Positions 1 to 52,998 of a stretch of DNA of 52,998 nucleotides are shown here, one piece after another. The translations under genes and the position numbers were made by a program. Source of the DNA: Opitutaceae bacterium. GTDB lineage: Bacteria > Verrucomicrobiota > Verrucomicrobiia > Opitutales > Opitutaceae. Every line of letters starts with the position of its first letter. Position 1 is the stretch's first letter. The stretch is taken from NCBI GenBank assembly GCA_028284235.1, contig JANQSC010000067.1, positions 1 to 52,998 of the forward strand, read 5' to 3'. The notes under the pieces were generated by a model, which saw only the letters and a program-made list of their open reading frames with translations, was not told where the DNA came from and searched no databases.

Positions 1-34
1 TGATTCAATCTAGCTAACGCGAGTTTTCCATTCG

Positions 35-60
35 TGGCCGCCCGGAGGTCGGCCACTACC
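35..60. repeat. single REP-like arm (GTAGYGGCC family)
   Basis: This 26-base arm matches the right arm of the complete inverted-repeat element at 40217-40306 with one difference, and on the opposite strand it begins with GGTAG. It lies just downstream of the mlaA stop codon. The partner arm is absent here and may lie beyond the left edge of the window. Confidence 0.7.
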
Positions 61-90
61 CAAAAATGTCACGGAGTTTGTTTGGACTGA

Positions 91-855
91 CTACTCGGCG
101 ACTTTCGCGGCTCTGAGCTGAGCGTAGCCGTCGCGCATGGCGACGTAGGGATCGATGGCGGAATCGGTGACCGTATTGTATAGGTCGATTATTTCCGGAA
201 GTTCGTTGACGAGTTCAACGGCCCGCAACGCGGTACGGTCGGAATCGTCGTCGATTTGGGACCAGGGTTCCGAGATCGGATCGACGACGCTGTCGCCGAA
301 GTTGCCGACGAGATCGCGCAAGCTGGAGGGGCCCACGAAGGGGAGAACGATGTAGAAGCCGTGCTTGACTCCCCAAGCGCCGAAGGCTTGGCCAATGTCT
401 TCTTTCGGGGGGGTAAGACCGTCAAACTCCTTGGCCGCGTCCATGAAGCCGCCCAGTCCCGCCGTGGTGTTGACGAGGAACTTGCCGGTTTCCTGTGCCG
501 CTCGGCCGAACTTGAATTGAAGGATGCTGCTGGTGAAGCGTACCGGATACTCGAGATTTTCGAAAAAATTGTGGAGCCCCTTGCGGGCTTCCTTCGGAAC
601 GACGCGTGTGTAGCCTTTGGTGAAGGGGTCGACCACGATTGTATAGGCGCCGTCGTTAAACGCGAAAATCGCCCGATTGACGCCCTCGAGCGGGTCGGCG
701 ATCGAAGCAGCCGTGGCGTTGGCCCCGTCTTCGGAAAATTCGTCGTCGTCGATGAGATCGCTCAAATCGACAAACTCCTGGGCGAACGAGAGCGAAGGGG
801 CGGCCAGAATACTGGCGAAGCCCGCGTAGGAGATAATCCGTTTAATGCGATTCAT
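91..855 (-). CDS. mlaA: MlaA/VacJ family phospholipid-transport protein
   Basis: Outer-membrane component of the Mla pathway, which removes phospholipids from the outer leaflet and hands them to periplasmic MlaC. The 254-residue product carries the family signature DPLEGVNRAIFAFND at residues 54-68. The start chosen is the ATG two bases after the mlaC stop; a longer reading frame exists but would run deep into mlaC. The N-terminus (about residues 1-25, ending SFA before QE) looks like an ordinary signal-peptidase-I signal. There is no cysteine lipobox, although MlaA proteins are typically lipoproteins. It is the last gene of the mlaEFDCA operon. Family assignment is secure; the missing lipid anchor is the odd point. 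Confidence 0.93.
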   Translation of the reverse strand: MNRIKRIISYAGFASILAAPSLSFAQEFVDLSDLIDDDEFSEDGANATAASIADPLEGVNRAIFAFNDGAYTIVVDPFTKGYTRVVPKEARKGLHNFFENLEYPVRFTSSILQFKFGRAAQETGKFLVNTTAGLGGFMDAAKEFDGLTPPKEDIGQAFGAWGVKHGFYIVLPFVGPSSLRDLVGNFGDSVVDPISEPWSQIDDDSDRTALRAVELVNELPEIIDLYNTVTDSAIDPYVAMRDGYAQLRAAKVAE

Positions 856-857
856 GG

Positions 858-1466
858 TCACGCGTTCTCGAGTTTGGATTTTAGAAGGTCGATGAGATCG
901 GATGCGTTTTTCTTCTGAAAGTGCTCGTCGAATTGCTTGCGGTAGTTGCTCACCATGCTGACGCCTTCCACGAGCACGTCGTACACTTGCCAACCTCTGT
1001 CTTTGATGTTGGCGAGGCGGTAGCTGAGATTGATCTTGGTGTTGTTGAGGAAGACGATGGAGTCGATCTCGATCTTGCTCTTCGAAAGGACTTCCGGGTT
1101 GCTGAAGGTCAGCCGGGGTTTTGGCCCGTTTTGCAGTTCCTGCGTGTACGCCTGGAGAACGAGGTCGGTGACCAGGTTGTAGACTTGCTCCTTTTGGGGG
1201 TCGGACAGCTTGCTCCAGTTGCGGCCGAGGGCGCGTTGGATGATGACGTCGAAGGAGAACTGGCGGTTGACGATTTCGATGATTTCGTCGCGTTTGGCGG
1301 TGAAAGGCATGTTCGAATCGTCCGCGTGGAGCACGTCGAGCAATTCGTTGATGGTCGATTCGAGAGCAGCTTTCGGCGCGTCTAGTTCGTTGGCCCGCAG
1401 GGGAGTTGCGGCGAGGAACGCGATGGCGAGCGTCGCGAGGAGGGGAGGAAAAGGAAGTTTCTTCAT
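858..1466 (-). CDS. mlaC: MlaC-type periplasmic phospholipid shuttle (Tol_Tol_Ttg2 family)
   Basis: Soluble periplasmic lipid carrier that moves phospholipid between MlaA and the MlaFED inner-membrane complex. The product has 202 residues, a clear Sec signal (MKKLPFPPLLATLAIAFLA, then an ALR-ANE-like site), and a helical and beta body typical of the Ttg2D/MlaC family, with the segment VYDVLVEGVSMVSNYRKQF near the C-terminus. It is fourth in the operon and separated from mlaD by 141 bases. That gap is AT-rich around 1575-1600 and may hold an internal promoter, though no convincing -35/-10 pair could be assigned. Two bases separate its stop from the mlaA start. Confidence 0.92.
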   Translation of the reverse strand: MKKLPFPPLLATLAIAFLAATPLRANELDAPKAALESTINELLDVLHADDSNMPFTAKRDEIIEIVNRQFSFDVIIQRALGRNWSKLSDPQKEQVYNLVTDLVLQAYTQELQNGPKPRLTFSNPEVLSKSKIEIDSIVFLNNTKINLSYRLANIKDRGWQVYDVLVEGVSMVSNYRKQFDEHFQKKNASDLIDLLKSKLENA

Positions 1467-1607
1467 GGCGAGTTCAGTTTGAGTCGTTGAAGTTCAGTAC
1501 GTGTAGTTTTGCGGGATGGATTGCGCGAGTATCGATAAAGTTCACTTCTGAATACGTTTCGCGCGCCTTTTTGATAGATAATTTTCAAAATTACCTACGA
1601 TTTTCGG

Positions 1608-2066
1608 TTATTCCTCCGCTTCGAGGCTGCCAAAGGCGAAACGACTGATGAGGCTTTCAATGTCGACCGCGGACTCGGTGTCCACGATTGGCTCGCCTTC
1701 CTCGAGTTCGAATCCGCCGCCGCCGGGGTCGAGGGCGACGAATTTGTCGCCGATCAGCCCGTTCGTCTTGATTGAGGCGATGGCGTCGTCGTAGATGACC
1801 ACGTCGGTGTCGAGGTTCAGCTCGACCATTGCTACGAGGTTTTCGGTGTCCAAGGTGATATTGCCGACCACGCCGACTTTGACGCCGGCGATCATGACGT
1901 TACTGCCTTCGTTGAGGCCGCCAACATTGGAGAAGCGGGCTTCGATTACGCGGGCATCGGAGCCGAGGAATCGGCTGCTCCCGATTTGAATGGCGAGATA
2001 GAGAATGGCGGCGATGCCGGCGAGGACGAAGAGTCCGACGGCGAATTCAGTCTTTTTCTGGTTCAT
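1608..2066 (-). CDS. mlaD: MlaD, MCE-domain subunit of the phospholipid ABC transporter
   Basis: Inner-membrane-anchored MCE protein that forms the periplasmic hexameric ring on the MlaFE transporter. The 152-residue product has one N-terminal membrane segment (about residues 8-26). It is followed by the MCE domain, recognisable from FSNVGGLNEGSNVMIAGVKV (about residues 45-64) and the GLIGDKFVAL segment. The C-terminus is short and acidic. The start overlaps the mlaF stop as ATGA, showing translational coupling. Confidence 0.93.
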   Translation of the reverse strand: MNQKKTEFAVGLFVLAGIAAILYLAIQIGSSRFLGSDARVIEARFSNVGGLNEGSNVMIAGVKVGVVGNITLDTENLVAMVELNLDTDVVIYDDAIASIKTNGLIGDKFVALDPGGGGFELEEGEPIVDTESAVDIESLISRFAFGSLEAEE

Positions 2067-2791
2067 ACGGCAGAAGATTCGGTTGAAAGGGTGGGTTTGA
2101 GGAATCCCTCGAGCTCCGGGGGTGGCGATTCCATGAGGGGCTGGGGCGGTCCCCAGTAGGCGATTCTTCCCGCATCGAGCCAGGCGACTTGATCGGTGAT
2201 CCCGAACACTTCAGGAACGTCGTGGCTGACCATCAATACCGTGAAACCGAATCGCTTGCGGTAGTCGCGGATCATGTCGAAAACGCCAAATTTACGCTGC
2301 GGGTCGAGGCCGGTAGTGGGTTCGTCGAAAAGGATGATTTCAGGGCTGGTGATGAGCGCTCGGGCGAGGGCGACTCGCTTTTGCATGCCCCCGGAGATTT
2401 CGGCGGGGTACTTGGACGCGGCGTCGACGAGCTCGAGCTGCTCGAGCAAGTCGTTCACTTTCTCCGCGAGGGCGACTTTCGAAATGCGCTCTTTCTCGCG
2501 GAGCGGGAGGGCGACGTTCTCGAAGACCGTGAGCGAGTCGAACAACGCGTTCTGCTGGAACATGTACGCGCATTGGGGAACGGCTTGGTTCGAGTGGCTA
2601 AATCTGACGGTTCCCGACTCGGGAGTCATCAAGCCCGAGAGGCACTTGAGGAGCACGGATTTGCCGATTCCGCTTTTCCCGATTACCGTCGTGTGCGATT
2701 CGAGTGGAATGTCCATGTCGATAGCGTCGAGGATCACTTGATCGCCGAAACGCTTGCTCAAACCGCGTATTTCTAGAAACGCCTCGCTCAT
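2063..2791 (-). CDS. mlaF: MlaF, ATPase of the phospholipid ABC transporter
   Basis: Cytoplasmic ATPase that powers Mla phospholipid transport. The 242-residue protein has a Walker A GKSGIGKS at residues 38-45, a Q-loop around FQQN (78-81), the ABC signature SGGMQKR (133-139), Walker B with DEPTTGLDP (156-164), and a switch histidine in MVSHD. Its ATG directly follows the mlaE stop codon with no gap. It overlaps mlaD by four bases at the other end. No MlaB-like STAS protein is encoded in this operon. Confidence 0.95.
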   Translation of the reverse strand: MSEAFLEIRGLSKRFGDQVILDAIDMDIPLESHTTVIGKSGIGKSVLLKCLSGLMTPESGTVRFSHSNQAVPQCAYMFQQNALFDSLTVFENVALPLREKERISKVALAEKVNDLLEQLELVDAASKYPAEISGGMQKRVALARALITSPEIILFDEPTTGLDPQRKFGVFDMIRDYRKRFGFTVLMVSHDVPEVFGITDQVAWLDAGRIAYWGPPQPLMESPPPELEGFLKPTLSTESSAV

Positions 2792-3574
2792 TTATTTTTC
2801 TAAGAGGAAAGAGGTGAGGAGGTAGTCGCTGGCCAGAATGGCGATGCTCGACAGGACCACCGCGCGGGTGGTCGTTTGGGAAACGCCGCGAGCGCCGGGA
2901 ATACTGGCCTTGGTGTGGGTGAAGTAGCCTTGAAAGGCGCAGATGGAAGTGGTGAGCAGGCCGAAGGTGAGTGCTTTCAGAAAGCCGTCGCGCACATTCG
3001 TGATGCTGACGCTTTCGTAGATACGATTCCAGTAGGCGCCTTCGTCGACGCCCAGCATGCTGACACCGGTCAGATGCCCGCCGAAAATGCCGACGATATC
3101 GAACATCGCCGTTAGAATGGGAAAGCAGATGAGCGCGGCGTACAGTCGAGGCGAGACGAGGAATGCGAGCGGATTGATTCGCATGGTCTTCAGGGCGTCG
3201 ATTTGCTCCGCGTTTCGCTGGATTCCGATCTCGGCCGAGAGGGCGGATCCCGCTTGTCCGACGATCATGATGGCCGTGAACACGGGGCCGATCTCCATTA
3301 TGATCGAGAGGGCTACCGCCTGTCCGAGGAGGCTCTCCGAGCTGAACTTGGTCAGGACGTAGTAGAGCTGCAAACCGAGAACCAGTCCCGTGAACAGGCC
3401 GACGATCAAAGTGATGGGTATGCAGCGGACGCCAATTTCGTAAATCGAGCGAACGAGCTTTTCGAAGTAGTGGCGCTGAAGAAAGAGCGAGCCAAGCGAA
3501 GACGCGCTGAACAGCGTCAATTCGCCCAATTCGCTCACTAAGGAAATCCCCTTCCTGCCGACTCTCCCGATCAT
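2792..3574 (-). CDS. mlaE: MlaE, permease of the phospholipid ABC transporter
   Basis: Inner-membrane permease of the MlaFED complex. From the ATG at 3574 the product is 260 residues, the normal length for the family. It has about five hydrophobic segments and the MlaE hallmark region around GQAGSALSAEIG and residues EQIDAL. An in-frame start at 3706 would add 44 residues, but that extension is translated through a REP-like repeat (3660-3687) and is not hydrophobic, so the shorter start is preferred. It is the first gene of mlaEFDCA and is divergent from the gene at 3834. Confidence 0.92.
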   Translation of the reverse strand: MIGRVGRKGISLVSELGELTLFSASSLGSLFLQRHYFEKLVRSIYEIGVRCIPITLIVGLFTGLVLGLQLYYVLTKFSSESLLGQAVALSIIMEIGPVFTAIMIVGQAGSALSAEIGIQRNAEQIDALKTMRINPLAFLVSPRLYAALICFPILTAMFDIVGIFGGHLTGVSMLGVDEGAYWNRIYESVSITNVRDGFLKALTFGLLTTSICAFQGYFTHTKASIPGARGVSQTTTRAVVLSSIAILASDYLLTSFLLEK

Positions 3575-3659
3575 AATGCGTCTCGTCGATCTAATGAAAA
3601 GAGCCCATTTGCAAGCTTGTTCGACGGCTCCCCGAATACTGTAGGATAAATCGGAAATC

Positions 3660-3687
3660 AGGTAGGGACGGACCGCCGGACCGTCCG
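3660..3687. repeat. single REP-like arm (GTAGGGACGG family)
   Basis: A 28-base arm beginning AGGTAGGGACGG, one base different from one arm of the paired element at 18946-19034. It sits between the divergent mlaE and 3834 genes, upstream of the preferred mlaE start. Confidence 0.7.
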
Positions 3688-3796
3688 AGCTGTCAATTTC
3701 GCCCACGCGTTTCGCGGCTCTCCCGGCGGTCGAGCCCTAGCTTTTTACAGTTTCAGAGGGCGAAAACCATAGGGTGAATTGCCTAAACAAGCGGTT

Positions 3797-3824
3797 TTGA
3801 CAAACGGATTAGATTACTCATTGT
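3797..3824 (+). promoter_or_regulatory. possible promoter for the gene at 3834
   Basis: A perfect TTGACA lies at 3797-3802, with a weak -10-like CATTGT at 3819-3824 (16-base spacer). Transcription would start only a few bases before the ATG at 3834, giving a nearly leaderless message. The -10 match is poor, so this is tentative. Confidence 0.3.
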
Positions 3825-3833
3825 ACGTTGGGT

Positions 3834-4274
3834 ATGAATCCAACAAGTAAAGTGATTGCTCTACTGGCCTTGGGCTTTTTCGTGGGTAGTCTTTATGGGC
3901 AGTCTCTGTCGGAGCCGAGGCGCCCGAGTGCCGCGCCCGCTTCTCCCCAAGGGGAGAAAATGCCGGTTTACGGCCCGTATGAAGCCATTGCCATCAATCG
4001 CGGGATTGTGCGCGACGTGAAGGTGGACGACTCGATGAGCGTCTACCTGCAGTTGTTTCCCGCCCACAAGGACAAGGAACTTGTGGTGAAAATTTCTGAC
4101 GAACGGTTTGCGAAGTACCGGGAGTGGGTGCACGGCGGGCTTACGCTCGTTTCCCCCGCCAATTCGGGCAAGACGCCCTTTGGCTGGACGGACCTGGTAC
4201 AGACGAAAGCCAAGTACATCGAATACTGGATGGACGGGGAGATTTTCCTCCATCTGAAACGAACGGACTTATAG
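3834..4274 (+). CDS. exported protein of unknown function
   Basis: Not recognised. The 146-residue product begins with a Sec signal peptide (hydrophobic IALLALGFFVGSLYG, cleavage probably after YGQS), followed by a proline-rich stretch and a compact domain of about 100 residues rich in beta-type sequence, with many charged residues and paired aromatics (YIEYWMDGEIFLHL). The ATG at 3834 was preferred to the TTG six bases upstream. It is followed after 31 bases by the Bax-like gene in the same direction, so the two may be co-transcribed and act in the envelope; that link is inference. Confidence 0.7.
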   Translation: MNPTSKVIALLALGFFVGSLYGQSLSEPRRPSAAPASPQGEKMPVYGPYEAIAINRGIVRDVKVDDSMSVYLQLFPAHKDKELVVKISDERFAKYREWVHGGLTLVSPANSGKTPFGWTDLVQTKAKYIEYWMDGEIFLHLKRTDL

Positions 4275-4305
4275 TCCGCTCGCAGTGGGTAAGAAAGGGA
4301 TGAAA

Positions 4306-5115
4306 ATGAAACGTACGCTAAATCTGAAATGGCTGCGCGGGGTTGAGTGGGAAAAGAGCTCTCAGCGCGACCTTGCTGTTGTAATCGCGGGAGCCTGTCT
4401 CTTGTTGATCGTCACCTCGATCGGCTTGGACTCTCTCTTGACCGAGGAAGAGCGGGAGATGCCCGACTTCGCGGCGATCAAAAACGTCGACGAGCGCAAG
4501 TCCGCGTTTTTCGAATACATGCTGCCGTTCGTCGAAGAGGCGAACTACCAAGTCCTGGAGCAGCGGGATCAAATCAAACGCATCCAAACGTCCTTCGACC
4601 GCAAAGGAAGCGTCTCGAATCGCGACAAGGGGCGGATCGACTCGTTCCTGGAGGAATACAAATTCGACCCGGTGGAAACGGTGACGGACGAGACTTTCCA
4701 GCATCTGCTCGCCCGAGTGGACGAAATCCCTCCTTCGCTGGCCCTGTCGCAAGCGGCTTTGGAAAGCGGCTGGGGAACGTCGCGTTTCGCTCGCGAAGGA
4801 AACAACCTCTTCGGAATGTGGTGCTACGAGCCGGGTTGCGGGCTCGTTCCGCAAAAGCGTCCCGCCGGCAAGACCTACGAAGTGGCGAGTTACGATACGC
4901 CAAAGGACTCGTTCGCTGCCTATTTCAAGAATCTAAACACCAACCGCTACTACCTGCAGATGCGGTCGATTCGGAAGTCGATTCGCGGCAGGGAGTTGGC
5001 CTTGAATGGTATCGACCTGGCGGAAGGGCTCGATCGATACTCGCAAGAGGGATATCACTACATCTCCAAGGTCCAGAGCGTGATCCGATCCAACGAATTG
5101 ACGCGTTTCGACTGA
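4306..5115 (+). CDS. Bax-like glucosaminidase-domain membrane protein
   Basis: Probable peptidoglycan N-acetylglucosaminidase acting in the periplasm. Of 269 residues, 22-44 form one membrane anchor (VVIAGACLLLIVTSIGL). The C-terminal half is a glucosaminidase domain like that of E. coli Bax, with the catalytic-region motif QAALESGWGTSRFA (candidate glutamate E153), GNNLFGMWCY, and the Bax-type YDTPKDSFAAYFKNLNTN. The ATG at 4306 has a Shine-Dalgarno-like GAAAGGGA five bases upstream, so it was chosen over a GTG at 4285 and an ATG at 4300. Length is close to that of Bax. Confidence 0.85.
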   Translation: MKRTLNLKWLRGVEWEKSSQRDLAVVIAGACLLLIVTSIGLDSLLTEEEREMPDFAAIKNVDERKSAFFEYMLPFVEEANYQVLEQRDQIKRIQTSFDRKGSVSNRDKGRIDSFLEEYKFDPVETVTDETFQHLLARVDEIPPSLALSQAALESGWGTSRFAREGNNLFGMWCYEPGCGLVPQKRPAGKTYEVASYDTPKDSFAAYFKNLNTNRYYLQMRSIRKSIRGRELALNGIDLAEGLDRYSQEGYHYISKVQSVIRSNELTRFD

Positions 5116-5297
5116 GAGCGGCGTCTTCGAGAGAGCGAATTCGCGCGTTTTTATCCTTCACATATCGTTGTCTTTCTCTTTCGTAGAGGGACGCCGAAAT
5201 GCGTGTTCGCGCCGCGGTCTTGTACGGGAAATCGGAGCGTCTCCGGACAGCCGGATTTGGAAAGCGATGCGAGCGGACTCACGACGGCGGTTCGATT

Positions 5298-6134
5298 ATG
5301 AATATCTACAAGGTTTTGCCTGATCTCAGCAACGAGCGCCAAATGCGCTTGTGGCACCAGGGGATCCGAAAGCAATGGTCCGCGGAGGACATCGACTGGA
5401 ACGCCCCGCGTCGCATCGGCGGCGAGAAAATCCGGGATCAACTGGGGAGGGTTTTGACCCCGGTGCTGACCGGCGAGCAATCCGCATTGTATTCAGTTTC
5501 TGGATTAATTCCGATTTTGGGGCACGAGTCGAAAGTGCCTGCCCAATTCTACCTGACGACCTGGGCCGTGGACGAGGCTCGACACACCGAATTGTTCGCT
5601 CGCTATTTCGGTCGCATCGATCGGGAGCCCTTGTCGATCCGAAAATTCCCAGCCGGATTTCTTTTCCAAAGCCGCATCATTTCCAAGGACCCATGCGAGT
5701 GGTTGACCGGCGTCCTAGCGAGCGAATCCATGGCTCAAGTCGTTTCCCACGAACTGCGCGATCTGGATCTGGATCCGGTTCTCAGCGATATTTGCGCCGG
5801 CATCATCGAAGACGAGTCCCGGCATCTCGGGTTCAATCACATCTATATTGAAGACCAGTTCCGCGATATGTTCGCCGCCGATCCGGAAGGAGCGGAAACG
5901 AAGGCCGAGAGTCTTCGGGCCCGAATGGACCACGTGCTGGAGGGAGTGCCGCCGATCATCAACGCGATTCGCGACGACATGAAGGACCTGGGAATCGATA
6001 TGGATCGGGTTCAAGATATCCTGGATCGCGTCGCCCGCCATCGACTGGACAAGGCGATTTACAGCGGGAAAGATCGCGCTTTGGGCACGAAAACGAGTCT
6101 CGCCGAGCCGGAAATCGAAGCGTCTCTGCAGTGA
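5298..6134 (+). CDS. ferritin-like diiron oxygenase/desaturase-type enzyme
   Basis: Predicted soluble non-haem diiron enzyme. From the ATG at 5298 it has 278 residues and the carboxylate-histidine pattern of a ferritin-like four-helix diiron site: E60, then E93-x-x-H96 in DEARH, E143 in SESMAQ, then E173-x-x-H176 in EDESRH. Such sites occur in AurF-type N-oxygenases, R2-like oxidases and acyl-ACP desaturases. Sequence alone does not tell which reaction this one performs. Its stop overlaps the start of the acyl-AMP ligase gene by four bases (GTGA), and an acyl carrier protein follows, so an acyl-ACP substrate is a reasonable inference. An in-frame ATG at 5199 would add 33 basic residues without family character. 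Confidence 0.8.
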   Translation: MNIYKVLPDLSNERQMRLWHQGIRKQWSAEDIDWNAPRRIGGEKIRDQLGRVLTPVLTGEQSALYSVSGLIPILGHESKVPAQFYLTTWAVDEARHTELFARYFGRIDREPLSIRKFPAGFLFQSRIISKDPCEWLTGVLASESMAQVVSHELRDLDLDPVLSDICAGIIEDESRHLGFNHIYIEDQFRDMFAADPEGAETKAESLRARMDHVLEGVPPIINAIRDDMKDLGIDMDRVQDILDRVARHRLDKAIYSGKDRALGTKTSLAEPEIEASLQ

Positions 6135-7876
6135 GCTCTGGAACTGCCGGAAAAAAGAAAGCCGCTCTGGTCGGGCGTCAGCGAACCAACAGTATCGAGG
6201 GGCTACCCTTCACGATAGGCGAGGCGCTCGAGCGGGCGTCGGCTGACTTTTCGGATCGAGGCATCCAAATGTGGGACCGGTCGGGACGGCGATTCGAGCG
6301 GATGACCTACGCTGAGTTGCTCGAACTGACGCGTTCGTATTGCGCCCGATGGCGTGCGGCAGGCGTGCAGGAAAAAGACCGCTTGCTGATTTGCTTGGGG
6401 ACGTCGCTCGACTTTGTCGGCGCGTGGCTGGGAGCGATTTGCGCCGGAGCCTATCCCGCTGCCATCGCTCCGGCGGTCGGCGGTTTGAAGGGGTCGAACC
6501 ACTTTGCCGCCAAGCTGGAGACGTTTCGGAACGTGATCGGCGCGTCCCGGCTGCTCATCTCGGAGCAGATGGTAGGCGACCTGCGCAAAGCCCATCCCGA
6601 TACCCTGGGGGCGATCGCGCTTTCACTGGGCGAGCTGCAGCAAGGCAGCTCCGAAAACGGGACCTTTGCCAATGCCAATCCGACGGAGCTCGCGTTCATG
6701 CAGTTTACCAGCGGCAGTACGGGAACGCCGCGGGCAGTGATGATCAACCATCGGATGGCGACCTCCAACGCCTACAACATCAACGAAGGAATCTACGTTA
6801 AATCGGGTCGACCGGTGGGCGACTATCCGATTGTCAACAATTCGTGGCTGCCCATGCACCACGACATGGGCTTGATCGGCTGCTTGATCTTCGCGATTGG
6901 CTGTGGCCTGGAGTTGAGCTTGATGAATCCGACGACTTTTCTGGCCCGCCCTTTGCGGTATTTGGAGGCGGCGCATGGGCGTGAGGCCCTGATTTCGGGT
7001 CCGAATTTCGGGTTTCAGTTTTGTGTCGACCGGCTGACTCCCGACGACGTTCAGGGGTTGGATTTTACTCGGGTCGAGTCTGCGATGACCGGATCAGAGA
7101 TGATCCGTCCGGAAACCATGAGCGCGTTTTGCGAGTTGATGACGGGCACCGGTTTTCGACCGGAGAATATGGCTCCTTGCTACGGGATGGCCGAGGCCAC
7201 GCTCGCGGTCACATTCGATCGTAAGAGAAAAGGCATCCGCACGCGTCCAGTTCCCAAAACCTCGGAGTTCGTCTTCGAGGATCAAGAAGTGGTGTGCGTC
7301 GGAGAACCGGTTCCCGATACCGAGGTGATCATCGCCAACGCGGCGGGCGAGGTGATGATGGAGGGCGAGCTGGGAGAGGTACAAGTAAAGGGATCGTCGG
7401 TATTTGATGGATACTACAACGACGGTGCCGCTTCCGCAGAGAGTTTGCGCGGCGAGTGGCTGAAGACGGGGGATATCGGTTTCGTTTACGATGGAGAGCT
7501 GTACATCGCGGGGCGGTCCAAGGAGATTCTAGTCATTCGCGGCGACAACGTTATGCCGCACGAAATCGAATGGCTCGCGGAGGAAGCCCGAGGCGAGAGT
7601 CAAAGCGCGGAACGCGTAGCGGCCTTTTCCGTAACGACGGAAGGCGTTGGCGAGGAGATCGCTCTGGTGGTGGAAACGACGCTGACGGACCCGCCGGCGC
7701 TGAAAGAACTGGATCACGCCATCCGCAGTCGTATCGGTCGAGGCTTATCCTATCCGGTCGCGGATCTGGTTTTTGTCCGCAGAGGTCGGATACCGCGGAC
7801 TTCGAGCGGCAAGGTCCAGCGGGGAGCGGTTAAGGAACAATATTTGAACGGCGCAATTGACCGGCTCGAATTTTGA
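6131..7876 (+). CDS. fatty acyl-AMP ligase (FAAL-type adenylating enzyme)
   Basis: Activates a carboxylic or fatty acid as acyl-AMP and probably loads it on the carrier protein encoded next door. Of 581 residues, the ANL-superfamily motifs are TSGSTGTPR at 193-201, YGMAEATLAV in the adenylate-binding region, TGDIGF with the C-terminal domain hinge, and a terminal SGKVQRG lysine motif. The GPNFGFQFCV and YGMAEATL segments resemble FAALs more than acyl-CoA ligases. The start is a GTG that overlaps the preceding stop (GTGA), so the two products are translationally coupled. Chain length and identity of the substrate cannot be read from sequence. Confidence 0.88.
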   Translation: MSSGTAGKKKAALVGRQRTNSIEGLPFTIGEALERASADFSDRGIQMWDRSGRRFERMTYAELLELTRSYCARWRAAGVQEKDRLLICLGTSLDFVGAWLGAICAGAYPAAIAPAVGGLKGSNHFAAKLETFRNVIGASRLLISEQMVGDLRKAHPDTLGAIALSLGELQQGSSENGTFANANPTELAFMQFTSGSTGTPRAVMINHRMATSNAYNINEGIYVKSGRPVGDYPIVNNSWLPMHHDMGLIGCLIFAIGCGLELSLMNPTTFLARPLRYLEAAHGREALISGPNFGFQFCVDRLTPDDVQGLDFTRVESAMTGSEMIRPETMSAFCELMTGTGFRPENMAPCYGMAEATLAVTFDRKRKGIRTRPVPKTSEFVFEDQEVVCVGEPVPDTEVIIANAAGEVMMEGELGEVQVKGSSVFDGYYNDGAASAESLRGEWLKTGDIGFVYDGELYIAGRSKEILVIRGDNVMPHEIEWLAEEARGESQSAERVAAFSVTTEGVGEEIALVVETTLTDPPALKELDHAIRSRIGRGLSYPVADLVFVRRGRIPRTSSGKVQRGAVKEQYLNGAIDRLEF

Positions 7877-7900
7877 GTTTTAGTTGGGCCCATTATTTCT

Positions 7901-8131
7901 ATGGACGACAAAAACGACAAGGTACTGGCGGTAATCAGCCAACTCGCGAACGTGGAGAAAGACACGTTGAAGCCGGAGACGGAATTGGTCGCGAATCTCG
8001 GGATCGACTCGCCTAAAGCGCTTCAACTGCTCGTGGATTTGGAGGAGACGCTCGACATCGAAATTACGGATGAAGAAGCGGCTAAGCTCGAGACTGTCGG
8101 CGACATTCTTGAATTGTACGCGTCGAAATAG
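7901..8131 (+). CDS. acyl carrier protein
   Basis: A 76-residue acidic carrier protein with the phosphopantetheine attachment motif LGIDSPKAL, the modified serine being S37, and the typical helix II/III sequence LVDLEETLDIEITDEEAAKL. The gene begins 24 bases after the acyl-AMP ligase stop. It is a specialised carrier rather than the housekeeping AcpP: it is not near fatty-acid synthesis genes and has IDSPKAL in place of the usual DSLD-type site. It most likely receives the acyl group from the ligase and presents it to the diiron enzyme or acyltransferase. Confidence 0.9.
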   Translation: MDDKNDKVLAVISQLANVEKDTLKPETELVANLGIDSPKALQLLVDLEETLDIEITDEEAAKLETVGDILELYASK

Positions 8132-8170
8132 CGAGTTGTCTCGCTTCGATTCGGCAACGAGATCTCATCA

Positions 8171-8857
8171 ATGGGCGACGAATCGAAAACTCCTTTCAAG
8201 CTGCGATTCTATTCGTTTCTGCTGCACTGTCTGGCCCGGGCCTTGATCGCCACTTGCCGGACGCGAATCGTAGCTGGCGAGAAGCGCCTGGACCGCATCG
8301 CCGAGAATCCAGTTATTTTCGCGGCGTGGCACAATCGCATCTTCTATTTTTCCGTATTCGCCCCCAAGTATTTGATATCGCGTGGAATCAAGCTGGCCAT
8401 GATGTCCAGCTTGTCCAAAGACGGCGCAATCGGAGCTTCGCTGGGACAGCGCAGCGGCTTGCGTGTAGTGCGGGGATCCGCCCACCGTGGTGGGACCGAG
8501 GGATTTCGTCGCTTTTATCGCGTGATGAAGAAGGAGTCCTGCTCGACGATTCTGCTGCCAGACGGATCGAGGGGTCCAATCTACAAGGCGAAGATGGGAG
8601 TGGCGATGCTCGCGAAACTGACCGGAGCGCCGGTTGTGCCAATCAGCTACCAGGCGGAACGTTGTTGGCGCGTTCGTTCCTGGGACCGGCTGATCATCCC
8701 GAAACCGTTTTCTCGAATCGCAGTTGTGGTGGGCGACGATCTCGCGATTGAGCGAGACGCCGATGACGAAGCGCTCGAACGAGGGAGGGCCCGGATCGAA
8801 TCGGCCTTGAACGAAGCGGGCGCTCGCGCGGCGGAAGCGATAAAGGGGAAAAACTAG
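8171..8857 (+). CDS. DUF374 / lysophospholipid acyltransferase-like protein
   Basis: Member of the DUF374 branch of the glycerophospholipid acyltransferase superfamily, expected to transfer an acyl chain at the cytoplasmic face of the inner membrane. The 228-residue protein has an N-terminal hydrophobic stretch, the family histidine motif AAWHNRIFYF (in place of classic HX4D), SSLSKDG, RVVRGSAHRGG, and LLPDGSRGPIYKAKMG. It lies 39 bases after the carrier-protein gene and abuts hisA with no gap. Together with its upstream neighbours it suggests transfer of a modified acyl group to a lipid or lipid A-like acceptor; the acceptor is unknown. Confidence 0.85.
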   Translation: MGDESKTPFKLRFYSFLLHCLARALIATCRTRIVAGEKRLDRIAENPVIFAAWHNRIFYFSVFAPKYLISRGIKLAMMSSLSKDGAIGASLGQRSGLRVVRGSAHRGGTEGFRRFYRVMKKESCSTILLPDGSRGPIYKAKMGVAMLAKLTGAPVVPISYQAERCWRVRSWDRLIIPKPFSRIAVVVGDDLAIERDADDEALERGRARIESALNEAGARAAEAIKGKN

Positions 8858-9616
8858 ATGCGCTTTCGTCCCTGTATTGATCTTAAAGACGGAAAAGTCG
8901 TCCAAATCGTGGGCGGGTCGCTGAAGGATGGCGACGCCAACGCCCTCACTAATTTCGAAACGGAGCAGCCGCCGAGCGCTTTCGCTCAACGGTATCGATC
9001 GGACTCGCTGCCCGGTGGACACGTGATCGCTCTCGGACCCGGAAACACGGAGGCGGCCCTCGAGGCGCTAGGCGCCTATCCGGGTGGGATGCACTACGGA
9101 GGCGGTGTGAACCCGGAAAACGCGTCTCGCTTCTTGGACGCCGGAGCGAGCCACGTGATCGTGACTTCCTATGTGTTTTCACAAGGGGAAATCGACTGGG
9201 CCCGTCTTGTGAAACTGGTCGCGGAAGTGGGCAAGGAGCGTTTGGTTTTGGACCTGAGTTGCCGCAAGCGCGACGGGGTTTATTGGGTGGTGACGGATCG
9301 TTGGACGCGATTTACGGACTTGCCGGTCGACGCGGAGTCTTTGTCCAAACTCTCTGAATACTGCAGCGAATTCCTCGTGCACGGTGTCGACGTGGAAGGC
9401 AGAATGTCGGGAATCGAGACGGACTTAGTCGCTCTCCTCGGCCAAAAATGCCCCATCCCGGTCACCTACGCCGGCGGCGCCCGAAGTTTGGAGGACCTGG
9501 AATCGGTCAATCGCATTGGAGCCGGGCGCGTCGATCTCACGATTGGAAGCGCCTTGGATATCTTCGGTGGCGATTTACCCTACGCGGACGTAGTGGCTTG
9601 GAATCGACAGGCCTGA
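8858..9616 (+). CDS. hisA: eukaryote-type HisA (ProFAR isomerase)
   Basis: Catalyses isomerisation of ProFAR to PRFAR in histidine biosynthesis; a TIM barrel. The 252-residue sequence follows the yeast HIS6 pattern rather than the common bacterial HisA: PCIDLKDGKVVQIVGGSL at the start, GHVIALGPGN, VIVTSYVFSQGEI, LVLDLSCRKRDG, FLVHGVDVEG, TYAGGARS, and VDLTIGSALDIFGGDL at the end. The ATG immediately follows the acyltransferase stop, so it is in the same transcript. No other histidine gene is in the window. The assignment to the eukaryote-type subfamily rests on recalled similarity to HIS6. Confidence 0.9.
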   Translation: MRFRPCIDLKDGKVVQIVGGSLKDGDANALTNFETEQPPSAFAQRYRSDSLPGGHVIALGPGNTEAALEALGAYPGGMHYGGGVNPENASRFLDAGASHVIVTSYVFSQGEIDWARLVKLVAEVGKERLVLDLSCRKRDGVYWVVTDRWTRFTDLPVDAESLSKLSEYCSEFLVHGVDVEGRMSGIETDLVALLGQKCPIPVTYAGGARSLEDLESVNRIGAGRVDLTIGSALDIFGGDLPYADVVAWNRQA

Positions 9617-10070
9617 GAGTGGACGCGAACGCGTTTGGCATCAGATAGGGAATAGCGCTTATCAGCGAGCGTCGGGGATTATGCTAAGGGCCCACGCTTC
9701 TCTTAGGCGCTATCCTGAACATAGCGCGGATGGCGTATGAAATCCTTATTAATCGAGAGCGTATGAAGTTATGCCCGTTGTCTATCGGGGGAGTCCGTAC
9801 GATAGTATTAGGCATACCATTATTATACCATTATTCTCATGTGTTCTATCTTAAGTCGCAGTCCTCTATTCACCTTTATTATTTCGAGTAGAGAATTGGG
9901 ACGTCTTGACTTCATCGCCTATATGGCTTCGGCGTTAGCGATCGGTTCTCCGGTCGCTATCGCCGACTCTCTTAAAACCACGCAACCTTGGAGGATTTTC
10001 CGTTGGCATCGAGCCGCGGGTGATCATCGAGTGTTGTGGCAGCCGAGGCGAAGCTCACAAAACGAAAGTC
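9617..10070. other. intergenic region without a convincing gene
   Basis: About 450 bases, noticeably more AT-rich than the flanking genes. It contains a weak hairpin just after hisA (ACGCG-AA-CGCGT at 9623-9634) and a tandem 11-base duplication (ATACCATTATT twice, 9814-9835). A frame open from 9839 encodes a protein of no recognisable kind with poor codon character. No RNA gene was recognised. It may hold gene remnants or the promoter of the small gene at 10071. Confidence 0.5.
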
Positions 10071-10298
10071 ATGAACGAGAACGAAACCATAGCGAATTTA
10101 AACCCGAAATTGGGGAAGGTACTGGCGCGACTCATACGCACCCAAGAGTGTTTCCCGGTTGGTGAAAAAGGAGAACCGGACCACGGCGGAAAACCTCCGA
10201 TCGGCATGATGCCGATTGACGAAGCGCGAGGAGACGAGTCGTCTGTCTTGGAAGCGGACGTCGAAATCGACACGGTCAAGCAGACCTACTCGGTCTAA
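10071..10298 (+). CDS. small hypothetical protein
   Basis: Not recognised. A 75-residue, mostly acidic protein from the ATG at 10071, with no signal peptide or membrane segment. It contains a Gly/Pro-rich middle (GKPPIGMMPIDEARGDE). Codon use resembles that of neighbouring genes, with third positions often C or G, and this is the main reason to list it. There is no clear ribosome-binding site. It converges on the sulfatase gene with a 15-base gap. It could be a chance frame. Confidence 0.4.
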   Translation: MNENETIANLNPKLGKVLARLIRTQECFPVGEKGEPDHGGKPPIGMMPIDEARGDESSVLEADVEIDTVKQTYSV

Positions 10299-10313
10299 CC
10301 ACTCCCTGCCGAC

Positions 10314-11750
10314 TCAGGATTTGAATGCGGGCTTTTCGCCGGGAACGGGCGAATTTTCGAAAAACCCGTGCTTCCGCAACGCCTCGCTCCCGCCGTACGA
10401 TTCCACCAGGGCTCTTTGGTCTGCTTTCGCTTGGGCGTCGACCGCCTCGGGATCGCAGATCTTGAACAACTCCGCAACGAGCCGCTCCCGTTCGGCAGCG
10501 TATTCAGGATTTTGGGATAGATCGTTGACTTCGCTGGGGTCGGCGGCGAGGTCGAATAGTTGAGGCTCTTGATGAGCGTGGTAGATCAGCTTGAAACGGT
10601 TGTCGGTGAGCAGGAAGGATCCGTTTTCACTGTTCAGCGCGTGGTATTCGCCGAAGACGATTCTGGATTGCTCCGTCTGATTTGCGAGTTCGACAAGTGA
10701 TCGGGCGTTTTGGTGCGGCGGCGTATCGAGTCCAAAGTTGTCGTACATCGTGGCGTGTACGTCCAAAAGGGATACGGGAGTTGAACAGGCATTCCCAGCG
10801 GGGATACCGGGACCAGCGATGATCATGGGGACGCCACCTGATTCCTCGTAGTGGGTGAATTTGCCAAAGAGGCCGCGGGCGGAAAGACATTCGCCATGGT
10901 CGGTCGAGTAGAGGACACGTGTATCGTCTTCCAAGCCGCAACGTTCGAGCGCTTCGAAGACGCGGCCGATTTGAGCGTCGAGAAAATGGGTGAGCCCGTA
11001 GTAGGCGTGGATCAGGTTTTTGATCTGCGCGTCGGTGTGTTGTTCTTCCGCGTCGAAATAGCGTCGCATGAACTGGTAGTGAGGATGCTGGGGCCAGTCT
11101 TCCTGACGCCATTGGGGCGGTCGAGGCAGGTCGTCGGGATTGAATTTATCGAGGTATTTTTGCTCGACTTTATACGGCGGATGCGGACATACGAGCGATA
11201 GAAACAGGGCCCACGGGGCGTCGTCGTTGGAGCGCGACTCGAGCCACTCGATGGCTTTGTCGGCGTTGGAAATGTCGTATTGCTGATACGTGGTGTCGCC
11301 CACGCCTGCGTTGTTGATGCCGTCGCGGCGCTTGCGCAGAGGCGGATCGTCGCGTAGGCAGCCGAGCGGGTCGCCAACGCCTCCGACTACATGGAGCGGC
11401 TGGATTTCCTGGGAAAAGCCGTTGTCGTCCTCCTCACTACGGTAGTGGAGTTTTCCGATGAGATCGATGGTGATTCCATTGTCCCGCAGCTCGTGATGCC
11501 AGCTTCGTTCGCTTCCGTTGTAGGGGAAGGCGTTGTCCCAGTTACCGATTTCGTGGACGTATTTTCCGGTCGCGAGCGACGCGCGGGCGGGCACGCAGAT
11601 GGGGCAAGTGGTGTAGGCTCTCGAGAACACGGTTCCGCGACGGGCGAGGGCGTCGAGGTGGGGCGTGACGTTTTGGTCGCTGCCGTAGCAGCCGGCGACG
11701 TGTTTCTGGTGCTCGTCCGAGAGGATAAAAAGGAAGTTCGGTTTTTTCAC
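10314..11750 (-). CDS. cysteine-type sulfatase
   Basis: Formylglycine-dependent sulfatase of the alkaline-phosphatase superfamily. From the GTG at 11750 it has 478 residues. The metal-binding SDEH (D12) opens the domain, C52-VPAR is the sulfatase signature whose cysteine is converted to formylglycine, and STDHGE supplies further metal ligands. No signal peptide is seen with this start. A longer in-frame start at 11891 adds a proline-rich stretch and overlaps the divergent galM, so it was rejected. The substrate is probably a sulfated sugar, as for most sulfatases of marine PVC bacteria; that is inference. A formylglycine-generating enzyme is needed and is not in this window. Confidence 0.88.
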   Translation of the reverse strand: MKKPNFLFILSDEHQKHVAGCYGSDQNVTPHLDALARRGTVFSRAYTTCPICVPARASLATGKYVHEIGNWDNAFPYNGSERSWHHELRDNGITIDLIGKLHYRSEEDDNGFSQEIQPLHVVGGVGDPLGCLRDDPPLRKRRDGINNAGVGDTTYQQYDISNADKAIEWLESRSNDDAPWALFLSLVCPHPPYKVEQKYLDKFNPDDLPRPPQWRQEDWPQHPHYQFMRRYFDAEEQHTDAQIKNLIHAYYGLTHFLDAQIGRVFEALERCGLEDDTRVLYSTDHGECLSARGLFGKFTHYEESGGVPMIIAGPGIPAGNACSTPVSLLDVHATMYDNFGLDTPPHQNARSLVELANQTEQSRIVFGEYHALNSENGSFLLTDNRFKLIYHAHQEPQLFDLAADPSEVNDLSQNPEYAAERERLVAELFKICDPEAVDAQAKADQRALVESYGGSEALRKHGFFENSPVPGEKPAFKS

Positions 11751-11877
11751 GAATCGGAGGGGTGGTGGAAGTGGGGAGCAGAGTTGACGAATGCGACTGC
11801 AGGTCAAGCCCCGGGGCGGTTTGGGCCTCGGTGGATCTTGACCCGCAGCGGTTCCCGGGCTTGGATAGCGGTCTTCC

Positions 11878-12891
11878 ATGAAAGAGTTCACCCTGAAAAA
11901 CGAGAATGGAATCGAAATGGTGGTTTCGGATTTCGGGGGAATTGTCCGGCAGCTGCGCGTTCCTGATCGCGATGGGCGGTTTGACGATGTCGTTCTCGGA
12001 TTTGACGCGATCGAATCGTATTTCGACGGGTCTCCCTACTTCGGCGCTTTGGTGGGGCGCTACGGGAACCGCATTGCCAAGGGCGGCTTTTCGCTCGACG
12101 GTCGCGCGTACACACTCGCGAAAAACAACGGGGAAAACCACCTTCACGGGGGAATCCAAGGGTTCGACAAACAAGTTTGGAAAACGGAGAGAATCGAGGG
12201 CGAAGGGTTTACCGGATTGGTCTTGAAGTACCGCAGCGAGGATGGCGAGGAAGGGTATCCAGGAAACCTCGACGTGGCGGTTGCCTATAAATTGACTAAC
12301 GCGAATGAGTGGATTATCGAATACAAGGCGGTCGTGGACCAATCGACTGTCGTGAATTTGACCCAGCACGCTTACTTCAATTTGCGAGGGCATTCCGCGG
12401 GAGACATTTTGGGGCACGAACTTGTTTTGGAAGCCGACGGATTTACGCCGACAGACGACACTCTCATTCCGACGGGCGAAATTCGCTCGGTCGAAGGATC
12501 GCCCTTCGACTTTAGAACGAGCTGCGTGATCGGGGAGCGTATTGACGATGCGGACACGCAGCTCGAGCAAGCAGGTGGCTACGATCACAATTTCGTTCTC
12601 AACAAGTCTTCGTCGGGGGCCTTGGAGCGGGCGGCGTTGGTGTACGAGCCGGAATCGGGCAGGACGATGGAAGTGCTCACCACGGAGCCCGGCGTGCAAT
12701 TTTATAGCGGGAACTTCCTCGACGGGTCGGCGATTGGAAAGAGGGGAACCGCGTACGCCAGCCGGAGCGGACTGTGCTTGGAAACGCAGCACTTCCCGGA
12801 TTCCCCCAATCAGCCCCAGTTTCCATCGACGCGACTCGATCCGGGCGACGTGTACGTCTCGACGACCGTGTACCGCTTCGGCAGTCGCTGA
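11878..12891 (+). CDS. galM: aldose 1-epimerase (mutarotase)
   Basis: Interconverts alpha and beta anomers of galactose, glucose and similar aldoses. The 337-residue protein has the family motifs GRYGNRIAKGGF, NGENHLHGG (catalytic-region histidines H88/H90), LTQHAYFNLRG, and the C-terminal glutamate motif LCLETQHFPDSPNQPQFPS. No signal peptide is present, so it is cytoplasmic. It is divergent from the sulfatase with 127 bases between starts, suggesting shared control of a sugar-use locus. Confidence 0.93.
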   Translation: MKEFTLKNENGIEMVVSDFGGIVRQLRVPDRDGRFDDVVLGFDAIESYFDGSPYFGALVGRYGNRIAKGGFSLDGRAYTLAKNNGENHLHGGIQGFDKQVWKTERIEGEGFTGLVLKYRSEDGEEGYPGNLDVAVAYKLTNANEWIIEYKAVVDQSTVVNLTQHAYFNLRGHSAGDILGHELVLEADGFTPTDDTLIPTGEIRSVEGSPFDFRTSCVIGERIDDADTQLEQAGGYDHNFVLNKSSSGALERAALVYEPESGRTMEVLTTEPGVQFYSGNFLDGSAIGKRGTAYASRSGLCLETQHFPDSPNQPQFPSTRLDPGDVYVSTTVYRFGSR

Positions 12892-12951
12892 GCGAGTCGA
12901 TTTGAGAATTCTCCAATCGCTGGAAATAATTTGGCGGTCTCGCACGTCTTT

Positions 12952-13416
12952 ATGGACATGCGTTTTCCAGTGTTCTTCTTTCTTCTGGCATTGCCGCTCG
13001 CGGCCGGAGTCCCCGTGAAACACCAGAATTTGAGCGATACGATCGCGTTGTCGGGATACGATGCCGTTTCGTACTTTTCCGGCGAGCCGGTCGAAGGGAA
13101 ATCGTCTATCGAGTTCGAGCACGCGGGGGCGCGTTATCTGTTCGCTTCCGAAGCAAATCGCGTCGCGTTTCAATCCGATCCGGAAAGGTACATTCCAGCC
13201 TACGGGGGCTGGTGCGCCTACGCGATGCTCGACGGGGACAAGGTCGAGGTGGACCCTGAGAGCTTCAAGATTATCGACGGAAAGAACTACCTGTTCTACA
13301 ATGGTTTTTGGGGCGACACCTTGAAACGGTGGAACAAGAAACTCGCGAAAACTCCCGAGAGCGAACTGGTCGGCGAGGCGGATCAGGAATGGGAGGGGAT
13401 TCTCGCCAAAAAGTAG
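12952..13416 (+). CDS. exported YHS-domain protein
   Basis: A 154-residue protein with an N-terminal signal peptide (FPVFFFLLALPLAAGVPV) followed by a YHS-type domain: SGYDAVSYFSGEPVEGK, YLFASEANRVAFQSDPERY, PAYGGWCAYAML. This matches the group often called YHS-domain (seleno)protein, thought to bind a metal or cofactor in the periplasm; its exact role is not known. Two ATGs six bases apart (12952 and 12958) are possible starts. A TTG at 12931 also reads in frame. Confidence 0.82.
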   Translation: MDMRFPVFFFLLALPLAAGVPVKHQNLSDTIALSGYDAVSYFSGEPVEGKSSIEFEHAGARYLFASEANRVAFQSDPERYIPAYGGWCAYAMLDGDKVEVDPESFKIIDGKNYLFYNGFWGDTLKRWNKKLAKTPESELVGEADQEWEGILAKK

Positions 13417-13554
13417 GGAAGCCGGGCCGCTTTTTGGAAGATCGACCGGGAGGGGCGCTCTTCTTGGTTTTCGTGGGAAGAAACGGCTTGCGGGGCGAGA
13501 GCGGAGGTCTCCATACTCCGCGCTTGAATCCTAGCTGCCTAGACTCCTCGCTCC

Positions 13555-13887
13555 ATGACCGATCCCTCCCCGGAAAATAAACCCCCGAGTCGCTCCCGAT
13601 CGTACGACTCGAACTTGAAACGCTTTTGGACGGGAAACGTCCGCATAATGCTCGTGTTGCTCGCCGTTTGGGCGATCGCCGGGCTCGGCTGCGGCATCCT
13701 GTTTGCCGATAAATTGAACGAGATCCATATTGGCGGATTTCCGCTCGGATTTTGGTTCGCCCAGCAGGGGAGCATCATCGTTTTCGTAGCGATCATCGCC
13801 GTGTTCTGCGTGGTCATGAACAAGCGGGACGACGAGCACCGCGAGATTCTCAGCGAAGAGGACAATCAGTCGGGAGGTGGCATATGA
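13555..13887 (+). CDS. DUF4212 small subunit of sodium:solute symporter
   Basis: A 110-residue membrane protein with two transmembrane segments (MLVLLAVWAIAGLGCGILF and IIVFVAIIAVFCVVMN) and the DUF4212 pattern FWTGNVRIM, FPLGFWFAQQGS. This family is the small partner of a two-subunit sodium/substrate symporter. Its stop overlaps the start of the large subunit (ATGA), with a good ribosome-binding site GGGAGGTGG inside its 3' end, so the subunits are made together. Confidence 0.9.
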   Translation: MTDPSPENKPPSRSRSYDSNLKRFWTGNVRIMLVLLAVWAIAGLGCGILFADKLNEIHIGGFPLGFWFAQQGSIIVFVAIIAVFCVVMNKRDDEHREILSEEDNQSGGGI

Positions 13888-15737
13888 GCGTCACCGCTTG
13901 GACTTGGGTATTTGTCGTTCTGAGTTTTTCGCTCTACCTCTATATCGCATGGCGTAGTCGCGTGAAAGATACAAAAGGGTTTTACGTAGCGGGTCGCGGC
14001 GTGCCGGCCCATGCGAACGGAATGGCTACGGCGGCGGACTGGATGAGCGCCGCCTCGTTTATTTCCATGGCTGGGCTAATCTCGACGATGGGGTATTCGG
14101 GCGGCGTCTATTTGATGGGTTGGACGGGCGGCTACGTTCTGCTGGCGTTGCTGCTTGCTCCGTACTTGCGCAAATCGGGTCGTTTTACCGTGCCAGATTT
14201 CGTGGGGGATCGATACGAGTCGAACGTGGTTCGGGTCATTGCCGTTCTCTGCGCAATTTTCGTGAGCTTCACTTATGTCGCCGGGCAGATGCGCGGCGTT
14301 GGCGTGGTTTTCGCCCGTTTCTTGGAGCGTGACGTCAACGAGGGCGTGGTGATCGGAATGCTCATCGTTTTCATTTACGCCACGCTGGGTGGAATGAAGG
14401 GAATCACCTGGACGCAGGTGGCTCAATACTGGGTGTTGATCACGGCGTTTCTCGTGCCCGCGATCGCCATCAGTATCAAACTTACGGGTACGCCGATTCC
14501 GCAAATAGGGTTGGGATCGACGCTGAAGGAATCGATCGCGGGCGAGAAGGGTGTCTACTTGCTCGAGAAGCTCAATCAAATCCAGGCGGATCTGGGATTC
14601 CATAGCTACACGGATACTTTCGTGGGCGGTTGGGATAAGGCGAATGTGTTCTTTGTCGCTTTGGCCTTGATGGTCGGAACGGCGGGGCTGCCGCATGTCA
14701 TCGTTCGATTCTATACGGTTCGGAATATCAAGGCGGCTCGCTGGAGCGCGTTTTGGGCGCTTCTGTTTATCTCTTTCCTCTATCTCACCGCTCCGGCCAT
14801 GGCGGGATTCGCTCGGTACTACATGATCGACAGTCTCAACGGCAAAACGGAGGCGGAGATTCCGCAGTGGTTCGAAAGCTGGCAAGAGACCGGACTGGTG
14901 ATGTGGTTCGACGATGGAGACGGGAAGGTCCGCTACAGCGACCGTGAGGACAACGAGATTTTCAATTTTAAGGGAGCAAGCCCAAGCGAAGTCCGAGACG
15001 TGATCGCCCAGCACGCAGCCTGGAAGGCGTCCGGAGGAACGCAAGGCGTCGATGGGCGAGAGGTAATGCGCGAGCGTGGAATCGCCGGTCCCGACCGGGA
15101 CATTATCGTGCTGGCGACTCCAGAGATGGCGGGGCTGGCGGACTGGATTATCGCGTTTGTCGCCGCGGGTGGATTGGCGGCTGCGCTGTCGACGGCAAGC
15201 GGACTGTTGTTAGTGATTTCATCAAGCGTGGCGCACGATCTCTATGCCAAGATTATCAATCCGGAAGCGGACGAGAAGAAGAAACTCCTAGTGGGTCGAG
15301 CGACCATCGGCGTGGCGGTAGTCGTGGCTGGAATATTTGGCATCTATCCGCCCGGATTTGTCGGACAAGTCGTGGCCTTCGCCTTTGGCTTAGCCGCCGC
15401 GAGCTTCTTCCCGGTGCTAGTTTTGGGAATCTTTTCGAAACGTGTCGGGACCATTCCTGCAGCAGCCGGGATGATTGTAGGCATTGTATTCACGGGAGCA
15501 TACATTATCGCGTCCGTTTACGGCGGCATGAAACCATGGACCTTCGGTTTGTTTGAAAACGGGATCAAACCGCAGGGAATCGGGTCCATCGGCATGGTGT
15601 TGAATTTCGCAGTGACGCTGGCGCTTTCGCGCGTCTGCCCGCCTCCGGGAGAAAAGGCCCTCGATCTGATCGACTCCATTCGCGAACCGGAAGGCGTCGG
15701 CCCCGCCGTGGATATCGAGCGCGCCATGGACCACTGA
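13884..15737 (+). CDS. sodium:solute symporter, large subunit (DUF4212-associated type)
   Basis: Inner-membrane sodium-coupled transporter of the SSS family, probably for a small organic acid. The 617-residue protein has about 13 membrane segments and SSS motifs FYVAGRGVPAHANGMATA, ADWMSAASFISMAG and GTAGLPHVIVRFYTV. A hydrophilic insertion of about 100 residues, including MWFDDGDGKVRYSDRED, lies between membrane segments, which is characteristic of the subfamily that works with a DUF4212 partner. The ATG at 13884 with its strong Shine-Dalgarno is preferred over an upstream in-frame ATG at 13752 that lies inside the small subunit. Substrate not determined. Confidence 0.9.
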   Translation: MSVTAWTWVFVVLSFSLYLYIAWRSRVKDTKGFYVAGRGVPAHANGMATAADWMSAASFISMAGLISTMGYSGGVYLMGWTGGYVLLALLLAPYLRKSGRFTVPDFVGDRYESNVVRVIAVLCAIFVSFTYVAGQMRGVGVVFARFLERDVNEGVVIGMLIVFIYATLGGMKGITWTQVAQYWVLITAFLVPAIAISIKLTGTPIPQIGLGSTLKESIAGEKGVYLLEKLNQIQADLGFHSYTDTFVGGWDKANVFFVALALMVGTAGLPHVIVRFYTVRNIKAARWSAFWALLFISFLYLTAPAMAGFARYYMIDSLNGKTEAEIPQWFESWQETGLVMWFDDGDGKVRYSDREDNEIFNFKGASPSEVRDVIAQHAAWKASGGTQGVDGREVMRERGIAGPDRDIIVLATPEMAGLADWIIAFVAAGGLAAALSTASGLLLVISSSVAHDLYAKIINPEADEKKKLLVGRATIGVAVVVAGIFGIYPPGFVGQVVAFAFGLAAASFFPVLVLGIFSKRVGTIPAAAGMIVGIVFTGAYIIASVYGGMKPWTFGLFENGIKPQGIGSIGMVLNFAVTLALSRVCPPPGEKALDLIDSIREPEGVGPAVDIERAMDH

Positions 15738-15792
15738 TTCGATTCTGGCTTTCCAACTCCAATTGTCTTCAAGAACCCTAAAACAACGATAA

Positions 15793-16332
15793 ATGAAACG
15801 AATGATCAAAATTGGTATTCTCTCGCTGGCGACCGCCTTGCTGGCGTCCTCCTTCACTTTCGCTCAAGATCGCGGCAACCGGAAGGCCCGCCCGAGCCCG
15901 AACGCGGCGGTCAGCCAGACGATCGGCACGACGATTGTATCCCTCACTTATGGTCGTCCGGGTTTGAAAGGGCGCGCGATAGAGACCTTGGTCCCGGCGA
16001 ACCAGGTGTGGCGCACGGGCGCCAACGAGTCGACGACGATCACGTTCTCCGACGACGTTGTCTTCGGCGGCAAAGCGGTCAGCGCTGGTACTTACTCCCT
16101 TTATTCCATGCCTCACGGTGAGAACAGTATGACGCTCATAATCAACTCGAAGCTGTCATGGGGAACGCAATACGACGAGTCGCAAGACGTCGTGCGCACC
16201 GATGTTGCCACACAGCAAGGGGACTTTGTCGAGTGGTTCACGATGGATTTTGATTCGCTCACGGACACGAGCGCGCAGCTGAATCTGCGCTGGGGAATCT
16301 ATATCGTCCCAGTTACGATCGAGACGAAATAG
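15793..16332 (+). CDS. exported DUF2911 protein
   Basis: A 179-residue protein with a signal peptide (IGILSLATALLASSFTFA, cut before QDRGN) and a DUF2911 domain: VSLTYGRPGLKGRAIE, LVPANQVWRTGANESTTI, and GTYSLYSMPHGENSMTLIIN. The family is common in Bacteroidetes and PVC bacteria and has no assigned function. A strong rho-independent terminator follows at 16350, so it is a transcript end. It begins 55 bases after the symporter and could be either co-transcribed or independent. Confidence 0.88.
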   Translation: MKRMIKIGILSLATALLASSFTFAQDRGNRKARPSPNAAVSQTIGTTIVSLTYGRPGLKGRAIETLVPANQVWRTGANESTTITFSDDVVFGGKAVSAGTYSLYSMPHGENSMTLIINSKLSWGTQYDESQDVVRTDVATQQGDFVEWFTMDFDSLTDTSAQLNLRWGIYIVPVTIETK

Positions 16333-16349
16333 ACGAATCGAGTCCTTTC

Positions 16350-16385
16350 CGCCGCGAATGCCTGGACAGGGTTCGCGGCGTTTTT
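16350..16385 (+). terminator. rho-independent terminator after the DUF2911 gene
   Basis: A 9-bp perfect stem (CGCCGCGAA with TTCGCGGCG) closes a 13-base loop that itself contains CCT/AGG, and is followed directly by five T residues. It lies 17 bases after the stop codon. Confidence 0.9.
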
Positions 16386-16409
16386 GCGTCTATTGGGGAC
16401 CGGTTTAAG

Positions 16410-16437
16410 GTGACAATTCCATGAACTGCGCTATAGT
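16410..16437 (+). promoter_or_regulatory. probable promoter for the gene at 16447
   Basis: GTGACA at 16410-16415 and TATAGT at 16432-16437 with a 16-base spacer resemble a sigma-70 promoter directly after the terminator of the preceding gene. The start codon is only nine bases after the -10 box, so the message would be almost leaderless. Confidence 0.45.
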
Positions 16438-16446
16438 TCTTGGATC

Positions 16447-17316
16447 ATGAGCTCGTTTTTGTGTCGGGGTTTCGCGTTCGCGGCGGCTGCAATGGTATTC
16501 GCAGCGCAGGGTGAAACGTCGCTCGATGGAGACGAGACTGAGCGTCCGGTCTATTATTTCGTCAGCGGCAACTTGAACGCGAAGTCGGGATCCGGGCACT
16601 ACCCGATGGTCACTATGACCAAGCGGCACATTGTAGTGCAGCGAAGTTCGAAACTGAGAAAAATCAGTCGGGACGCGCCAATAATCATCCAACTGCGTCC
16701 CTTGTACACGGATACGGTCGTGGAAGCTCGCAACCTGGAAGTGGATTTCAGCTCGTCGCTGCCGGCGCGGGCCGAGGCGGAGGCGATTTCGCAGATGTTT
16801 CGCTACGAGATTGGCACGGAGCAGGAAATCGCGTTGCTGGAAAACGTGGCGAGCGGCAATGGCCGGTTTCGCCGCAACTACGATCAAATAGAAGAGTTGA
16901 AACAAGATTCGCTCGAGTTTCAGTCTAGTGTCGAAGATCTCACGCTGAACCGAACCTACGATTTGGAGGACCGATCTGATACGGTTTTCCTGTCGTTCGA
17001 GCTGTTGCCCGAGTACGACTACGAGGACGCGTACCTAGCGGTCGCGGTGAGCTGGACGCCGCGGGGGCAAAACACGGACGGAGACCGCAGGACGCGTACC
17101 CAGGTGTTTTCAAAGTACATCGGCACTTTAGAGGCGAACAAAGTTAAGGAAGTCAAAGTTCGCCATAATCTCGAACGAATCGTGCCGAAACATGCCGAAT
17201 GCGAGCTATTTCTGTTTCATGGGGAAGGGCAGGCAATTGCGACGACTTTGTCACGCGGATTGCGCGAGGTCGGTCACGAGAAGGCCGACGAGATTCGCGG
17301 ACAACTGAATCCGTAA
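16447..17316 (+). CDS. exported hypothetical protein
   Basis: Not recognised. The 289-residue product has an N-terminal signal (FAFAAAAMVFAAQG) and then a hydrophilic body. The middle (about residues 95-160) is rich in Glu, Arg and Gln and probably helical. The C-terminal half is beta-rich, with FLSFELLPEYDYEDAYLAVA and VAVSWTPRGQNTDG. No catalytic motif, repeat or lipobox was seen. It stands alone, between a terminator/promoter pair and a cluster of hairpins. Confidence 0.7.
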   Translation: MSSFLCRGFAFAAAAMVFAAQGETSLDGDETERPVYYFVSGNLNAKSGSGHYPMVTMTKRHIVVQRSSKLRKISRDAPIIIQLRPLYTDTVVEARNLEVDFSSSLPARAEAEAISQMFRYEIGTEQEIALLENVASGNGRFRRNYDQIEELKQDSLEFQSSVEDLTLNRTYDLEDRSDTVFLSFELLPEYDYEDAYLAVAVSWTPRGQNTDGDRRTRTQVFSKYIGTLEANKVKEVKVRHNLERIVPKHAECELFLFHGEGQAIATTLSRGLREVGHEKADEIRGQLNP

Positions 17317-17343
17317 TTCGGATACGCGCGAGTTTTTTTATAG

Positions 17344-17518
17344 TCGCCTTGCGGCGAAATGTTCCCGCCTAGCGGGACCACAAAGATCCCGTCCCTCGAT
17401 CGGGACGGGACAAGGATTCCTCGAAAAGAATCCCATATTGTCACCCACTAGAATAAGTTCCCAAAGAAATCCTGTTCGCGAAGCGATCTTGTTCTCGTTC
17501 CATCAGGGATGGGACGAG
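17344..17518. repeat. cluster of consecutive short hairpins
   Basis: At least five separate inverted repeats occur in 175 bases: 17344-17357 (5-bp stem), 17363-17377 (TCCCGC/GCGGGA), 17387-17410 (9-bp TCCCGTCCC/GGGACGGGA), 17414-17433 (GGATTC/GAATCC) and 17494-17518 (10-bp stem with one G-T pair). Stems differ in sequence, so this is not a direct repeat array. It resembles the cluster at 29235-29375, where TCCCGC/GCGGGA recurs. Confidence 0.6.
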
Positions 17519-17583
17519 ATTTGATCTCGAAGAGGTCACTGTTAATTATAAACTACTGCTTGGGGATGATGTAAGGGCTCGCG

Positions 17584-18846
17584 CTAGAGTCTCACAAATC
17601 TCTGTTCGCGGTACGAGGTGTTTCCAGCGTGGCAAACGGCCGCCGCTTTGACGCCTTCCGATACGGGGTCGACCGGATCGCGCCCCTCGCGAATCGCGGA
17701 GAGCCAGTCGCCTAGGTGAAGCGCGGCGCCGTCGTAGTCGGAATAGAAATCCGCCCCAACGGGACCTTCGCTGCTGATCATCGAATCGGATACCGGAGCG
17801 ATCGGCTCGCTGTTGGGGCGTTGCGGAGTCACCTCGTAGCGACCGCGGTCGAAGTAGAGCGTAGCGTCGGAGCCCATGACGCTAACCGATGCTTTGTGCA
17901 GGTTGTTGCTCCACGAACTGACGTAGTTCATTTGGAGGTCGAGCTCGGGGTACTCCATGATGCAGTTGGTGATGTCGGGAGTCTCCATAGGGCCTTTGCG
18001 TTCGTACTTTCCGCCGGACATGACCACTTGACTCGGCATCGGCAGGTCCAGCAACCAGTTGGTCACATCGAGCCAGTGGACCATCAAGTCTCCGAGCGGG
18101 CCGTTGCCGAAGTCCCAAATCCACCGCCATTGACGCATGCGAAAGGCGTCGAATTTCTGCTTGGGGGCGTTGCCGAGAAAGCGCTCCCAATTGACTTGCG
18201 ATTCGGAAATTCGGTAGTTGGGAACTTTATACGGGCCGACATTGCGGCACCATTGCATGTGTACGCGAGTGATTTTCCCCAAGTCGATCTCGCCTGTGTC
18301 GAGCTTTTGCTTGAGCACGACTAGATGCGGCATGCTCCGTTGCTGGGCGCCGACTTGGACGACTCGGCCCGTGCGTTTTTGCGCTTCGACCAGTCGCGGG
18401 CCTTCTTCGAGTTTGTGGGTGACGGGTTTTTCGACGTACACGTCCTTGCCGGCTTCGATTGCGTCAATAGTGATAGGCGTGTGCCAGTGGTCCGGCGTAG
18501 CGACGACCACGGCGTCGATGTCTTTACGATCCAGCAGCGCGCGATGGTCGCGGAATTGGGCGACATCGCGATCGCGACCACCCACTGTGGCATGGGCGGA
18601 GCGAAGAAAGTCCTCGTACACGTCGCATACGGCGACGATGTCCACGCCGGGAATTTTCTGGAGCCCTTGCACGAGCTTTCCGCGCATCCGGCCGCCGCAA
18701 CCGATCAAGCCGATGGTGAAGCGTTCGTTCTTGGCGAACCCTTGGGCGGCGCCGCGATAACCGCCGAGCGTTGTGCCGGCTATGCCGATTCCGAGGAGTT
18801 TCATCGCCTCGCGGCGCGTCATTTGGTGAGTGGGGCGAGTATTCAT
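17584..18846 (-). CDS. Tat-exported Gfo/Idh/MocA family oxidoreductase
   Basis: NAD(P)-dependent sugar or sugar-acid dehydrogenase-type protein. The 420-residue sequence begins with a twin-arginine signal (TRREAMKLLGIGIAGTTLGG), then a Rossmann domain with GLIGCGGRMRG, ATPDHWHTPITIDAIEAGK and the VEKPVTHK motif, followed by the C-terminal alpha/beta domain. Tat export fits a folded protein that carries its cofactor into the periplasm, a common pattern in PVC bacteria. The substrate cannot be inferred. It is a single-gene unit flanked by a hairpin cluster and a REPIN. Confidence 0.9.
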   Translation of the reverse strand: MNTRPTHQMTRREAMKLLGIGIAGTTLGGYRGAAQGFAKNERFTIGLIGCGGRMRGKLVQGLQKIPGVDIVAVCDVYEDFLRSAHATVGGRDRDVAQFRDHRALLDRKDIDAVVVATPDHWHTPITIDAIEAGKDVYVEKPVTHKLEEGPRLVEAQKRTGRVVQVGAQQRSMPHLVVLKQKLDTGEIDLGKITRVHMQWCRNVGPYKVPNYRISESQVNWERFLGNAPKQKFDAFRMRQWRWIWDFGNGPLGDLMVHWLDVTNWLLDLPMPSQVVMSGGKYERKGPMETPDITNCIMEYPELDLQMNYVSSWSNNLHKASVSVMGSDATLYFDRGRYEVTPQRPNSEPIAPVSDSMISSEGPVGADFYSDYDGAALHLGDWLSAIREGRDPVDPVSEGVKAAAVCHAGNTSYREQRFVRL

Positions 18847-18945
18847 GAGTGGGGTAGAGACGTGCTCGAAAACGAACTACAGATTATTCGATCGAATGCT
18901 CGATTGTCGAGATTTGAATGGGGGGTGTGGTGTACGGTTTATCTC

Positions 18946-19034
18946 AAAAGGTAGGGACCGACTGCCAGGCGGTCCGCGGAAGCATCAGACAGAAACCAGT
19001 ATTCGGACGGCCCGGCGGTCCGTCCCTACCTTTT
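18946..19034. repeat. REPIN-like paired inverted repeat (GTAGGGACGG family)
   Basis: Two arms of about 31 bases, each reading AAAAGGTAGGGAC from the outside, face each other around a spacer of about 27 bases; they differ at four positions. Each arm has GTAG at the foot of an imperfect GC-rich hairpin, as in REP sequences mobilised by RAYT-type transposases. A single arm of the same family is at 3660. Confidence 0.7.
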
Positions 19035-19056
19035 TACCGTGTGCATGGACAGTCGC

Positions 19057-19710
19057 TCAGCTCGCCCGCTGGTAGACGCTCCAAGTGTGGGAACCGAGGA
19101 AGACCATGATCGCGAGGTTGAACAGCGATTGAGTCATGATCCACAAAATCGTCGCGAGAAAAGCGAGTGTGATGAAACTGATGATACAAGTGGTTTTCAA
19201 TCGACTCGGCCCGAGGGCGTCGCGAAGAATTTGCCCGCCGTCGAGCGGAAGAACGGGGAAGAGATTAATTATGGACCAGAAGATGTTGATGGTGACCATG
19301 ACGTTGATGAAATAGGCCACGAGGGCTTGTCCATAGGTTTCCACTCCTTCTGAGGGGAACAGAAACAAACCAATCAATATGAAAACGATCGCCAACCCGA
19401 TGCTGGCTCCCGGACCCGCCGCAGTCATGATGATCTTCTGCGCGCGCGTCAATGTTCCCCCGCCAAAGCGAGCGAGTCCCCCCATGCCGTGGAGATCGAT
19501 CTGAGCGGCCCGAGCGCCAAACTTCAACCCGGTCAGCGCGTGACCCAATTCATGGATGAGAATTGAAACCAAAACAGCGGCCATGAATATCAGAACTTGG
19601 TGCCATTGCTGGGAAGTCTGAGCGCTCAACCCGCCGCCGAGGAAACCGGCCAGCAGCCAGAACATCCAGTGGATAGTCACCGGGATCTTGAATAAGGAAA
19701 ATCGAATCAT
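19057..19710 (-). CDS. site-2 protease family zinc metalloprotease (M50)
   Basis: Intramembrane metalloprotease of the M50/S2P family. From the ATG at 19710 it has 217 residues and about five or six membrane segments. The zinc motif H53-ELG-H57 lies in the second one and the third ligand motif NLFPVLPLDGGQ (D157) in a later one. This is the minimal S2P core without PDZ or CBS domains. A longer frame back to 19845 adds a basic region without family character. It is divergent from the gene at 19832. Its substrate is unknown. Confidence 0.88.
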   Translation of the reverse strand: MIRFSLFKIPVTIHWMFWLLAGFLGGGLSAQTSQQWHQVLIFMAAVLVSILIHELGHALTGLKFGARAAQIDLHGMGGLARFGGGTLTRAQKIIMTAAGPGASIGLAIVFILIGLFLFPSEGVETYGQALVAYFINVMVTINIFWSIINLFPVLPLDGGQILRDALGPSRLKTTCIISFITLAFLATILWIMTQSLFNLAIMVFLGSHTWSVYQRAS

Positions 19711-19831
19711 AGAGCGTGGTGCCGATTGGCAGCTCCGTTTGTGCGCGCCGAGCAGAGTGAAGCAAGCAATGATCAAGTGATTGACCTCAACGCCCAGGTT
19801 TCTAGCGTTAGGCTTTTCAATCTTACCCCTT

Positions 19832-20785
19832 ATGAAACGACGCAACTTTCTTAGAACCGCGGCCGCTACGGGTCTTGCCGCTCCGTTTTTATTTCAGTCC
19901 AAAGCGTTTGCCCAGTCGCGATCGCCGAAGCGCAAGATGACTCTCAACCTCGTCTGTGGAGCGATTGGGGTGAAGGCGAGTCAAACGCGGGCGATCGAGT
20001 TGGCGGCCCAGTATGGATTCGAGTCGGTAGAAGCCCACGGCGCTTATTTGTCGGGATTGTCGGGAGGAGAGATGGACGAACTCCTGGCCGATCTGAAACG
20101 AAAGCGGCTCGTCTGGGGCACATGCGGATTGCCCGTGGATTTTCGCAAGGACGAAGACACGTTTAAGGAAGACCTGAAGGCTTTGCCGAATATCGCAGCC
20201 GGTTTGGAACGCGCCGGCGTCGAGCGAGTGAGCACGTGGCTGATGCCCGCCCATAATGAGCTCACGTACAATCAAAATTTCAAACAGCACGCGAAGCGGC
20301 TCAAAAAGGTCTGCAAAATTCTCGCCGACCACGACTTGCGGTTCGGTATGGAATACGTGGGGACAACGACGTTGCTTATCTCTCGCAAATATCCCTTCGT
20401 CCACACCATGGCCGAGGTTTTGGAATTGGTGGACGCAATTGGCACGGGCAATGCGGGGATTGTGCTCGACAGCTGGCATTGGTGGCAGGCAGACGATTCG
20501 GTTGCGGATATTGAAGCGCTTCGTAACGAAGACATAGTCCTTGTGGATCTCAACGATGCCCCCAAAGGAGTGGAAAAACAGCAGCAGCTCGATGGGAAGC
20601 GCGAACTGCCGCTCGCAACTGGAGTAATCGACGTCGGTCCATTTTTGAATGCTTTGAATGCCATTGGCTACGACGGGCCGGTTAGGGCGGAGCCGTTCAA
20701 TCAGCCCTTGCGTGATCTCGATGACGACGCGGCGTGCCGAGCGACGGTCGATTCCCTCAAGAAAGCGTTCGAGCTGATTCGCTAG
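19832..20785 (+). CDS. Tat-exported TIM-barrel sugar phosphate isomerase/epimerase-like protein
   Basis: A 317-residue xylose isomerase-like TIM barrel. The ATG at 19832 gives a twin-arginine signal (KRRNFLRTAAATGLAAPFLF) ending near KAFAQS. The barrel contains ESVEAHGAYLSG, the metal-ligand type sequences FGMEYVG, IVLDSWHWWQ and LVDLNDAPKG, and a late glutamate in VRAEPFN. These positions match the AP-endonuclease-2/sugar isomerase fold. It is probably a periplasmic sugar-acid isomerase or epimerase; the substrate is unknown. Confidence 0.85.
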   Translation: MKRRNFLRTAAATGLAAPFLFQSKAFAQSRSPKRKMTLNLVCGAIGVKASQTRAIELAAQYGFESVEAHGAYLSGLSGGEMDELLADLKRKRLVWGTCGLPVDFRKDEDTFKEDLKALPNIAAGLERAGVERVSTWLMPAHNELTYNQNFKQHAKRLKKVCKILADHDLRFGMEYVGTTTLLISRKYPFVHTMAEVLELVDAIGTGNAGIVLDSWHWWQADDSVADIEALRNEDIVLVDLNDAPKGVEKQQQLDGKRELPLATGVIDVGPFLNALNAIGYDGPVRAEPFNQPLRDLDDDAACRATVDSLKKAFELIR

Positions 20786-20797
20786 TGTGATGTTTGG

Positions 20798-20865
20798 AAC
20801 CGCGAATACACGCTAATGCGCGCGAACGCGTGTCCAATTGGGAAGATTCGCGTCAATTCGCGGTT
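20798..20865. repeat. inverted repeat after the isomerase gene
   Basis: AACCGCGAAT (20798-20807) is repeated in inverse as ATTCGCGGTT (20856-20865). Further GCGAA/TTCGC complementarity lies inside, forming a long imperfect hairpin between convergent genes. It could act as a bidirectional transcription end. Confidence 0.55.
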
Positions 20866-20927
20866 TCTCGAAAACCCGCTTTTTTGAAACGCTTAGGTTT
20901 ACTGAGCCGAGTTTCTATGGCCGACCA

Positions 20928-23141
20928 CTAGAACCGAAAGGTGTACTGGAATTTTGTCGAAACTTTCGTGTCTTGAGACTGGAAGCGAAACCCGCCCATC
21001 GGGTCCTGGAGCCAGCCTTGATTGAAGACCACGAATAGATCGCGGCCTGGCGTAATCGTCCAGCGAATACGGCTTTGCAGTCCTAGATTGTCCGATCGGT
21101 TGTCGTACTGTACGAGATTGGTAAAGGAGAGGAATGGGGAAATCGAGTAGTCGATATTGGATGTGAGGATGCGGGCGATAAAATCGCCTTCGGGCAAGTG
21201 GGCGAAGGTTTGGTTGGCGGCGATAGAGAAGTTGAATTTCGGGGGGAGTTTGAAGGTGAAGGTTGCGGAAATTTGCTCGGCTGTGCCTGACCAGAAGTCG
21301 CCGTAGCTGGCGTTGACGAAGCCGACAAAGTTGCGTTTGCGGGCGGAGGCGACGGTGGTTTTCCAGCGATTGTTATGATATTCGCCTGGCTGGAGGATGA
21401 CGCCTGGCGCGATTTGGAAGGGTTCGAAGAGGCGCTCGTAGGTTCGGTCGTAGTCGAAGATGGCGTGGATGGAGTCGCCGGAATTGAAATGCCAATCCAG
21501 TGGAGTTATGTGAAGTTCGGTACTCTCGATGTGCCCGTTGTCGAGTCGATTGAACTGGGTGTAGAATATGTCGTGAAACATCTGCTGGATATCGAGGAAG
21601 TTTTTGGGGCGCGGATTGTAGCTGGCGCCGACGCGGTACATCTCGACATTGCGGCGCTGGACGAATCCGAGGGCGGGATTGAAATTTTCCTCGATAACGC
21701 GATAGACGAATTCCCCCACGTATTTGTCGTTTGGGTAATGAGCCGATAGGCCGTAGGAGCCGTCGTCGTCGGACACGCCTTCGTTGTCGCTACGCAATGC
21801 GAAAGCGTTCACCGCCAAGTTCTGGGAATTGCCCATGAAGCTGGACGTGGAAAGTCGGGCGTCGATTCCGTAGGTTTGCGACGAAGGCCCTGACGCGGCG
21901 TTGCCACTGGTGAAGATGCCGCCGATATAGGATTGCTCGAGGACATTTTGTTTGAGGCGGACTACGGCGAGCGTTTCGTCGTCTACCAAGTCTGTCGAAC
22001 CGGTCTGCACGGCAAGTAGGCCGATATCCGTATTCCCGGTTTTTCCTGTGAGCTTGGCGCCAATGTCCAATGGGACTTCTTGTCCATTCACGAGTCCGAT
22101 GCGCCGACTGAAAAACGGATAGACATCGGCTCCTGCGGAAGGGATGCCGCCTGGCGATTGTGGTCCCGTACTGGCGAACGTGAATACGCCCGCGTCCTCG
22201 AGGAAGAACGAGCGTTTTTCGGGGAAGAAGAGTGAAAACCGGTCGAGGTTGATTTGCCGCTCGTCGACTTCTGTCTCGCCGAAATCGGTGTTGAGAGTGC
22301 CCGTGAGTTTGAGACTGGGCGTGATATTGTACGAGATGTCGAGTCCGGGTTCCGCGTCGAAGCCATCGTAAGGCGAGGTATCGGAATCAAGCCAACTGGC
22401 GGCGACAAACGGGCGAACATCGAGCCCGATTCCCTGATTGAGCCCGGAGAGGCCGGTGATTCTGCCCGCTTCGGAGATTTGCAGAAAGTTCGTCTCCAGA
22501 CGAGCTCCGGTCCACCGCGCCTGCTCGAGTTTACGCACCACGTTACGCTCAATATTGAATCCCCACTCGGACGACTCGGCTGGAAAGTTCAGGCTTTTGA
22601 AGGGGATGGCGATTTCAGCGATCCAACCAAAGTCGGTTCGTTTTGTCCGGACTTCCCAGATCGCGTTCCAATCTGTATTCAGCTCCTCATTGCCGTACGC
22701 GAGGCCGTCGACGAATGCCCCGGAAGGATTGGTGGCGAAATAGAAGGCGTTGCGTTGATCCCGAAAAGTGTCGAGAATGATCTCGAGGCTGTCGTTGGAG
22801 GTGAGCGACGCGTCGCGCTCCATGTCGGTGCCGATGACTTTATCGGGTTCCGAGTCGAATGCGACGATTCCGACGTAGAGGTTGTTGGCGTCGTATAAAA
22901 GAACGACGTCCGTCCGCTCGGTTGGCGCTTCACCCGTGTCGGGCTGGCGTTGGACGAGTTCACCAATCTTGGGAGCCTGAGCCCAGATGGCCTCGTCGAG
23001 AGCGCCGTCGACAATTATGCGGTCGGTGGTTTCCGTGACGGTCACAGAACGCGTTTGCCCGGGAAGCTCGTTGGTAGCGATTGCTGCGACAAACAGAGGG
23101 ACGATGCCGAAGAGTCGACTCGGCGGGCAATGGGGTTTCAT
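20928..23141 (-). CDS. CBM9-like / DUF5916 outer-membrane protein
   Basis: A 737-residue protein with a signal peptide (LFGIVPLFVAAIATNELPG). A carbohydrate-binding-module-9-like domain covers about residues 40-220 (VDGALDEAIWAQAPKI, DSLEIILDTFRDQRNAFYF, WIAEIAIPFKSLNF). The DUF5916 beta-barrel-type region fills the rest (LFFPEKRSFFLEDAGVF, FFSRRIG, FNPALGFVQR). It ends in an aromatic residue in an alternating pattern (TKFQYTFRF), as expected for an outer-membrane barrel signal. Function is unproven; the family is often called carbohydrate-binding family 9-like and is usually found near peptidase or glycan-use genes. Confidence 0.88.
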   Translation of the reverse strand: MKPHCPPSRLFGIVPLFVAAIATNELPGQTRSVTVTETTDRIIVDGALDEAIWAQAPKIGELVQRQPDTGEAPTERTDVVLLYDANNLYVGIVAFDSEPDKVIGTDMERDASLTSNDSLEIILDTFRDQRNAFYFATNPSGAFVDGLAYGNEELNTDWNAIWEVRTKRTDFGWIAEIAIPFKSLNFPAESSEWGFNIERNVVRKLEQARWTGARLETNFLQISEAGRITGLSGLNQGIGLDVRPFVAASWLDSDTSPYDGFDAEPGLDISYNITPSLKLTGTLNTDFGETEVDERQINLDRFSLFFPEKRSFFLEDAGVFTFASTGPQSPGGIPSAGADVYPFFSRRIGLVNGQEVPLDIGAKLTGKTGNTDIGLLAVQTGSTDLVDDETLAVVRLKQNVLEQSYIGGIFTSGNAASGPSSQTYGIDARLSTSSFMGNSQNLAVNAFALRSDNEGVSDDDGSYGLSAHYPNDKYVGEFVYRVIEENFNPALGFVQRRNVEMYRVGASYNPRPKNFLDIQQMFHDIFYTQFNRLDNGHIESTELHITPLDWHFNSGDSIHAIFDYDRTYERLFEPFQIAPGVILQPGEYHNNRWKTTVASARKRNFVGFVNASYGDFWSGTAEQISATFTFKLPPKFNFSIAANQTFAHLPEGDFIARILTSNIDYSISPFLSFTNLVQYDNRSDNLGLQSRIRWTITPGRDLFVVFNQGWLQDPMGGFRFQSQDTKVSTKFQYTFRF

Positions 23142-23214
23142 AGAGGAGCTTCTACTAAAAGAGTTACGGTAGTCAGAACAGAGTTGGACTGTGGGGCGGG
23201 GAATAGACGGCCTC

Positions 23215-23979
23215 TTAGAACTTCATATCCTTGATCGCTTGAAAGGACTCTCTCCATTCGGTGACGACTTCCCGATGGATTTCAGCCGTAAAAGCCCGCT
23301 CCTCCGCGCCGGCATTGATGATCTCCGCTCCGTGGGGGTCGAACAGGACGGACTGTCCGGGATAGTTCCATTTGGGGTCGCTGCCGACTCGATTGACTCC
23401 GAGCGTGTAGCCTTGATTTTCGATGGCCCGAGCTCGGAGCAAAGTAGTCCAATGGTCGATACGGGCTTCCGGCCAGTTCGCAATGACGAGGAAGAGCTCC
23501 GCCTCCGCCTTCGTTCCGCGCCGGTAGAGTTCCGGAAAGCGCAGGTCGTAGCAGATGCTGGGGCAAACCAGGATCCCTTGCCAATCGAAGATTAGGATGT
23601 CGTCGCCCGATTCGTAGTTCTCGTCTTCGCCGGTGTAGCTGAAGCAGTGGTTTTTCTGGTAGTGGCCGACGAGTTGTCCTTTCGGATCGAATACAGAAAG
23701 TTCGTTGCTTCCTTTGCCATCTTCACTGGAAAATACGAGTCCGCCCAAGGTCCAGGCGTTGTATTCTCGGGCGACTTCTTGCAGAAACGACTCGGTTTCC
23801 GAGGGTACTGACTCCGCCACGCGATCTACATTCATGCTGAATCCGCTGGAGAACATTTCGGGAAGGACAATGAGGGCCCCGTCCTCGATTTCCACCTGCG
23901 AAAGGAGGCGGCGCACGGTCGCGAAGTTCGCTTCGCGATTTTCCCATTGAATATCGAATTGGCAGCCGACGAGTTGCAT
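23215..23979 (-). CDS. nitrilase-superfamily amidase (omega-amidase-like)
   Basis: Carbon-nitrogen hydrolase with the Glu-Lys-Cys triad visible as E41 (VLPEMF), K109 (YQKNHCF) and C143 (SICYDLRFPEL). The 254-residue length and the FSSGFSMN and CYDLRFPE motifs fit the YafV/Nit2 omega-amidase branch, which hydrolyses alpha-ketoglutaramate or alpha-ketosuccinamate. Cytoplasmic. It lies 12 bases downstream of the symporter gene at 23992 on the same strand and is likely co-transcribed with it. Confidence 0.88.
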   Translation of the reverse strand: MQLVGCQFDIQWENREANFATVRRLLSQVEIEDGALIVLPEMFSSGFSMNVDRVAESVPSETESFLQEVAREYNAWTLGGLVFSSEDGKGSNELSVFDPKGQLVGHYQKNHCFSYTGEDENYESGDDILIFDWQGILVCPSICYDLRFPELYRRGTKAEAELFLVIANWPEARIDHWTTLLRARAIENQGYTLGVNRVGSDPKWNYPGQSVLFDPHGAEIINAGAEERAFTAEIHREVVTEWRESFQAIKDMKF

Positions 23980-23991
23980 GGTGTACGGTAG

Positions 23992-25461
23992 TTATTGTGT
24001 TGAGCGAGCGTTTGGTAGCGAGCCGAGAATGAAGGTGAGGGCGACGCCGATGAGCATTGGCCATTGCCAGGCGAGATTGAGAAATCCGTTTTCCGAAAGC
24101 AGCAGCAAGGTCGCGGTGCTGGCGCTTCCGAGAAGCATGGCGAGCAGGTTCCATCGGTCGTTGCCACGACGGGTAAGGAGGCCGACGAGGAACACGCCTA
24201 GGAGTCCGCTGTAGGTCACGCCGGCGATCTTGAACGCGAGCCAGATGAACTGCCCGCCGTTTTGCAGACTCCACGCGATGGACACGAGCGCAATGGCGAC
24301 GACACCCATGAATATGCGAGCGATCCAGACCTGACGCTGAGGGTCGTCATTCCCGCGCAGGAGCGGACGGTAGAGGTCGACCACGACGGAAGAGCTCAAA
24401 GCGGCGAGAGCGCTGTCCAAGCTCGACATGGCGGCGGCGAGGACGCCGCAGAGCAGCAGTCCTTTCAGCCCGTTCGGGAGAGCCGTGGCGATGAAGTGGG
24501 GAAAGACCTTGTCCGAGTCGACCGAGGAAATGCCCTCGGCGACTTTCATGGGAAGCGTCGCGTCGGGGAACTGCTGGTGGTAGGCGAAGAGCCCCACACC
24601 GATCATGAGGAAGAGGGCGGCGGTCGGGAGCGCCAGAAATCCACTGAGAATGATGCTGCGCCGAGCGTGCGTGAGATTGCGGCACGTGAGCATGCGCTGG
24701 GTGAAATCGTGATCGGTCCCTTGCATGGCCAGCGTATTGATGAACCCGAATACGATTGCCAGGGCGATCCAGTTGCTGTCGGCCCAGAATCCGGCCTCGG
24801 GCGTCCATTGGAAAATTTCCAGACGACCGGTCTCACCGCCGACTTCCAAGATTTGCGACCAGCCGACAGCGTCGTGTAGTACCCAGATCATTACGCTGCC
24901 GGCCGTCAGAAAGATCACGGCCTGCAGGCAGTCGGTCCAGATAACCGCTTTGATGCCGCCGATTCCCGCGTAGACGAGACAAAGGACCGCGAATCCGATC
25001 AAAGTCCAGCCAAAGGGCAGTCCGAGGATGACGTGCAGTCCGGTGGAGGCGATCATGAGACGCACGGACGACGCCATGACGCGCGATAAAAGAAAGAAAC
25101 TGGCGGCAGTGTAGTGGCTGGTCCCGCCAAACCGGTCCGCCAGGTATTGGTAGATCGAAAGGCAGCGGAGCTTGTAGAAGGCGCCCAGAAACAAAAAGGC
25201 GATGGCGAATCTGGCCAGCAGGGAGCCGATGCCCATCTGCAGGTAGCCGAGATTGTCCGCGTAGCCGACGCCCGGAGTGCCGAGGAAGGTCGCGGCGCTA
25301 ATTTCCGTGGCGACGATCGACCCGAGCACGGCCAGCCAGGGGACTTGGCGGCTGCCTACGACGTAGGACTCCATCGAATCGCTCCTTTTGCCGAAGCGGA
25401 TCCCGATCGTCAAAACGGCCGCGAAATAGGTGAGAACGATGAGCGTGTCGAAGAGGGACAT
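23992..25461 (-). CDS. sodium:solute symporter
   Basis: SSS-family sodium-coupled transporter, about 489 residues from the ATG at 25461; a TTG 12 bases upstream is also in frame. It shows about 13 membrane segments and family motifs SYVVGSRQVPWLAVLGSIVA, ATEISAATFLGTPG and YAGIGGIKAVIWTD, with SSLDSALAALSSSVVVDLY in the later half. The DSALAALSS motif and TFLG are typical of sialate/sugar-type SSS members. It precedes the nitrilase gene in the same transcript. Substrate not determined. Confidence 0.9.
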   Translation of the reverse strand: MSLFDTLIVLTYFAAVLTIGIRFGKRSDSMESYVVGSRQVPWLAVLGSIVATEISAATFLGTPGVGYADNLGYLQMGIGSLLARFAIAFLFLGAFYKLRCLSIYQYLADRFGGTSHYTAASFFLLSRVMASSVRLMIASTGLHVILGLPFGWTLIGFAVLCLVYAGIGGIKAVIWTDCLQAVIFLTAGSVMIWVLHDAVGWSQILEVGGETGRLEIFQWTPEAGFWADSNWIALAIVFGFINTLAMQGTDHDFTQRMLTCRNLTHARRSIILSGFLALPTAALFLMIGVGLFAYHQQFPDATLPMKVAEGISSVDSDKVFPHFIATALPNGLKGLLLCGVLAAAMSSLDSALAALSSSVVVDLYRPLLRGNDDPQRQVWIARIFMGVVAIALVSIAWSLQNGGQFIWLAFKIAGVTYSGLLGVFLVGLLTRRGNDRWNLLAMLLGSASTATLLLLSENGFLNLAWQWPMLIGVALTFILGSLPNARSTQ

Positions 25462-25640
25462 GGAGGAGTCCAACGGGAAGGCGATGCCTAAAAACTTGCC
25501 AATCGCGGGGGAGAGACAAGCTATCTTGCAGAAAATTCTAAGAGAATTCGCGAGTCGCGACTGATTTTACGATTTCTTATTGTCCGCTCCGGGGTATTTC
25601 CGGTAACTCTATTACATTACCCCTAACTGGTGTGGATCGA

Positions 25641-27743
25641 ATGAATATTACTCCTAAGGCGCGCCTTGGCATGGCGCTGGTTTGCGGATTGCTCGCTTCT
25701 GCGGCGGCAATGGTCGCGGTTTCGCAGGAAATCGACTTCGACGAGGAAGTCGCCCCGATTTTGGATTCGCTCACGGAGGAGCAGAAGGCGACGTTGCTGC
25801 GGTGGGCGGAGTCGGGCGCTCCCATTGCCGACGACTACCAATTCCCGGCCGACCCCGAGGCGCCGCTCCATGGCGAAGAGTTGTTCGAATACGAGATTGC
25901 CCCCCTGCTAGCCCGTCACTGTTTGGAGTGCCACGACACGGGACGAAAAGAAGGCGCTCTGGATCTATCGCGAAAAGCGGCCGCGTTTAAAGGTGGCGAC
26001 AGCGGCGATTCTATCCATCCGGGCGACGGGGAAAACAGTTTGATTTGGGAGCTCGTCGATACGGACGACATGCCCGAGAACCGTCCGCCGCTCTCGGCTA
26101 AGGAGAAGGCGCTTTTAAAGCGATGGATCGACGAGGGCGCCGTCTGGAGCGTCGATTGGATTGATCCCGCAACCTACGAGCACGAAGGAGGCGGGGAACA
26201 ATGGGTGCGACGATTGACCCTTTCCGAGTACATCGAAACGGTCCGGGCCTCGACCGGCGTCGATATCGAAGCGGACGCGATCGCTCTGCTGCCAGCGGAT
26301 TTGCGGGCGGACGGGTTCAGCAACACGGCCTACAATTTGAACGTCGATATGGGTCACGTGACCGCCTACGCCCAGTTGGCGTCACTCATCGTGGAAAAAA
26401 TGGATACGCTGGCGTACGCCAAGAAATTCTACGAGAAACTCAAATTCACCGACAAGGACATGGGAATCCTCATCGAGCGGATGGGGAAGCGATTGCTGCG
26501 CGGACCGCTTGAGGAAGAGGAGGTTATTTTGTTTCGCGGAATTTCCACGACGGTGGCTAGCGCTGGCGGCCCGATCGAGGAAGCCGTCGGCTATCTGTTG
26601 GAAGCGATGCTGCAGTCGCCGCGTTTTATTTATCGTATCGAAGAACAGCCGGAGGCGGGCTCGAGCCGCCGTGTGGGCGACTACGAACTTGCGTCGCGAC
26701 TGAGTTACGCCCTCTGGGGCGGCCCGCCGGACGAGCGACTGCTGGACGCGGCGGAGCGGGGAGACTTGAATCAGACCCCGGTTTTGCAGGCCCAGGTCGA
26801 GCGCATGCTGGGCGACGACCGAGCGATTGATCGTTCGATTCAATTCGCCTACGAATGGCTCAACCTAGGACGGATGGACAACCTGCGTCCGAATCCGGAG
26901 AAATTTCCCAACTGGGACAGCAGGCTTGCGGCGGACATGCGAGCGGAAACACTGGCGATGTTCGAGGAAGTGGTTTGGACGCAAAACGCGCCGCTGGCGG
27001 ATCTGCTGAATGCCCAGGTCACTTTCTTAACGCCGGAGCTCGCGGCTCATTACGGGATCAAGTTGAAAGGGGCGGACAAAAAAGCGGACGCGCTGATCCG
27101 CCACGACTTGACCTCGAACCCGAGTCGCGGCGGTTTGCTGACGCAGGGGAGCGTTTTAACCATGGGCGGCGACGACGCGTCGATGGTGACGCGCGGCTTG
27201 TTCGTGCTGCACGACTTGTTGCGCGGAATCGTGAAAGATCCGCCGCCGTGTTTGGACACGACACCGATCCCTTCCAGTCGCGGTCAGTCGCAGCGAGTGA
27301 TTTCCGAGGAGCGCATCGCTAACAACTCCTGCGGGGGCTGCCATTCTAAATTTGAGCCGCTCGCGTTCGGTTTGGAACGATTCGATGGATTGGGTGGCTA
27401 CTTAAAGCGTGATGTATTTGGGAATCGACTACGACAAGACGGTGAAATCTTGTTTCCGGGCGATGCGGATCCGATCCCTTATAAAACGTCTGCGGAGTTG
27501 ATGGATCTGCTGGCGTCCAGCGATCGCGTTAAGGAGACAATCACCTGGAAGCTCGCCCAGTACGTCATGGGGCGCCCGCTCGGCGGTCGGGACGCGTCCC
27601 AGGTTCTCGACATTCATGCCGAAGCCATGGAAGGAGGCGGCACCTACCAAAGTCTCATGCGGGCGATTGCCACCAGCGATTTGATGCGACGTCACGGGGT
27701 TTCCCGACCGACGTCCGTCGCCTTGCACTTTTCTCAGAATTAG
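25641..27743 (+). CDS. exported DUF1592/DUF1588-type c-haem protein
   Basis: Periplasmic multi-domain cytochrome-like protein of a type common in Planctomycetes and Verrucomicrobia. The 700-residue product has a signal segment, a PSCyt1-like cytochrome c domain with C94-LE-C97-H98, DUF1587/1595-like and DUF1592 regions (VGDYELASRLSYALWGGPPD), DUF1588 with SCGGCHSKFEPLAFGLERFD and a DUF1585-like end (YVMGRPLGGRDA). Residues 30-62 look like the two ends of another PSCyt1 domain joined together without a haem motif. The ATG at 25641 is preferred over a GTG at 25632. The DUF1552 gene follows after 36 bases, the usual partner; the reaction is unknown. Confidence 0.9.
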   Translation: MNITPKARLGMALVCGLLASAAAMVAVSQEIDFDEEVAPILDSLTEEQKATLLRWAESGAPIADDYQFPADPEAPLHGEELFEYEIAPLLARHCLECHDTGRKEGALDLSRKAAAFKGGDSGDSIHPGDGENSLIWELVDTDDMPENRPPLSAKEKALLKRWIDEGAVWSVDWIDPATYEHEGGGEQWVRRLTLSEYIETVRASTGVDIEADAIALLPADLRADGFSNTAYNLNVDMGHVTAYAQLASLIVEKMDTLAYAKKFYEKLKFTDKDMGILIERMGKRLLRGPLEEEEVILFRGISTTVASAGGPIEEAVGYLLEAMLQSPRFIYRIEEQPEAGSSRRVGDYELASRLSYALWGGPPDERLLDAAERGDLNQTPVLQAQVERMLGDDRAIDRSIQFAYEWLNLGRMDNLRPNPEKFPNWDSRLAADMRAETLAMFEEVVWTQNAPLADLLNAQVTFLTPELAAHYGIKLKGADKKADALIRHDLTSNPSRGGLLTQGSVLTMGGDDASMVTRGLFVLHDLLRGIVKDPPPCLDTTPIPSSRGQSQRVISEERIANNSCGGCHSKFEPLAFGLERFDGLGGYLKRDVFGNRLRQDGEILFPGDADPIPYKTSAELMDLLASSDRVKETITWKLAQYVMGRPLGGRDASQVLDIHAEAMEGGGTYQSLMRAIATSDLMRRHGVSRPTSVALHFSQN

Positions 27744-27779
27744 TTAACGTAACGAATCCGTTTTTTACCCAAATGCCCT

Positions 27780-29219
27780 ATGAAACAGAAAACGATTAGC
27801 CGCAGAGCCCTATTGAAGGGGCTAGGAACCGTAGCGATTGGCCTCCCGTTTTTAGAAGAAATGGCGTTTTCTTCTACCGTCGGTTCCGCCTCGAAAAAAG
27901 CCGCCTTGAAAGCGATCCCAACGCGGTCGTTCAACGTGTTTTTCGGGCTGGGAATTCCGGCCCCGCTGCAAGCGGAGGGAATGGACGGCGTGCTCGAGCC
28001 ACTCAAGGCATTGGGCGACAAACTCTTGATAATGCGGAACATAGACCACGTCCGTTGTGACGAGTCGGGCATCAACGCGCATTTCGACGGGGCTTCCGCC
28101 GCCTTCACCGCCGAACCTCCCGACGGGGAAGCGAAATCGGGCGGCCCCTCCATCGACCAGGTGATTCGCCGCGCCCACTATCCGGACGGATTGCCGGAGG
28201 GAATGGTGTCGACACTGGTCGGCGGCACGTTTTTCCGAAGAAGCCGCGTGAGTCGCTACGTGCACAGCTACAACGCGGACGGCACGGTTGCCGCGACGAT
28301 GCAGGAAAAGCCGCGCGATTTGTTCGAGCGCGTTTTTGGATCCGTATCGATGTTGGACGACGCCAGCGCTCGGGAACGTCATTTGAAGCGAAGCGTTCTG
28401 GATTCCGTAGTGGGCCAGTACAAGTACTACACGGGAGAACGTTCGCCGCTGGGTTCGGTTTCGAAGGGCCGCGTGGCGGATCATTTGGACCGGATTCGCG
28501 AATTCGAGCAGCGGGCGTTTTCGTTGCCCGACATTTCGGGAGGCGGACCGGAGTTGCCTCCGGCATCGCGCATCGCTCACGGCGGCGAAGCGGATCCGGG
28601 CGGCGAGGGAATCGACATGGTTCTCGACGATCTGGTTCGCGAGTGGCGTTTGATGGCGGATCTGTACGCGCTTTCGATTCAAATGGATCGGGCTCGTTTT
28701 GGATCGCTCACATTCTTGGCCGCAGGCGAACGACTGCGCGTAAAAGGTGAATACAAGTACAACGGCCGTTCCATTTACACCTTTGACGATGCGGCCCAAC
28801 TAGACGCGTCGGGATCAAAAGGCTGCAGCCACGAATGGTGGCACCAGTATGGCGAGGAGAAAGCCAACGAAGCGCTGCGGGCTCACGCTCACATGAAGAT
28901 GCGCGAAGTAGCGTATTTCCTCAAACGTCTTGATGGAAAGGACTCGATCGAGGCGAACGGGAAGAGTATTTTGGAGAATTCGTTGTTCACGATTTCGACG
29001 GAGTCCGGAGACGGGCGTCATTCGGATGTCAAACGCGAGTTGTCCGGCGTTTTTCATGCAATGACCAGCGCCAATGGTCGGTTCAAGACGGGTCAGATGC
29101 TGGATGTTGGCGCGGAAGGGCTCGATGTTTACAACACGATCCTGGATGGCATGGGCGTATCCGATCGAATGGGACCGAATGATCGTGAAGGGCAGTACGT
29201 AGACAAGATTCGGGCGTAG
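27780..29219 (+). CDS. Tat-exported DUF1552 protein
   Basis: A 479-residue protein with a twin-arginine signal (SRRALLKGLGTVAIGLPF) and the DUF1552 fold, with FFGLGIPAPLQAEG, NIDHVRCDESGINAHFDGAS, GGPSIDQVI and HEWWHQYGEEK. DUF1552 genes nearly always follow DUF1592/1588 cytochrome genes, as here. The two products are thought to act together in the periplasm, but no reaction has been established. The spacing and shared direction indicate one transcript. Confidence 0.92.
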   Translation: MKQKTISRRALLKGLGTVAIGLPFLEEMAFSSTVGSASKKAALKAIPTRSFNVFFGLGIPAPLQAEGMDGVLEPLKALGDKLLIMRNIDHVRCDESGINAHFDGASAAFTAEPPDGEAKSGGPSIDQVIRRAHYPDGLPEGMVSTLVGGTFFRRSRVSRYVHSYNADGTVAATMQEKPRDLFERVFGSVSMLDDASARERHLKRSVLDSVVGQYKYYTGERSPLGSVSKGRVADHLDRIREFEQRAFSLPDISGGGPELPPASRIAHGGEADPGGEGIDMVLDDLVREWRLMADLYALSIQMDRARFGSLTFLAAGERLRVKGEYKYNGRSIYTFDDAAQLDASGSKGCSHEWWHQYGEEKANEALRAHAHMKMREVAYFLKRLDGKDSIEANGKSILENSLFTISTESGDGRHSDVKRELSGVFHAMTSANGRFKTGQMLDVGAEGLDVYNTILDGMGVSDRMGPNDREGQYVDKIRA

Positions 29220-29234
29220 TTGATTTAACAGGAT

Positions 29235-29375
29235 GCGGGAGCTATGCTCCCTCGCAGGATTTCGTCTCGACTCCGACGTTGTCGGAGATCTCGCGAAAGC
29301 AGGATCGTGTGTGAATGTTGGTTATCCTGTTGGGCCCGCGTGCGGGGCCATCCTGTAGTCCCGCCGAAGCGGGAC
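29235..29375. repeat. cluster of consecutive short hairpins
   Basis: Four inverted repeats in 141 bases: GGGAGC/GCTCCC (29237-29251), CTCCGAC/GTCGGAG with a 3-base loop (29271-29287), GGCCCGC/GCGGGGCC (29333-29349, one bulge) and GTCCCGC/GCGGGAC with a CGAA loop (29358-29375). It sits after the DUF1552 stop codon and before a REPIN, and resembles the cluster at 17344. Confidence 0.6.
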
Positions 29376-29396
29376 GTATCCCGTAAAATGAGAATT

Positions 29397-29486
29397 CTGT
29401 AGGGCCAGCGCTTGCGCTGCGCCGCGTTGTTAGATTCGGACTGGGTTGATAAACTCCGCGGCACAGCGCGAGCGCCGGCCCTACAG
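29397..29486. repeat. REPIN-like paired inverted repeat (GTAGGGCC family, copy 1)
   Basis: Arms 29397-29426 and 29457-29486 are 30 bases each, inverted, with three differences, around a 30-base spacer. Each arm starts CTGTAGGGCC and contains a GC-rich hairpin (GCGC with T-C or T-T loop). Related copies are at 35811 and 41587; spacers differ in sequence. Confidence 0.8.
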
Positions 29487-29501
29487 GTAATACGTTCCGC
29501 G

Positions 29502-30815
29502 TTAGACCAATTTCGTGCGTCCGGGGACGGCGACGGGGGCGAGCGGGTAGTCGGTGAAGGCCCACTCTTTCGGCGTGATGTCGAGTTGAGACGCGTTCAT
29601 GGCCCAGTCCCAGCTGAGATTGCGGCCGGTGTAGGCGGCCATGCGGCCGAGTATCGCGGTCATGGTGCTTTGGGCGATGCGTTTGCCTTCGTTGATCGTG
29701 TTGCCGGAGCGAATGGCGTCGAGCGTGTCTTTGTACTCTTGCACGGCGGGATTCACCCGTGGGCCGGTGTATTTGAAGGGGTGTTTGCCTTCGATGCTGA
29801 CTTTGGCGAAGCTGAGGAACAGCTCTCCTTCGGTTCCGGAAATCCGCATGTCGTTGCGAGAACTGACGCCGTCCATTTGCGATCCCAGGTGGGTGACGCG
29901 GGCCCCGTTCAGATACTCGTATTCGACGAGAATGTGGTCCCAAACGTTGGGGTAAATGGAGTCGACACGGTTTTGCCGTCCGCCTGTTCCGATCGCTTTG
30001 ACTGGGTGGGAGCCCATAACCCAGTCGACGAGATCGAGATTGTGTACGTGTTGCTCGGTGATGAAATCGCCGGACGCCCATGTAGTGAATAACCAACGAC
30101 GGAGCTGCCATTCCATGTCGGACCAATTGCCGGAGCGGATCGCTTCGGATTGTCGCCATGCGGACAGGGCGCCACCGATGCGGGTCGATTGTCCGGAACG
30201 GATTTCGCCGAGAGCGCCTTCGCGGATTTTTTCAATCCCGGCCATGATGTGACGAGCCCGGCGCATTTGCGTTCCCGCGACGACTGTGAGACCTTTCTTT
30301 TCAGCGAGTTCGGAAGTTTTGATGATGTCGCGGACGCCGACCGGATCGACCGCGACTGGTTTTTCAATAAAAACGTGTTTGCCGGCATCGACCGCCGCTT
30401 TGAAGTGGAGCGGACGGAAAACAGGTGGAGTGGTCAGGATGATGAGATCGACGTCGCAGGCGATGACCTGTTTGTAGGCGTCGAATCCGGAAAACATGGT
30501 GTCGGGCGTGACTTTATAGATGTCGTCGAAGGGCAAATTGCGCTTCGCCATGTTTTTCTTGATCGTCGCCTTGGCCTGCTCGAGGTGATCCGGGAAGAGA
30601 TCTCCCATGGCGACGAGTTCGATGTTGGAGTCGGCTTCGGCGCAGTCGATAATGCCGGCCCCGCAACCGCGTCCGCCGAGCCCGATAAGCCCGATTCGGA
30701 CCTTGTCGTGAGTCCCGTTGGCGTGGAGATTTTGCTTTCCCACTAGTAGGGAGGCGACGCTGGCGCCGCCGGTGGCTTTTAGAAAGTTACGGCGAGTGAT
30801 AGGATCAGAGCTCAT
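29502..30815 (-). CDS. Tat-exported Gfo/Idh/MocA family oxidoreductase
   Basis: A 437-residue NAD(P)-binding dehydrogenase-type protein starting at the ATG at 30815, which gives a twin-arginine signal (TRRNFLKATGGASVASLLVG). The Rossmann motif is GLIGLGGRGCGAG, followed by LTTPPVFRPLHFKAAVDAGK and FIEKPVAVDP, the conserved EKP lysine. The C-terminal domain contains WQLRRWLFTTWASGDFITEQ and HNLDLVDWV. It resembles the second Gfo/Idh/MocA protein at 17584 only at family level. Substrate unknown. Confidence 0.9.
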   Translation of the reverse strand: MSSDPITRRNFLKATGGASVASLLVGKQNLHANGTHDKVRIGLIGLGGRGCGAGIIDCAEADSNIELVAMGDLFPDHLEQAKATIKKNMAKRNLPFDDIYKVTPDTMFSGFDAYKQVIACDVDLIILTTPPVFRPLHFKAAVDAGKHVFIEKPVAVDPVGVRDIIKTSELAEKKGLTVVAGTQMRRARHIMAGIEKIREGALGEIRSGQSTRIGGALSAWRQSEAIRSGNWSDMEWQLRRWLFTTWASGDFITEQHVHNLDLVDWVMGSHPVKAIGTGGRQNRVDSIYPNVWDHILVEYEYLNGARVTHLGSQMDGVSSRNDMRISGTEGELFLSFAKVSIEGKHPFKYTGPRVNPAVQEYKDTLDAIRSGNTINEGKRIAQSTMTAILGRMAAYTGRNLSWDWAMNASQLDITPKEWAFTDYPLAPVAVPGRTKLV

Positions 30816-30906
30816 GGTCAGGGTAGGTTCAGATATATAGTTTATCAAATTCGACGGTCTATTATACGCTAATCGAATTGGTAGATACTTCCCAGTTTTA
30901 CCAACT

Positions 30907-30932
30907 AACTTTGCTTTTCCGATAGCAAAGTT
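30907..30932. repeat. short hairpin
   Basis: AACTTTGC (30907-30914) and GCAAAGTT (30925-30932) form an 8-bp stem with a 10-base loop between the start of the dehydrogenase gene and the 167-bp palindrome. There is no run of T residues, so a terminator role is uncertain. The rest of 30816-30906 is AT-rich and probably holds the promoter of the 29502-30815 gene. Confidence 0.45.
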
Positions 30933-30959
30933 GATGGTGATTGAACCGATTTTTGGGAG

Positions 30960-31126
30960 CTAGGCCGCGTGGACAAATTCCGGAACGAGTCGAATCGAGG
31001 GCACTTTGAGGCGAAATTGCGGGCTCCGACCTGAGCAATATTGAAATATTGCGTAGGGAGGAAACGCGATTTCGGCCAAAATGAGCCGATCTCGACGACA
31101 TGAGTGAATTTGTCCACGCGGCCTAG
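30960..31126. repeat. 167-bp imperfect palindromic element with 21-bp perfect ends
   Basis: The outermost 21 bases (CTAGGCCGCGTGGACAAATTC at 30960-30980; its exact reverse complement at 31106-31126) are perfectly inverted. The interior arms remain alignable as inverted copies towards the centre, where GCAATATT-GA-AATATTGC closes the hairpin (about 31035-31052). There is no coding capacity. The right end includes the stop codon of the Lon-N gene. It looks like a miniature non-autonomous element or a very large terminator hairpin. Confidence 0.75.
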
Positions 31127-31752
31127 TTTCGGTCTTCGCGTTCCGCGTTTTTGAGCTCGTGGATGAGCGACTGGAAGCGGCGGGCGACGTGGGGCTCTTC
31201 GAGGAGTTCGCGACGTTTATCGGGGTCGAGGATGAACTGCTGGGCGATGACGTCGGCAAAGGCGACGGGGCTGGCTTCGACTTGCTCGAGCGACGCGTTG
31301 AATTGGTCGACGATGGCTTCCGGAAAATTCCTCAGGGCGAGAAAGACGCAGTTGCGCAGTTCGGAGAGGAGCGGGTCGATTTCGGATTCTGGAATGGGGA
31401 CCGACTCGACCGGCTCGATCTCGGCGAACGGGTAGTCTTTACCGGAGAGCCATTGCTTGAAGGCGACGCGGATGACGCCGTGGAGGATCAGGTTGGAGCG
31501 ACCGTCGGGCTGCTCCCGGGAGGCGCGAATGAGTCCGATAGTTCCGACTTCGGCGACGCATTCGGCGGGTTCGTCCGTTTCATTTTGGAAAAGCGTTCCG
31601 ACGCAGATCATGCATTTGTCGGCGAGGGCGTCGTCGAGCATCTGCTGGTAGCGCGGTTCGAAGATGTGCAAGGGCATGACGCCTTGCGGGAAGAGGGTCG
31701 CTCTCGGCAGGAGAATCGCCCCGCATTGCTCTGGAATTTCGATCCCGGCCAT
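31123..31752 (-). CDS. Lon N-terminal (LON substrate-binding) domain protein
   Basis: A 209-residue stand-alone LON domain, without the ATPase or protease parts of Lon. Diagnostic segments are LLPRATLFPQGVMPLHIFE and PRYQQMLDDAL at residues 14-44, GTIGLIRASREQPDG, and a helical C-terminal half with SPVAFADVIAQQFILDPDKR. Such proteins are cytoplasmic and of unclear role, perhaps substrate recognition. Its TAG stop lies within the terminal repeat of the 167-bp palindrome. It starts three bases after the stop of the isomerase gene at 31756 and is co-directional with it. Confidence 0.88.
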   Translation of the reverse strand: MAGIEIPEQCGAILLPRATLFPQGVMPLHIFEPRYQQMLDDALADKCMICVGTLFQNETDEPAECVAEVGTIGLIRASREQPDGRSNLILHGVIRVAFKQWLSGKDYPFAEIEPVESVPIPESEIDPLLSELRNCVFLALRNFPEAIVDQFNASLEQVEASPVAFADVIAQQFILDPDKRRELLEEPHVARRFQSLIHELKNAEREDRN

Positions 31753-31755
31753 AGA

Positions 31756-32673
31756 CTAGACGTCGCATAGGTTTGCGGCGTGTCGGAGAGCGGCGATGGG
31801 GTCTGGCCAGGTGGGGATGAATTCTTGGGCGACGTAGCCTTGGTATCCGGTCTTCAGAATTTCTCTGAGAATGGGCGGGTAGTTGATTTCCTGCGTGTCG
31901 TCGAGTTCGGCCCGGCCGGGATTGCCGGCGGTGTGGTAGTGGCCGATGTAGGGGTGGTACTCGCGAATGCGGCGGATGACGTCGCCGTTCATTACGGAGA
32001 CGTGGTAGATGTCGAAGAGGAGTTTAAAGTTGTCGGAGCCGACTCGCTTGACCAGATCCACGCAGAAGTCGACATCGTCGCCGAAGTAGCCGGGATGCCC
32101 TTTCATGGGATGGGTGTCGTCGCGGGAATTCAGATGTTCGAGCACGAGGGTGATTCCTTGCGACTCGGCGTAGGGAACGACTTCCTTCCACGTGTCGACG
32201 CAGCGTTGGGCGGCTTCGGTGTCGTCCATCCCGTCGTAGCGCATGCCTGTAAACGTAATGACATTTTGGCAGCCGACTTTCTTGGCGAGATCGATCCCGT
32301 CTCGAAGTCCTTTGACGGTGAGGTCGTGGAATTCGGGATTGCAGGGACCTTTGGCAAATCCGTGATTTCCGGATACAAGCGAGATTTCCAGTCCGAGCGC
32401 TTGAATCGCCGGGTAGTCGTCGGGCGAAACGCCTTCCATCGCGACGAGTCCGATGTCCTTGCAATGCTGGGCGAGCGTTGGCGCGTCCATGTGGTCGCGA
32501 AAACACCAGCCCATGATGGATTGGCGGATACGGCCTTTGGTAATGGGGCGTTCATCGTTTTTCGTTCCGCTCGCGCAGGACGTGAGCGCGGGGGCGGCGA
32601 CGGCTCCCGCAACGATGCCGCTCGCGCCGCGTTTGATCAGTTCCCGGCGGTTGAGTGCGTTGGTTTGCTTCAC
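31756..32673 (-). CDS. Tat-exported hydroxypyruvate isomerase-like TIM barrel, putative lipoprotein
   Basis: A 305-residue xylose isomerase-like barrel resembling hydroxypyruvate isomerase (GWCFRDHMDAPTLAQHCKDI, LVLEHLNSRDD, FDIYHVSVMNGDVIRRIREY, IGHYHTAGNPGR). From the GTG at 32673 the N-terminus is NRRELIKRG followed by a hydrophobic stretch and LTSC at 30-33, so it may be a Tat-exported lipoprotein. Longer in-frame starts would overlap the end of the symporter gene upstream and were rejected. The adjacent sodium symporter suggests joint use of one sugar or sugar acid; inferred. Confidence 0.85.
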   Translation of the reverse strand: MKQTNALNRRELIKRGASGIVAGAVAAPALTSCASGTKNDERPITKGRIRQSIMGWCFRDHMDAPTLAQHCKDIGLVAMEGVSPDDYPAIQALGLEISLVSGNHGFAKGPCNPEFHDLTVKGLRDGIDLAKKVGCQNVITFTGMRYDGMDDTEAAQRCVDTWKEVVPYAESQGITLVLEHLNSRDDTHPMKGHPGYFGDDVDFCVDLVKRVGSDNFKLLFDIYHVSVMNGDVIRRIREYHPYIGHYHTAGNPGRAELDDTQEINYPPILREILKTGYQGYVAQEFIPTWPDPIAALRHAANLCDV

Positions 32674-32734
32674 AAGGAACGACCTTGGATTAGCTTCCCG
32701 GAAAAAGCGAGAACTAGAATTGCAGGTCGCGCTG

Positions 32735-34441
32735 TTACGCGGATTTTTCTTGTCGATACTTTCGGATGACGGGGATGCCGAGGACGCAGAACGCGACGAC
32801 AACGCCAAAGGCGATGTATCCATATTCTATGGTTTTTTCGCGGTCGGAATCGACGAGACCCAAAGGCGAAAGGAGCGCATACGTGCCGACCATCACAAGG
32901 ACGGCGATCACGCTGATGAGCTTGAAGTGTTTCCAAGGAGTGAGATCGAGTCCTTCCACGGGGGCGTCGCGGAACGGGGGTTTGATTTCTCCGGGGAAGA
33001 TGCGGGAGAGAATCAGCGCGAGGGAAATGAAGAAGACGAACAGAATCGTCATGTAGTGGAGATAGTGCATCTCCGGCTTTATGATGAAAAGCAGAATGCC
33101 GTAGGTCGTGACAAAGGCGGCAATGCAGATGTTAACGATTTTAGGCGGGGTTCTCCGGGAAAAATAGCCCAAAAGCAGAGCCATCATAATCGGAGCGCCG
33201 AAGAGGCTGTCGACTTGGACCATGAAGGTGAATATACCGGCGGGAAAATACAGGATAAAGGGGGCGATGATCATGGTGATTCCCGCCATGACGAGGCCGA
33301 CGCGACGGCTCTTTTTGATCACTTGGTCGTCGTCTTGGTCTTTTCCGAAAAGCGGTTTGTAGACGTCGAGCGCGAATATGGTGACTGAGCTGTTGAGCAC
33401 GGAATTGAAGGTGCTCAGGACCGTCCCGAAAATGACGGCGGCGAAGAAGCCGACGAACACGCTGGGCATGATGTCGCGAATGAGGGTCGGGTAGACGAAG
33501 TCGGGGTTGTCGAAGTTGTTCGCTCCGTAAAGGTGGAAGGCGATGATGCCGGGAAAGGCGATATAGAAAATGTTCAGAACCTTGAAGAAGGAGGCGAGCA
33601 TGACTCCTTTTTGGCCTTCCTTGAGACTGCGGGCGCCGAGCGTTCGCTGGATGATGAACTGGTTGGTGCTCCAGAAATAGAGGTTGTGAAGCAGCATGCC
33701 GGTGAAGAGCACGGAGAAGGGAATGCCGTCGGTGACGTCGCCCACCGCGTCGAGGATCTCGGTGTTCTTGGTGAGAATGGTGCTCACGCCTTGCACGAAG
33801 TTTTGGTCGCCGACTTGGTAGACGCCGATGACAGCGACAAGGGCGCCGCCTATGAGCAGTCCGATTCCGTTGAGCGTGTCGGAAATCGCGACGCCTTTCA
33901 GGCCTCCAAAAAGCGCATACACACTGCCGATTGAGCCGAGGAGAATGACGACGACCCAAATGGCGGCTTCGTCGCTGAGTCCGAACGCTTGAGGCACGTT
34001 GAACAAGTGGTTGATGGCAATGGAGCCGCCGTACAGCGCTACCGGCATCGCGCTGACGATGTAGGAAAAGAGGAACATCACTGCCACGATGCGCTGCGTG
34101 GATTTGCTGAATCGATTTTCCAGAAACTCGGGGATCGTGGTGAAGCCGCCTTTGAGGAAGGTTGGCAGCATATTGGCGCAGAAGTAGATGAGGACCGGGA
34201 TAACCGTGACGGTCCAGGCGACGGGCGAGAGGTTGCCCTTGTAGACGTTGGCGGTCATGCCGGTGAAATTGGCGGCGCTGAGATTGGTGAGCATCAGCGA
34301 ACCCGCGATGACCCAGCCGTTGAGACTGTTTCCGGCAAGAAAGAACCCCTTGGACGAATGAAGATTGTCTCGGCGAGTTTTGAGAAAGGTGATGAGGCCA
34401 ACGAGGCCGGTAAAGAAGAGAAAGGAGAGAAATGTGCCCAT
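32735..34441 (-). CDS. sodium:solute symporter, SGLT-like
   Basis: A 568-residue SSS-family transporter with about 14 membrane segments. Motifs include FFLAGNSLNGWVIAGSLMLT, NLSAANFTGMTANVYKG, ENRFSKSTQRIVA, and the sugar-transporter-like LYFWSTNQFIIQRTLGARSL. These are typical of the SGLT-type branch (sugar, sugar acid or inositol). It is the first gene of an apparent operon with the isomerase (61-base gap) and LON-domain genes, and is divergent from mtnA. Confidence 0.9.
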   Translation of the reverse strand: MGTFLSFLFFTGLVGLITFLKTRRDNLHSSKGFFLAGNSLNGWVIAGSLMLTNLSAANFTGMTANVYKGNLSPVAWTVTVIPVLIYFCANMLPTFLKGGFTTIPEFLENRFSKSTQRIVAVMFLFSYIVSAMPVALYGGSIAINHLFNVPQAFGLSDEAAIWVVVILLGSIGSVYALFGGLKGVAISDTLNGIGLLIGGALVAVIGVYQVGDQNFVQGVSTILTKNTEILDAVGDVTDGIPFSVLFTGMLLHNLYFWSTNQFIIQRTLGARSLKEGQKGVMLASFFKVLNIFYIAFPGIIAFHLYGANNFDNPDFVYPTLIRDIMPSVFVGFFAAVIFGTVLSTFNSVLNSSVTIFALDVYKPLFGKDQDDDQVIKKSRRVGLVMAGITMIIAPFILYFPAGIFTFMVQVDSLFGAPIMMALLLGYFSRRTPPKIVNICIAAFVTTYGILLFIIKPEMHYLHYMTILFVFFISLALILSRIFPGEIKPPFRDAPVEGLDLTPWKHFKLISVIAVLVMVGTYALLSPLGLVDSDREKTIEYGYIAFGVVVAFCVLGIPVIRKYRQEKSA

Positions 34442-34627
34442 TTACGGGGAGAGGTTGTGCTATGCGGTTGTGAGGGGTTGCGGCGGGTAGGACAACGTTT
34501 TTGTTGGGGCGAGCGTGAATCGAGAAGTCCTTTCGCCAGTAACTGTTGCGCTCCCGTCGCCGTTTCGACCGCCAGAATCGATTTCTTGCTTTGCGCGCGC
34601 AAGCGATTCTCTGCTAGGGATTTGTGT

Positions 34628-35740
34628 ATGAACGTCAATGGGGTTCCCTATCGCACGATTTGGCTCAAGGAGGAAGATCCGTCGTTGGTGCAGATCATCG
34701 ACCAGCGCAACTTGCCGCACGAGTTCAACATCGAGGACATTCGGGACGTGACCGCAATGTCGGCGGCGATTCAGGAGATGCATGTACGCGGCGCGGGATT
34801 GATCGGGGCAGCCGCAGGATACGGCATGTACCTCGCCGCTTTGGAGGCGTCGCGGGCAGCTGATTTTGACGCGTCGTTGCGAGAGTCGTACGATCGATTG
34901 AAAGCGACGCGTCCAACGGCTGTGAACTTGGTGTGGGCGCTGGACCGCCAGATCGAGGCGATGTCGAAAGTGGATACGGTGGCGGAGAAAGTAGATCGGT
35001 CTCTCGAAACCGCTCGCGCGATCGCCGACGAGGACGCGGCGTTTTGTCGCTCGATCGGCGTTCATGGATTGGAATTGATTCGCTCGATAGCGGAAAAGAA
35101 AAACGGATCGGGACCGGTCAATATTCTCACGCATTGCAATGCGGGCTGGCTGGCCTTCGTGGACCACGGTTCCGCCACGGCGCCGATCTACGCCTCTCAC
35201 GACGCGCGAATCGACGTGCACGTGTGGGTCGACGAAACGCGGCCACGCAATCAAGGCGCTCGTTTGACCGCTTGGGAGTTGGGCCAGCACGGCGTCCCTT
35301 ACACGGTCATTCCCGACAATGTGGGCGGGCACCTGATGCAGCACGGACAGGTCGATCTGGTGATCACTGGAACGGACCGCACCGCTGTGTCAGGCGACGT
35401 GGCCAACAAAATTGGCACCTACTTGAAGGCGCTGGCGGCCGCCGACAATAATGTCCCGTTCTACGTGGCACTGCCTTCGTCAACCTTCGACTGGGAGATT
35501 CGCGACGGGGTCGCGGAAATTCCGATCGAGCAGCGCGGTGGCGACGAGGTACGCTATGCTCAAGGAACGAGCGAGGGTCGTTTGACGCGTGTCTTGCTCA
35601 CACCGGAATCTGCGGCTGCGGCGAACTACGCCTTTGACGTGACCCCGGCGCGATTGGTGACGGGGTTGATCACCGAACGCGGGATCTGCGAGGCGAACGA
35701 GGAGTCGATTCTGGGCCTGTTTCCGGAGAAACGGCGATGA
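34628..35740 (+). CDS. mtnA: S-methyl-5-thioribose-1-phosphate isomerase
   Basis: Methionine-salvage enzyme converting methylthioribose-1-phosphate to methylthioribulose-1-phosphate. The 370-residue protein has the family motif MHVRGAGLIGAAAGYG, the catalytic cysteine C170 in ILTHCNAG, the RNQGARLTAWEL segment, and the catalytic aspartate D250 in GTDRTAVSGDVANKIGTY. The glycine-rich motif reads RGAGLIG where RGAPAIG is more usual. The ATG at 34628 is chosen; the frame is open much further upstream but there it runs antisense to the symporter. No other methionine-salvage gene is nearby. Just upstream, TTGCGCGCGCAA (34591-34602) is a 12-bp palindrome of unknown meaning. Confidence 0.92.
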   Translation: MNVNGVPYRTIWLKEEDPSLVQIIDQRNLPHEFNIEDIRDVTAMSAAIQEMHVRGAGLIGAAAGYGMYLAALEASRAADFDASLRESYDRLKATRPTAVNLVWALDRQIEAMSKVDTVAEKVDRSLETARAIADEDAAFCRSIGVHGLELIRSIAEKKNGSGPVNILTHCNAGWLAFVDHGSATAPIYASHDARIDVHVWVDETRPRNQGARLTAWELGQHGVPYTVIPDNVGGHLMQHGQVDLVITGTDRTAVSGDVANKIGTYLKALAAADNNVPFYVALPSSTFDWEIRDGVAEIPIEQRGGDEVRYAQGTSEGRLTRVLLTPESAAAANYAFDVTPARLVTGLITERGICEANEESILGLFPEKRR

Positions 35741-35810
35741 CTTTTTTTCACAGGATGCGGTCACCCGTTGCTACGGGTTCCCTCGTTTGATCCCGTGTTC
35801 GGTGAATCTT

Positions 35811-35893
35811 GTAGGGCCAGCGCTCGCGCTGTGCCGCGCATCTTAAGTTGAAGGGGATTGAACTTCGCGGCACGGCGCGAGCGCCGGCCCTAC
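35811..35893. repeat. REPIN-like paired inverted repeat (GTAGGGCC family, copy 2)
   Basis: Arms 35811-35838 and 35866-35893 (28 bases each) are inverted copies beginning GTAGGGCC, with a 27-base spacer. An ACCCGT/ACGGGT hairpin precedes it (about 35763-35778) and a GAGCCC/GGGCTC hairpin follows (35962-35979), just before the next gene. Confidence 0.8.
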
Positions 35894-35990
35894 GGATCGC
35901 TCGATGTGATTTTCTAAAGGGAACGTAAATTCGACGGCCTGCGATCTGCTGCATTGCCATGGAGCCCGAGTTTGGGCTCTAGTACTATTC

Positions 35991-37331
35991 ATGTGTACCC
36001 TGAGAGGCCAAGTTTGGCGGCGTTTTTCTCGAGCGATCGTGTGGAGCGCGAGCGGCGCGCTCTCATCGCTGTGTTTCGCCGAGCTGTCGGATGCGGACTT
36101 GCGGGCGCTGAGTCAGGATCCGCTCGCGGTGGCGGCGGGCAAGGCGACTTACCAGTCGATGTGTTTCAGTTGTCACGGGCAGCAGTTGGAAGGGGGAACG
36201 GGATTCGACCTGCGCGACGGGGAATGGAAGCACGGCGGAAATCCAAGCCAGATTCTGACGAGCATCCGAAACGGCTTTCCGGACAAGGGGATGGTCGCGT
36301 TTGGCGCCGTATACGACGAGACGACTCTGAATCAGCTGGTCGCCTATATTCTGACGGAGCAAATTGGATTTCGCGGATTGAGCTACCGGACGTACGAAAA
36401 TCCTCCGACTGCCTTGAAGGTGTCTCAAGTCGCTAAAACGCGAGCGAGCAAAGGGGGCGACTTGCCGATGGGCTACATCGATGTGTCGCTCGCGGAATCG
36501 GAACGATACGCGATGGTCTTCGAAGGGGCCTTGCTGGTGCCGAAAGAAGGCGAACATGTTCTAAAAGTCGTCCAGGCGAAGGAACCCGAAATATTTGTCG
36601 AGATCGATGGAGCGGTCCAAACCCCGCGAGACGGCGGCAACGCTGAGCTTCACTATCCGGTCGCCAATGGGCAACGGGCCATTCGGCTCAGCTACCTGAA
36701 GCGGAATGAGAAGTCGAAGATCCAAGTCTTTCTGCAAGGGGAAACCTTGCTTCTCCCGTTGTCGGAAGTGGCGCGCAAGCGAATGGCGGCTACACTATTT
36801 CCAGTCACTGTCGCGGAGCGGCCGGTGGTGGTGCGCAAAAAAATCGACAATCTTCCTCCCAAGAGTATTGCGGTGGGGTATCCGGGCGGATTGAATTATG
36901 GATACAGTCCGGTAACGAATTCGATCGTCGGACTTTGGCAAGGGGAGTTTCTCAATATCGGCCCGAACATCGACGGTCGAGGCAAGGATCCCAGCCGAAT
37001 AATGGGTTCGTGGATTTTCTTTGACTCGCCGGGAATCCAACTGCTGGCCAATGGAGAGCCGGTCGAGGGCGGATTTAAAAAATACGCCGTCGGCGATCGA
37101 CCGACTTTCGAATACGGCGAGAAGAAGCGGCGAGTCGTCGTGTCCGCGGAACCTGCCGGTCCGAGCGTCATGCGCTTTCAGTTCGAGTTGAGCGGGCTCG
37201 CCCGCCAGCGTATCGTTCTGAGGATACCGGAGGGAATCACGATTGAATCCGAGGACGGAGCGGTTCTTGCCGGGCGCTTGATCGTCGACCGCGCGAAGCG
37301 TAGTCGATTTAGCATTACGGTTTCGAAATAG
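35991..37331 (+). CDS. exported cytochrome c protein with C-terminal beta-rich region
   Basis: A 446-residue periplasmic protein. After a signal-like N-terminus (VWSASGALSSLCFA) comes a class I cytochrome c domain with C58-FS-C61-H62 and a probable axial methionine in DKGMVAFG. The C-terminal 280 residues contain a PA14/CBM-like beta region (MVFEGALLVPKEGEHVLKV, EIFVEIDGAVQTPRDGG) and then a segment not recognised (VGYPGGLNYGYSPVTNSIVG). The gene is followed after 10 bases by a beta-propeller gene, so they form one unit. The pair resembles the membrane-bound dehydrogenase/haem-binding proteins of PVC bacteria; reaction unknown. Confidence 0.8.
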   Translation: MCTLRGQVWRRFSRAIVWSASGALSSLCFAELSDADLRALSQDPLAVAAGKATYQSMCFSCHGQQLEGGTGFDLRDGEWKHGGNPSQILTSIRNGFPDKGMVAFGAVYDETTLNQLVAYILTEQIGFRGLSYRTYENPPTALKVSQVAKTRASKGGDLPMGYIDVSLAESERYAMVFEGALLVPKEGEHVLKVVQAKEPEIFVEIDGAVQTPRDGGNAELHYPVANGQRAIRLSYLKRNEKSKIQVFLQGETLLLPLSEVARKRMAATLFPVTVAERPVVVRKKIDNLPPKSIAVGYPGGLNYGYSPVTNSIVGLWQGEFLNIGPNIDGRGKDPSRIMGSWIFFDSPGIQLLANGEPVEGGFKKYAVGDRPTFEYGEKKRRVVVSAEPAGPSVMRFQFELSGLARQRIVLRIPEGITIESEDGAVLAGRLIVDRAKRSRFSITVSK

Positions 37332-37341
37332 GAGTGGTGGC

Positions 37342-38841
37342 ATGTTGAAACTCAAATTTGAGACGAATCAAACGTCAGCGAGTCATTCTGTTCGTCGTTC
37401 CGTTTTAAGAATGGCGGGCACGGTTTTTTTGCTCACCGCCTCAGTCGGCAGTAGCATTGCGTTGGCTCAAGAGACGATTGCTCCGGAAGGATACTCGATA
37501 CGGACTATCGAAACGCCGGAAGGTGTTCGTTTTGGAGTGACGGGGCTGGACATCGACACGGACGGCGTCGTTTGGGTGGCGACGCGTATCGGCGATGTAT
37601 GGTACAACCAGAATGGCGAGTGGTCTCAGTTCGCCTCCGGATTGCACGAGCCAACCGGTCTGCTGCGCGATGACGACGGTTCGATTGTAGTCGCCCAGAA
37701 GCCGGAACTGACACGGTTGGTGGATGTGGATGGCGATTGGAAGGCGGACGAGTTTCATCAGATTACCAGCGGCTTCGAGTTTCACGACAATTATCACGAA
37801 TACCACTATGGTCCGCTCAAGGACGCTCGCGGCTATTACTATGGCGCTCTCAATTTGGATCACCGAGCTCCGGGCACGTTCAGCCTCGGAGCAATGGGGA
37901 GTTCGGGAGGCTACCGCGGCTGGACGTATCGAGTTCATCCGGACGGGACCTTTGAGCCGTGGGCTTCCGGCATGCGCTCGCCGGCGGGGATGGGAATGAG
38001 TCCGCGCGGCGAGTTGTTCTACATCGACAATCAAGGCGACTGGGTCGGAACGTCGAAGTTGCATTTGATCGAAAAGGGGAAGTTTTTCGGTCACCCCGTG
38101 TCCTTGGTGGATCGTGGGTTTTCGGTCGAACATATCCGTGGAGCCACTACCGACGATCTCGATCGGCTGCGTCAGGAACCGGTGGTTTGGATTCCTCACA
38201 ACGAAGTTGCGAATTCCCCCGGAAATCCGGAGTGGGATACGACTCAAGGCGGCTTTGGGCCGTTTGCAGGGCAGATTTTCGTCGGCGATCAGACGCAGTC
38301 GAATATTTTTCGCATTTCACTGCAAAAGGTGAAGGGCGTGTATCAGGGGATGGTCGTGAATTTTATGAATGGATTTCAAAGCGGAAATATCCGTTTGCGA
38401 TTCCACCCGGATGGCAGCCTTTGGGTTGGTCAAACCGGACGCGGTTGGGCGTCGAAGGGCGGTCGCCCGTACGGAATGCAAAAGGTGGTTTGGGATGGAA
38501 CGAATCCATTCGAAATTCGGGATATCAAGCTAACGGATACGGGATTCGCCATCAGCTTTACCGAGGAACTCGATCGTTCTCTGATCGATCTGGATACTGT
38601 GAGCGTTTCCCGGTTTCGCTATCCGTATCGTTCCGACTACGGGTCGCCGAAGACTGATGTAGAGCATCTCGATGTTCAGTCGACCCATTTGCTGGTCGAC
38701 CGCAAGACGTTGTCGGTCAAGGTCCCGCTGATGACGGGGCGTGTCTACGAGTTCGAAATCAATCGGCTTCGGAGCGCGAGTGGGCGGAAGGTAAGCGTAT
38801 CACAGGCGTTCTACACGGTGAACAATCTTATTTCGCCTTAA
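37342..38841 (+). CDS. exported beta-propeller protein (DUF7133-like, PVC type)
   Basis: A 499-residue protein with a long basic N-terminus and signal segment (MAGTVFLLTASVGSSIALA). The beta-propeller has repeated motifs typical of soluble quinoprotein-like and membrane-bound dehydrogenase proteins (TGLDIDTDGVVWVATRIGDV, GLLRDDDGSIVVAQKPELTR, HPDGTFEPWASGMRSPAGMG, LRFHPDGSLWVGQTGRGWAS). No haem motif is present here; the neighbour at 35991 supplies one. A good ribosome-binding site (GGAGTGGTGG) precedes the ATG. The two genes probably encode partners in a periplasmic oxidation of a sugar or alcohol; inferred. Confidence 0.8.
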   Translation: MLKLKFETNQTSASHSVRRSVLRMAGTVFLLTASVGSSIALAQETIAPEGYSIRTIETPEGVRFGVTGLDIDTDGVVWVATRIGDVWYNQNGEWSQFASGLHEPTGLLRDDDGSIVVAQKPELTRLVDVDGDWKADEFHQITSGFEFHDNYHEYHYGPLKDARGYYYGALNLDHRAPGTFSLGAMGSSGGYRGWTYRVHPDGTFEPWASGMRSPAGMGMSPRGELFYIDNQGDWVGTSKLHLIEKGKFFGHPVSLVDRGFSVEHIRGATTDDLDRLRQEPVVWIPHNEVANSPGNPEWDTTQGGFGPFAGQIFVGDQTQSNIFRISLQKVKGVYQGMVVNFMNGFQSGNIRLRFHPDGSLWVGQTGRGWASKGGRPYGMQKVVWDGTNPFEIRDIKLTDTGFAISFTEELDRSLIDLDTVSVSRFRYPYRSDYGSPKTDVEHLDVQSTHLLVDRKTLSVKVPLMTGRVYEFEINRLRSASGRKVSVSQAFYTVNNLISP

Positions 38842-38863
38842 GAAGCTCAACCTACTGTCTCCC

Positions 38864-38963
38864 ATACTCATAATCCTACTCCTAATCTTAATCTTAATCC
38901 CAACCAAAACTACGACGAGAGGTAGAGAGGGATTAGGATTAAGAGTATGATTAAGATTAAGAG
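38864..38963. repeat. inverted block of ATTAAGA-type heptads
   Basis: Left arm 38864-38901 consists of CTTAATC/CCTAATC-like units and the right arm 38929-38963 of GATTAAG/GATTAGG units; the arms are imperfect inverted copies around a 27-base spacer. The sequence is strikingly AT-rich and low in complexity next to GC-rich genes. It lies between the propeller gene and the ebo cluster. Confidence 0.65.
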
Positions 38964-39108
38964 CTGAAGCGAAGAATACCCGTCGCATTCACTCGTTTAT
39001 GTCGAATCGGGCGAGCCGATCCGTAAATCAATTAGCCGGCGCTTCGAATTTTGCTCGCGTCGGTCGGAGGCCAAATCAGAATTTCCGATCTAAGGCTGGG
39101 CCATCGAA

Positions 39109-39381
39109 ATGAAACCGGAAGAAAAACAGAACACAGTCGAATTGTATTTCATGGAGGCGCGGGCGAAGCTGATCGACATTGCCGCGTTCATGGATCGCGT
39201 CGAACGGGACGGGCTCACCGACGATTTTCGCTATATCGCCTTCAAGGAAGCGCTCAAGGAGTTGGATACGGACAAGCGGACGGAAAACGTGCTTTTATCA
39301 TTGAGTGATCCGACCGATGAGCTGATTCCGAAGGCGACGACAAAAGCGGCCTGCGGCGCTTGGCCCGACAAACCCCAATGA
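39109..39381 (+). CDS. 90-residue protein coupled to eboB (possible EboA substitute)
   Basis: First gene of the ebo cluster by position. The 90-residue product is mostly helical, with a YFMEARAKLIDIAAFMDRVE start and a C-terminus reading LSLSDPTDELIPKATTKAAC then GAWPD. It has no signal or membrane segment. Its TGA overlaps the ATG of eboB (ATGA), so it is almost certainly translated with EboB. Canonical EboA is a larger protein; this one is too short and not recognisably the same. It may stand in for EboA or be a distinct lineage-specific subunit. This placement is inference from position. Confidence 0.75.
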   Translation: MKPEEKQNTVELYFMEARAKLIDIAAFMDRVERDGLTDDFRYIAFKEALKELDTDKRTENVLLSLSDPTDELIPKATTKAACGAWPDKPQ

Positions 39382-40181
39382 GATACATAGAACCGCATGC
39401 CCACATGGTCAGTCGGACGACTGACGACTACTTGGCGATGGTTACCGCTGGCTGTAAAGCGGTTTGCGAACCCGCTTTCTGGGCGGGATTCGACCGGAGT
39501 TCCGCTAACGGATTCTACGACTATTTTTGCCAACTTACCGACTACGAGCCCAAGCGCGCCGCCAAGTTCGGCCTGCCGCACTATTCGTGGCTGTGCATCA
39601 ATCCGAAGGAGTCCGAGGATGTTGCTTTGGCGGAGGAAGTGATCGCCATGATCCCCGATTTCCTTCCGCGCGAGAACGTGTTGGGAATTGGCGAGATCGG
39701 GTTGAACAAGAACAGCCGCAACGAAATGGCGGTCTTGGAGAAGCACGTCAATCTAGCGGCGGAGAACGACCAGCTGATTCTCGTGCATACGCCCCATTTG
39801 GAAGACAAGCGCAAGGGCACGCAACTGATCGTCGATCTCATAAAAAGCGACTCGCGCATTGATCCGGGAAAGGTGCTCATCGACCACGTCGAGGAGCATA
39901 CTGCGAAATACGTTATGGACGCCGGCTTTTGGGGCGGGTTGACCTTGTATCCAGAATCGAAATGCACGTCGGCCCGGGCGATCGACATTTTGGAGAATTT
40001 CGGCTCGGAGCGACTTTGGATGAATTCCGCTTGCGACTGGGGCGTCAGCGTTCCGCTGGCCGTGCCTTACGCGGCCCAGGAAATGCGTCGCCGCGGCTAC
40101 GGCGACGCCGCCATCGACGAGGTGTTCTACCAGAATCCAGCGCGATTCCTCAGCCAATGCCCGAATTTTAAGATTCGCTGA
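39378..40181 (+). CDS. eboB: EboB, TatD-family metal-dependent hydrolase
   Basis: A 267-residue TatD-like amidohydrolase barrel of the Ebo group. Metal-ligand positions are visible: H7-A-H9 in EPHAHMVSR, E106 in GIGEIGLNK, H137/H140 in LVHTPH, H170 in LIDHVEEH and D220 in SACDWG. The start EPHAHMVSRTTDDYLAMV is characteristic of EboB rather than of general TatD nucleases. In cyanobacteria EboB is one of the proteins needed for metabolite traffic to the periplasm, but its reaction is not known. Translation is coupled to the preceding 90-residue protein. Confidence 0.88.
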   Translation: MRYIEPHAHMVSRTTDDYLAMVTAGCKAVCEPAFWAGFDRSSANGFYDYFCQLTDYEPKRAAKFGLPHYSWLCINPKESEDVALAEEVIAMIPDFLPRENVLGIGEIGLNKNSRNEMAVLEKHVNLAAENDQLILVHTPHLEDKRKGTQLIVDLIKSDSRIDPGKVLIDHVEEHTAKYVMDAGFWGGLTLYPESKCTSARAIDILENFGSERLWMNSACDWGVSVPLAVPYAAQEMRRRGYGDAAIDEVFYQNPARFLSQCPNFKIR

Positions 40182-40216
40182 AAAAGCGAACGAACTTGGA
40201 ACTTAAGAGCATTCAA

Positions 40217-40306
40217 GGTAGCGGCCGACCTCCGGGCGGCCACTGAACGATGAAGTCGTTCAGCAAGAGCGGATTCATCATGGCCGCCCGGAGGTCGGCC
40301 GCTACC
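40217..40306. repeat. REPIN-like inverted repeat with 26-bp perfect arms (GTAGCGGCC family)
   Basis: Arms 40217-40242 and 40281-40306 are perfect inverted copies (GGTAGCGGCCGACCTCCGGG outward end). The 38-base spacer contains its own hairpin, CTGAACGA/TCGTTCAG (40243-40263). It lies between eboB and eboE. A single arm of the same family is at 35-60. Confidence 0.85.
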
Positions 40307-40400
40307 TGATTTTGAAAAGACTCGCAGATACGAGCCGCCGGCGCAGTTTTTTCGTGGCGCTCGTCTGGTATCGAGCTAAACCGTCGAGTTGCCACCCCCT

Positions 40401-41576
40401 ATGAAACTAGCGAACCAAGGTCATTTAGCCTATTGCACGAACATCCACCGCGGGAGTTCCTGGGCGGAAACGCTCGACTCGCTCGACCAATACACGATGC
40501 AGGTGCGCGAACGCGTCTGCCCAGACGATCCCTACGCGATCGGTTTGCGCTTGAGCGCTTCGGCGGCGCGCGATCTTTCCGATCCCAGCGCGCTGTCGGC
40601 GTTCCGAAAGTGGCTGGACGATCGAAACTGCTACGTCTTTACGATCAACGGATTCCCATACGGCGATTTCCATGGCACGCGGGTGAAGGAGGAGGTCTAC
40701 CGGCCTGATTGGACGACGCCCGAGCGCGTGGAGTATACGAAGACGCTCTTCGATTTGATCTGCGCCATCGCTCCGGAAGGGATGGAGGCGAGCGTGAGCA
40801 CCGTTCCGGGCTCTTTTAAGCGTTTCATTACCCAAGAAGCAGAGCAGCGCAAAGCGATGTACGCGAATCTGGCCACTTGCGCTGAGTATATCGAGACACT
40901 CAGCGAACGGACGGGCCGCGATTTGCATCTGGGCTTGGAGCCCGAGCCGCTGTGCTATTTTGAAACGAGCGCGGAAACGGTTTCGTTTTTCGATGGTTTG
41001 CTGGATTCTCGTCCGAATGAACGGGAGCGCTTGTCGCGTCGATTGGGCGTGAACTATGACGCCTGCCACTTGGCGGTCGAATACGAATCGGCGGACGAAT
41101 CACTCGAGCGCCTGGTCGATAGCGGGATTCGCATCAGCAAGCTCCACTTGAGCGCGGCTTTAAAGGTCGCGGATTTTTCTGCGCCAACGCTGGAGACCCT
41201 GGGCGGGTTCTGCGAGCCGGTTTACCTGCATCAAGTAGTGGCTCGAACAGGCGAGGCTCCGCTCAAGCGCTACGAAGATCTCGACGCGGCGTTGGAAGCG
41301 CGAGCGAGCGGGGAGGACGACGCGGACGAGTGGCGGATTCATTTCCATATACCACTGCATCATTCACCGGCGCCGCCACTGAGCTCTACGAGCGACCATA
41401 TTGCGGGCGTATTGGATTTCTTGAAAGAGCGACCGGAAATCTGCCGTCATTTCGAGATGGAAACTTATACTTGGGAAGTCCTGCCGGGCGAAATCGGCCA
41501 GGTAAGCGTCGTAGACCAGCTCTCTCGCGAGTACGAGTGGACGCTGGAGCAGTTTGCGAATAGGGGGCTGCTCTGA
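40401..41576 (+). CDS. eboE: EboE, xylose isomerase-like TIM-barrel protein
   Basis: A 391-residue sugar-isomerase-fold protein. The opening LAYCTNIHRGSSWAETLDSL is the typical EboE signature. Further landmarks are YVFTINGFPYGDFHG, LGLEPEPLCYFETSAE and VNYDACHLAVEYE (metal-site-like Glu, Asp and His), and FHIPLHH near the end. It probably binds a divalent metal, but the substrate is unknown. NCBI-style naming for this family is metabolite traffic protein EboE. A REPIN precedes it and another follows, so it may not be co-transcribed uniformly with its neighbours. Confidence 0.88.
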   Translation: MKLANQGHLAYCTNIHRGSSWAETLDSLDQYTMQVRERVCPDDPYAIGLRLSASAARDLSDPSALSAFRKWLDDRNCYVFTINGFPYGDFHGTRVKEEVYRPDWTTPERVEYTKTLFDLICAIAPEGMEASVSTVPGSFKRFITQEAEQRKAMYANLATCAEYIETLSERTGRDLHLGLEPEPLCYFETSAETVSFFDGLLDSRPNERERLSRRLGVNYDACHLAVEYESADESLERLVDSGIRISKLHLSAALKVADFSAPTLETLGGFCEPVYLHQVVARTGEAPLKRYEDLDAALEARASGEDDADEWRIHFHIPLHHSPAPPLSSTSDHIAGVLDFLKERPEICRHFEMETYTWEVLPGEIGQVSVVDQLSREYEWTLEQFANRGLL

Positions 41577-41586
41577 GGAGGCTGGC

Positions 41587-41674
41587 GTAGGGCCGGCGCT
41601 TGCGCCGTGCCGCGTTGTTCGAGGATAAGGGTATGTGATTTTGATACGCGGCACAGCGCAAGCGCTGGCCCTAC
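41587..41674. repeat. REPIN-like paired inverted repeat (GTAGGGCC family, copy 3)
   Basis: Arms 41587-41614 and 41647-41674 (28 bases each) begin GTAGGGCC and are inverted around a 32-base spacer. The left arm folds as CGGCGC-TT-GCGCCG after GTAG. It starts ten bases after the eboE stop codon. Confidence 0.8.
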
Positions 41675-41964
41675 GGAGCGGGGTAAGATGCTCTGTATCA
41701 CGCCCAATCACCCCGATTTCGTCCTATTTCCCCGACTTTCGTGAAAAATCCACGTCACTGGATGTGGAATCGAGTCACTCGACGGAGAATCCTGCCGTCG
41801 TAGGAGCATTCCCGCCACCATTGTGTATTTACGACAGGACGGGTAGATCCGCGACACAGCAGGACATTCGCGTCATTGGGCGGAAAATCGCGTCGCTATT
41901 GTAGTTTATGCACCCTCGATTGTGTAAATCGATGCTGCTACGGGGCTTATAGAGGCGAATTTCG
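41675..41964. other. intergenic DNA before eboC
   Basis: About 290 bases with no gene; including the REPIN, 388 bases separate eboE and eboC. It is less GC-rich than its surroundings and may carry a promoter for eboC-eboD-eboF. No -35/-10 pair with acceptable spacing was found; the best candidates are TTGTGT at 41920 and TATAGA at 41948, with too long a spacer. Confidence 0.4.
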
Positions 41965-42876
41965 ATGAAAATGTGCTCGCAGGACGCTCGGTTTCGCTTT
42001 CCTCTAGTGGGGATGCTTCCTACTCGGGCACTGTTGGTATTAGGCAGGGTATCAAACCTCTCCACGGTTTGGGCGAATTGTACGTGCGCTTGGCTCCTGG
42101 GCTACGGGAATTCGCCTGTTGTGTTCGTCTCCCTGCTGTTCGGGACAAGTCTGATGTACGTCGGCGGGATGTACTTGAACGACTACTGCGACGCGGAATT
42201 CGACGCCCGCAATCGTCCTGAACGCCCCATTCCATCTGGTCAGGTGACGCGTGATCAGGTGCGTTTGATCAGTATTGGACTCCTTGGTGGCGGCTTTTTG
42301 CTGGTCGCCTGGACCGGTTTTGCCACTGCCCTCTACGGCGCGGTGCTGGTTGGTTTAATCGTGGCGTATAATCTGGTCCACAAGAAGACTGCTTGGGGCG
42401 TCCCGATCATGGCTGCCTGCCGGGCGATGCTGTACCTTGTTGTCGGCTCCGCCACGGCTTACGGAGTCGATGGGGACACGAAGTGGGCGGCGGCGTTGAT
42501 GTTCCTGTACGTTTACGGAATCACAACGTTGGCTCGAAACGAATCGACCTCGGAGGCGATTCCAGTTTCTGGAGTAATTACCCTTGCGGCTCCGTTCGTC
42601 ATTCTGCCAGTGATCGGGTTTTCGAACGATGGCTTTCTGGGTTCGTTGCTAGGAGTCGCGGTCGGTCTCGGCTGGGCTCTGTTCTCGTTTTGGCGGGCGA
42701 ATTCGGGAGATCGCGTTATTGTTGGAAAAACGATTGGGCCCTTGCTGGCTGGAATCTGTCTCGTGGATTGGGCGATTCTCTTCAGTATGCGCTTCTTTTC
42801 GCTCGAGATTGCCTTAGCGTTTTTGGCTTTTTTCGTGATCGCTTTAGTGGCGCAACGACGTATTCCTGCCTCCTGA
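41965..42876 (+). CDS. eboC: EboC, UbiA-family prenyltransferase
   Basis: A polytopic membrane protein of the UbiA superfamily, 303 residues and about eight or nine membrane segments. The first Asp-rich motif is N72-D73-YC-D76-AEF-D80, followed by RNRPERPIPSGQ, the usual UbiA sequence. The second Asp-rich motif is less clear. It is most similar in type to EboC, which has been proposed to prenylate or otherwise handle a precursor during export. The start at 41965 has a GAGG nine bases upstream; an ATG at 42013 is an alternative giving 287 residues. Ten bases separate it from eboD. Confidence 0.88.
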   Translation: MKMCSQDARFRFPLVGMLPTRALLVLGRVSNLSTVWANCTCAWLLGYGNSPVVFVSLLFGTSLMYVGGMYLNDYCDAEFDARNRPERPIPSGQVTRDQVRLISIGLLGGGFLLVAWTGFATALYGAVLVGLIVAYNLVHKKTAWGVPIMAACRAMLYLVVGSATAYGVDGDTKWAAALMFLYVYGITTLARNESTSEAIPVSGVITLAAPFVILPVIGFSNDGFLGSLLGVAVGLGWALFSFWRANSGDRVIVGKTIGPLLAGICLVDWAILFSMRFFSLEIALAFLAFFVIALVAQRRIPAS

Positions 42877-42886
42877 CGCTGTTCCG

Positions 42887-44053
42887 ATGTCCGAATTTTC
42901 CCCTATCGAATATCCCATCAAAATCCCGTATCTGCTGCGTGTGTACTTTACGAAGGGCGCCTTCGATACGAGCAATCCGCTGTTTCGCGATCTCGCGTGT
43001 TCGCGAGAAAGCGGGAATCGGCGCAAGGCCTTGTTCTACGTGGATGAGGCTGTCTCGGCCGCTAATCCGGATTTGTCGGCAAATATCGAGTCCTACTTCG
43101 CCCATTATAGCGAAGAGCTACGCCTGATGGGGGTTGAAACGCTTCCGGGAGGCGAATCGCTCAAGAACGACGACAGGTGTTTGGACCGAATTTACGCTGA
43201 CATTGAGAACCGCAAAATCTGCCGGCACAGCTACATCGTAGCCATCGGCGGAGGCGCCTTGCTCGACACGGTGGGATTCGCAGCGGCGACCGCCCATCGC
43301 GGAATTCGGCATTTTCGTTTCCCGACGACTACGCTTGGTCAGGCCGACGCGGGCGTGGGGGTGAAGAACGGGGTGAATTTCAACCGAAAGAAGAATTTCG
43401 TCGGCGCTTTCGCTCCCCCGTTTGCGGTCGTTAACGATTTCAGTTTTCTAGAGACGCTGCCTGAAGTGCATTTGCGCAATGGATACATCGAAGCAATCAA
43501 AGTGGCGCTCATTCGCGACGCGACATTCTTTGATTGGATCGAGACGAACGCGGAAGCGCTCAACCGGTTCGACACGGAAGCGATGGAGACTTTGATCCAT
43601 CGTTGCGCTGAACACCATGTCGCTCACATCGCGACTTCGGGCGACCCGTTTGAAATGGGTTCGGTGCGTCCATTGGATTTCGGGCATTGGGCGGCTCACA
43701 AGCTGGAGCAGCTTTCGGAATTTGCGCTGAGCCACGGGGAGGCGGTCGCCATTGGTATCGCTATCGATACGCTTTATTCGGAAGAAATGGGCTACTTGGA
43801 AGCGAAGAGCGCCGAACGGATTCTGGCGCTGCTTAAGACCCTGAACTTCGAAATTTACTCGGACCACTTGGAGCGTCGAAACGGGAGTCGATTTCCCTAT
43901 GTTCTGGAGGGGCTCGAGGAGTTTCGCGAACACTTGGGGGGACTGCTGACGATTACCTTGCTCAAACGCGTTGGTTCGCGCTTTGAAGTACACGAAATGA
44001 ATACCGACGTGGTGCTGCGGGCCATGAGTCGGCTTAAAGAGCTGAGCGCGTAG
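42887..44053 (+). CDS. eboD: EboD, 3-dehydroquinate synthase-like protein
   Basis: A 388-residue member of the sugar phosphate cyclase (AroB-like) family. The NAD-binding GGGALLDTVG (121-130), QADAGVGVKNGVN, and the zinc ligands E202 (GYIEAIKVALIRD), H267 (DFGHWAAHKLE) and H283 (LSHGEAVAIG) are all present, so catalysis is likely. The neighbours mark it as EboD rather than housekeeping AroB: the QADAGVGVKNGVN motif differs from AroB QVDSSVGGKTAVN. It may cyclise a sugar phosphate other than DAHP; the true substrate is unknown. It is separated from eboF by two bases. Confidence 0.9.
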   Translation: MSEFSPIEYPIKIPYLLRVYFTKGAFDTSNPLFRDLACSRESGNRRKALFYVDEAVSAANPDLSANIESYFAHYSEELRLMGVETLPGGESLKNDDRCLDRIYADIENRKICRHSYIVAIGGGALLDTVGFAAATAHRGIRHFRFPTTTLGQADAGVGVKNGVNFNRKKNFVGAFAPPFAVVNDFSFLETLPEVHLRNGYIEAIKVALIRDATFFDWIETNAEALNRFDTEAMETLIHRCAEHHVAHIATSGDPFEMGSVRPLDFGHWAAHKLEQLSEFALSHGEAVAIGIAIDTLYSEEMGYLEAKSAERILALLKTLNFEIYSDHLERRNGSRFPYVLEGLEEFREHLGGLLTITLLKRVGSRFEVHEMNTDVVLRAMSRLKELSA

Positions 44054-44055
44054 CT

Positions 44056-45423
44056 ATGAATCGCGTAGCGGTCATCAACGTTGTCGGGCTGACGCCCGCT
44101 TTAATTGGAGAGTCTACGCCGAACATTCGTCGATTTTCCGAGCGCTACGCGGTGACCGCCGTGAAGCCGGCGTTTCCCGCGGTCACTTGTACCGCTCAGT
44201 CGAATATGCTGACCGGCGCCCCACCGTCCCGACACGGCGCCGTCGCCAATGGCTGGTACAATCGTGAATACAACGAGACGCATTTTTGGAAGCAGTCCAA
44301 CCGGCTCGTGCATGGGCCGAAAATCTGGGACGAGTTCAAACGGGAGAACCCGGACTTCACCTGCGCCAAGATGTTCTGGTGGTACAATATGTATTCGTCA
44401 GTGGACTACTCCATTACGCCTCGTCCGATGTACCCAGCGGATGGCCGGAAGTTTTTCGACGTGTATACGCACCCCATGGAGATGCGTTCCGAAATGAAAA
44501 AAGACATCGGCGAGTTTCCATTCCATACGTTTTGGGGGCCGCGCGCGGGAATCGAGAGCTCGCGCTGGATTGCGGAGTCGGCCAAGTGGGTGGAGCGCAA
44601 ACGGGAGCCAACGCTCAACTTGATTTACCTGCCGCATCTCGACTACAACTTGCAGCGACTCGGCCCGTCTCATCCCGATATCGCCCAGGACTTGGGATCG
44701 ATCGACGAAGTAGTCGGGGATCTGATCGAGTTTTTCGAGGGACGTTCGATTCGGCCGCTGATCGTTTCGGAGTACGGGATCAGCGACGTGGATCGCCCCG
44801 TTCATCTCAATCGCGTTTTTCGAGAAAGAGGTTGGATCACAATTAAGGACGAACTTGGTCTGGAACAGCTCGACTGCGGAGCGAGTCGGGCCTTCGCTGT
44901 CGCGGACCATCAAGTGGCTCACGTCTATGTGAACGATCCTAGTATTTTGGACGAGGTAAAAGCGACGCTCGAGTCGATCGACGGCGTGGAGCGTGTACTG
45001 AGTGCGGAAGGGAAGCGCGACGCGGGAATCGACCACGAGCGCTCGGGAGATCTGATCGCGATTGCGGATGCTCGGAGCTGGTTCACCTACTATTACTGGC
45101 TCGACGACGCGGTCGCTCCCGATTTTGCCCGCTGCGTCGATATTCATCGAAAAGTTGGATACGATCCCGTCGAGCTGTTTGTGGATCCGAAACTGAAGGC
45201 GCCCGCCCTGAAGATCGGGGCCTTTTTGTTGAAGAAGAAACTGGGATTACGAGGTCTGTTGGACGTAATCCCCCTGGACGCGACCTTAGTGAAAGGATCC
45301 CACGGTCGCATCCCGGAGAGCGAGACCGAGTGGCCGGTCTACATCGGACCGAGAACATCCGGCAAGATCGAAGACTCGACCGACATTTTCGGAGTAATTA
45401 GAGAAGCCGTCGCAGGCGAATAA
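44056..45423 (+). CDS. eboF: EboF, nucleotide pyrophosphatase/phosphodiesterase-like protein
   Basis: A 455-residue alkaline-phosphatase-superfamily enzyme of the NPP type. The probable nucleophile is T44 in AFPAVTCTAQSNMLTGAPPS, with metal-ligand sequences LPHLDYNLQR, SEYGISDVDRPVHLN and KGSHGRIP. No signal peptide is present, so it is cytoplasmic. It is the last gene of the eboC-D-F unit and is followed by a 42-bp perfect palindrome. Confidence 0.88.
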   Translation: MNRVAVINVVGLTPALIGESTPNIRRFSERYAVTAVKPAFPAVTCTAQSNMLTGAPPSRHGAVANGWYNREYNETHFWKQSNRLVHGPKIWDEFKRENPDFTCAKMFWWYNMYSSVDYSITPRPMYPADGRKFFDVYTHPMEMRSEMKKDIGEFPFHTFWGPRAGIESSRWIAESAKWVERKREPTLNLIYLPHLDYNLQRLGPSHPDIAQDLGSIDEVVGDLIEFFEGRSIRPLIVSEYGISDVDRPVHLNRVFRERGWITIKDELGLEQLDCGASRAFAVADHQVAHVYVNDPSILDEVKATLESIDGVERVLSAEGKRDAGIDHERSGDLIAIADARSWFTYYYWLDDAVAPDFARCVDIHRKVGYDPVELFVDPKLKAPALKIGAFLLKKKLGLRGLLDVIPLDATLVKGSHGRIPESETEWPVYIGPRTSGKIEDSTDIFGVIREAVAGE

Positions 45424-45442
45424 AGGGTCGACCTGAAAGACG

Positions 45443-45484
45443 GCTGCACATTTAGACAAAAACGTTTTTGTCTAAATGTGCAGC
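45443..45484. terminator. 42-bp perfect palindrome after eboF
   Basis: From 45443 to 45484 the sequence is its own reverse complement, with no spacer at the centre (45463/45464, AAAAAC-GTTTTT). With two G-T pairs it extends to about 45438-45489. It lies 20 bases after the eboF stop. It may serve as a terminator on either strand, although no T tract follows the stem; a protein-binding or recombination site is the alternative. Confidence 0.6.
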
Positions 45485-45583
45485 TGTTTACGTAACTCTT
45501 TCGGTTGTAGACCGGGCTTTTGAATCACTAGGAGAGAGCGTTTTTTGGAAAGGAGCATTGCTCTTGATGGAGAATAGTAGAGT

Positions 45584-46735
45584 ATGAATAGGCGTCAGTG
45601 GATATTGGGTACAGTAGCGACAATTGGAGGTGTTTTGGGAATTCTCACGAGGCCTAGTTTGAAGGGCGTTGCGGATTTTCGAAGCAAATCTCGATTCTTT
45701 ACTTTAGAGAGACGCAAAGGGCGGTGGTGGCTGATTACCCCGGAAGGCGATCCCTTTTTCTCGATCGGTCTCAATCACGTCGATCCGGCTTCTCTGCGGT
45801 ATCCGGAGAATGTCCACATTTGGCGAGAAAAGTACGAAGGCAGTACTACAAAATGGTTGCGGGAGTCGGTTGGGGTTAACTTGCGTAGTTGGGGATTCAA
45901 TACACTGGGTTGGGAGCAGGAGGTTACGGTCAGGCAGTGGGCCCACTCGCGTTCGTTTACCTACGAGGAGTATCAAGCCCTGGGACTGCCGTACTGCCAT
46001 ATGCTGCCGTTTACGGAGTTTCATCAATGGGAAAAGCACACGCGGCATTTCGATTTCTTCGATTCGGAATGGGTGGATTGGTGCGACTACGTGGCTCGTT
46101 CCCGATGCGCAGAGCTCAGCGAGGACCCGAAACTGATCGGCTATTTTTACAGCGATTGTCCCACTTGGATACACACGCGTCCCCAAAATCGATGGCGAGG
46201 ACCTGTATTCGATCCCGAAAAGTTGAATACGGAGTCGGGGCGAACGGATCTCACGAAACTAGCGACTCAGTATTACAAAACCATCCACGACGCGATTCGT
46301 CGCTATGACCCGAATCACCTGATTTTCGGGGACCGCTACGAAGCGAATGCGCCGATCGCCTGGGAGGTGATTGAGGCAGCTCTTCCTTACGTGGATGTCT
46401 TGAGCTTCCAGGATTTCAGGGATCCGGTGAATCACCTGGCGGAATGGCACGAGAAAACAGGTAAGCCGGTGCTCCTCGCCGATGCGGCTCGGATTAAGTG
46501 GCAGACGCAGCCGGGTGAGTTTACGCCGAATGATGGCAGCTGGTACGCGGAGACTCTAACGGAATTGAGCAAGAATCCCGGCTGTATCGGATTTCATTTG
46601 TGCGGCGCTTATCAACGAAACAAAGCCCGTCGGTACGGGTTGTTGGATGAGATGGAAAATCCGGATACTGAAAATCTCGATCCCATGATCGCCGCCAATC
46701 GAGCGATCCAGAAATGGGTGGAAGAACAGCGGTAG
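45584..46735 (+). CDS. Tat-exported glycoside hydrolase-like protein (agarase-type fold)
   Basis: A 383-residue TIM-barrel protein with a twin-arginine-like signal (NRRQWILGTVATIGGVLGIL) and the opening KGRWWLITPEGDPFFSIGLN seen in GH50/agarase-like enzymes. At the positions where related enzymes usually carry the acid/base and nucleophile glutamates, this protein has GYFYSDCPTW (D191) and PVLLADAARI (D300). It may therefore use aspartates or not be catalytic. It begins 160 bases after eboF, beyond the palindrome, so it is probably separately transcribed. Confidence 0.75.
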   Translation: MNRRQWILGTVATIGGVLGILTRPSLKGVADFRSKSRFFTLERRKGRWWLITPEGDPFFSIGLNHVDPASLRYPENVHIWREKYEGSTTKWLRESVGVNLRSWGFNTLGWEQEVTVRQWAHSRSFTYEEYQALGLPYCHMLPFTEFHQWEKHTRHFDFFDSEWVDWCDYVARSRCAELSEDPKLIGYFYSDCPTWIHTRPQNRWRGPVFDPEKLNTESGRTDLTKLATQYYKTIHDAIRRYDPNHLIFGDRYEANAPIAWEVIEAALPYVDVLSFQDFRDPVNHLAEWHEKTGKPVLLADAARIKWQTQPGEFTPNDGSWYAETLTELSKNPGCIGFHLCGAYQRNKARRYGLLDEMENPDTENLDPMIAANRAIQKWVEEQR

Positions 46736-46811
46736 AAAGGTATGCGAATAAACGCGCCGGGACGTCGCGTTCCACCTTTGATGCGTTGTTTTTAAATAAG
46801 GAGTTTGGCTG

Positions 46812-47360
46812 ATGAAGGACTTCCGTATATTGATCACCGGTGGCCCCGGCGCAGGGGCAAGCGCGACGGGGCGATTGCTAGCGAAATCGCTGGATGTGTC
46901 CCACATCGAATCGGACGACTTTTTTCACAAGCCCACGGATCCTCCATTTCAGGAGCAGTACGCGAAAGAGGAGCGGAACCGTCTTATTTTAGACGCCTTT
47001 GACCGGGCGGGTTCCTGGGTGTTGAGCGGGTCGCTTTGCGCTTGGGATATCGGTTCCGTGCCGATGACGCATGCGGTTTTGCTGAACGTGGGAGCGGCAG
47101 TGCGGGAAGAGCGCTTGCGCCAGCGAGAGGCCGAGCGTTTTGGCGAGCGTATCGCGCCAGGAGGAGACATGCATGCGGAGCACGTGAGCTTCCTAGCTTG
47201 GGCGGCGGGTTACGAAACGGCAGCGTTGGACGAAGGGCGTTGTTTGGCTCGGGAGCGCGCGTTCATCGAGACAAACGCGGCTCGTTCCCTCGAGATCGAA
47301 TCGGTTCTGCCGCTTCCAGACCTCGTATCCAAAATCAGACGATTCATCGGTTTACCGTAA
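46812..47360 (+). CDS. P-loop nucleoside/adenylate kinase-like protein with atypical Walker A
   Basis: A 182-residue cytoplasmic NTPase resembling small kinases. The P-loop reads GGPGAGASATG (10-20), with alanine where the Walker A lysine is expected. Kinase-type features follow: SDDFFHK (D35/D36), VLSGSLCAW, and a lid-like ERLRQREAERFGERI. Several bacterial adenylate kinase-like proteins have GASGSGTT in this position, so a K-less loop is not unprecedented, but the phosphoryl acceptor is unknown. A Shine-Dalgarno AAGGAG precedes the ATG. It lies 51 bases before the alcohol dehydrogenase. Confidence 0.75.
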   Translation: MKDFRILITGGPGAGASATGRLLAKSLDVSHIESDDFFHKPTDPPFQEQYAKEERNRLILDAFDRAGSWVLSGSLCAWDIGSVPMTHAVLLNVGAAVREERLRQREAERFGERIAPGGDMHAEHVSFLAWAAGYETAALDEGRCLARERAFIETNAARSLEIESVLPLPDLVSKIRRFIGLP

Positions 47361-47411
47361 ATAGCGGGGCGCGAAGTTCGAAGATTGCGTCGGGGAGCGG
47401 TTTGATTCTCA

Positions 47412-48440
47412 ATGCGACACGTGAAAGCGGTACAGATTACAGCTCCTTGCCGGGCGGAGATTATTGAAGTTGAGATGCCTACGCTGGAGCCGGGAGAGGT
47501 GCGGGTGCAGTTGCAGAAGACCTGCCTGTGCGGATCGGATATTCCGTTTTTCGCCTACGACCAACAGCGTTTGGCGAACGAGGGAAAACTGAACGCGTCG
47601 GGGCATATCGACTATTCGAAGTCGAGCGTCTACCCGCTTCCAGTCGGCTTGTCGCTTCACGAGTGCGTCGGCGTGGTAGCGGAGTCCGCCTCGGACAAAT
47701 TCAAACCGGGCGACTTCGTCTTGGGCCTGCCGTTTAACCAGTACGGTTTTTTTGAATACTTGACGCTTCCCGATTGTCGAGTGTTTCCCTTGCCTGAAGG
47801 ACCCGTTTCGAAAGAGGAGATCTTGCTGGCCCAGCCGCTGGGTACCTTGTTGTACGGGTTTCGAATGATGCCGGACATCACTGGAAAAACGGTGGCGGTG
47901 CTGGGGCAGGGGCCGATTGGGCTTATGTTCAACGCGCTCTTGAAACTGAGGGGCGCCGCTCGCGTGATTGGCATTGATCGCCTCGAAGCTCGATCGGAAG
48001 TCGGCCGAGCCTTGGGCGCGGATCACTGCATCAATGCCAGCGGCGAAAAGGCGTTGGAATCGGTTGCGAACCTCACGGACGGCAAGATGGCGGATGTCGT
48101 GATCGAGGCCGTGGGGCACGGCGAGTTGGCGTTCAACGAAGCTATCGATCTCACGTGCCAAGAGGGGCTGCTGTTCGCGTTTGGCGTTGTGGACACGGAG
48201 TACGTGGACCACTATGCATTCGGAAAAGCTTTCTACAAGAATCTCACGATCAAGCACACGGTCGGTGCGAAAGACGAGGGCTACTTCGTGGAAGCGGCCC
48301 GATTAATCGCAGAAGGCGCCGTGGACCTAAAGCCGCTTCTGACCCATAGCCATCCCTTTAGCGATGCTCAGGGAGCGTATGAACGCTTCGTGGACCGCCA
48401 GGATGGCGCGATCAAAGTGGTGATCGACTTCGAGGGGTAG
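47412..48440 (+). CDS. zinc-dependent alcohol dehydrogenase-family protein (MDR)
   Basis: A 342-residue medium-chain dehydrogenase/reductase. Landmarks are the catalytic-zinc region TCLCGSDIPF, LSLHECVGVVAE with PGDFVLGLPF, the Rossmann motif VLGQGPIGLMFNALLK and the NAD-binding IGIDRLEARSEVGRALGADH. The structural four-cysteine zinc lobe appears absent. Cytoplasmic oxidoreductase acting on an alcohol or polyol; the substrate is unknown. It is convergent with the gene at 48451, with ten bases between stops. Confidence 0.88.
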   Translation: MRHVKAVQITAPCRAEIIEVEMPTLEPGEVRVQLQKTCLCGSDIPFFAYDQQRLANEGKLNASGHIDYSKSSVYPLPVGLSLHECVGVVAESASDKFKPGDFVLGLPFNQYGFFEYLTLPDCRVFPLPEGPVSKEEILLAQPLGTLLYGFRMMPDITGKTVAVLGQGPIGLMFNALLKLRGAARVIGIDRLEARSEVGRALGADHCINASGEKALESVANLTDGKMADVVIEAVGHGELAFNEAIDLTCQEGLLFAFGVVDTEYVDHYAFGKAFYKNLTIKHTVGAKDEGYFVEAARLIAEGAVDLKPLLTHSHPFSDAQGAYERFVDRQDGAIKVVIDFEG

Positions 48441-48450
48441 CGTCTTCGCC

Positions 48451-48912
48451 TTATTCGGTGTCGAAGCGTTCTTCGCTCGGATCTTCTAGATCCGGCGTTC
48501 CGCTCTCTTTTTTCTTCCCGAGATAGTGTCCCGTGGCGGCTCCCGCCAGTCGGTACCAATAGAGTGGCGCGAAGAAGCCGTATTGCATCAGAGAGGCAAT
48601 GATCAGCCCGCATACGTTGAACTTCGTTAGGCGAACGGATCCATCGACACTCGATCTGAAAAGCCATCCGAGCCAATGCAAATAGAGGTAAGGCATGTAG
48701 GGAGTGTAAGCGCCGCCTGGGTACCCGCATTTATTGCAAAACCATCGTGATCGGGATTCGGGGTGGGAGCAATTGACGCACAGTTCCATTTTACTCGCGA
48801 AAATCGCCTCGATTTCTTCCTCGCTCAAGACGTGTTCCCATGGGTCTTTTTCTCGTTTTGGGATGAGTTTTTTGAGCAAAACCAAAAGCGGACCGTTGTA
48901 TCGTGGAGCCAT
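48451..48912 (-). CDS. zinc-ribbon membrane protein of unknown function
   Basis: A 153-residue protein with a four-cysteine zinc-ribbon-like module (LCVNCSHPES and WFCNKCGYPG, about residues 44-64) and two hydrophobic segments (YMPYLYLHWLGWLF and VCGLIIASLMQYGFFAPL). The C-terminus is charged. No family was recognised. It lies 30 bases downstream of the transglutaminase gene and reads in the same direction, so it may belong to that operon. Confidence 0.75.
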   Translation of the reverse strand: MAPRYNGPLLVLLKKLIPKREKDPWEHVLSEEEIEAIFASKMELCVNCSHPESRSRWFCNKCGYPGGAYTPYMPYLYLHWLGWLFRSSVDGSVRLTKFNVCGLIIASLMQYGFFAPLYWYRLAGAATGHYLGKKKESGTPDLEDPSEERFDTE

Positions 48913-48942
48913 TGAGGAGGATTCGCGTGGTTTCCTAGAGGT

Positions 48943-51900
48943 TCAGGTAACGACCGGCGCGTCGGCGAGGACGCGGGCCAGTTTACGTTTGAGGCGCTTC
49001 ACGTCGCGCGGATCGCAGTGAGGACTGTATCGCAGGTTTAGGGCTTGGCGCCGGAGTGGATCGAGCAGGTCGCGCAGCTGCGGGACGCGTTGGCGGCGGT
49101 CGATCTCATGAAGGATCTTTCCGGCGAGGGCGCGTTCGCGCGATGTTTTCAGAGGGGGTAAACCGTCTTCGCTAGATTGGGGCGATCGTGTGAAGAGAGC
49201 GCGCAATTGAGCGAACACGAATCCTGATGCCAAGAATATGAATACAAAGGTTGCAATGCGTTTGGGTGTAAGAAATGGAGTTGATTTAGTTGTTACGGTT
49301 CCTTGTTCGGGAACAGCGGTACTCGGATTCGGATTCGTTTCGGGCGTCGCGATCCGAGTATTCGTCTGCTCGATCGGTGGCGCAGCAGCGACTGCAGGTG
49401 GAGCGGGTTCCGGGCTCGGCGCAGGTTCAGTTTCTACTGCAGTTGGAGACTCAGCTGCGAGCGTTTCGCTGATCTCGGGGTCGGTCTGAGAGGAAGGCTC
49501 CACAGCTAGATCGGGTTCGTTGTCGAGTATCTTGTCGAGAATGGCGAGCGTGCTGGGGATTTTTTCACGCAATTCGCTCGTGGTTTCGTCGTTGGGGCCG
49601 GGGTCGTTCGGCTGGGTGGTTGGGGAGTCCAGAGCCGCGATGGCGTTTTCGCTGGGAACATCGAGCGTGTCGAGCGCGGTGGCGATGCCGGTTTCGAATC
49701 CTTCCGCGGACGCAGCGTTCTGGGCGAAGCGCGGGGTGTCGTAGGTAAACGGGGTGAGGTCGGCTCGTACCCATTGGTTGTCCTCGTCGAAGTATTCCGC
49801 CCAGGCGTGGGCGTCGCGATCGCGAACAATGAACTTGCGTTGCTTGGGATCGTATTCACGCGAGAGCGCTCCGATAACGACGCGAGCTGGTATCCCCTGG
49901 GCTCGAGCGAGCAGCGTGAACGCGCCCGCGTAGTAGCCGCATATTCCGGGCGAACGCGTACGCAGCCATGCGATGAGCAGGTTCTCGTCGTCCGAGGATT
50001 TGAACGCGAAATCGAATCGGTAGGGGTGCCGGCGCTGGAAGTAGCGGCCGGCTCGTTCGGCAAACTGATCGGGCGTGGCGTTGCGACCCGCGATTTGGGA
50101 ACTGAGTCGACGGAGGAACGCCATTTCGTTTCTGTCGAGATCGAGCGACGTTAGCAGCGTTCGCTCGGATTGGGAGAGTTTGGCTTCGTTCGCGGGTCGC
50201 GTATCGGAAAGTTGGATGCCTCTAAAACGGTAGGCGAGTGGTCCCGAACCGGAGGTACGGCGCATGGAAAACTGGGCGGCGTTGAAGGTGAACTCGGTGT
50301 CTTTGGGGATCTGCAGGGATTGGAAGGGTCCGAGAAGCGGGGCTTCGCTGGACCAATTGGAGGCGAGGGCGAGCGTCCAGATGTCGTCTGCATCGGAGTT
50401 CGATTGAAAGGGCTCCGGGGCGCGATTCCAGCCGGTTTGGGAAAGGCGATGGTCTGGCTCGCCCGCTTGCGGGCGTTGGACGAATCGGTCGCGCCGGAGG
50501 GTTTCCAGGGCGTTGAATCGGAGGTAGAGTTTTTCGGGACGGCGGATCGACTGCGGCAGGTAGACTTCGAGGACGGGACGCGTTTTCAGTTGCACGCTTA
50601 CGTTGTTGGCGAATTCGAGTATGCTGGCGAAGCCCACGGGAGCTTGAACGTTGCGCGGCTGGCTCGCGGGTGCCGTAGAGCGATCGGGCGTGGGGCTATC
50701 GGGCGTTTCCGGTTCGCTGAATATCGACTGAGTCGGTTGGGTGGGGAGCGGAGCGGATACGCGGATCGCGTCGCCATCGTCGGCGTTGTCCTGGATGTTC
50801 TCGATGCCCGGGATGAAACTGGGTTCGTCGTCGGGGGTCGTGTCGAAGCCGATTCCGAGTGAAATCGATCGGGAGGTGTCGTCTGCAGTCGATTCCGTGA
50901 CAAGGGTTTCCGGCGAACCGGTGTAGCCGGGGAGCAGCGTTGGCGTCTGCGGCGCGGATAGGTCCAACGCAGGTGGCGAATGCGACATGCGACTTTCCGT
51001 GGGCAGTCCGGAGTCTCGCTCGACGTTGAGATAGCCCGAGTCGCTTTCGTCTTCTCCGACGTGGCGGACGATCACCCTTCGCTTTGGTGGGGGAGGCGGT
51101 TCGTGGTTGTCGTCAAAATCGCGGCGCTGCGCGGACGGCCTGCTCGTGTCTTCGGGAGTGAGTAAATCGGGAGTTTGGGTCGCGTCGGCGATTTCCGCGG
51201 CTCGAATTTGGGCGGAACGATCGCGGGTTTCGACTGCTAGGGTTTGGGCCGGCAAATCGAGCGAAACGAGAAAGGGCTGAGCGGGCGTTTGCAGCGACAA
51301 CGTGTACGCCGTCGCGAACAAGCCGCCGAAGCCTGCGAGCGCTAGGACGCTGTAGGCGATTCGCCGTTTTCGAGGTGTCTTGGGGTCGTCGGTGTTTTGG
51401 ACTGATCCAATGTAGTGGTATTCTGGACTCTCGGAATGAACCCGCATGGATGACGCGATGAAATGCGCGATCAGCAATGGGGCCAGACTGGCCAAGGCGA
51501 TGGTGAAGTCGGCGGTTCGGTAGTAGTAGAGCAGGAGGAACGCGAGGGCGCTTCCCACTTCGAAGATCGAGGGGGAATCCCGTTTGGACACGATGGGAGC
51601 TGAGAGCAACTCCCAGGCGAGTACGAGGAGCAGCCCGTACTGAATTTCGTTGGCGAATCCCGACTCATGCCCCGGCTCGATCAGGTGGAAGCCTCCCAGT
51701 AGAGCGAGCACAGCGAAAGAGGCCATGGGGAGTCGGATTACTGGGAAATAGAAATTGATGAGATTGAGCCCGATGACCCAGACGAGGGTGAGCGCAATCA
51801 AGAGCGCTGAGGGATTGGCGTAGAGAACGGCGTTCCCTCCTTGGATGAAGAGAAGGACGCAGACGCTGGCGGCAATGGAAAGCTGGATACGAACGCTAGG

Positions 51901-52071
51901 GAAGCGGATCGATCCCGTCGCTCGCGCGAGCAAGCTGAATGCGGCGACCCCGATCATGGGCCAAGAGGCAAGCGGGTCGCCCGAGAGCGCGTGGAAGTAG
52001 AACAACCCGATCAGAACAACGAGTGCTCGCGGGACGATCTTGAGGACGGCGAATCGGCTAGGAGCGCTCAT
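48943..52071 (-). CDS. membrane transglutaminase-like protein (TgpA/DUF3488 type)
   Basis: A 1,042-residue inner-membrane protein. The N-terminal 210 residues hold about six or seven membrane segments and one more lies at 239-258. Then come a long Pro/Ser/Thr-rich linker (about 290-480), a beta-rich region and a transglutaminase-like domain with the triad C711 (SPGICGYYAGAF), H756 (RDAHAWAEYF) and D771 (ADLTPF). A second low-complexity linker, a membrane segment near 970-990 and a basic tail complete it. The ATG at 52071 overlaps the DUF58 stop (TGATG); a GTG three bases upstream is possible. It is much longer than usual TgpA proteins because of the two linkers. DUF58-TgpA pairs normally follow a MoxR ATPase. 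Confidence 0.88.
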   Translation of the reverse strand: MSAPSRFAVLKIVPRALVVLIGLFYFHALSGDPLASWPMIGVAAFSLLARATGSIRFPSVRIQLSIAASVCVLLFIQGGNAVLYANPSALLIALTLVWVIGLNLINFYFPVIRLPMASFAVLALLGGFHLIEPGHESGFANEIQYGLLLVLAWELLSAPIVSKRDSPSIFEVGSALAFLLLYYYRTADFTIALASLAPLLIAHFIASSMRVHSESPEYHYIGSVQNTDDPKTPRKRRIAYSVLALAGFGGLFATAYTLSLQTPAQPFLVSLDLPAQTLAVETRDRSAQIRAAEIADATQTPDLLTPEDTSRPSAQRRDFDDNHEPPPPPKRRVIVRHVGEDESDSGYLNVERDSGLPTESRMSHSPPALDLSAPQTPTLLPGYTGSPETLVTESTADDTSRSISLGIGFDTTPDDEPSFIPGIENIQDNADDGDAIRVSAPLPTQPTQSIFSEPETPDSPTPDRSTAPASQPRNVQAPVGFASILEFANNVSVQLKTRPVLEVYLPQSIRRPEKLYLRFNALETLRRDRFVQRPQAGEPDHRLSQTGWNRAPEPFQSNSDADDIWTLALASNWSSEAPLLGPFQSLQIPKDTEFTFNAAQFSMRRTSGSGPLAYRFRGIQLSDTRPANEAKLSQSERTLLTSLDLDRNEMAFLRRLSSQIAGRNATPDQFAERAGRYFQRRHPYRFDFAFKSSDDENLLIAWLRTRSPGICGYYAGAFTLLARAQGIPARVVIGALSREYDPKQRKFIVRDRDAHAWAEYFDEDNQWVRADLTPFTYDTPRFAQNAASAEGFETGIATALDTLDVPSENAIAALDSPTTQPNDPGPNDETTSELREKIPSTLAILDKILDNEPDLAVEPSSQTDPEISETLAAESPTAVETEPAPSPEPAPPAVAAAPPIEQTNTRIATPETNPNPSTAVPEQGTVTTKSTPFLTPKRIATFVFIFLASGFVFAQLRALFTRSPQSSEDGLPPLKTSRERALAGKILHEIDRRQRVPQLRDLLDPLRRQALNLRYSPHCDPRDVKRLKRKLARVLADAPVVT

Positions 52072-52998
52072 CACGTGCCTACCTTTCGTTCTCTCCAGTC
52101 GACGATAACCGGACCGTCCCGATCCCCTTGCACGAGGAAGTCGCCTTTTTCCATAAAGGGCGTTTCCGGATCGACGGAGAGGTTCATGCGGAGATCGCTA
52201 ATGTGGTCGAGCGCTCGCTCTAGGTCGGAAAAGCGCTGGATAGGGAAGGTCTCGCCGTCAATGCGTGCCTCGGCAAGCATCTTGCGGGCGAAACTGGTTT
52301 GCAGCGCGGAGGCGAACAGCCGTAGGCCGTTCTCGAAATCGACCGGGCGATTCCATCGGCTGGGATGGGTATTAAGGGCGAGGGAGATGAGCGAAATGTA
52401 TCCGACCGGATTGTCGAGGACGACGAGGTCGCCGGATTTCGCGGAGAGTTTCCAGTGGATGCGACGTTTTGCGTCGCCGTTAACGTAGGCTCGAATGTAG
52501 TTGGGGTCGAGGGCGTCGGTGAACTGCCGGCGGATGGCGGGACGCTCGACGGGGCGGCGGTTTTCCGCGCTCCGGAAAAGGCCTTCGGGAACGGGAGCGG
52601 CTTGGGGCCAGATCGTCACGGTTTCCGATTCCACCGGCGTTTTGAGGGTGGCTTTGGAGAATCCGAGCGGAAAATAGGTGAACGCTTCCACCAGCCGGAC
52701 GCGATGGGCGCCGCGGCGTCCGAACTGAGGATAGAAGATCAGCGACACGGTTTCTCCGGGGGAGAGGGACTGCGGAGTGAGGACAGTGAGGGATTTGCGT
52801 TTACCGGACTCCTCGACTTTGAAACGCGGGAAGTAGATGGGGAGCCAGCGACTGTGATTGTGGATGCGGGCTTCGAAGGGAATGGGGTCGTAGGCGCGTC
52901 CGCGTCGGGCTTTGGGGCGGAACACGATCCCAAAGGTTCGGATACAGGCGTAGGAAACGGCGACGTGGAAAAGGAACCCGAAGAGGAGCGTGTATCCG
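52071..52998 (-). CDS. DUF58 protein, 5' end beyond the window
   Basis: DUF58 proteins are membrane-anchored proteins encoded with MoxR ATPases and transglutaminases, with a suspected chaperone or envelope role. The domain is shown by RRQFTDALDPNYIRAYVNGD and KRRIHWKLSAKSGDLVVLDN. A GTG at 52925 could start a 284-residue product, but the frame stays open to the window edge. The upstream codons encode a membrane segment (LLFGFLFHVAVSYACIRTFG), as expected near the N-terminus of DUF58 proteins. The real start therefore lies outside the window. Its stop overlaps the start of the transglutaminase gene. Confidence 0.88.
   Translation of the reverse strand, partial: GYTLLFGFLFHVAVSYACIRTFGIVFRPKARRGRAYDPIPFEARIHNHSRWLPIYFPRFKVEESGKRKSLTVLTPQSLSPGETVSLIFYPQFGRRGAHRVRLVEAFTYFPLGFSKATLKTPVESETVTIWPQAAPVPEGLFRSAENRRPVERPAIRRQFTDALDPNYIRAYVNGDAKRRIHWKLSAKSGDLVVLDNPVGYISLISLALNTHPSRWNRPVDFENGLRLFASALQTSFARKMLAEARIDGETFPIQRFSDLERALDHISDLRMNLSVDPETPFMEKGDFLVQGDRDGPVIVDWRERKVGT

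Follow-up and report, generated by a model that had tools for sequence, protein, structure and literature searches.

A complete EboG-type ebo cluster in a Verrucomicrobiota bacterium and the exchange of its EboD cyclase for inositol-3-phosphate synthase in other lineages

The ebo genes span many phyla and are needed for scytonemin in Nostoc. The closest described system to the locus analysed here is the EboG-type operon of Deinococcus, Herpetosiphon, an acidobacterium and Thermithiobacillus (Yurchenko et al. 2016, PMC5133447), in which eboG stands in for eboA and clusters with eboB to eboF. The main text of that paper, which does not contain the string 'Verrucomicrob' and reports three Planctomycetes as unclustered, already put forward the hypothesis of an isoprenoid-cyclitol pathway. 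The canonical eboABCDEF cluster of cyanobacteria, Bacteroidetes and eustigmatophyte plastids has the EboB to EboF families in common with our locus but carries EboA instead of EboG, and our locus has no known link to scytonemin. According to the accessible part of the report by Klicki et al., the scytonemin monomer of Nostoc needs the ebo genes to reach the periplasm, and the mutants have an export-type phenotype. In Pseudomonas, ebo genes have been tied to nematode resistance; the EDB cluster of Pseudomonas fluorescens NZI7 is said to contain the full ebo set and differs from our locus in being linked, in passages of a review, to tryptophan-derived indoles. Our literature search found no paper naming an Ebo product.

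The window (the whole 52,998-nt stretch of DNA analysed here, from an Opitutaceae bacterium) contains an ebo cluster at 39109-45423 on the plus strand, with six genes in the order G-B-E-C-D-F:

39109..39381, plus strand: eboG, 90 aa, in the eboA position (translation, profile, AF2 model)
39378..40181, plus strand: eboB, TatD-like metallohydrolase, 267 aa (PF01026)
40401..41576, plus strand: eboE, xylose-isomerase-like TIM barrel (NF035939)
41965..42876, plus strand: eboC, UbiA-superfamily prenyltransferase (PF01040)
42887..44053, plus strand: eboD, sugar phosphate cyclase, distinct from AroB (NF004852)
44056..45423, plus strand: eboF, NPP-like member of the alkaline-phosphatase superfamily whose metal site is remodelled (PF01663)

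The starts of eboB (ATG at 39378) and eboE (ATG at 40401) are corrected from an earlier annotation. The original prediction had described five genes, B-E-C-D-F; its order, strand and coordinates stand, and the count becomes six with eboG. Since eboG is present among the six genes, the locus belongs to the EboG variant that PMC5133447 described in 2016, with both EboB and EboF encoded in the window; it is a complete EboG-type ebo cluster, of a known type, in a Verrucomicrobiota bacterium. The gene order differs from that of Deinococcus, which our analysis confirmed as D-G-B-E-C-F. The full G-B-E-C-D-F order was found in 19 of the 27 fetched stretches of relatives, and in the other eight contig ends intervene or members are missing nearby. 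The contig search covered the best 80 loci, all titled as Verrucomicrobiota bar one titled "bacterium"; the nearest named loci among them are Opitutales MAGs, in agreement with the assignment to a PVC-type organism made from the sequence alone. The row counts given below hold a few repeats (four duplicate contig pairs: L036/L070, L050/L122, L052/L089 and L056/L107).

The eboG gene lies immediately before eboB and overlaps it by 4 nt. The original prediction was right that EboA is missing (no EboA match in this genome), but this absence is not novel, because eboG occupies its place as published in 2016 (PMC5133447). Across 288 Verrucomicrobiota genomes EboA gave six clear matches, with one more dropped at 23 bits. 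The EboG profile matched in 62 loci (59 distinct), Deinococcus and Gemmatirosa among them, and the position directly 5' of EboB was taken by either EboA or EboG in 69 of 71 distinct loci. The AF2 model of EboG is a three-helix structure, for which a fold search against the PDB returned no match under E 5. A relationship of EboG to EboA was considered and found unsupported, hhalign of the two families giving a probability of 0.15%.

EboB is a weak match to TatD (PF01026, 28.4 bits). Its putative metal ligands H7, H9, E106, H137, H170 and D220 (Met = 1) are each kept in 74 to 76 of 76 EboB rows (73 distinct). EboE belongs firmly to its family, scoring 455.7 bits against NF035939 (cut-off 250). 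Its AF2 model (pLDDT 92.9) has as nearest folds AsbF (the best, titled probable 3-DHS dehydratase), Art22, a tagatose-epimerase-like protein and IolI, all at superfamily level only with a TM of about 0.5; a search of the EboE profile against PDB sequences gave nothing under E 0.49. The substrates of AsbF and IolI are ring compounds.

EboF scores 198 bits against PF01663. The metal and nucleophile set of the NPP family, which we take to be D, T, D, H, D, H, H, was compared using the genome's own NPP-family protein. EboF keeps T44, D196 and H416 and has V10, Q200, E239 and Y240 at the other positions, and hence lacks the complete seven-position set of an NPP phosphodiesterase. The expectation that the catalytic residues of EboB, EboD and EboF would all be intact therefore holds for EboB, fails for EboF, and holds in part for EboD, which retains the zinc and most catalytic positions with two DHQS positions changed.

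These two positions contribute to the separation of EboD from AroB. The H244/D264/H271 signature is present in 63/63 readable EboD rows, and the same rows carry His and Asp at what we take to be the Lys (K250) and Asn (N268) positions of DHQS numbering, a combination at odds with AroB. The protein scores 529.7 bits with NF004852 (cut-off 333) and 218.6 bits with the AroB profile, below its cut-off of 305; by these sequence signatures EboD is distinct from AroB. Membership of the UbiA and DHQ-synthase superfamilies could be taken to mean that housekeeping menaquinone or shikimate enzymes are adjacent here by chance, as the original prediction had allowed. On the other hand, the genome encodes a separate AroB on contig C46 (348.9 bits) and two other UbiA proteins outside the cluster, so the cluster is not a housekeeping one; the order retained among relatives and the near-strict co-occurrence of EboD with EboE also make chance adjacency scarcely credible.

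EboC is a UbiA protein (PF01040, 81.7 bits) and a candidate member of the EboC sub-family; among NCBIfam models the top matches, SCO3242 (106.6, cut-off 260) and EboC (96.6, cut-off 250), are both below cut-off. The Azospirillum EboC from a complete cluster scores a similar 89.1. In the alignment the window protein has the motifs common to EboC proteins: NDxxDxxxD is retained, and the second Asp motif gives way to one with a terminal Glu, a feature that other EboC/SCO3242 proteins share; the contrast is based on one other UbiA row (L002) and a PDB alignment. Among proteins of solved structure, DGGGP synthase is nearest to EboC in sequence (26.9 bits). That enzyme O-prenylates a polyol phosphate.

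Among the 288 Verrucomicrobiota genomes, EboD exceeded its cut-off in 111 of the 112 with EboE and in none of the 176 without. EboF-like proteins were found in 110 of the 112, and at E<=1e-60 also in 24 genomes without EboE. Non-Verrucomicrobiota phyla were sampled via plasmid records only. Of the 48 such records with EboE, an uneven sample in which 29 are Streptomyces with many near copies, 15 have the EboD cyclase and 29 have inositol-3-phosphate synthase (MIPS), which also forms a cyclitol but belongs to another family; among the matches listed (for EboD the best 60 of 115), four have neither and no record has both. One EboE genome (G044) has EboD plus MIPS. The MIPS version was also found on three haloarchaeal plasmids, in MIPS-UbiA-TatD-TIM-NPP clusters. 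The Streptomyces MIPS/SCO3242 and the haloarchaeal MIPS/UbiA clusters resemble the window in having EboB-like and EboF-like proteins and a UbiA protein with EboC motifs, those of Streptomyces having EboE and EboA as well; they differ in having MIPS for EboD and an extra TIM barrel. The EboE profile had no match in the Halocatena cluster scanned, and no ebo genes were found within 8 kb of a Halomarina MIPS of the cluster-linked clade. No published description of the EboD/MIPS exchange was found in the literature search. MIPS retains the phosphate of its substrate. SPC enzymes release it (PMC5133447), and the rings made by EboD and MIPS thus cannot be identical.

The exchange points to the making of a molecule, favours the older isoprenoid-cyclitol idea and, with MIPS as the ring-maker of relatives, suggests that ebo clusters build a prenylated sugar-like ring molecule rather than act as a transport machine. 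It indicates a compound class, turns the question of the Ebo product into a testable one and suggests that the label 'metabolite traffic protein' used in databases could mislead. Overall, we consider that the six-gene cluster most likely makes a prenylated cyclitol (probability roughly 0.6). Besides the exchange, this reading draws on the haloarchaeal MIPS clusters, the co-occurrence of EboD and EboF-like proteins with EboE, the EboD signature, the DGGGP synthase match of EboC and the AsbF and IolI folds near EboE. Against it stand the aromatic acceptors of the EboC homologue Ubi-297, the Nostoc phenotype, the differing fate of the phosphate in SPC enzymes and MIPS, the four plasmid records with neither cyclase, the EboF-like proteins of genomes that lack EboE, genome G044, the Halomarina MIPS and the superfamily-level fold match of EboE. 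EboD would close a sugar phosphate into a polyhydroxylated ring. EboE would reshape this ring together with EboB, which would have EboG as a small partner; EboC would attach a prenyl chain to it at the membrane, and EboF may work at a phosphate-bearing step, other than as a standard NPP hydrolase. We infer the substrates, the products, the order of steps, the binding of EboG to EboB and the role of the lipid.

If, instead, the Ebo proteins carry a metabolite made elsewhere over the inner membrane (its cargo here being unspecified), one would understand why every ebo deletion mutant made in Nostoc, a set in which no eboD deletion was analysed, retained the scytonemin monomer in the cytoplasm, as stated in the accessible part of Klicki et al., and why the full set sits inside the EDB cluster. 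We regard this as unlikely: profile searches matched no Ebo protein of the window to a transporter family and only EboC to an integral-membrane family, the ring-making gene is swapped for MIPS in other lineages, and the same part of Klicki et al. itself suggests a lipid carrier produced by the Ebo enzymes. The original prediction that the cluster must serve another, undescribed cargo does not follow, since transporter matches are absent, EboC alone is of a membrane family and the traffic name derives from one Nostoc phenotype.

Prenylation of an aromatic acceptor by EboC, with the EboD ring aromatised, would fit AsbF as the best fold match of EboE and the EboC homologue Ubi-297, which with two further homologues farnesylates aromatic quinolines in vitro, including 8-hydroxyquinoline-2-carboxylic acid, all acceptors reported in the accessible part of the Ubi-297 paper being aromatic. 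It would also fit the ferritin-like PF12902 genes that adjoin ebo genes in three phyla, a family linked to VioB/RebD. This genome, however, yielded no PF12902 match, and MIPS in the place of EboD would yield inositol phosphate, far from an aromatic, which makes such a pathway quite improbable.

Extending the prenylated cyclitol reading, we tentatively propose, as a possibility short of an even chance, that Ebo is a modular prenyl-cyclitol membrane-lipid pathway of bacteria, plastids and haloarchaea. Its ring would come from EboD or from a dedicated MIPS branch, EboA and EboG would be exchangeable partners of EboB, EboF would be a protein of the alkaline-phosphatase fold whose metal site and chemistry are both new, and the lipid might serve redox enzymes that are secreted, or else cargo, for which scytonemin would be an example.

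Three flanking genes were assigned by family profiles:

35991-37331, plus strand: cytochrome c gene
37342-38841, plus strand: beta-propeller gene
47412..48440, plus strand: MDR zinc dehydrogenase, candidate accessory gene

A cargo gene adjoining the cluster was sought, and no extra gene was conserved across the relatives' stretches compared, which bears out the earlier statement that the neighbours do not reveal the cargo. The cytochrome c/beta-propeller pair (ScyE-family score 30.2 bits, cut-off 80) also precedes eboG in L034 and L035, the only ones among the fetched relatives; a link to the ebo cluster is possible but weak. The MDR dehydrogenase was not found after eboF in L035 and L040 but follows it in three of the five same-genus genomes continuing past eboF (L034, L036 and L041), and in the window it sits two genes further on; it is a possible accessory gene of the cluster. 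One further element lies between eboB and eboE, and an additional copy of its arm occurs at 35-60:

40217..40306, strand not given: palindromic element

The genome holding the window is a draft of 6.13 Mb (97% complete), and the window is its entire contig C29. The original prediction of an ebo cluster held, albeit not its count of five genes, since a 90-residue eboG begins exactly at the start coordinate it gave:

39109-45423, + strand: eboG, eboB, eboE, eboC, eboD and eboF (six genes)

The eboG and eboB frames overlap by 4 nt, the eboC-eboD and eboD-eboF spacings are 10 and 2 nt, and eboE is flanked by gaps of 219 and 388 nt. Between eboB and eboE lies a palindromic element (40217-40306), whose arm recurs as a third copy where the contig begins (35-60); by eye, the long eboE-eboC intergenic stretch (41580-41960) seems to hold degenerate short repeats. 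The closest named EboE loci belong to Opitutales MAGs (74% and 69% identity). EboE is present in 29 of 115 relatives searched (own genome counted), and 19 of the 27 stretches retrieved from relatives show the complete G-B-E-C-D-F order.

The name eboG comes from Yurchenko et al. 2016, where Deinococcus is one case of a replaced eboA (PMC5133447). Our EboG profile covers 62 loci (59 distinct), including two Deinococcus plasmids and Gemmatirosa. As judged on open frames, EboA or EboG directly precedes EboB in 69 of the 71 distinct loci having either (EboG immediately 5' of EboB in 57/59, EboA in 12/12). In one surveyed genome (G132) the G-B pair (1.44 Mb) is intact although the other ebo genes are dispersed (eboE at 24 kb, eboD at 976 kb, eboF at 1.82 Mb). 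Because this pairing persists, even where other ebo genes are scattered, EboG is most likely, on sequence evidence, a partner of EboB. A further EboG-EboB pair, with weaker scores, is present in the window's own genome on contig C60 (L189:5787-8083), the two EboB copies being 48% identical; this pair adjoins a gene resembling ThuA on inspection by eye. The predicted EboG structure consists of three helices (pLDDT 85.6); a fold search with this model gave no PDB match under E 5, and the EboG and EboA profiles gave no alignment with each other.

The expectation that these are not housekeeping enzymes was borne out, as the genome has a separate AroB and two further UbiA proteins. On the AroB profile (cut-off 305) this AroB scores 348.9 bits and the eboD product 218.6. 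EboD (Met at 42887 = 1) conserves the Zn ligands E202, H267 and H283 and most catalytic residues (64 rows, 61 distinct). At the positions that we take to be Lys250 and Asn268 of 3-dehydroquinate synthase, all 63 readable EboD rows carry His (H244) and Asp (D264), and the presumed His275 is retained (H271); at the latter position, Pro is found in a Nostoc cyclase and in a Streptomyces clavuligerus protein annotated as a sedoheptulose 7-phosphate cyclase.

The cluster would encode a pathway to a prenylated cyclitol, an idea dating from a 2016 proposal of an isoprenoid-cyclitol pathway (PMC5133447). New support for it comes from an exchange of EboD for inositol-3-phosphate synthase (MIPS) among 48 plasmid records with EboE. 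EboD (best 60 of 115 matches) adjoins EboE in 15 of them (Ketogulonicigenium 5, Mycetohabitans 3, Salipiger 2, Deinococcus 2, Azospirillum, Roseivivax and Aureibacter). In another 29 records MIPS is within about 5 kb of EboE (Streptomyces 25, Embleya 2, Nonomuraea and Gemmatirosa); many of the Streptomyces records are near copies, which leaves far fewer than 29 independent lineages. No record had both cyclases among the matches listed (all 44 for MIPS, the best 60 of 115 for EboD), and among these matches four had neither (Streptomyces NBC_01244, NBC_01562, NBC_01340 and a record truncated at its end). In the NBC_01244 plasmid (L150), EboE sits inside a type II PKS-like cluster, and other ebo genes were not found in the stretch.

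Three annotated Streptomyces clusters hold MIPS, a UbiA of the SCO3242 type, a TIM barrel, EboA, EboB, EboE and EboF in one row. Gemmatirosa combines EboG with MIPS, and thus the choice between EboA and EboG is independent of that between EboD and MIPS. Three haloarchaeal plasmids carry TatD, TIM, UbiA and TIM genes with MIPS and NPP; a fourth has no MIPS in the stretch seen, and one Halomarina MIPS has none of the remaining cluster genes within 8 kb. Both Pfam domains are present in the three MIPS proteins checked. A tree of 12 rows groups the eight cluster-linked MIPS with the Halomarina MIPS in one clade (98/97), outside which fall Arthrobacter (on a long branch), Roseomonas and Runella. 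A literature search, which reached few subscription journals, found no link between ebo genes and inositol synthase. In Nostoc ebo mutants the scytonemin monomer stays in the cytoplasm, and a lipid carrier was proposed (Klicki et al. 2018, PMC6282210); quinolines are farnesylated by an EboC (Amiri Moghaddam et al. 2022, PMC9235831). Neither study fixes the ebo product.

The NDxxDxxxD motif is conserved in 91/91 EboC, SCO3242 and haloarchaeal rows. In place of the second Asp motif of DGGGP synthase and of the genome's own MenA-like UbiA, these rows carry a motif with Ala or Ser (88/91), Arg or Lys (83/91) and Glu (88/91); DGGGP synthase is the nearest solved structure to EboC by sequence (26.9 bits). 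Among its metal and nucleophile positions EboF retains the Thr, one of the Asp residues and the final His. Its other four ligand positions, read against a same-genome PF01663 protein with what we take to be the standard set, are V10, Q200, E239 and Y240, conserved over 57 rows (54 distinct) in 57/57 for Q200 and E239 and 56/57 for V10 and Y240. In a shorter form of EboF (six proteins) the Q and Y are unchanged and the E239 position is Asp. Since these four positions are altered, a standard NPP mechanism appears doubtful for EboF. The genome has 133 matches to PF01663, many weak or partial, most of which, at a guess, are sulfatases; one in the window (10314-11891) fits choline-sulfatase, under cut-off.

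Of 288 Verrucomicrobiota genomes searched by profile, 112 have EboE (in 109 it exceeds the cut-off) and 111 have an EboD above cut-off, all of them among the 112; the sole EboE genome without such an EboD (G220) has a partial EboE match. The genomes are related, and Fisher values therefore overstate the number of independent events. Positions were compared in 55 of the 111 genomes, a half chosen by hand; in 23 of these EboD and EboE are more than 10 kb apart or on separate contigs. EboF-like matches (E<=1e-60) occur in 110/112 EboE genomes and 24 others, the 41 above 500 bits all in EboE genomes. EboG was found in 57 genomes. The 40 strong matches all come from genomes with EboE, as do 16 of the 17 weak ones; the weak matches may include paralogues, for instance the second copy in the window's own genome. 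EboA occurs in six genomes, each of which has EboE and lacks EboG (one more match, 23 bits, was dropped). By these profiles 50 EboE genomes have neither EboA nor EboG; stretches from six of them hold E, D and F in 6/6, C in 4/6 and a nearby EboB in one, with the layout C-F-D-E in all four EboC-bearing stretches. This compact layout, with no EboA or EboG and a shorter EboF, was seen in L197, L198, L200 and L202, from other Verrucomicrobiota. MIPS is present in 8/288 genomes, one of which also has EboE and EboD.

Ebo genes of Pseudomonadota, Bacteroidota and Cyanobacteriota are adjoined by a large protein that matches no Pfam family and by a ferritin-like PF12902 protein (L068:3897-6979, L154:2043-5103, L155:10858-14139), a possible link, through a VioB-type role, to indole-dimer chemistry. 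Beta-propeller redox-type genes (ScyD/E family, PQQ dehydrogenase, GSDH) adjoin ebo genes in unrelated hosts; these and two further features of the window are:

L067:3207-4406, L063:14693-16840, L167:12574-15237 and window 37342-38841: beta-propeller redox-type genes
Window 8858-9616: HisA, eukaryote type (TIGR02129, 341.8 bits, cut-off 229.3)
Window 5199-7876: weakly R2-like ligand-binding oxidase-like gene (40.8 bits, cut-off 194) and adjoining fatty acyl-AMP ligase-like gene
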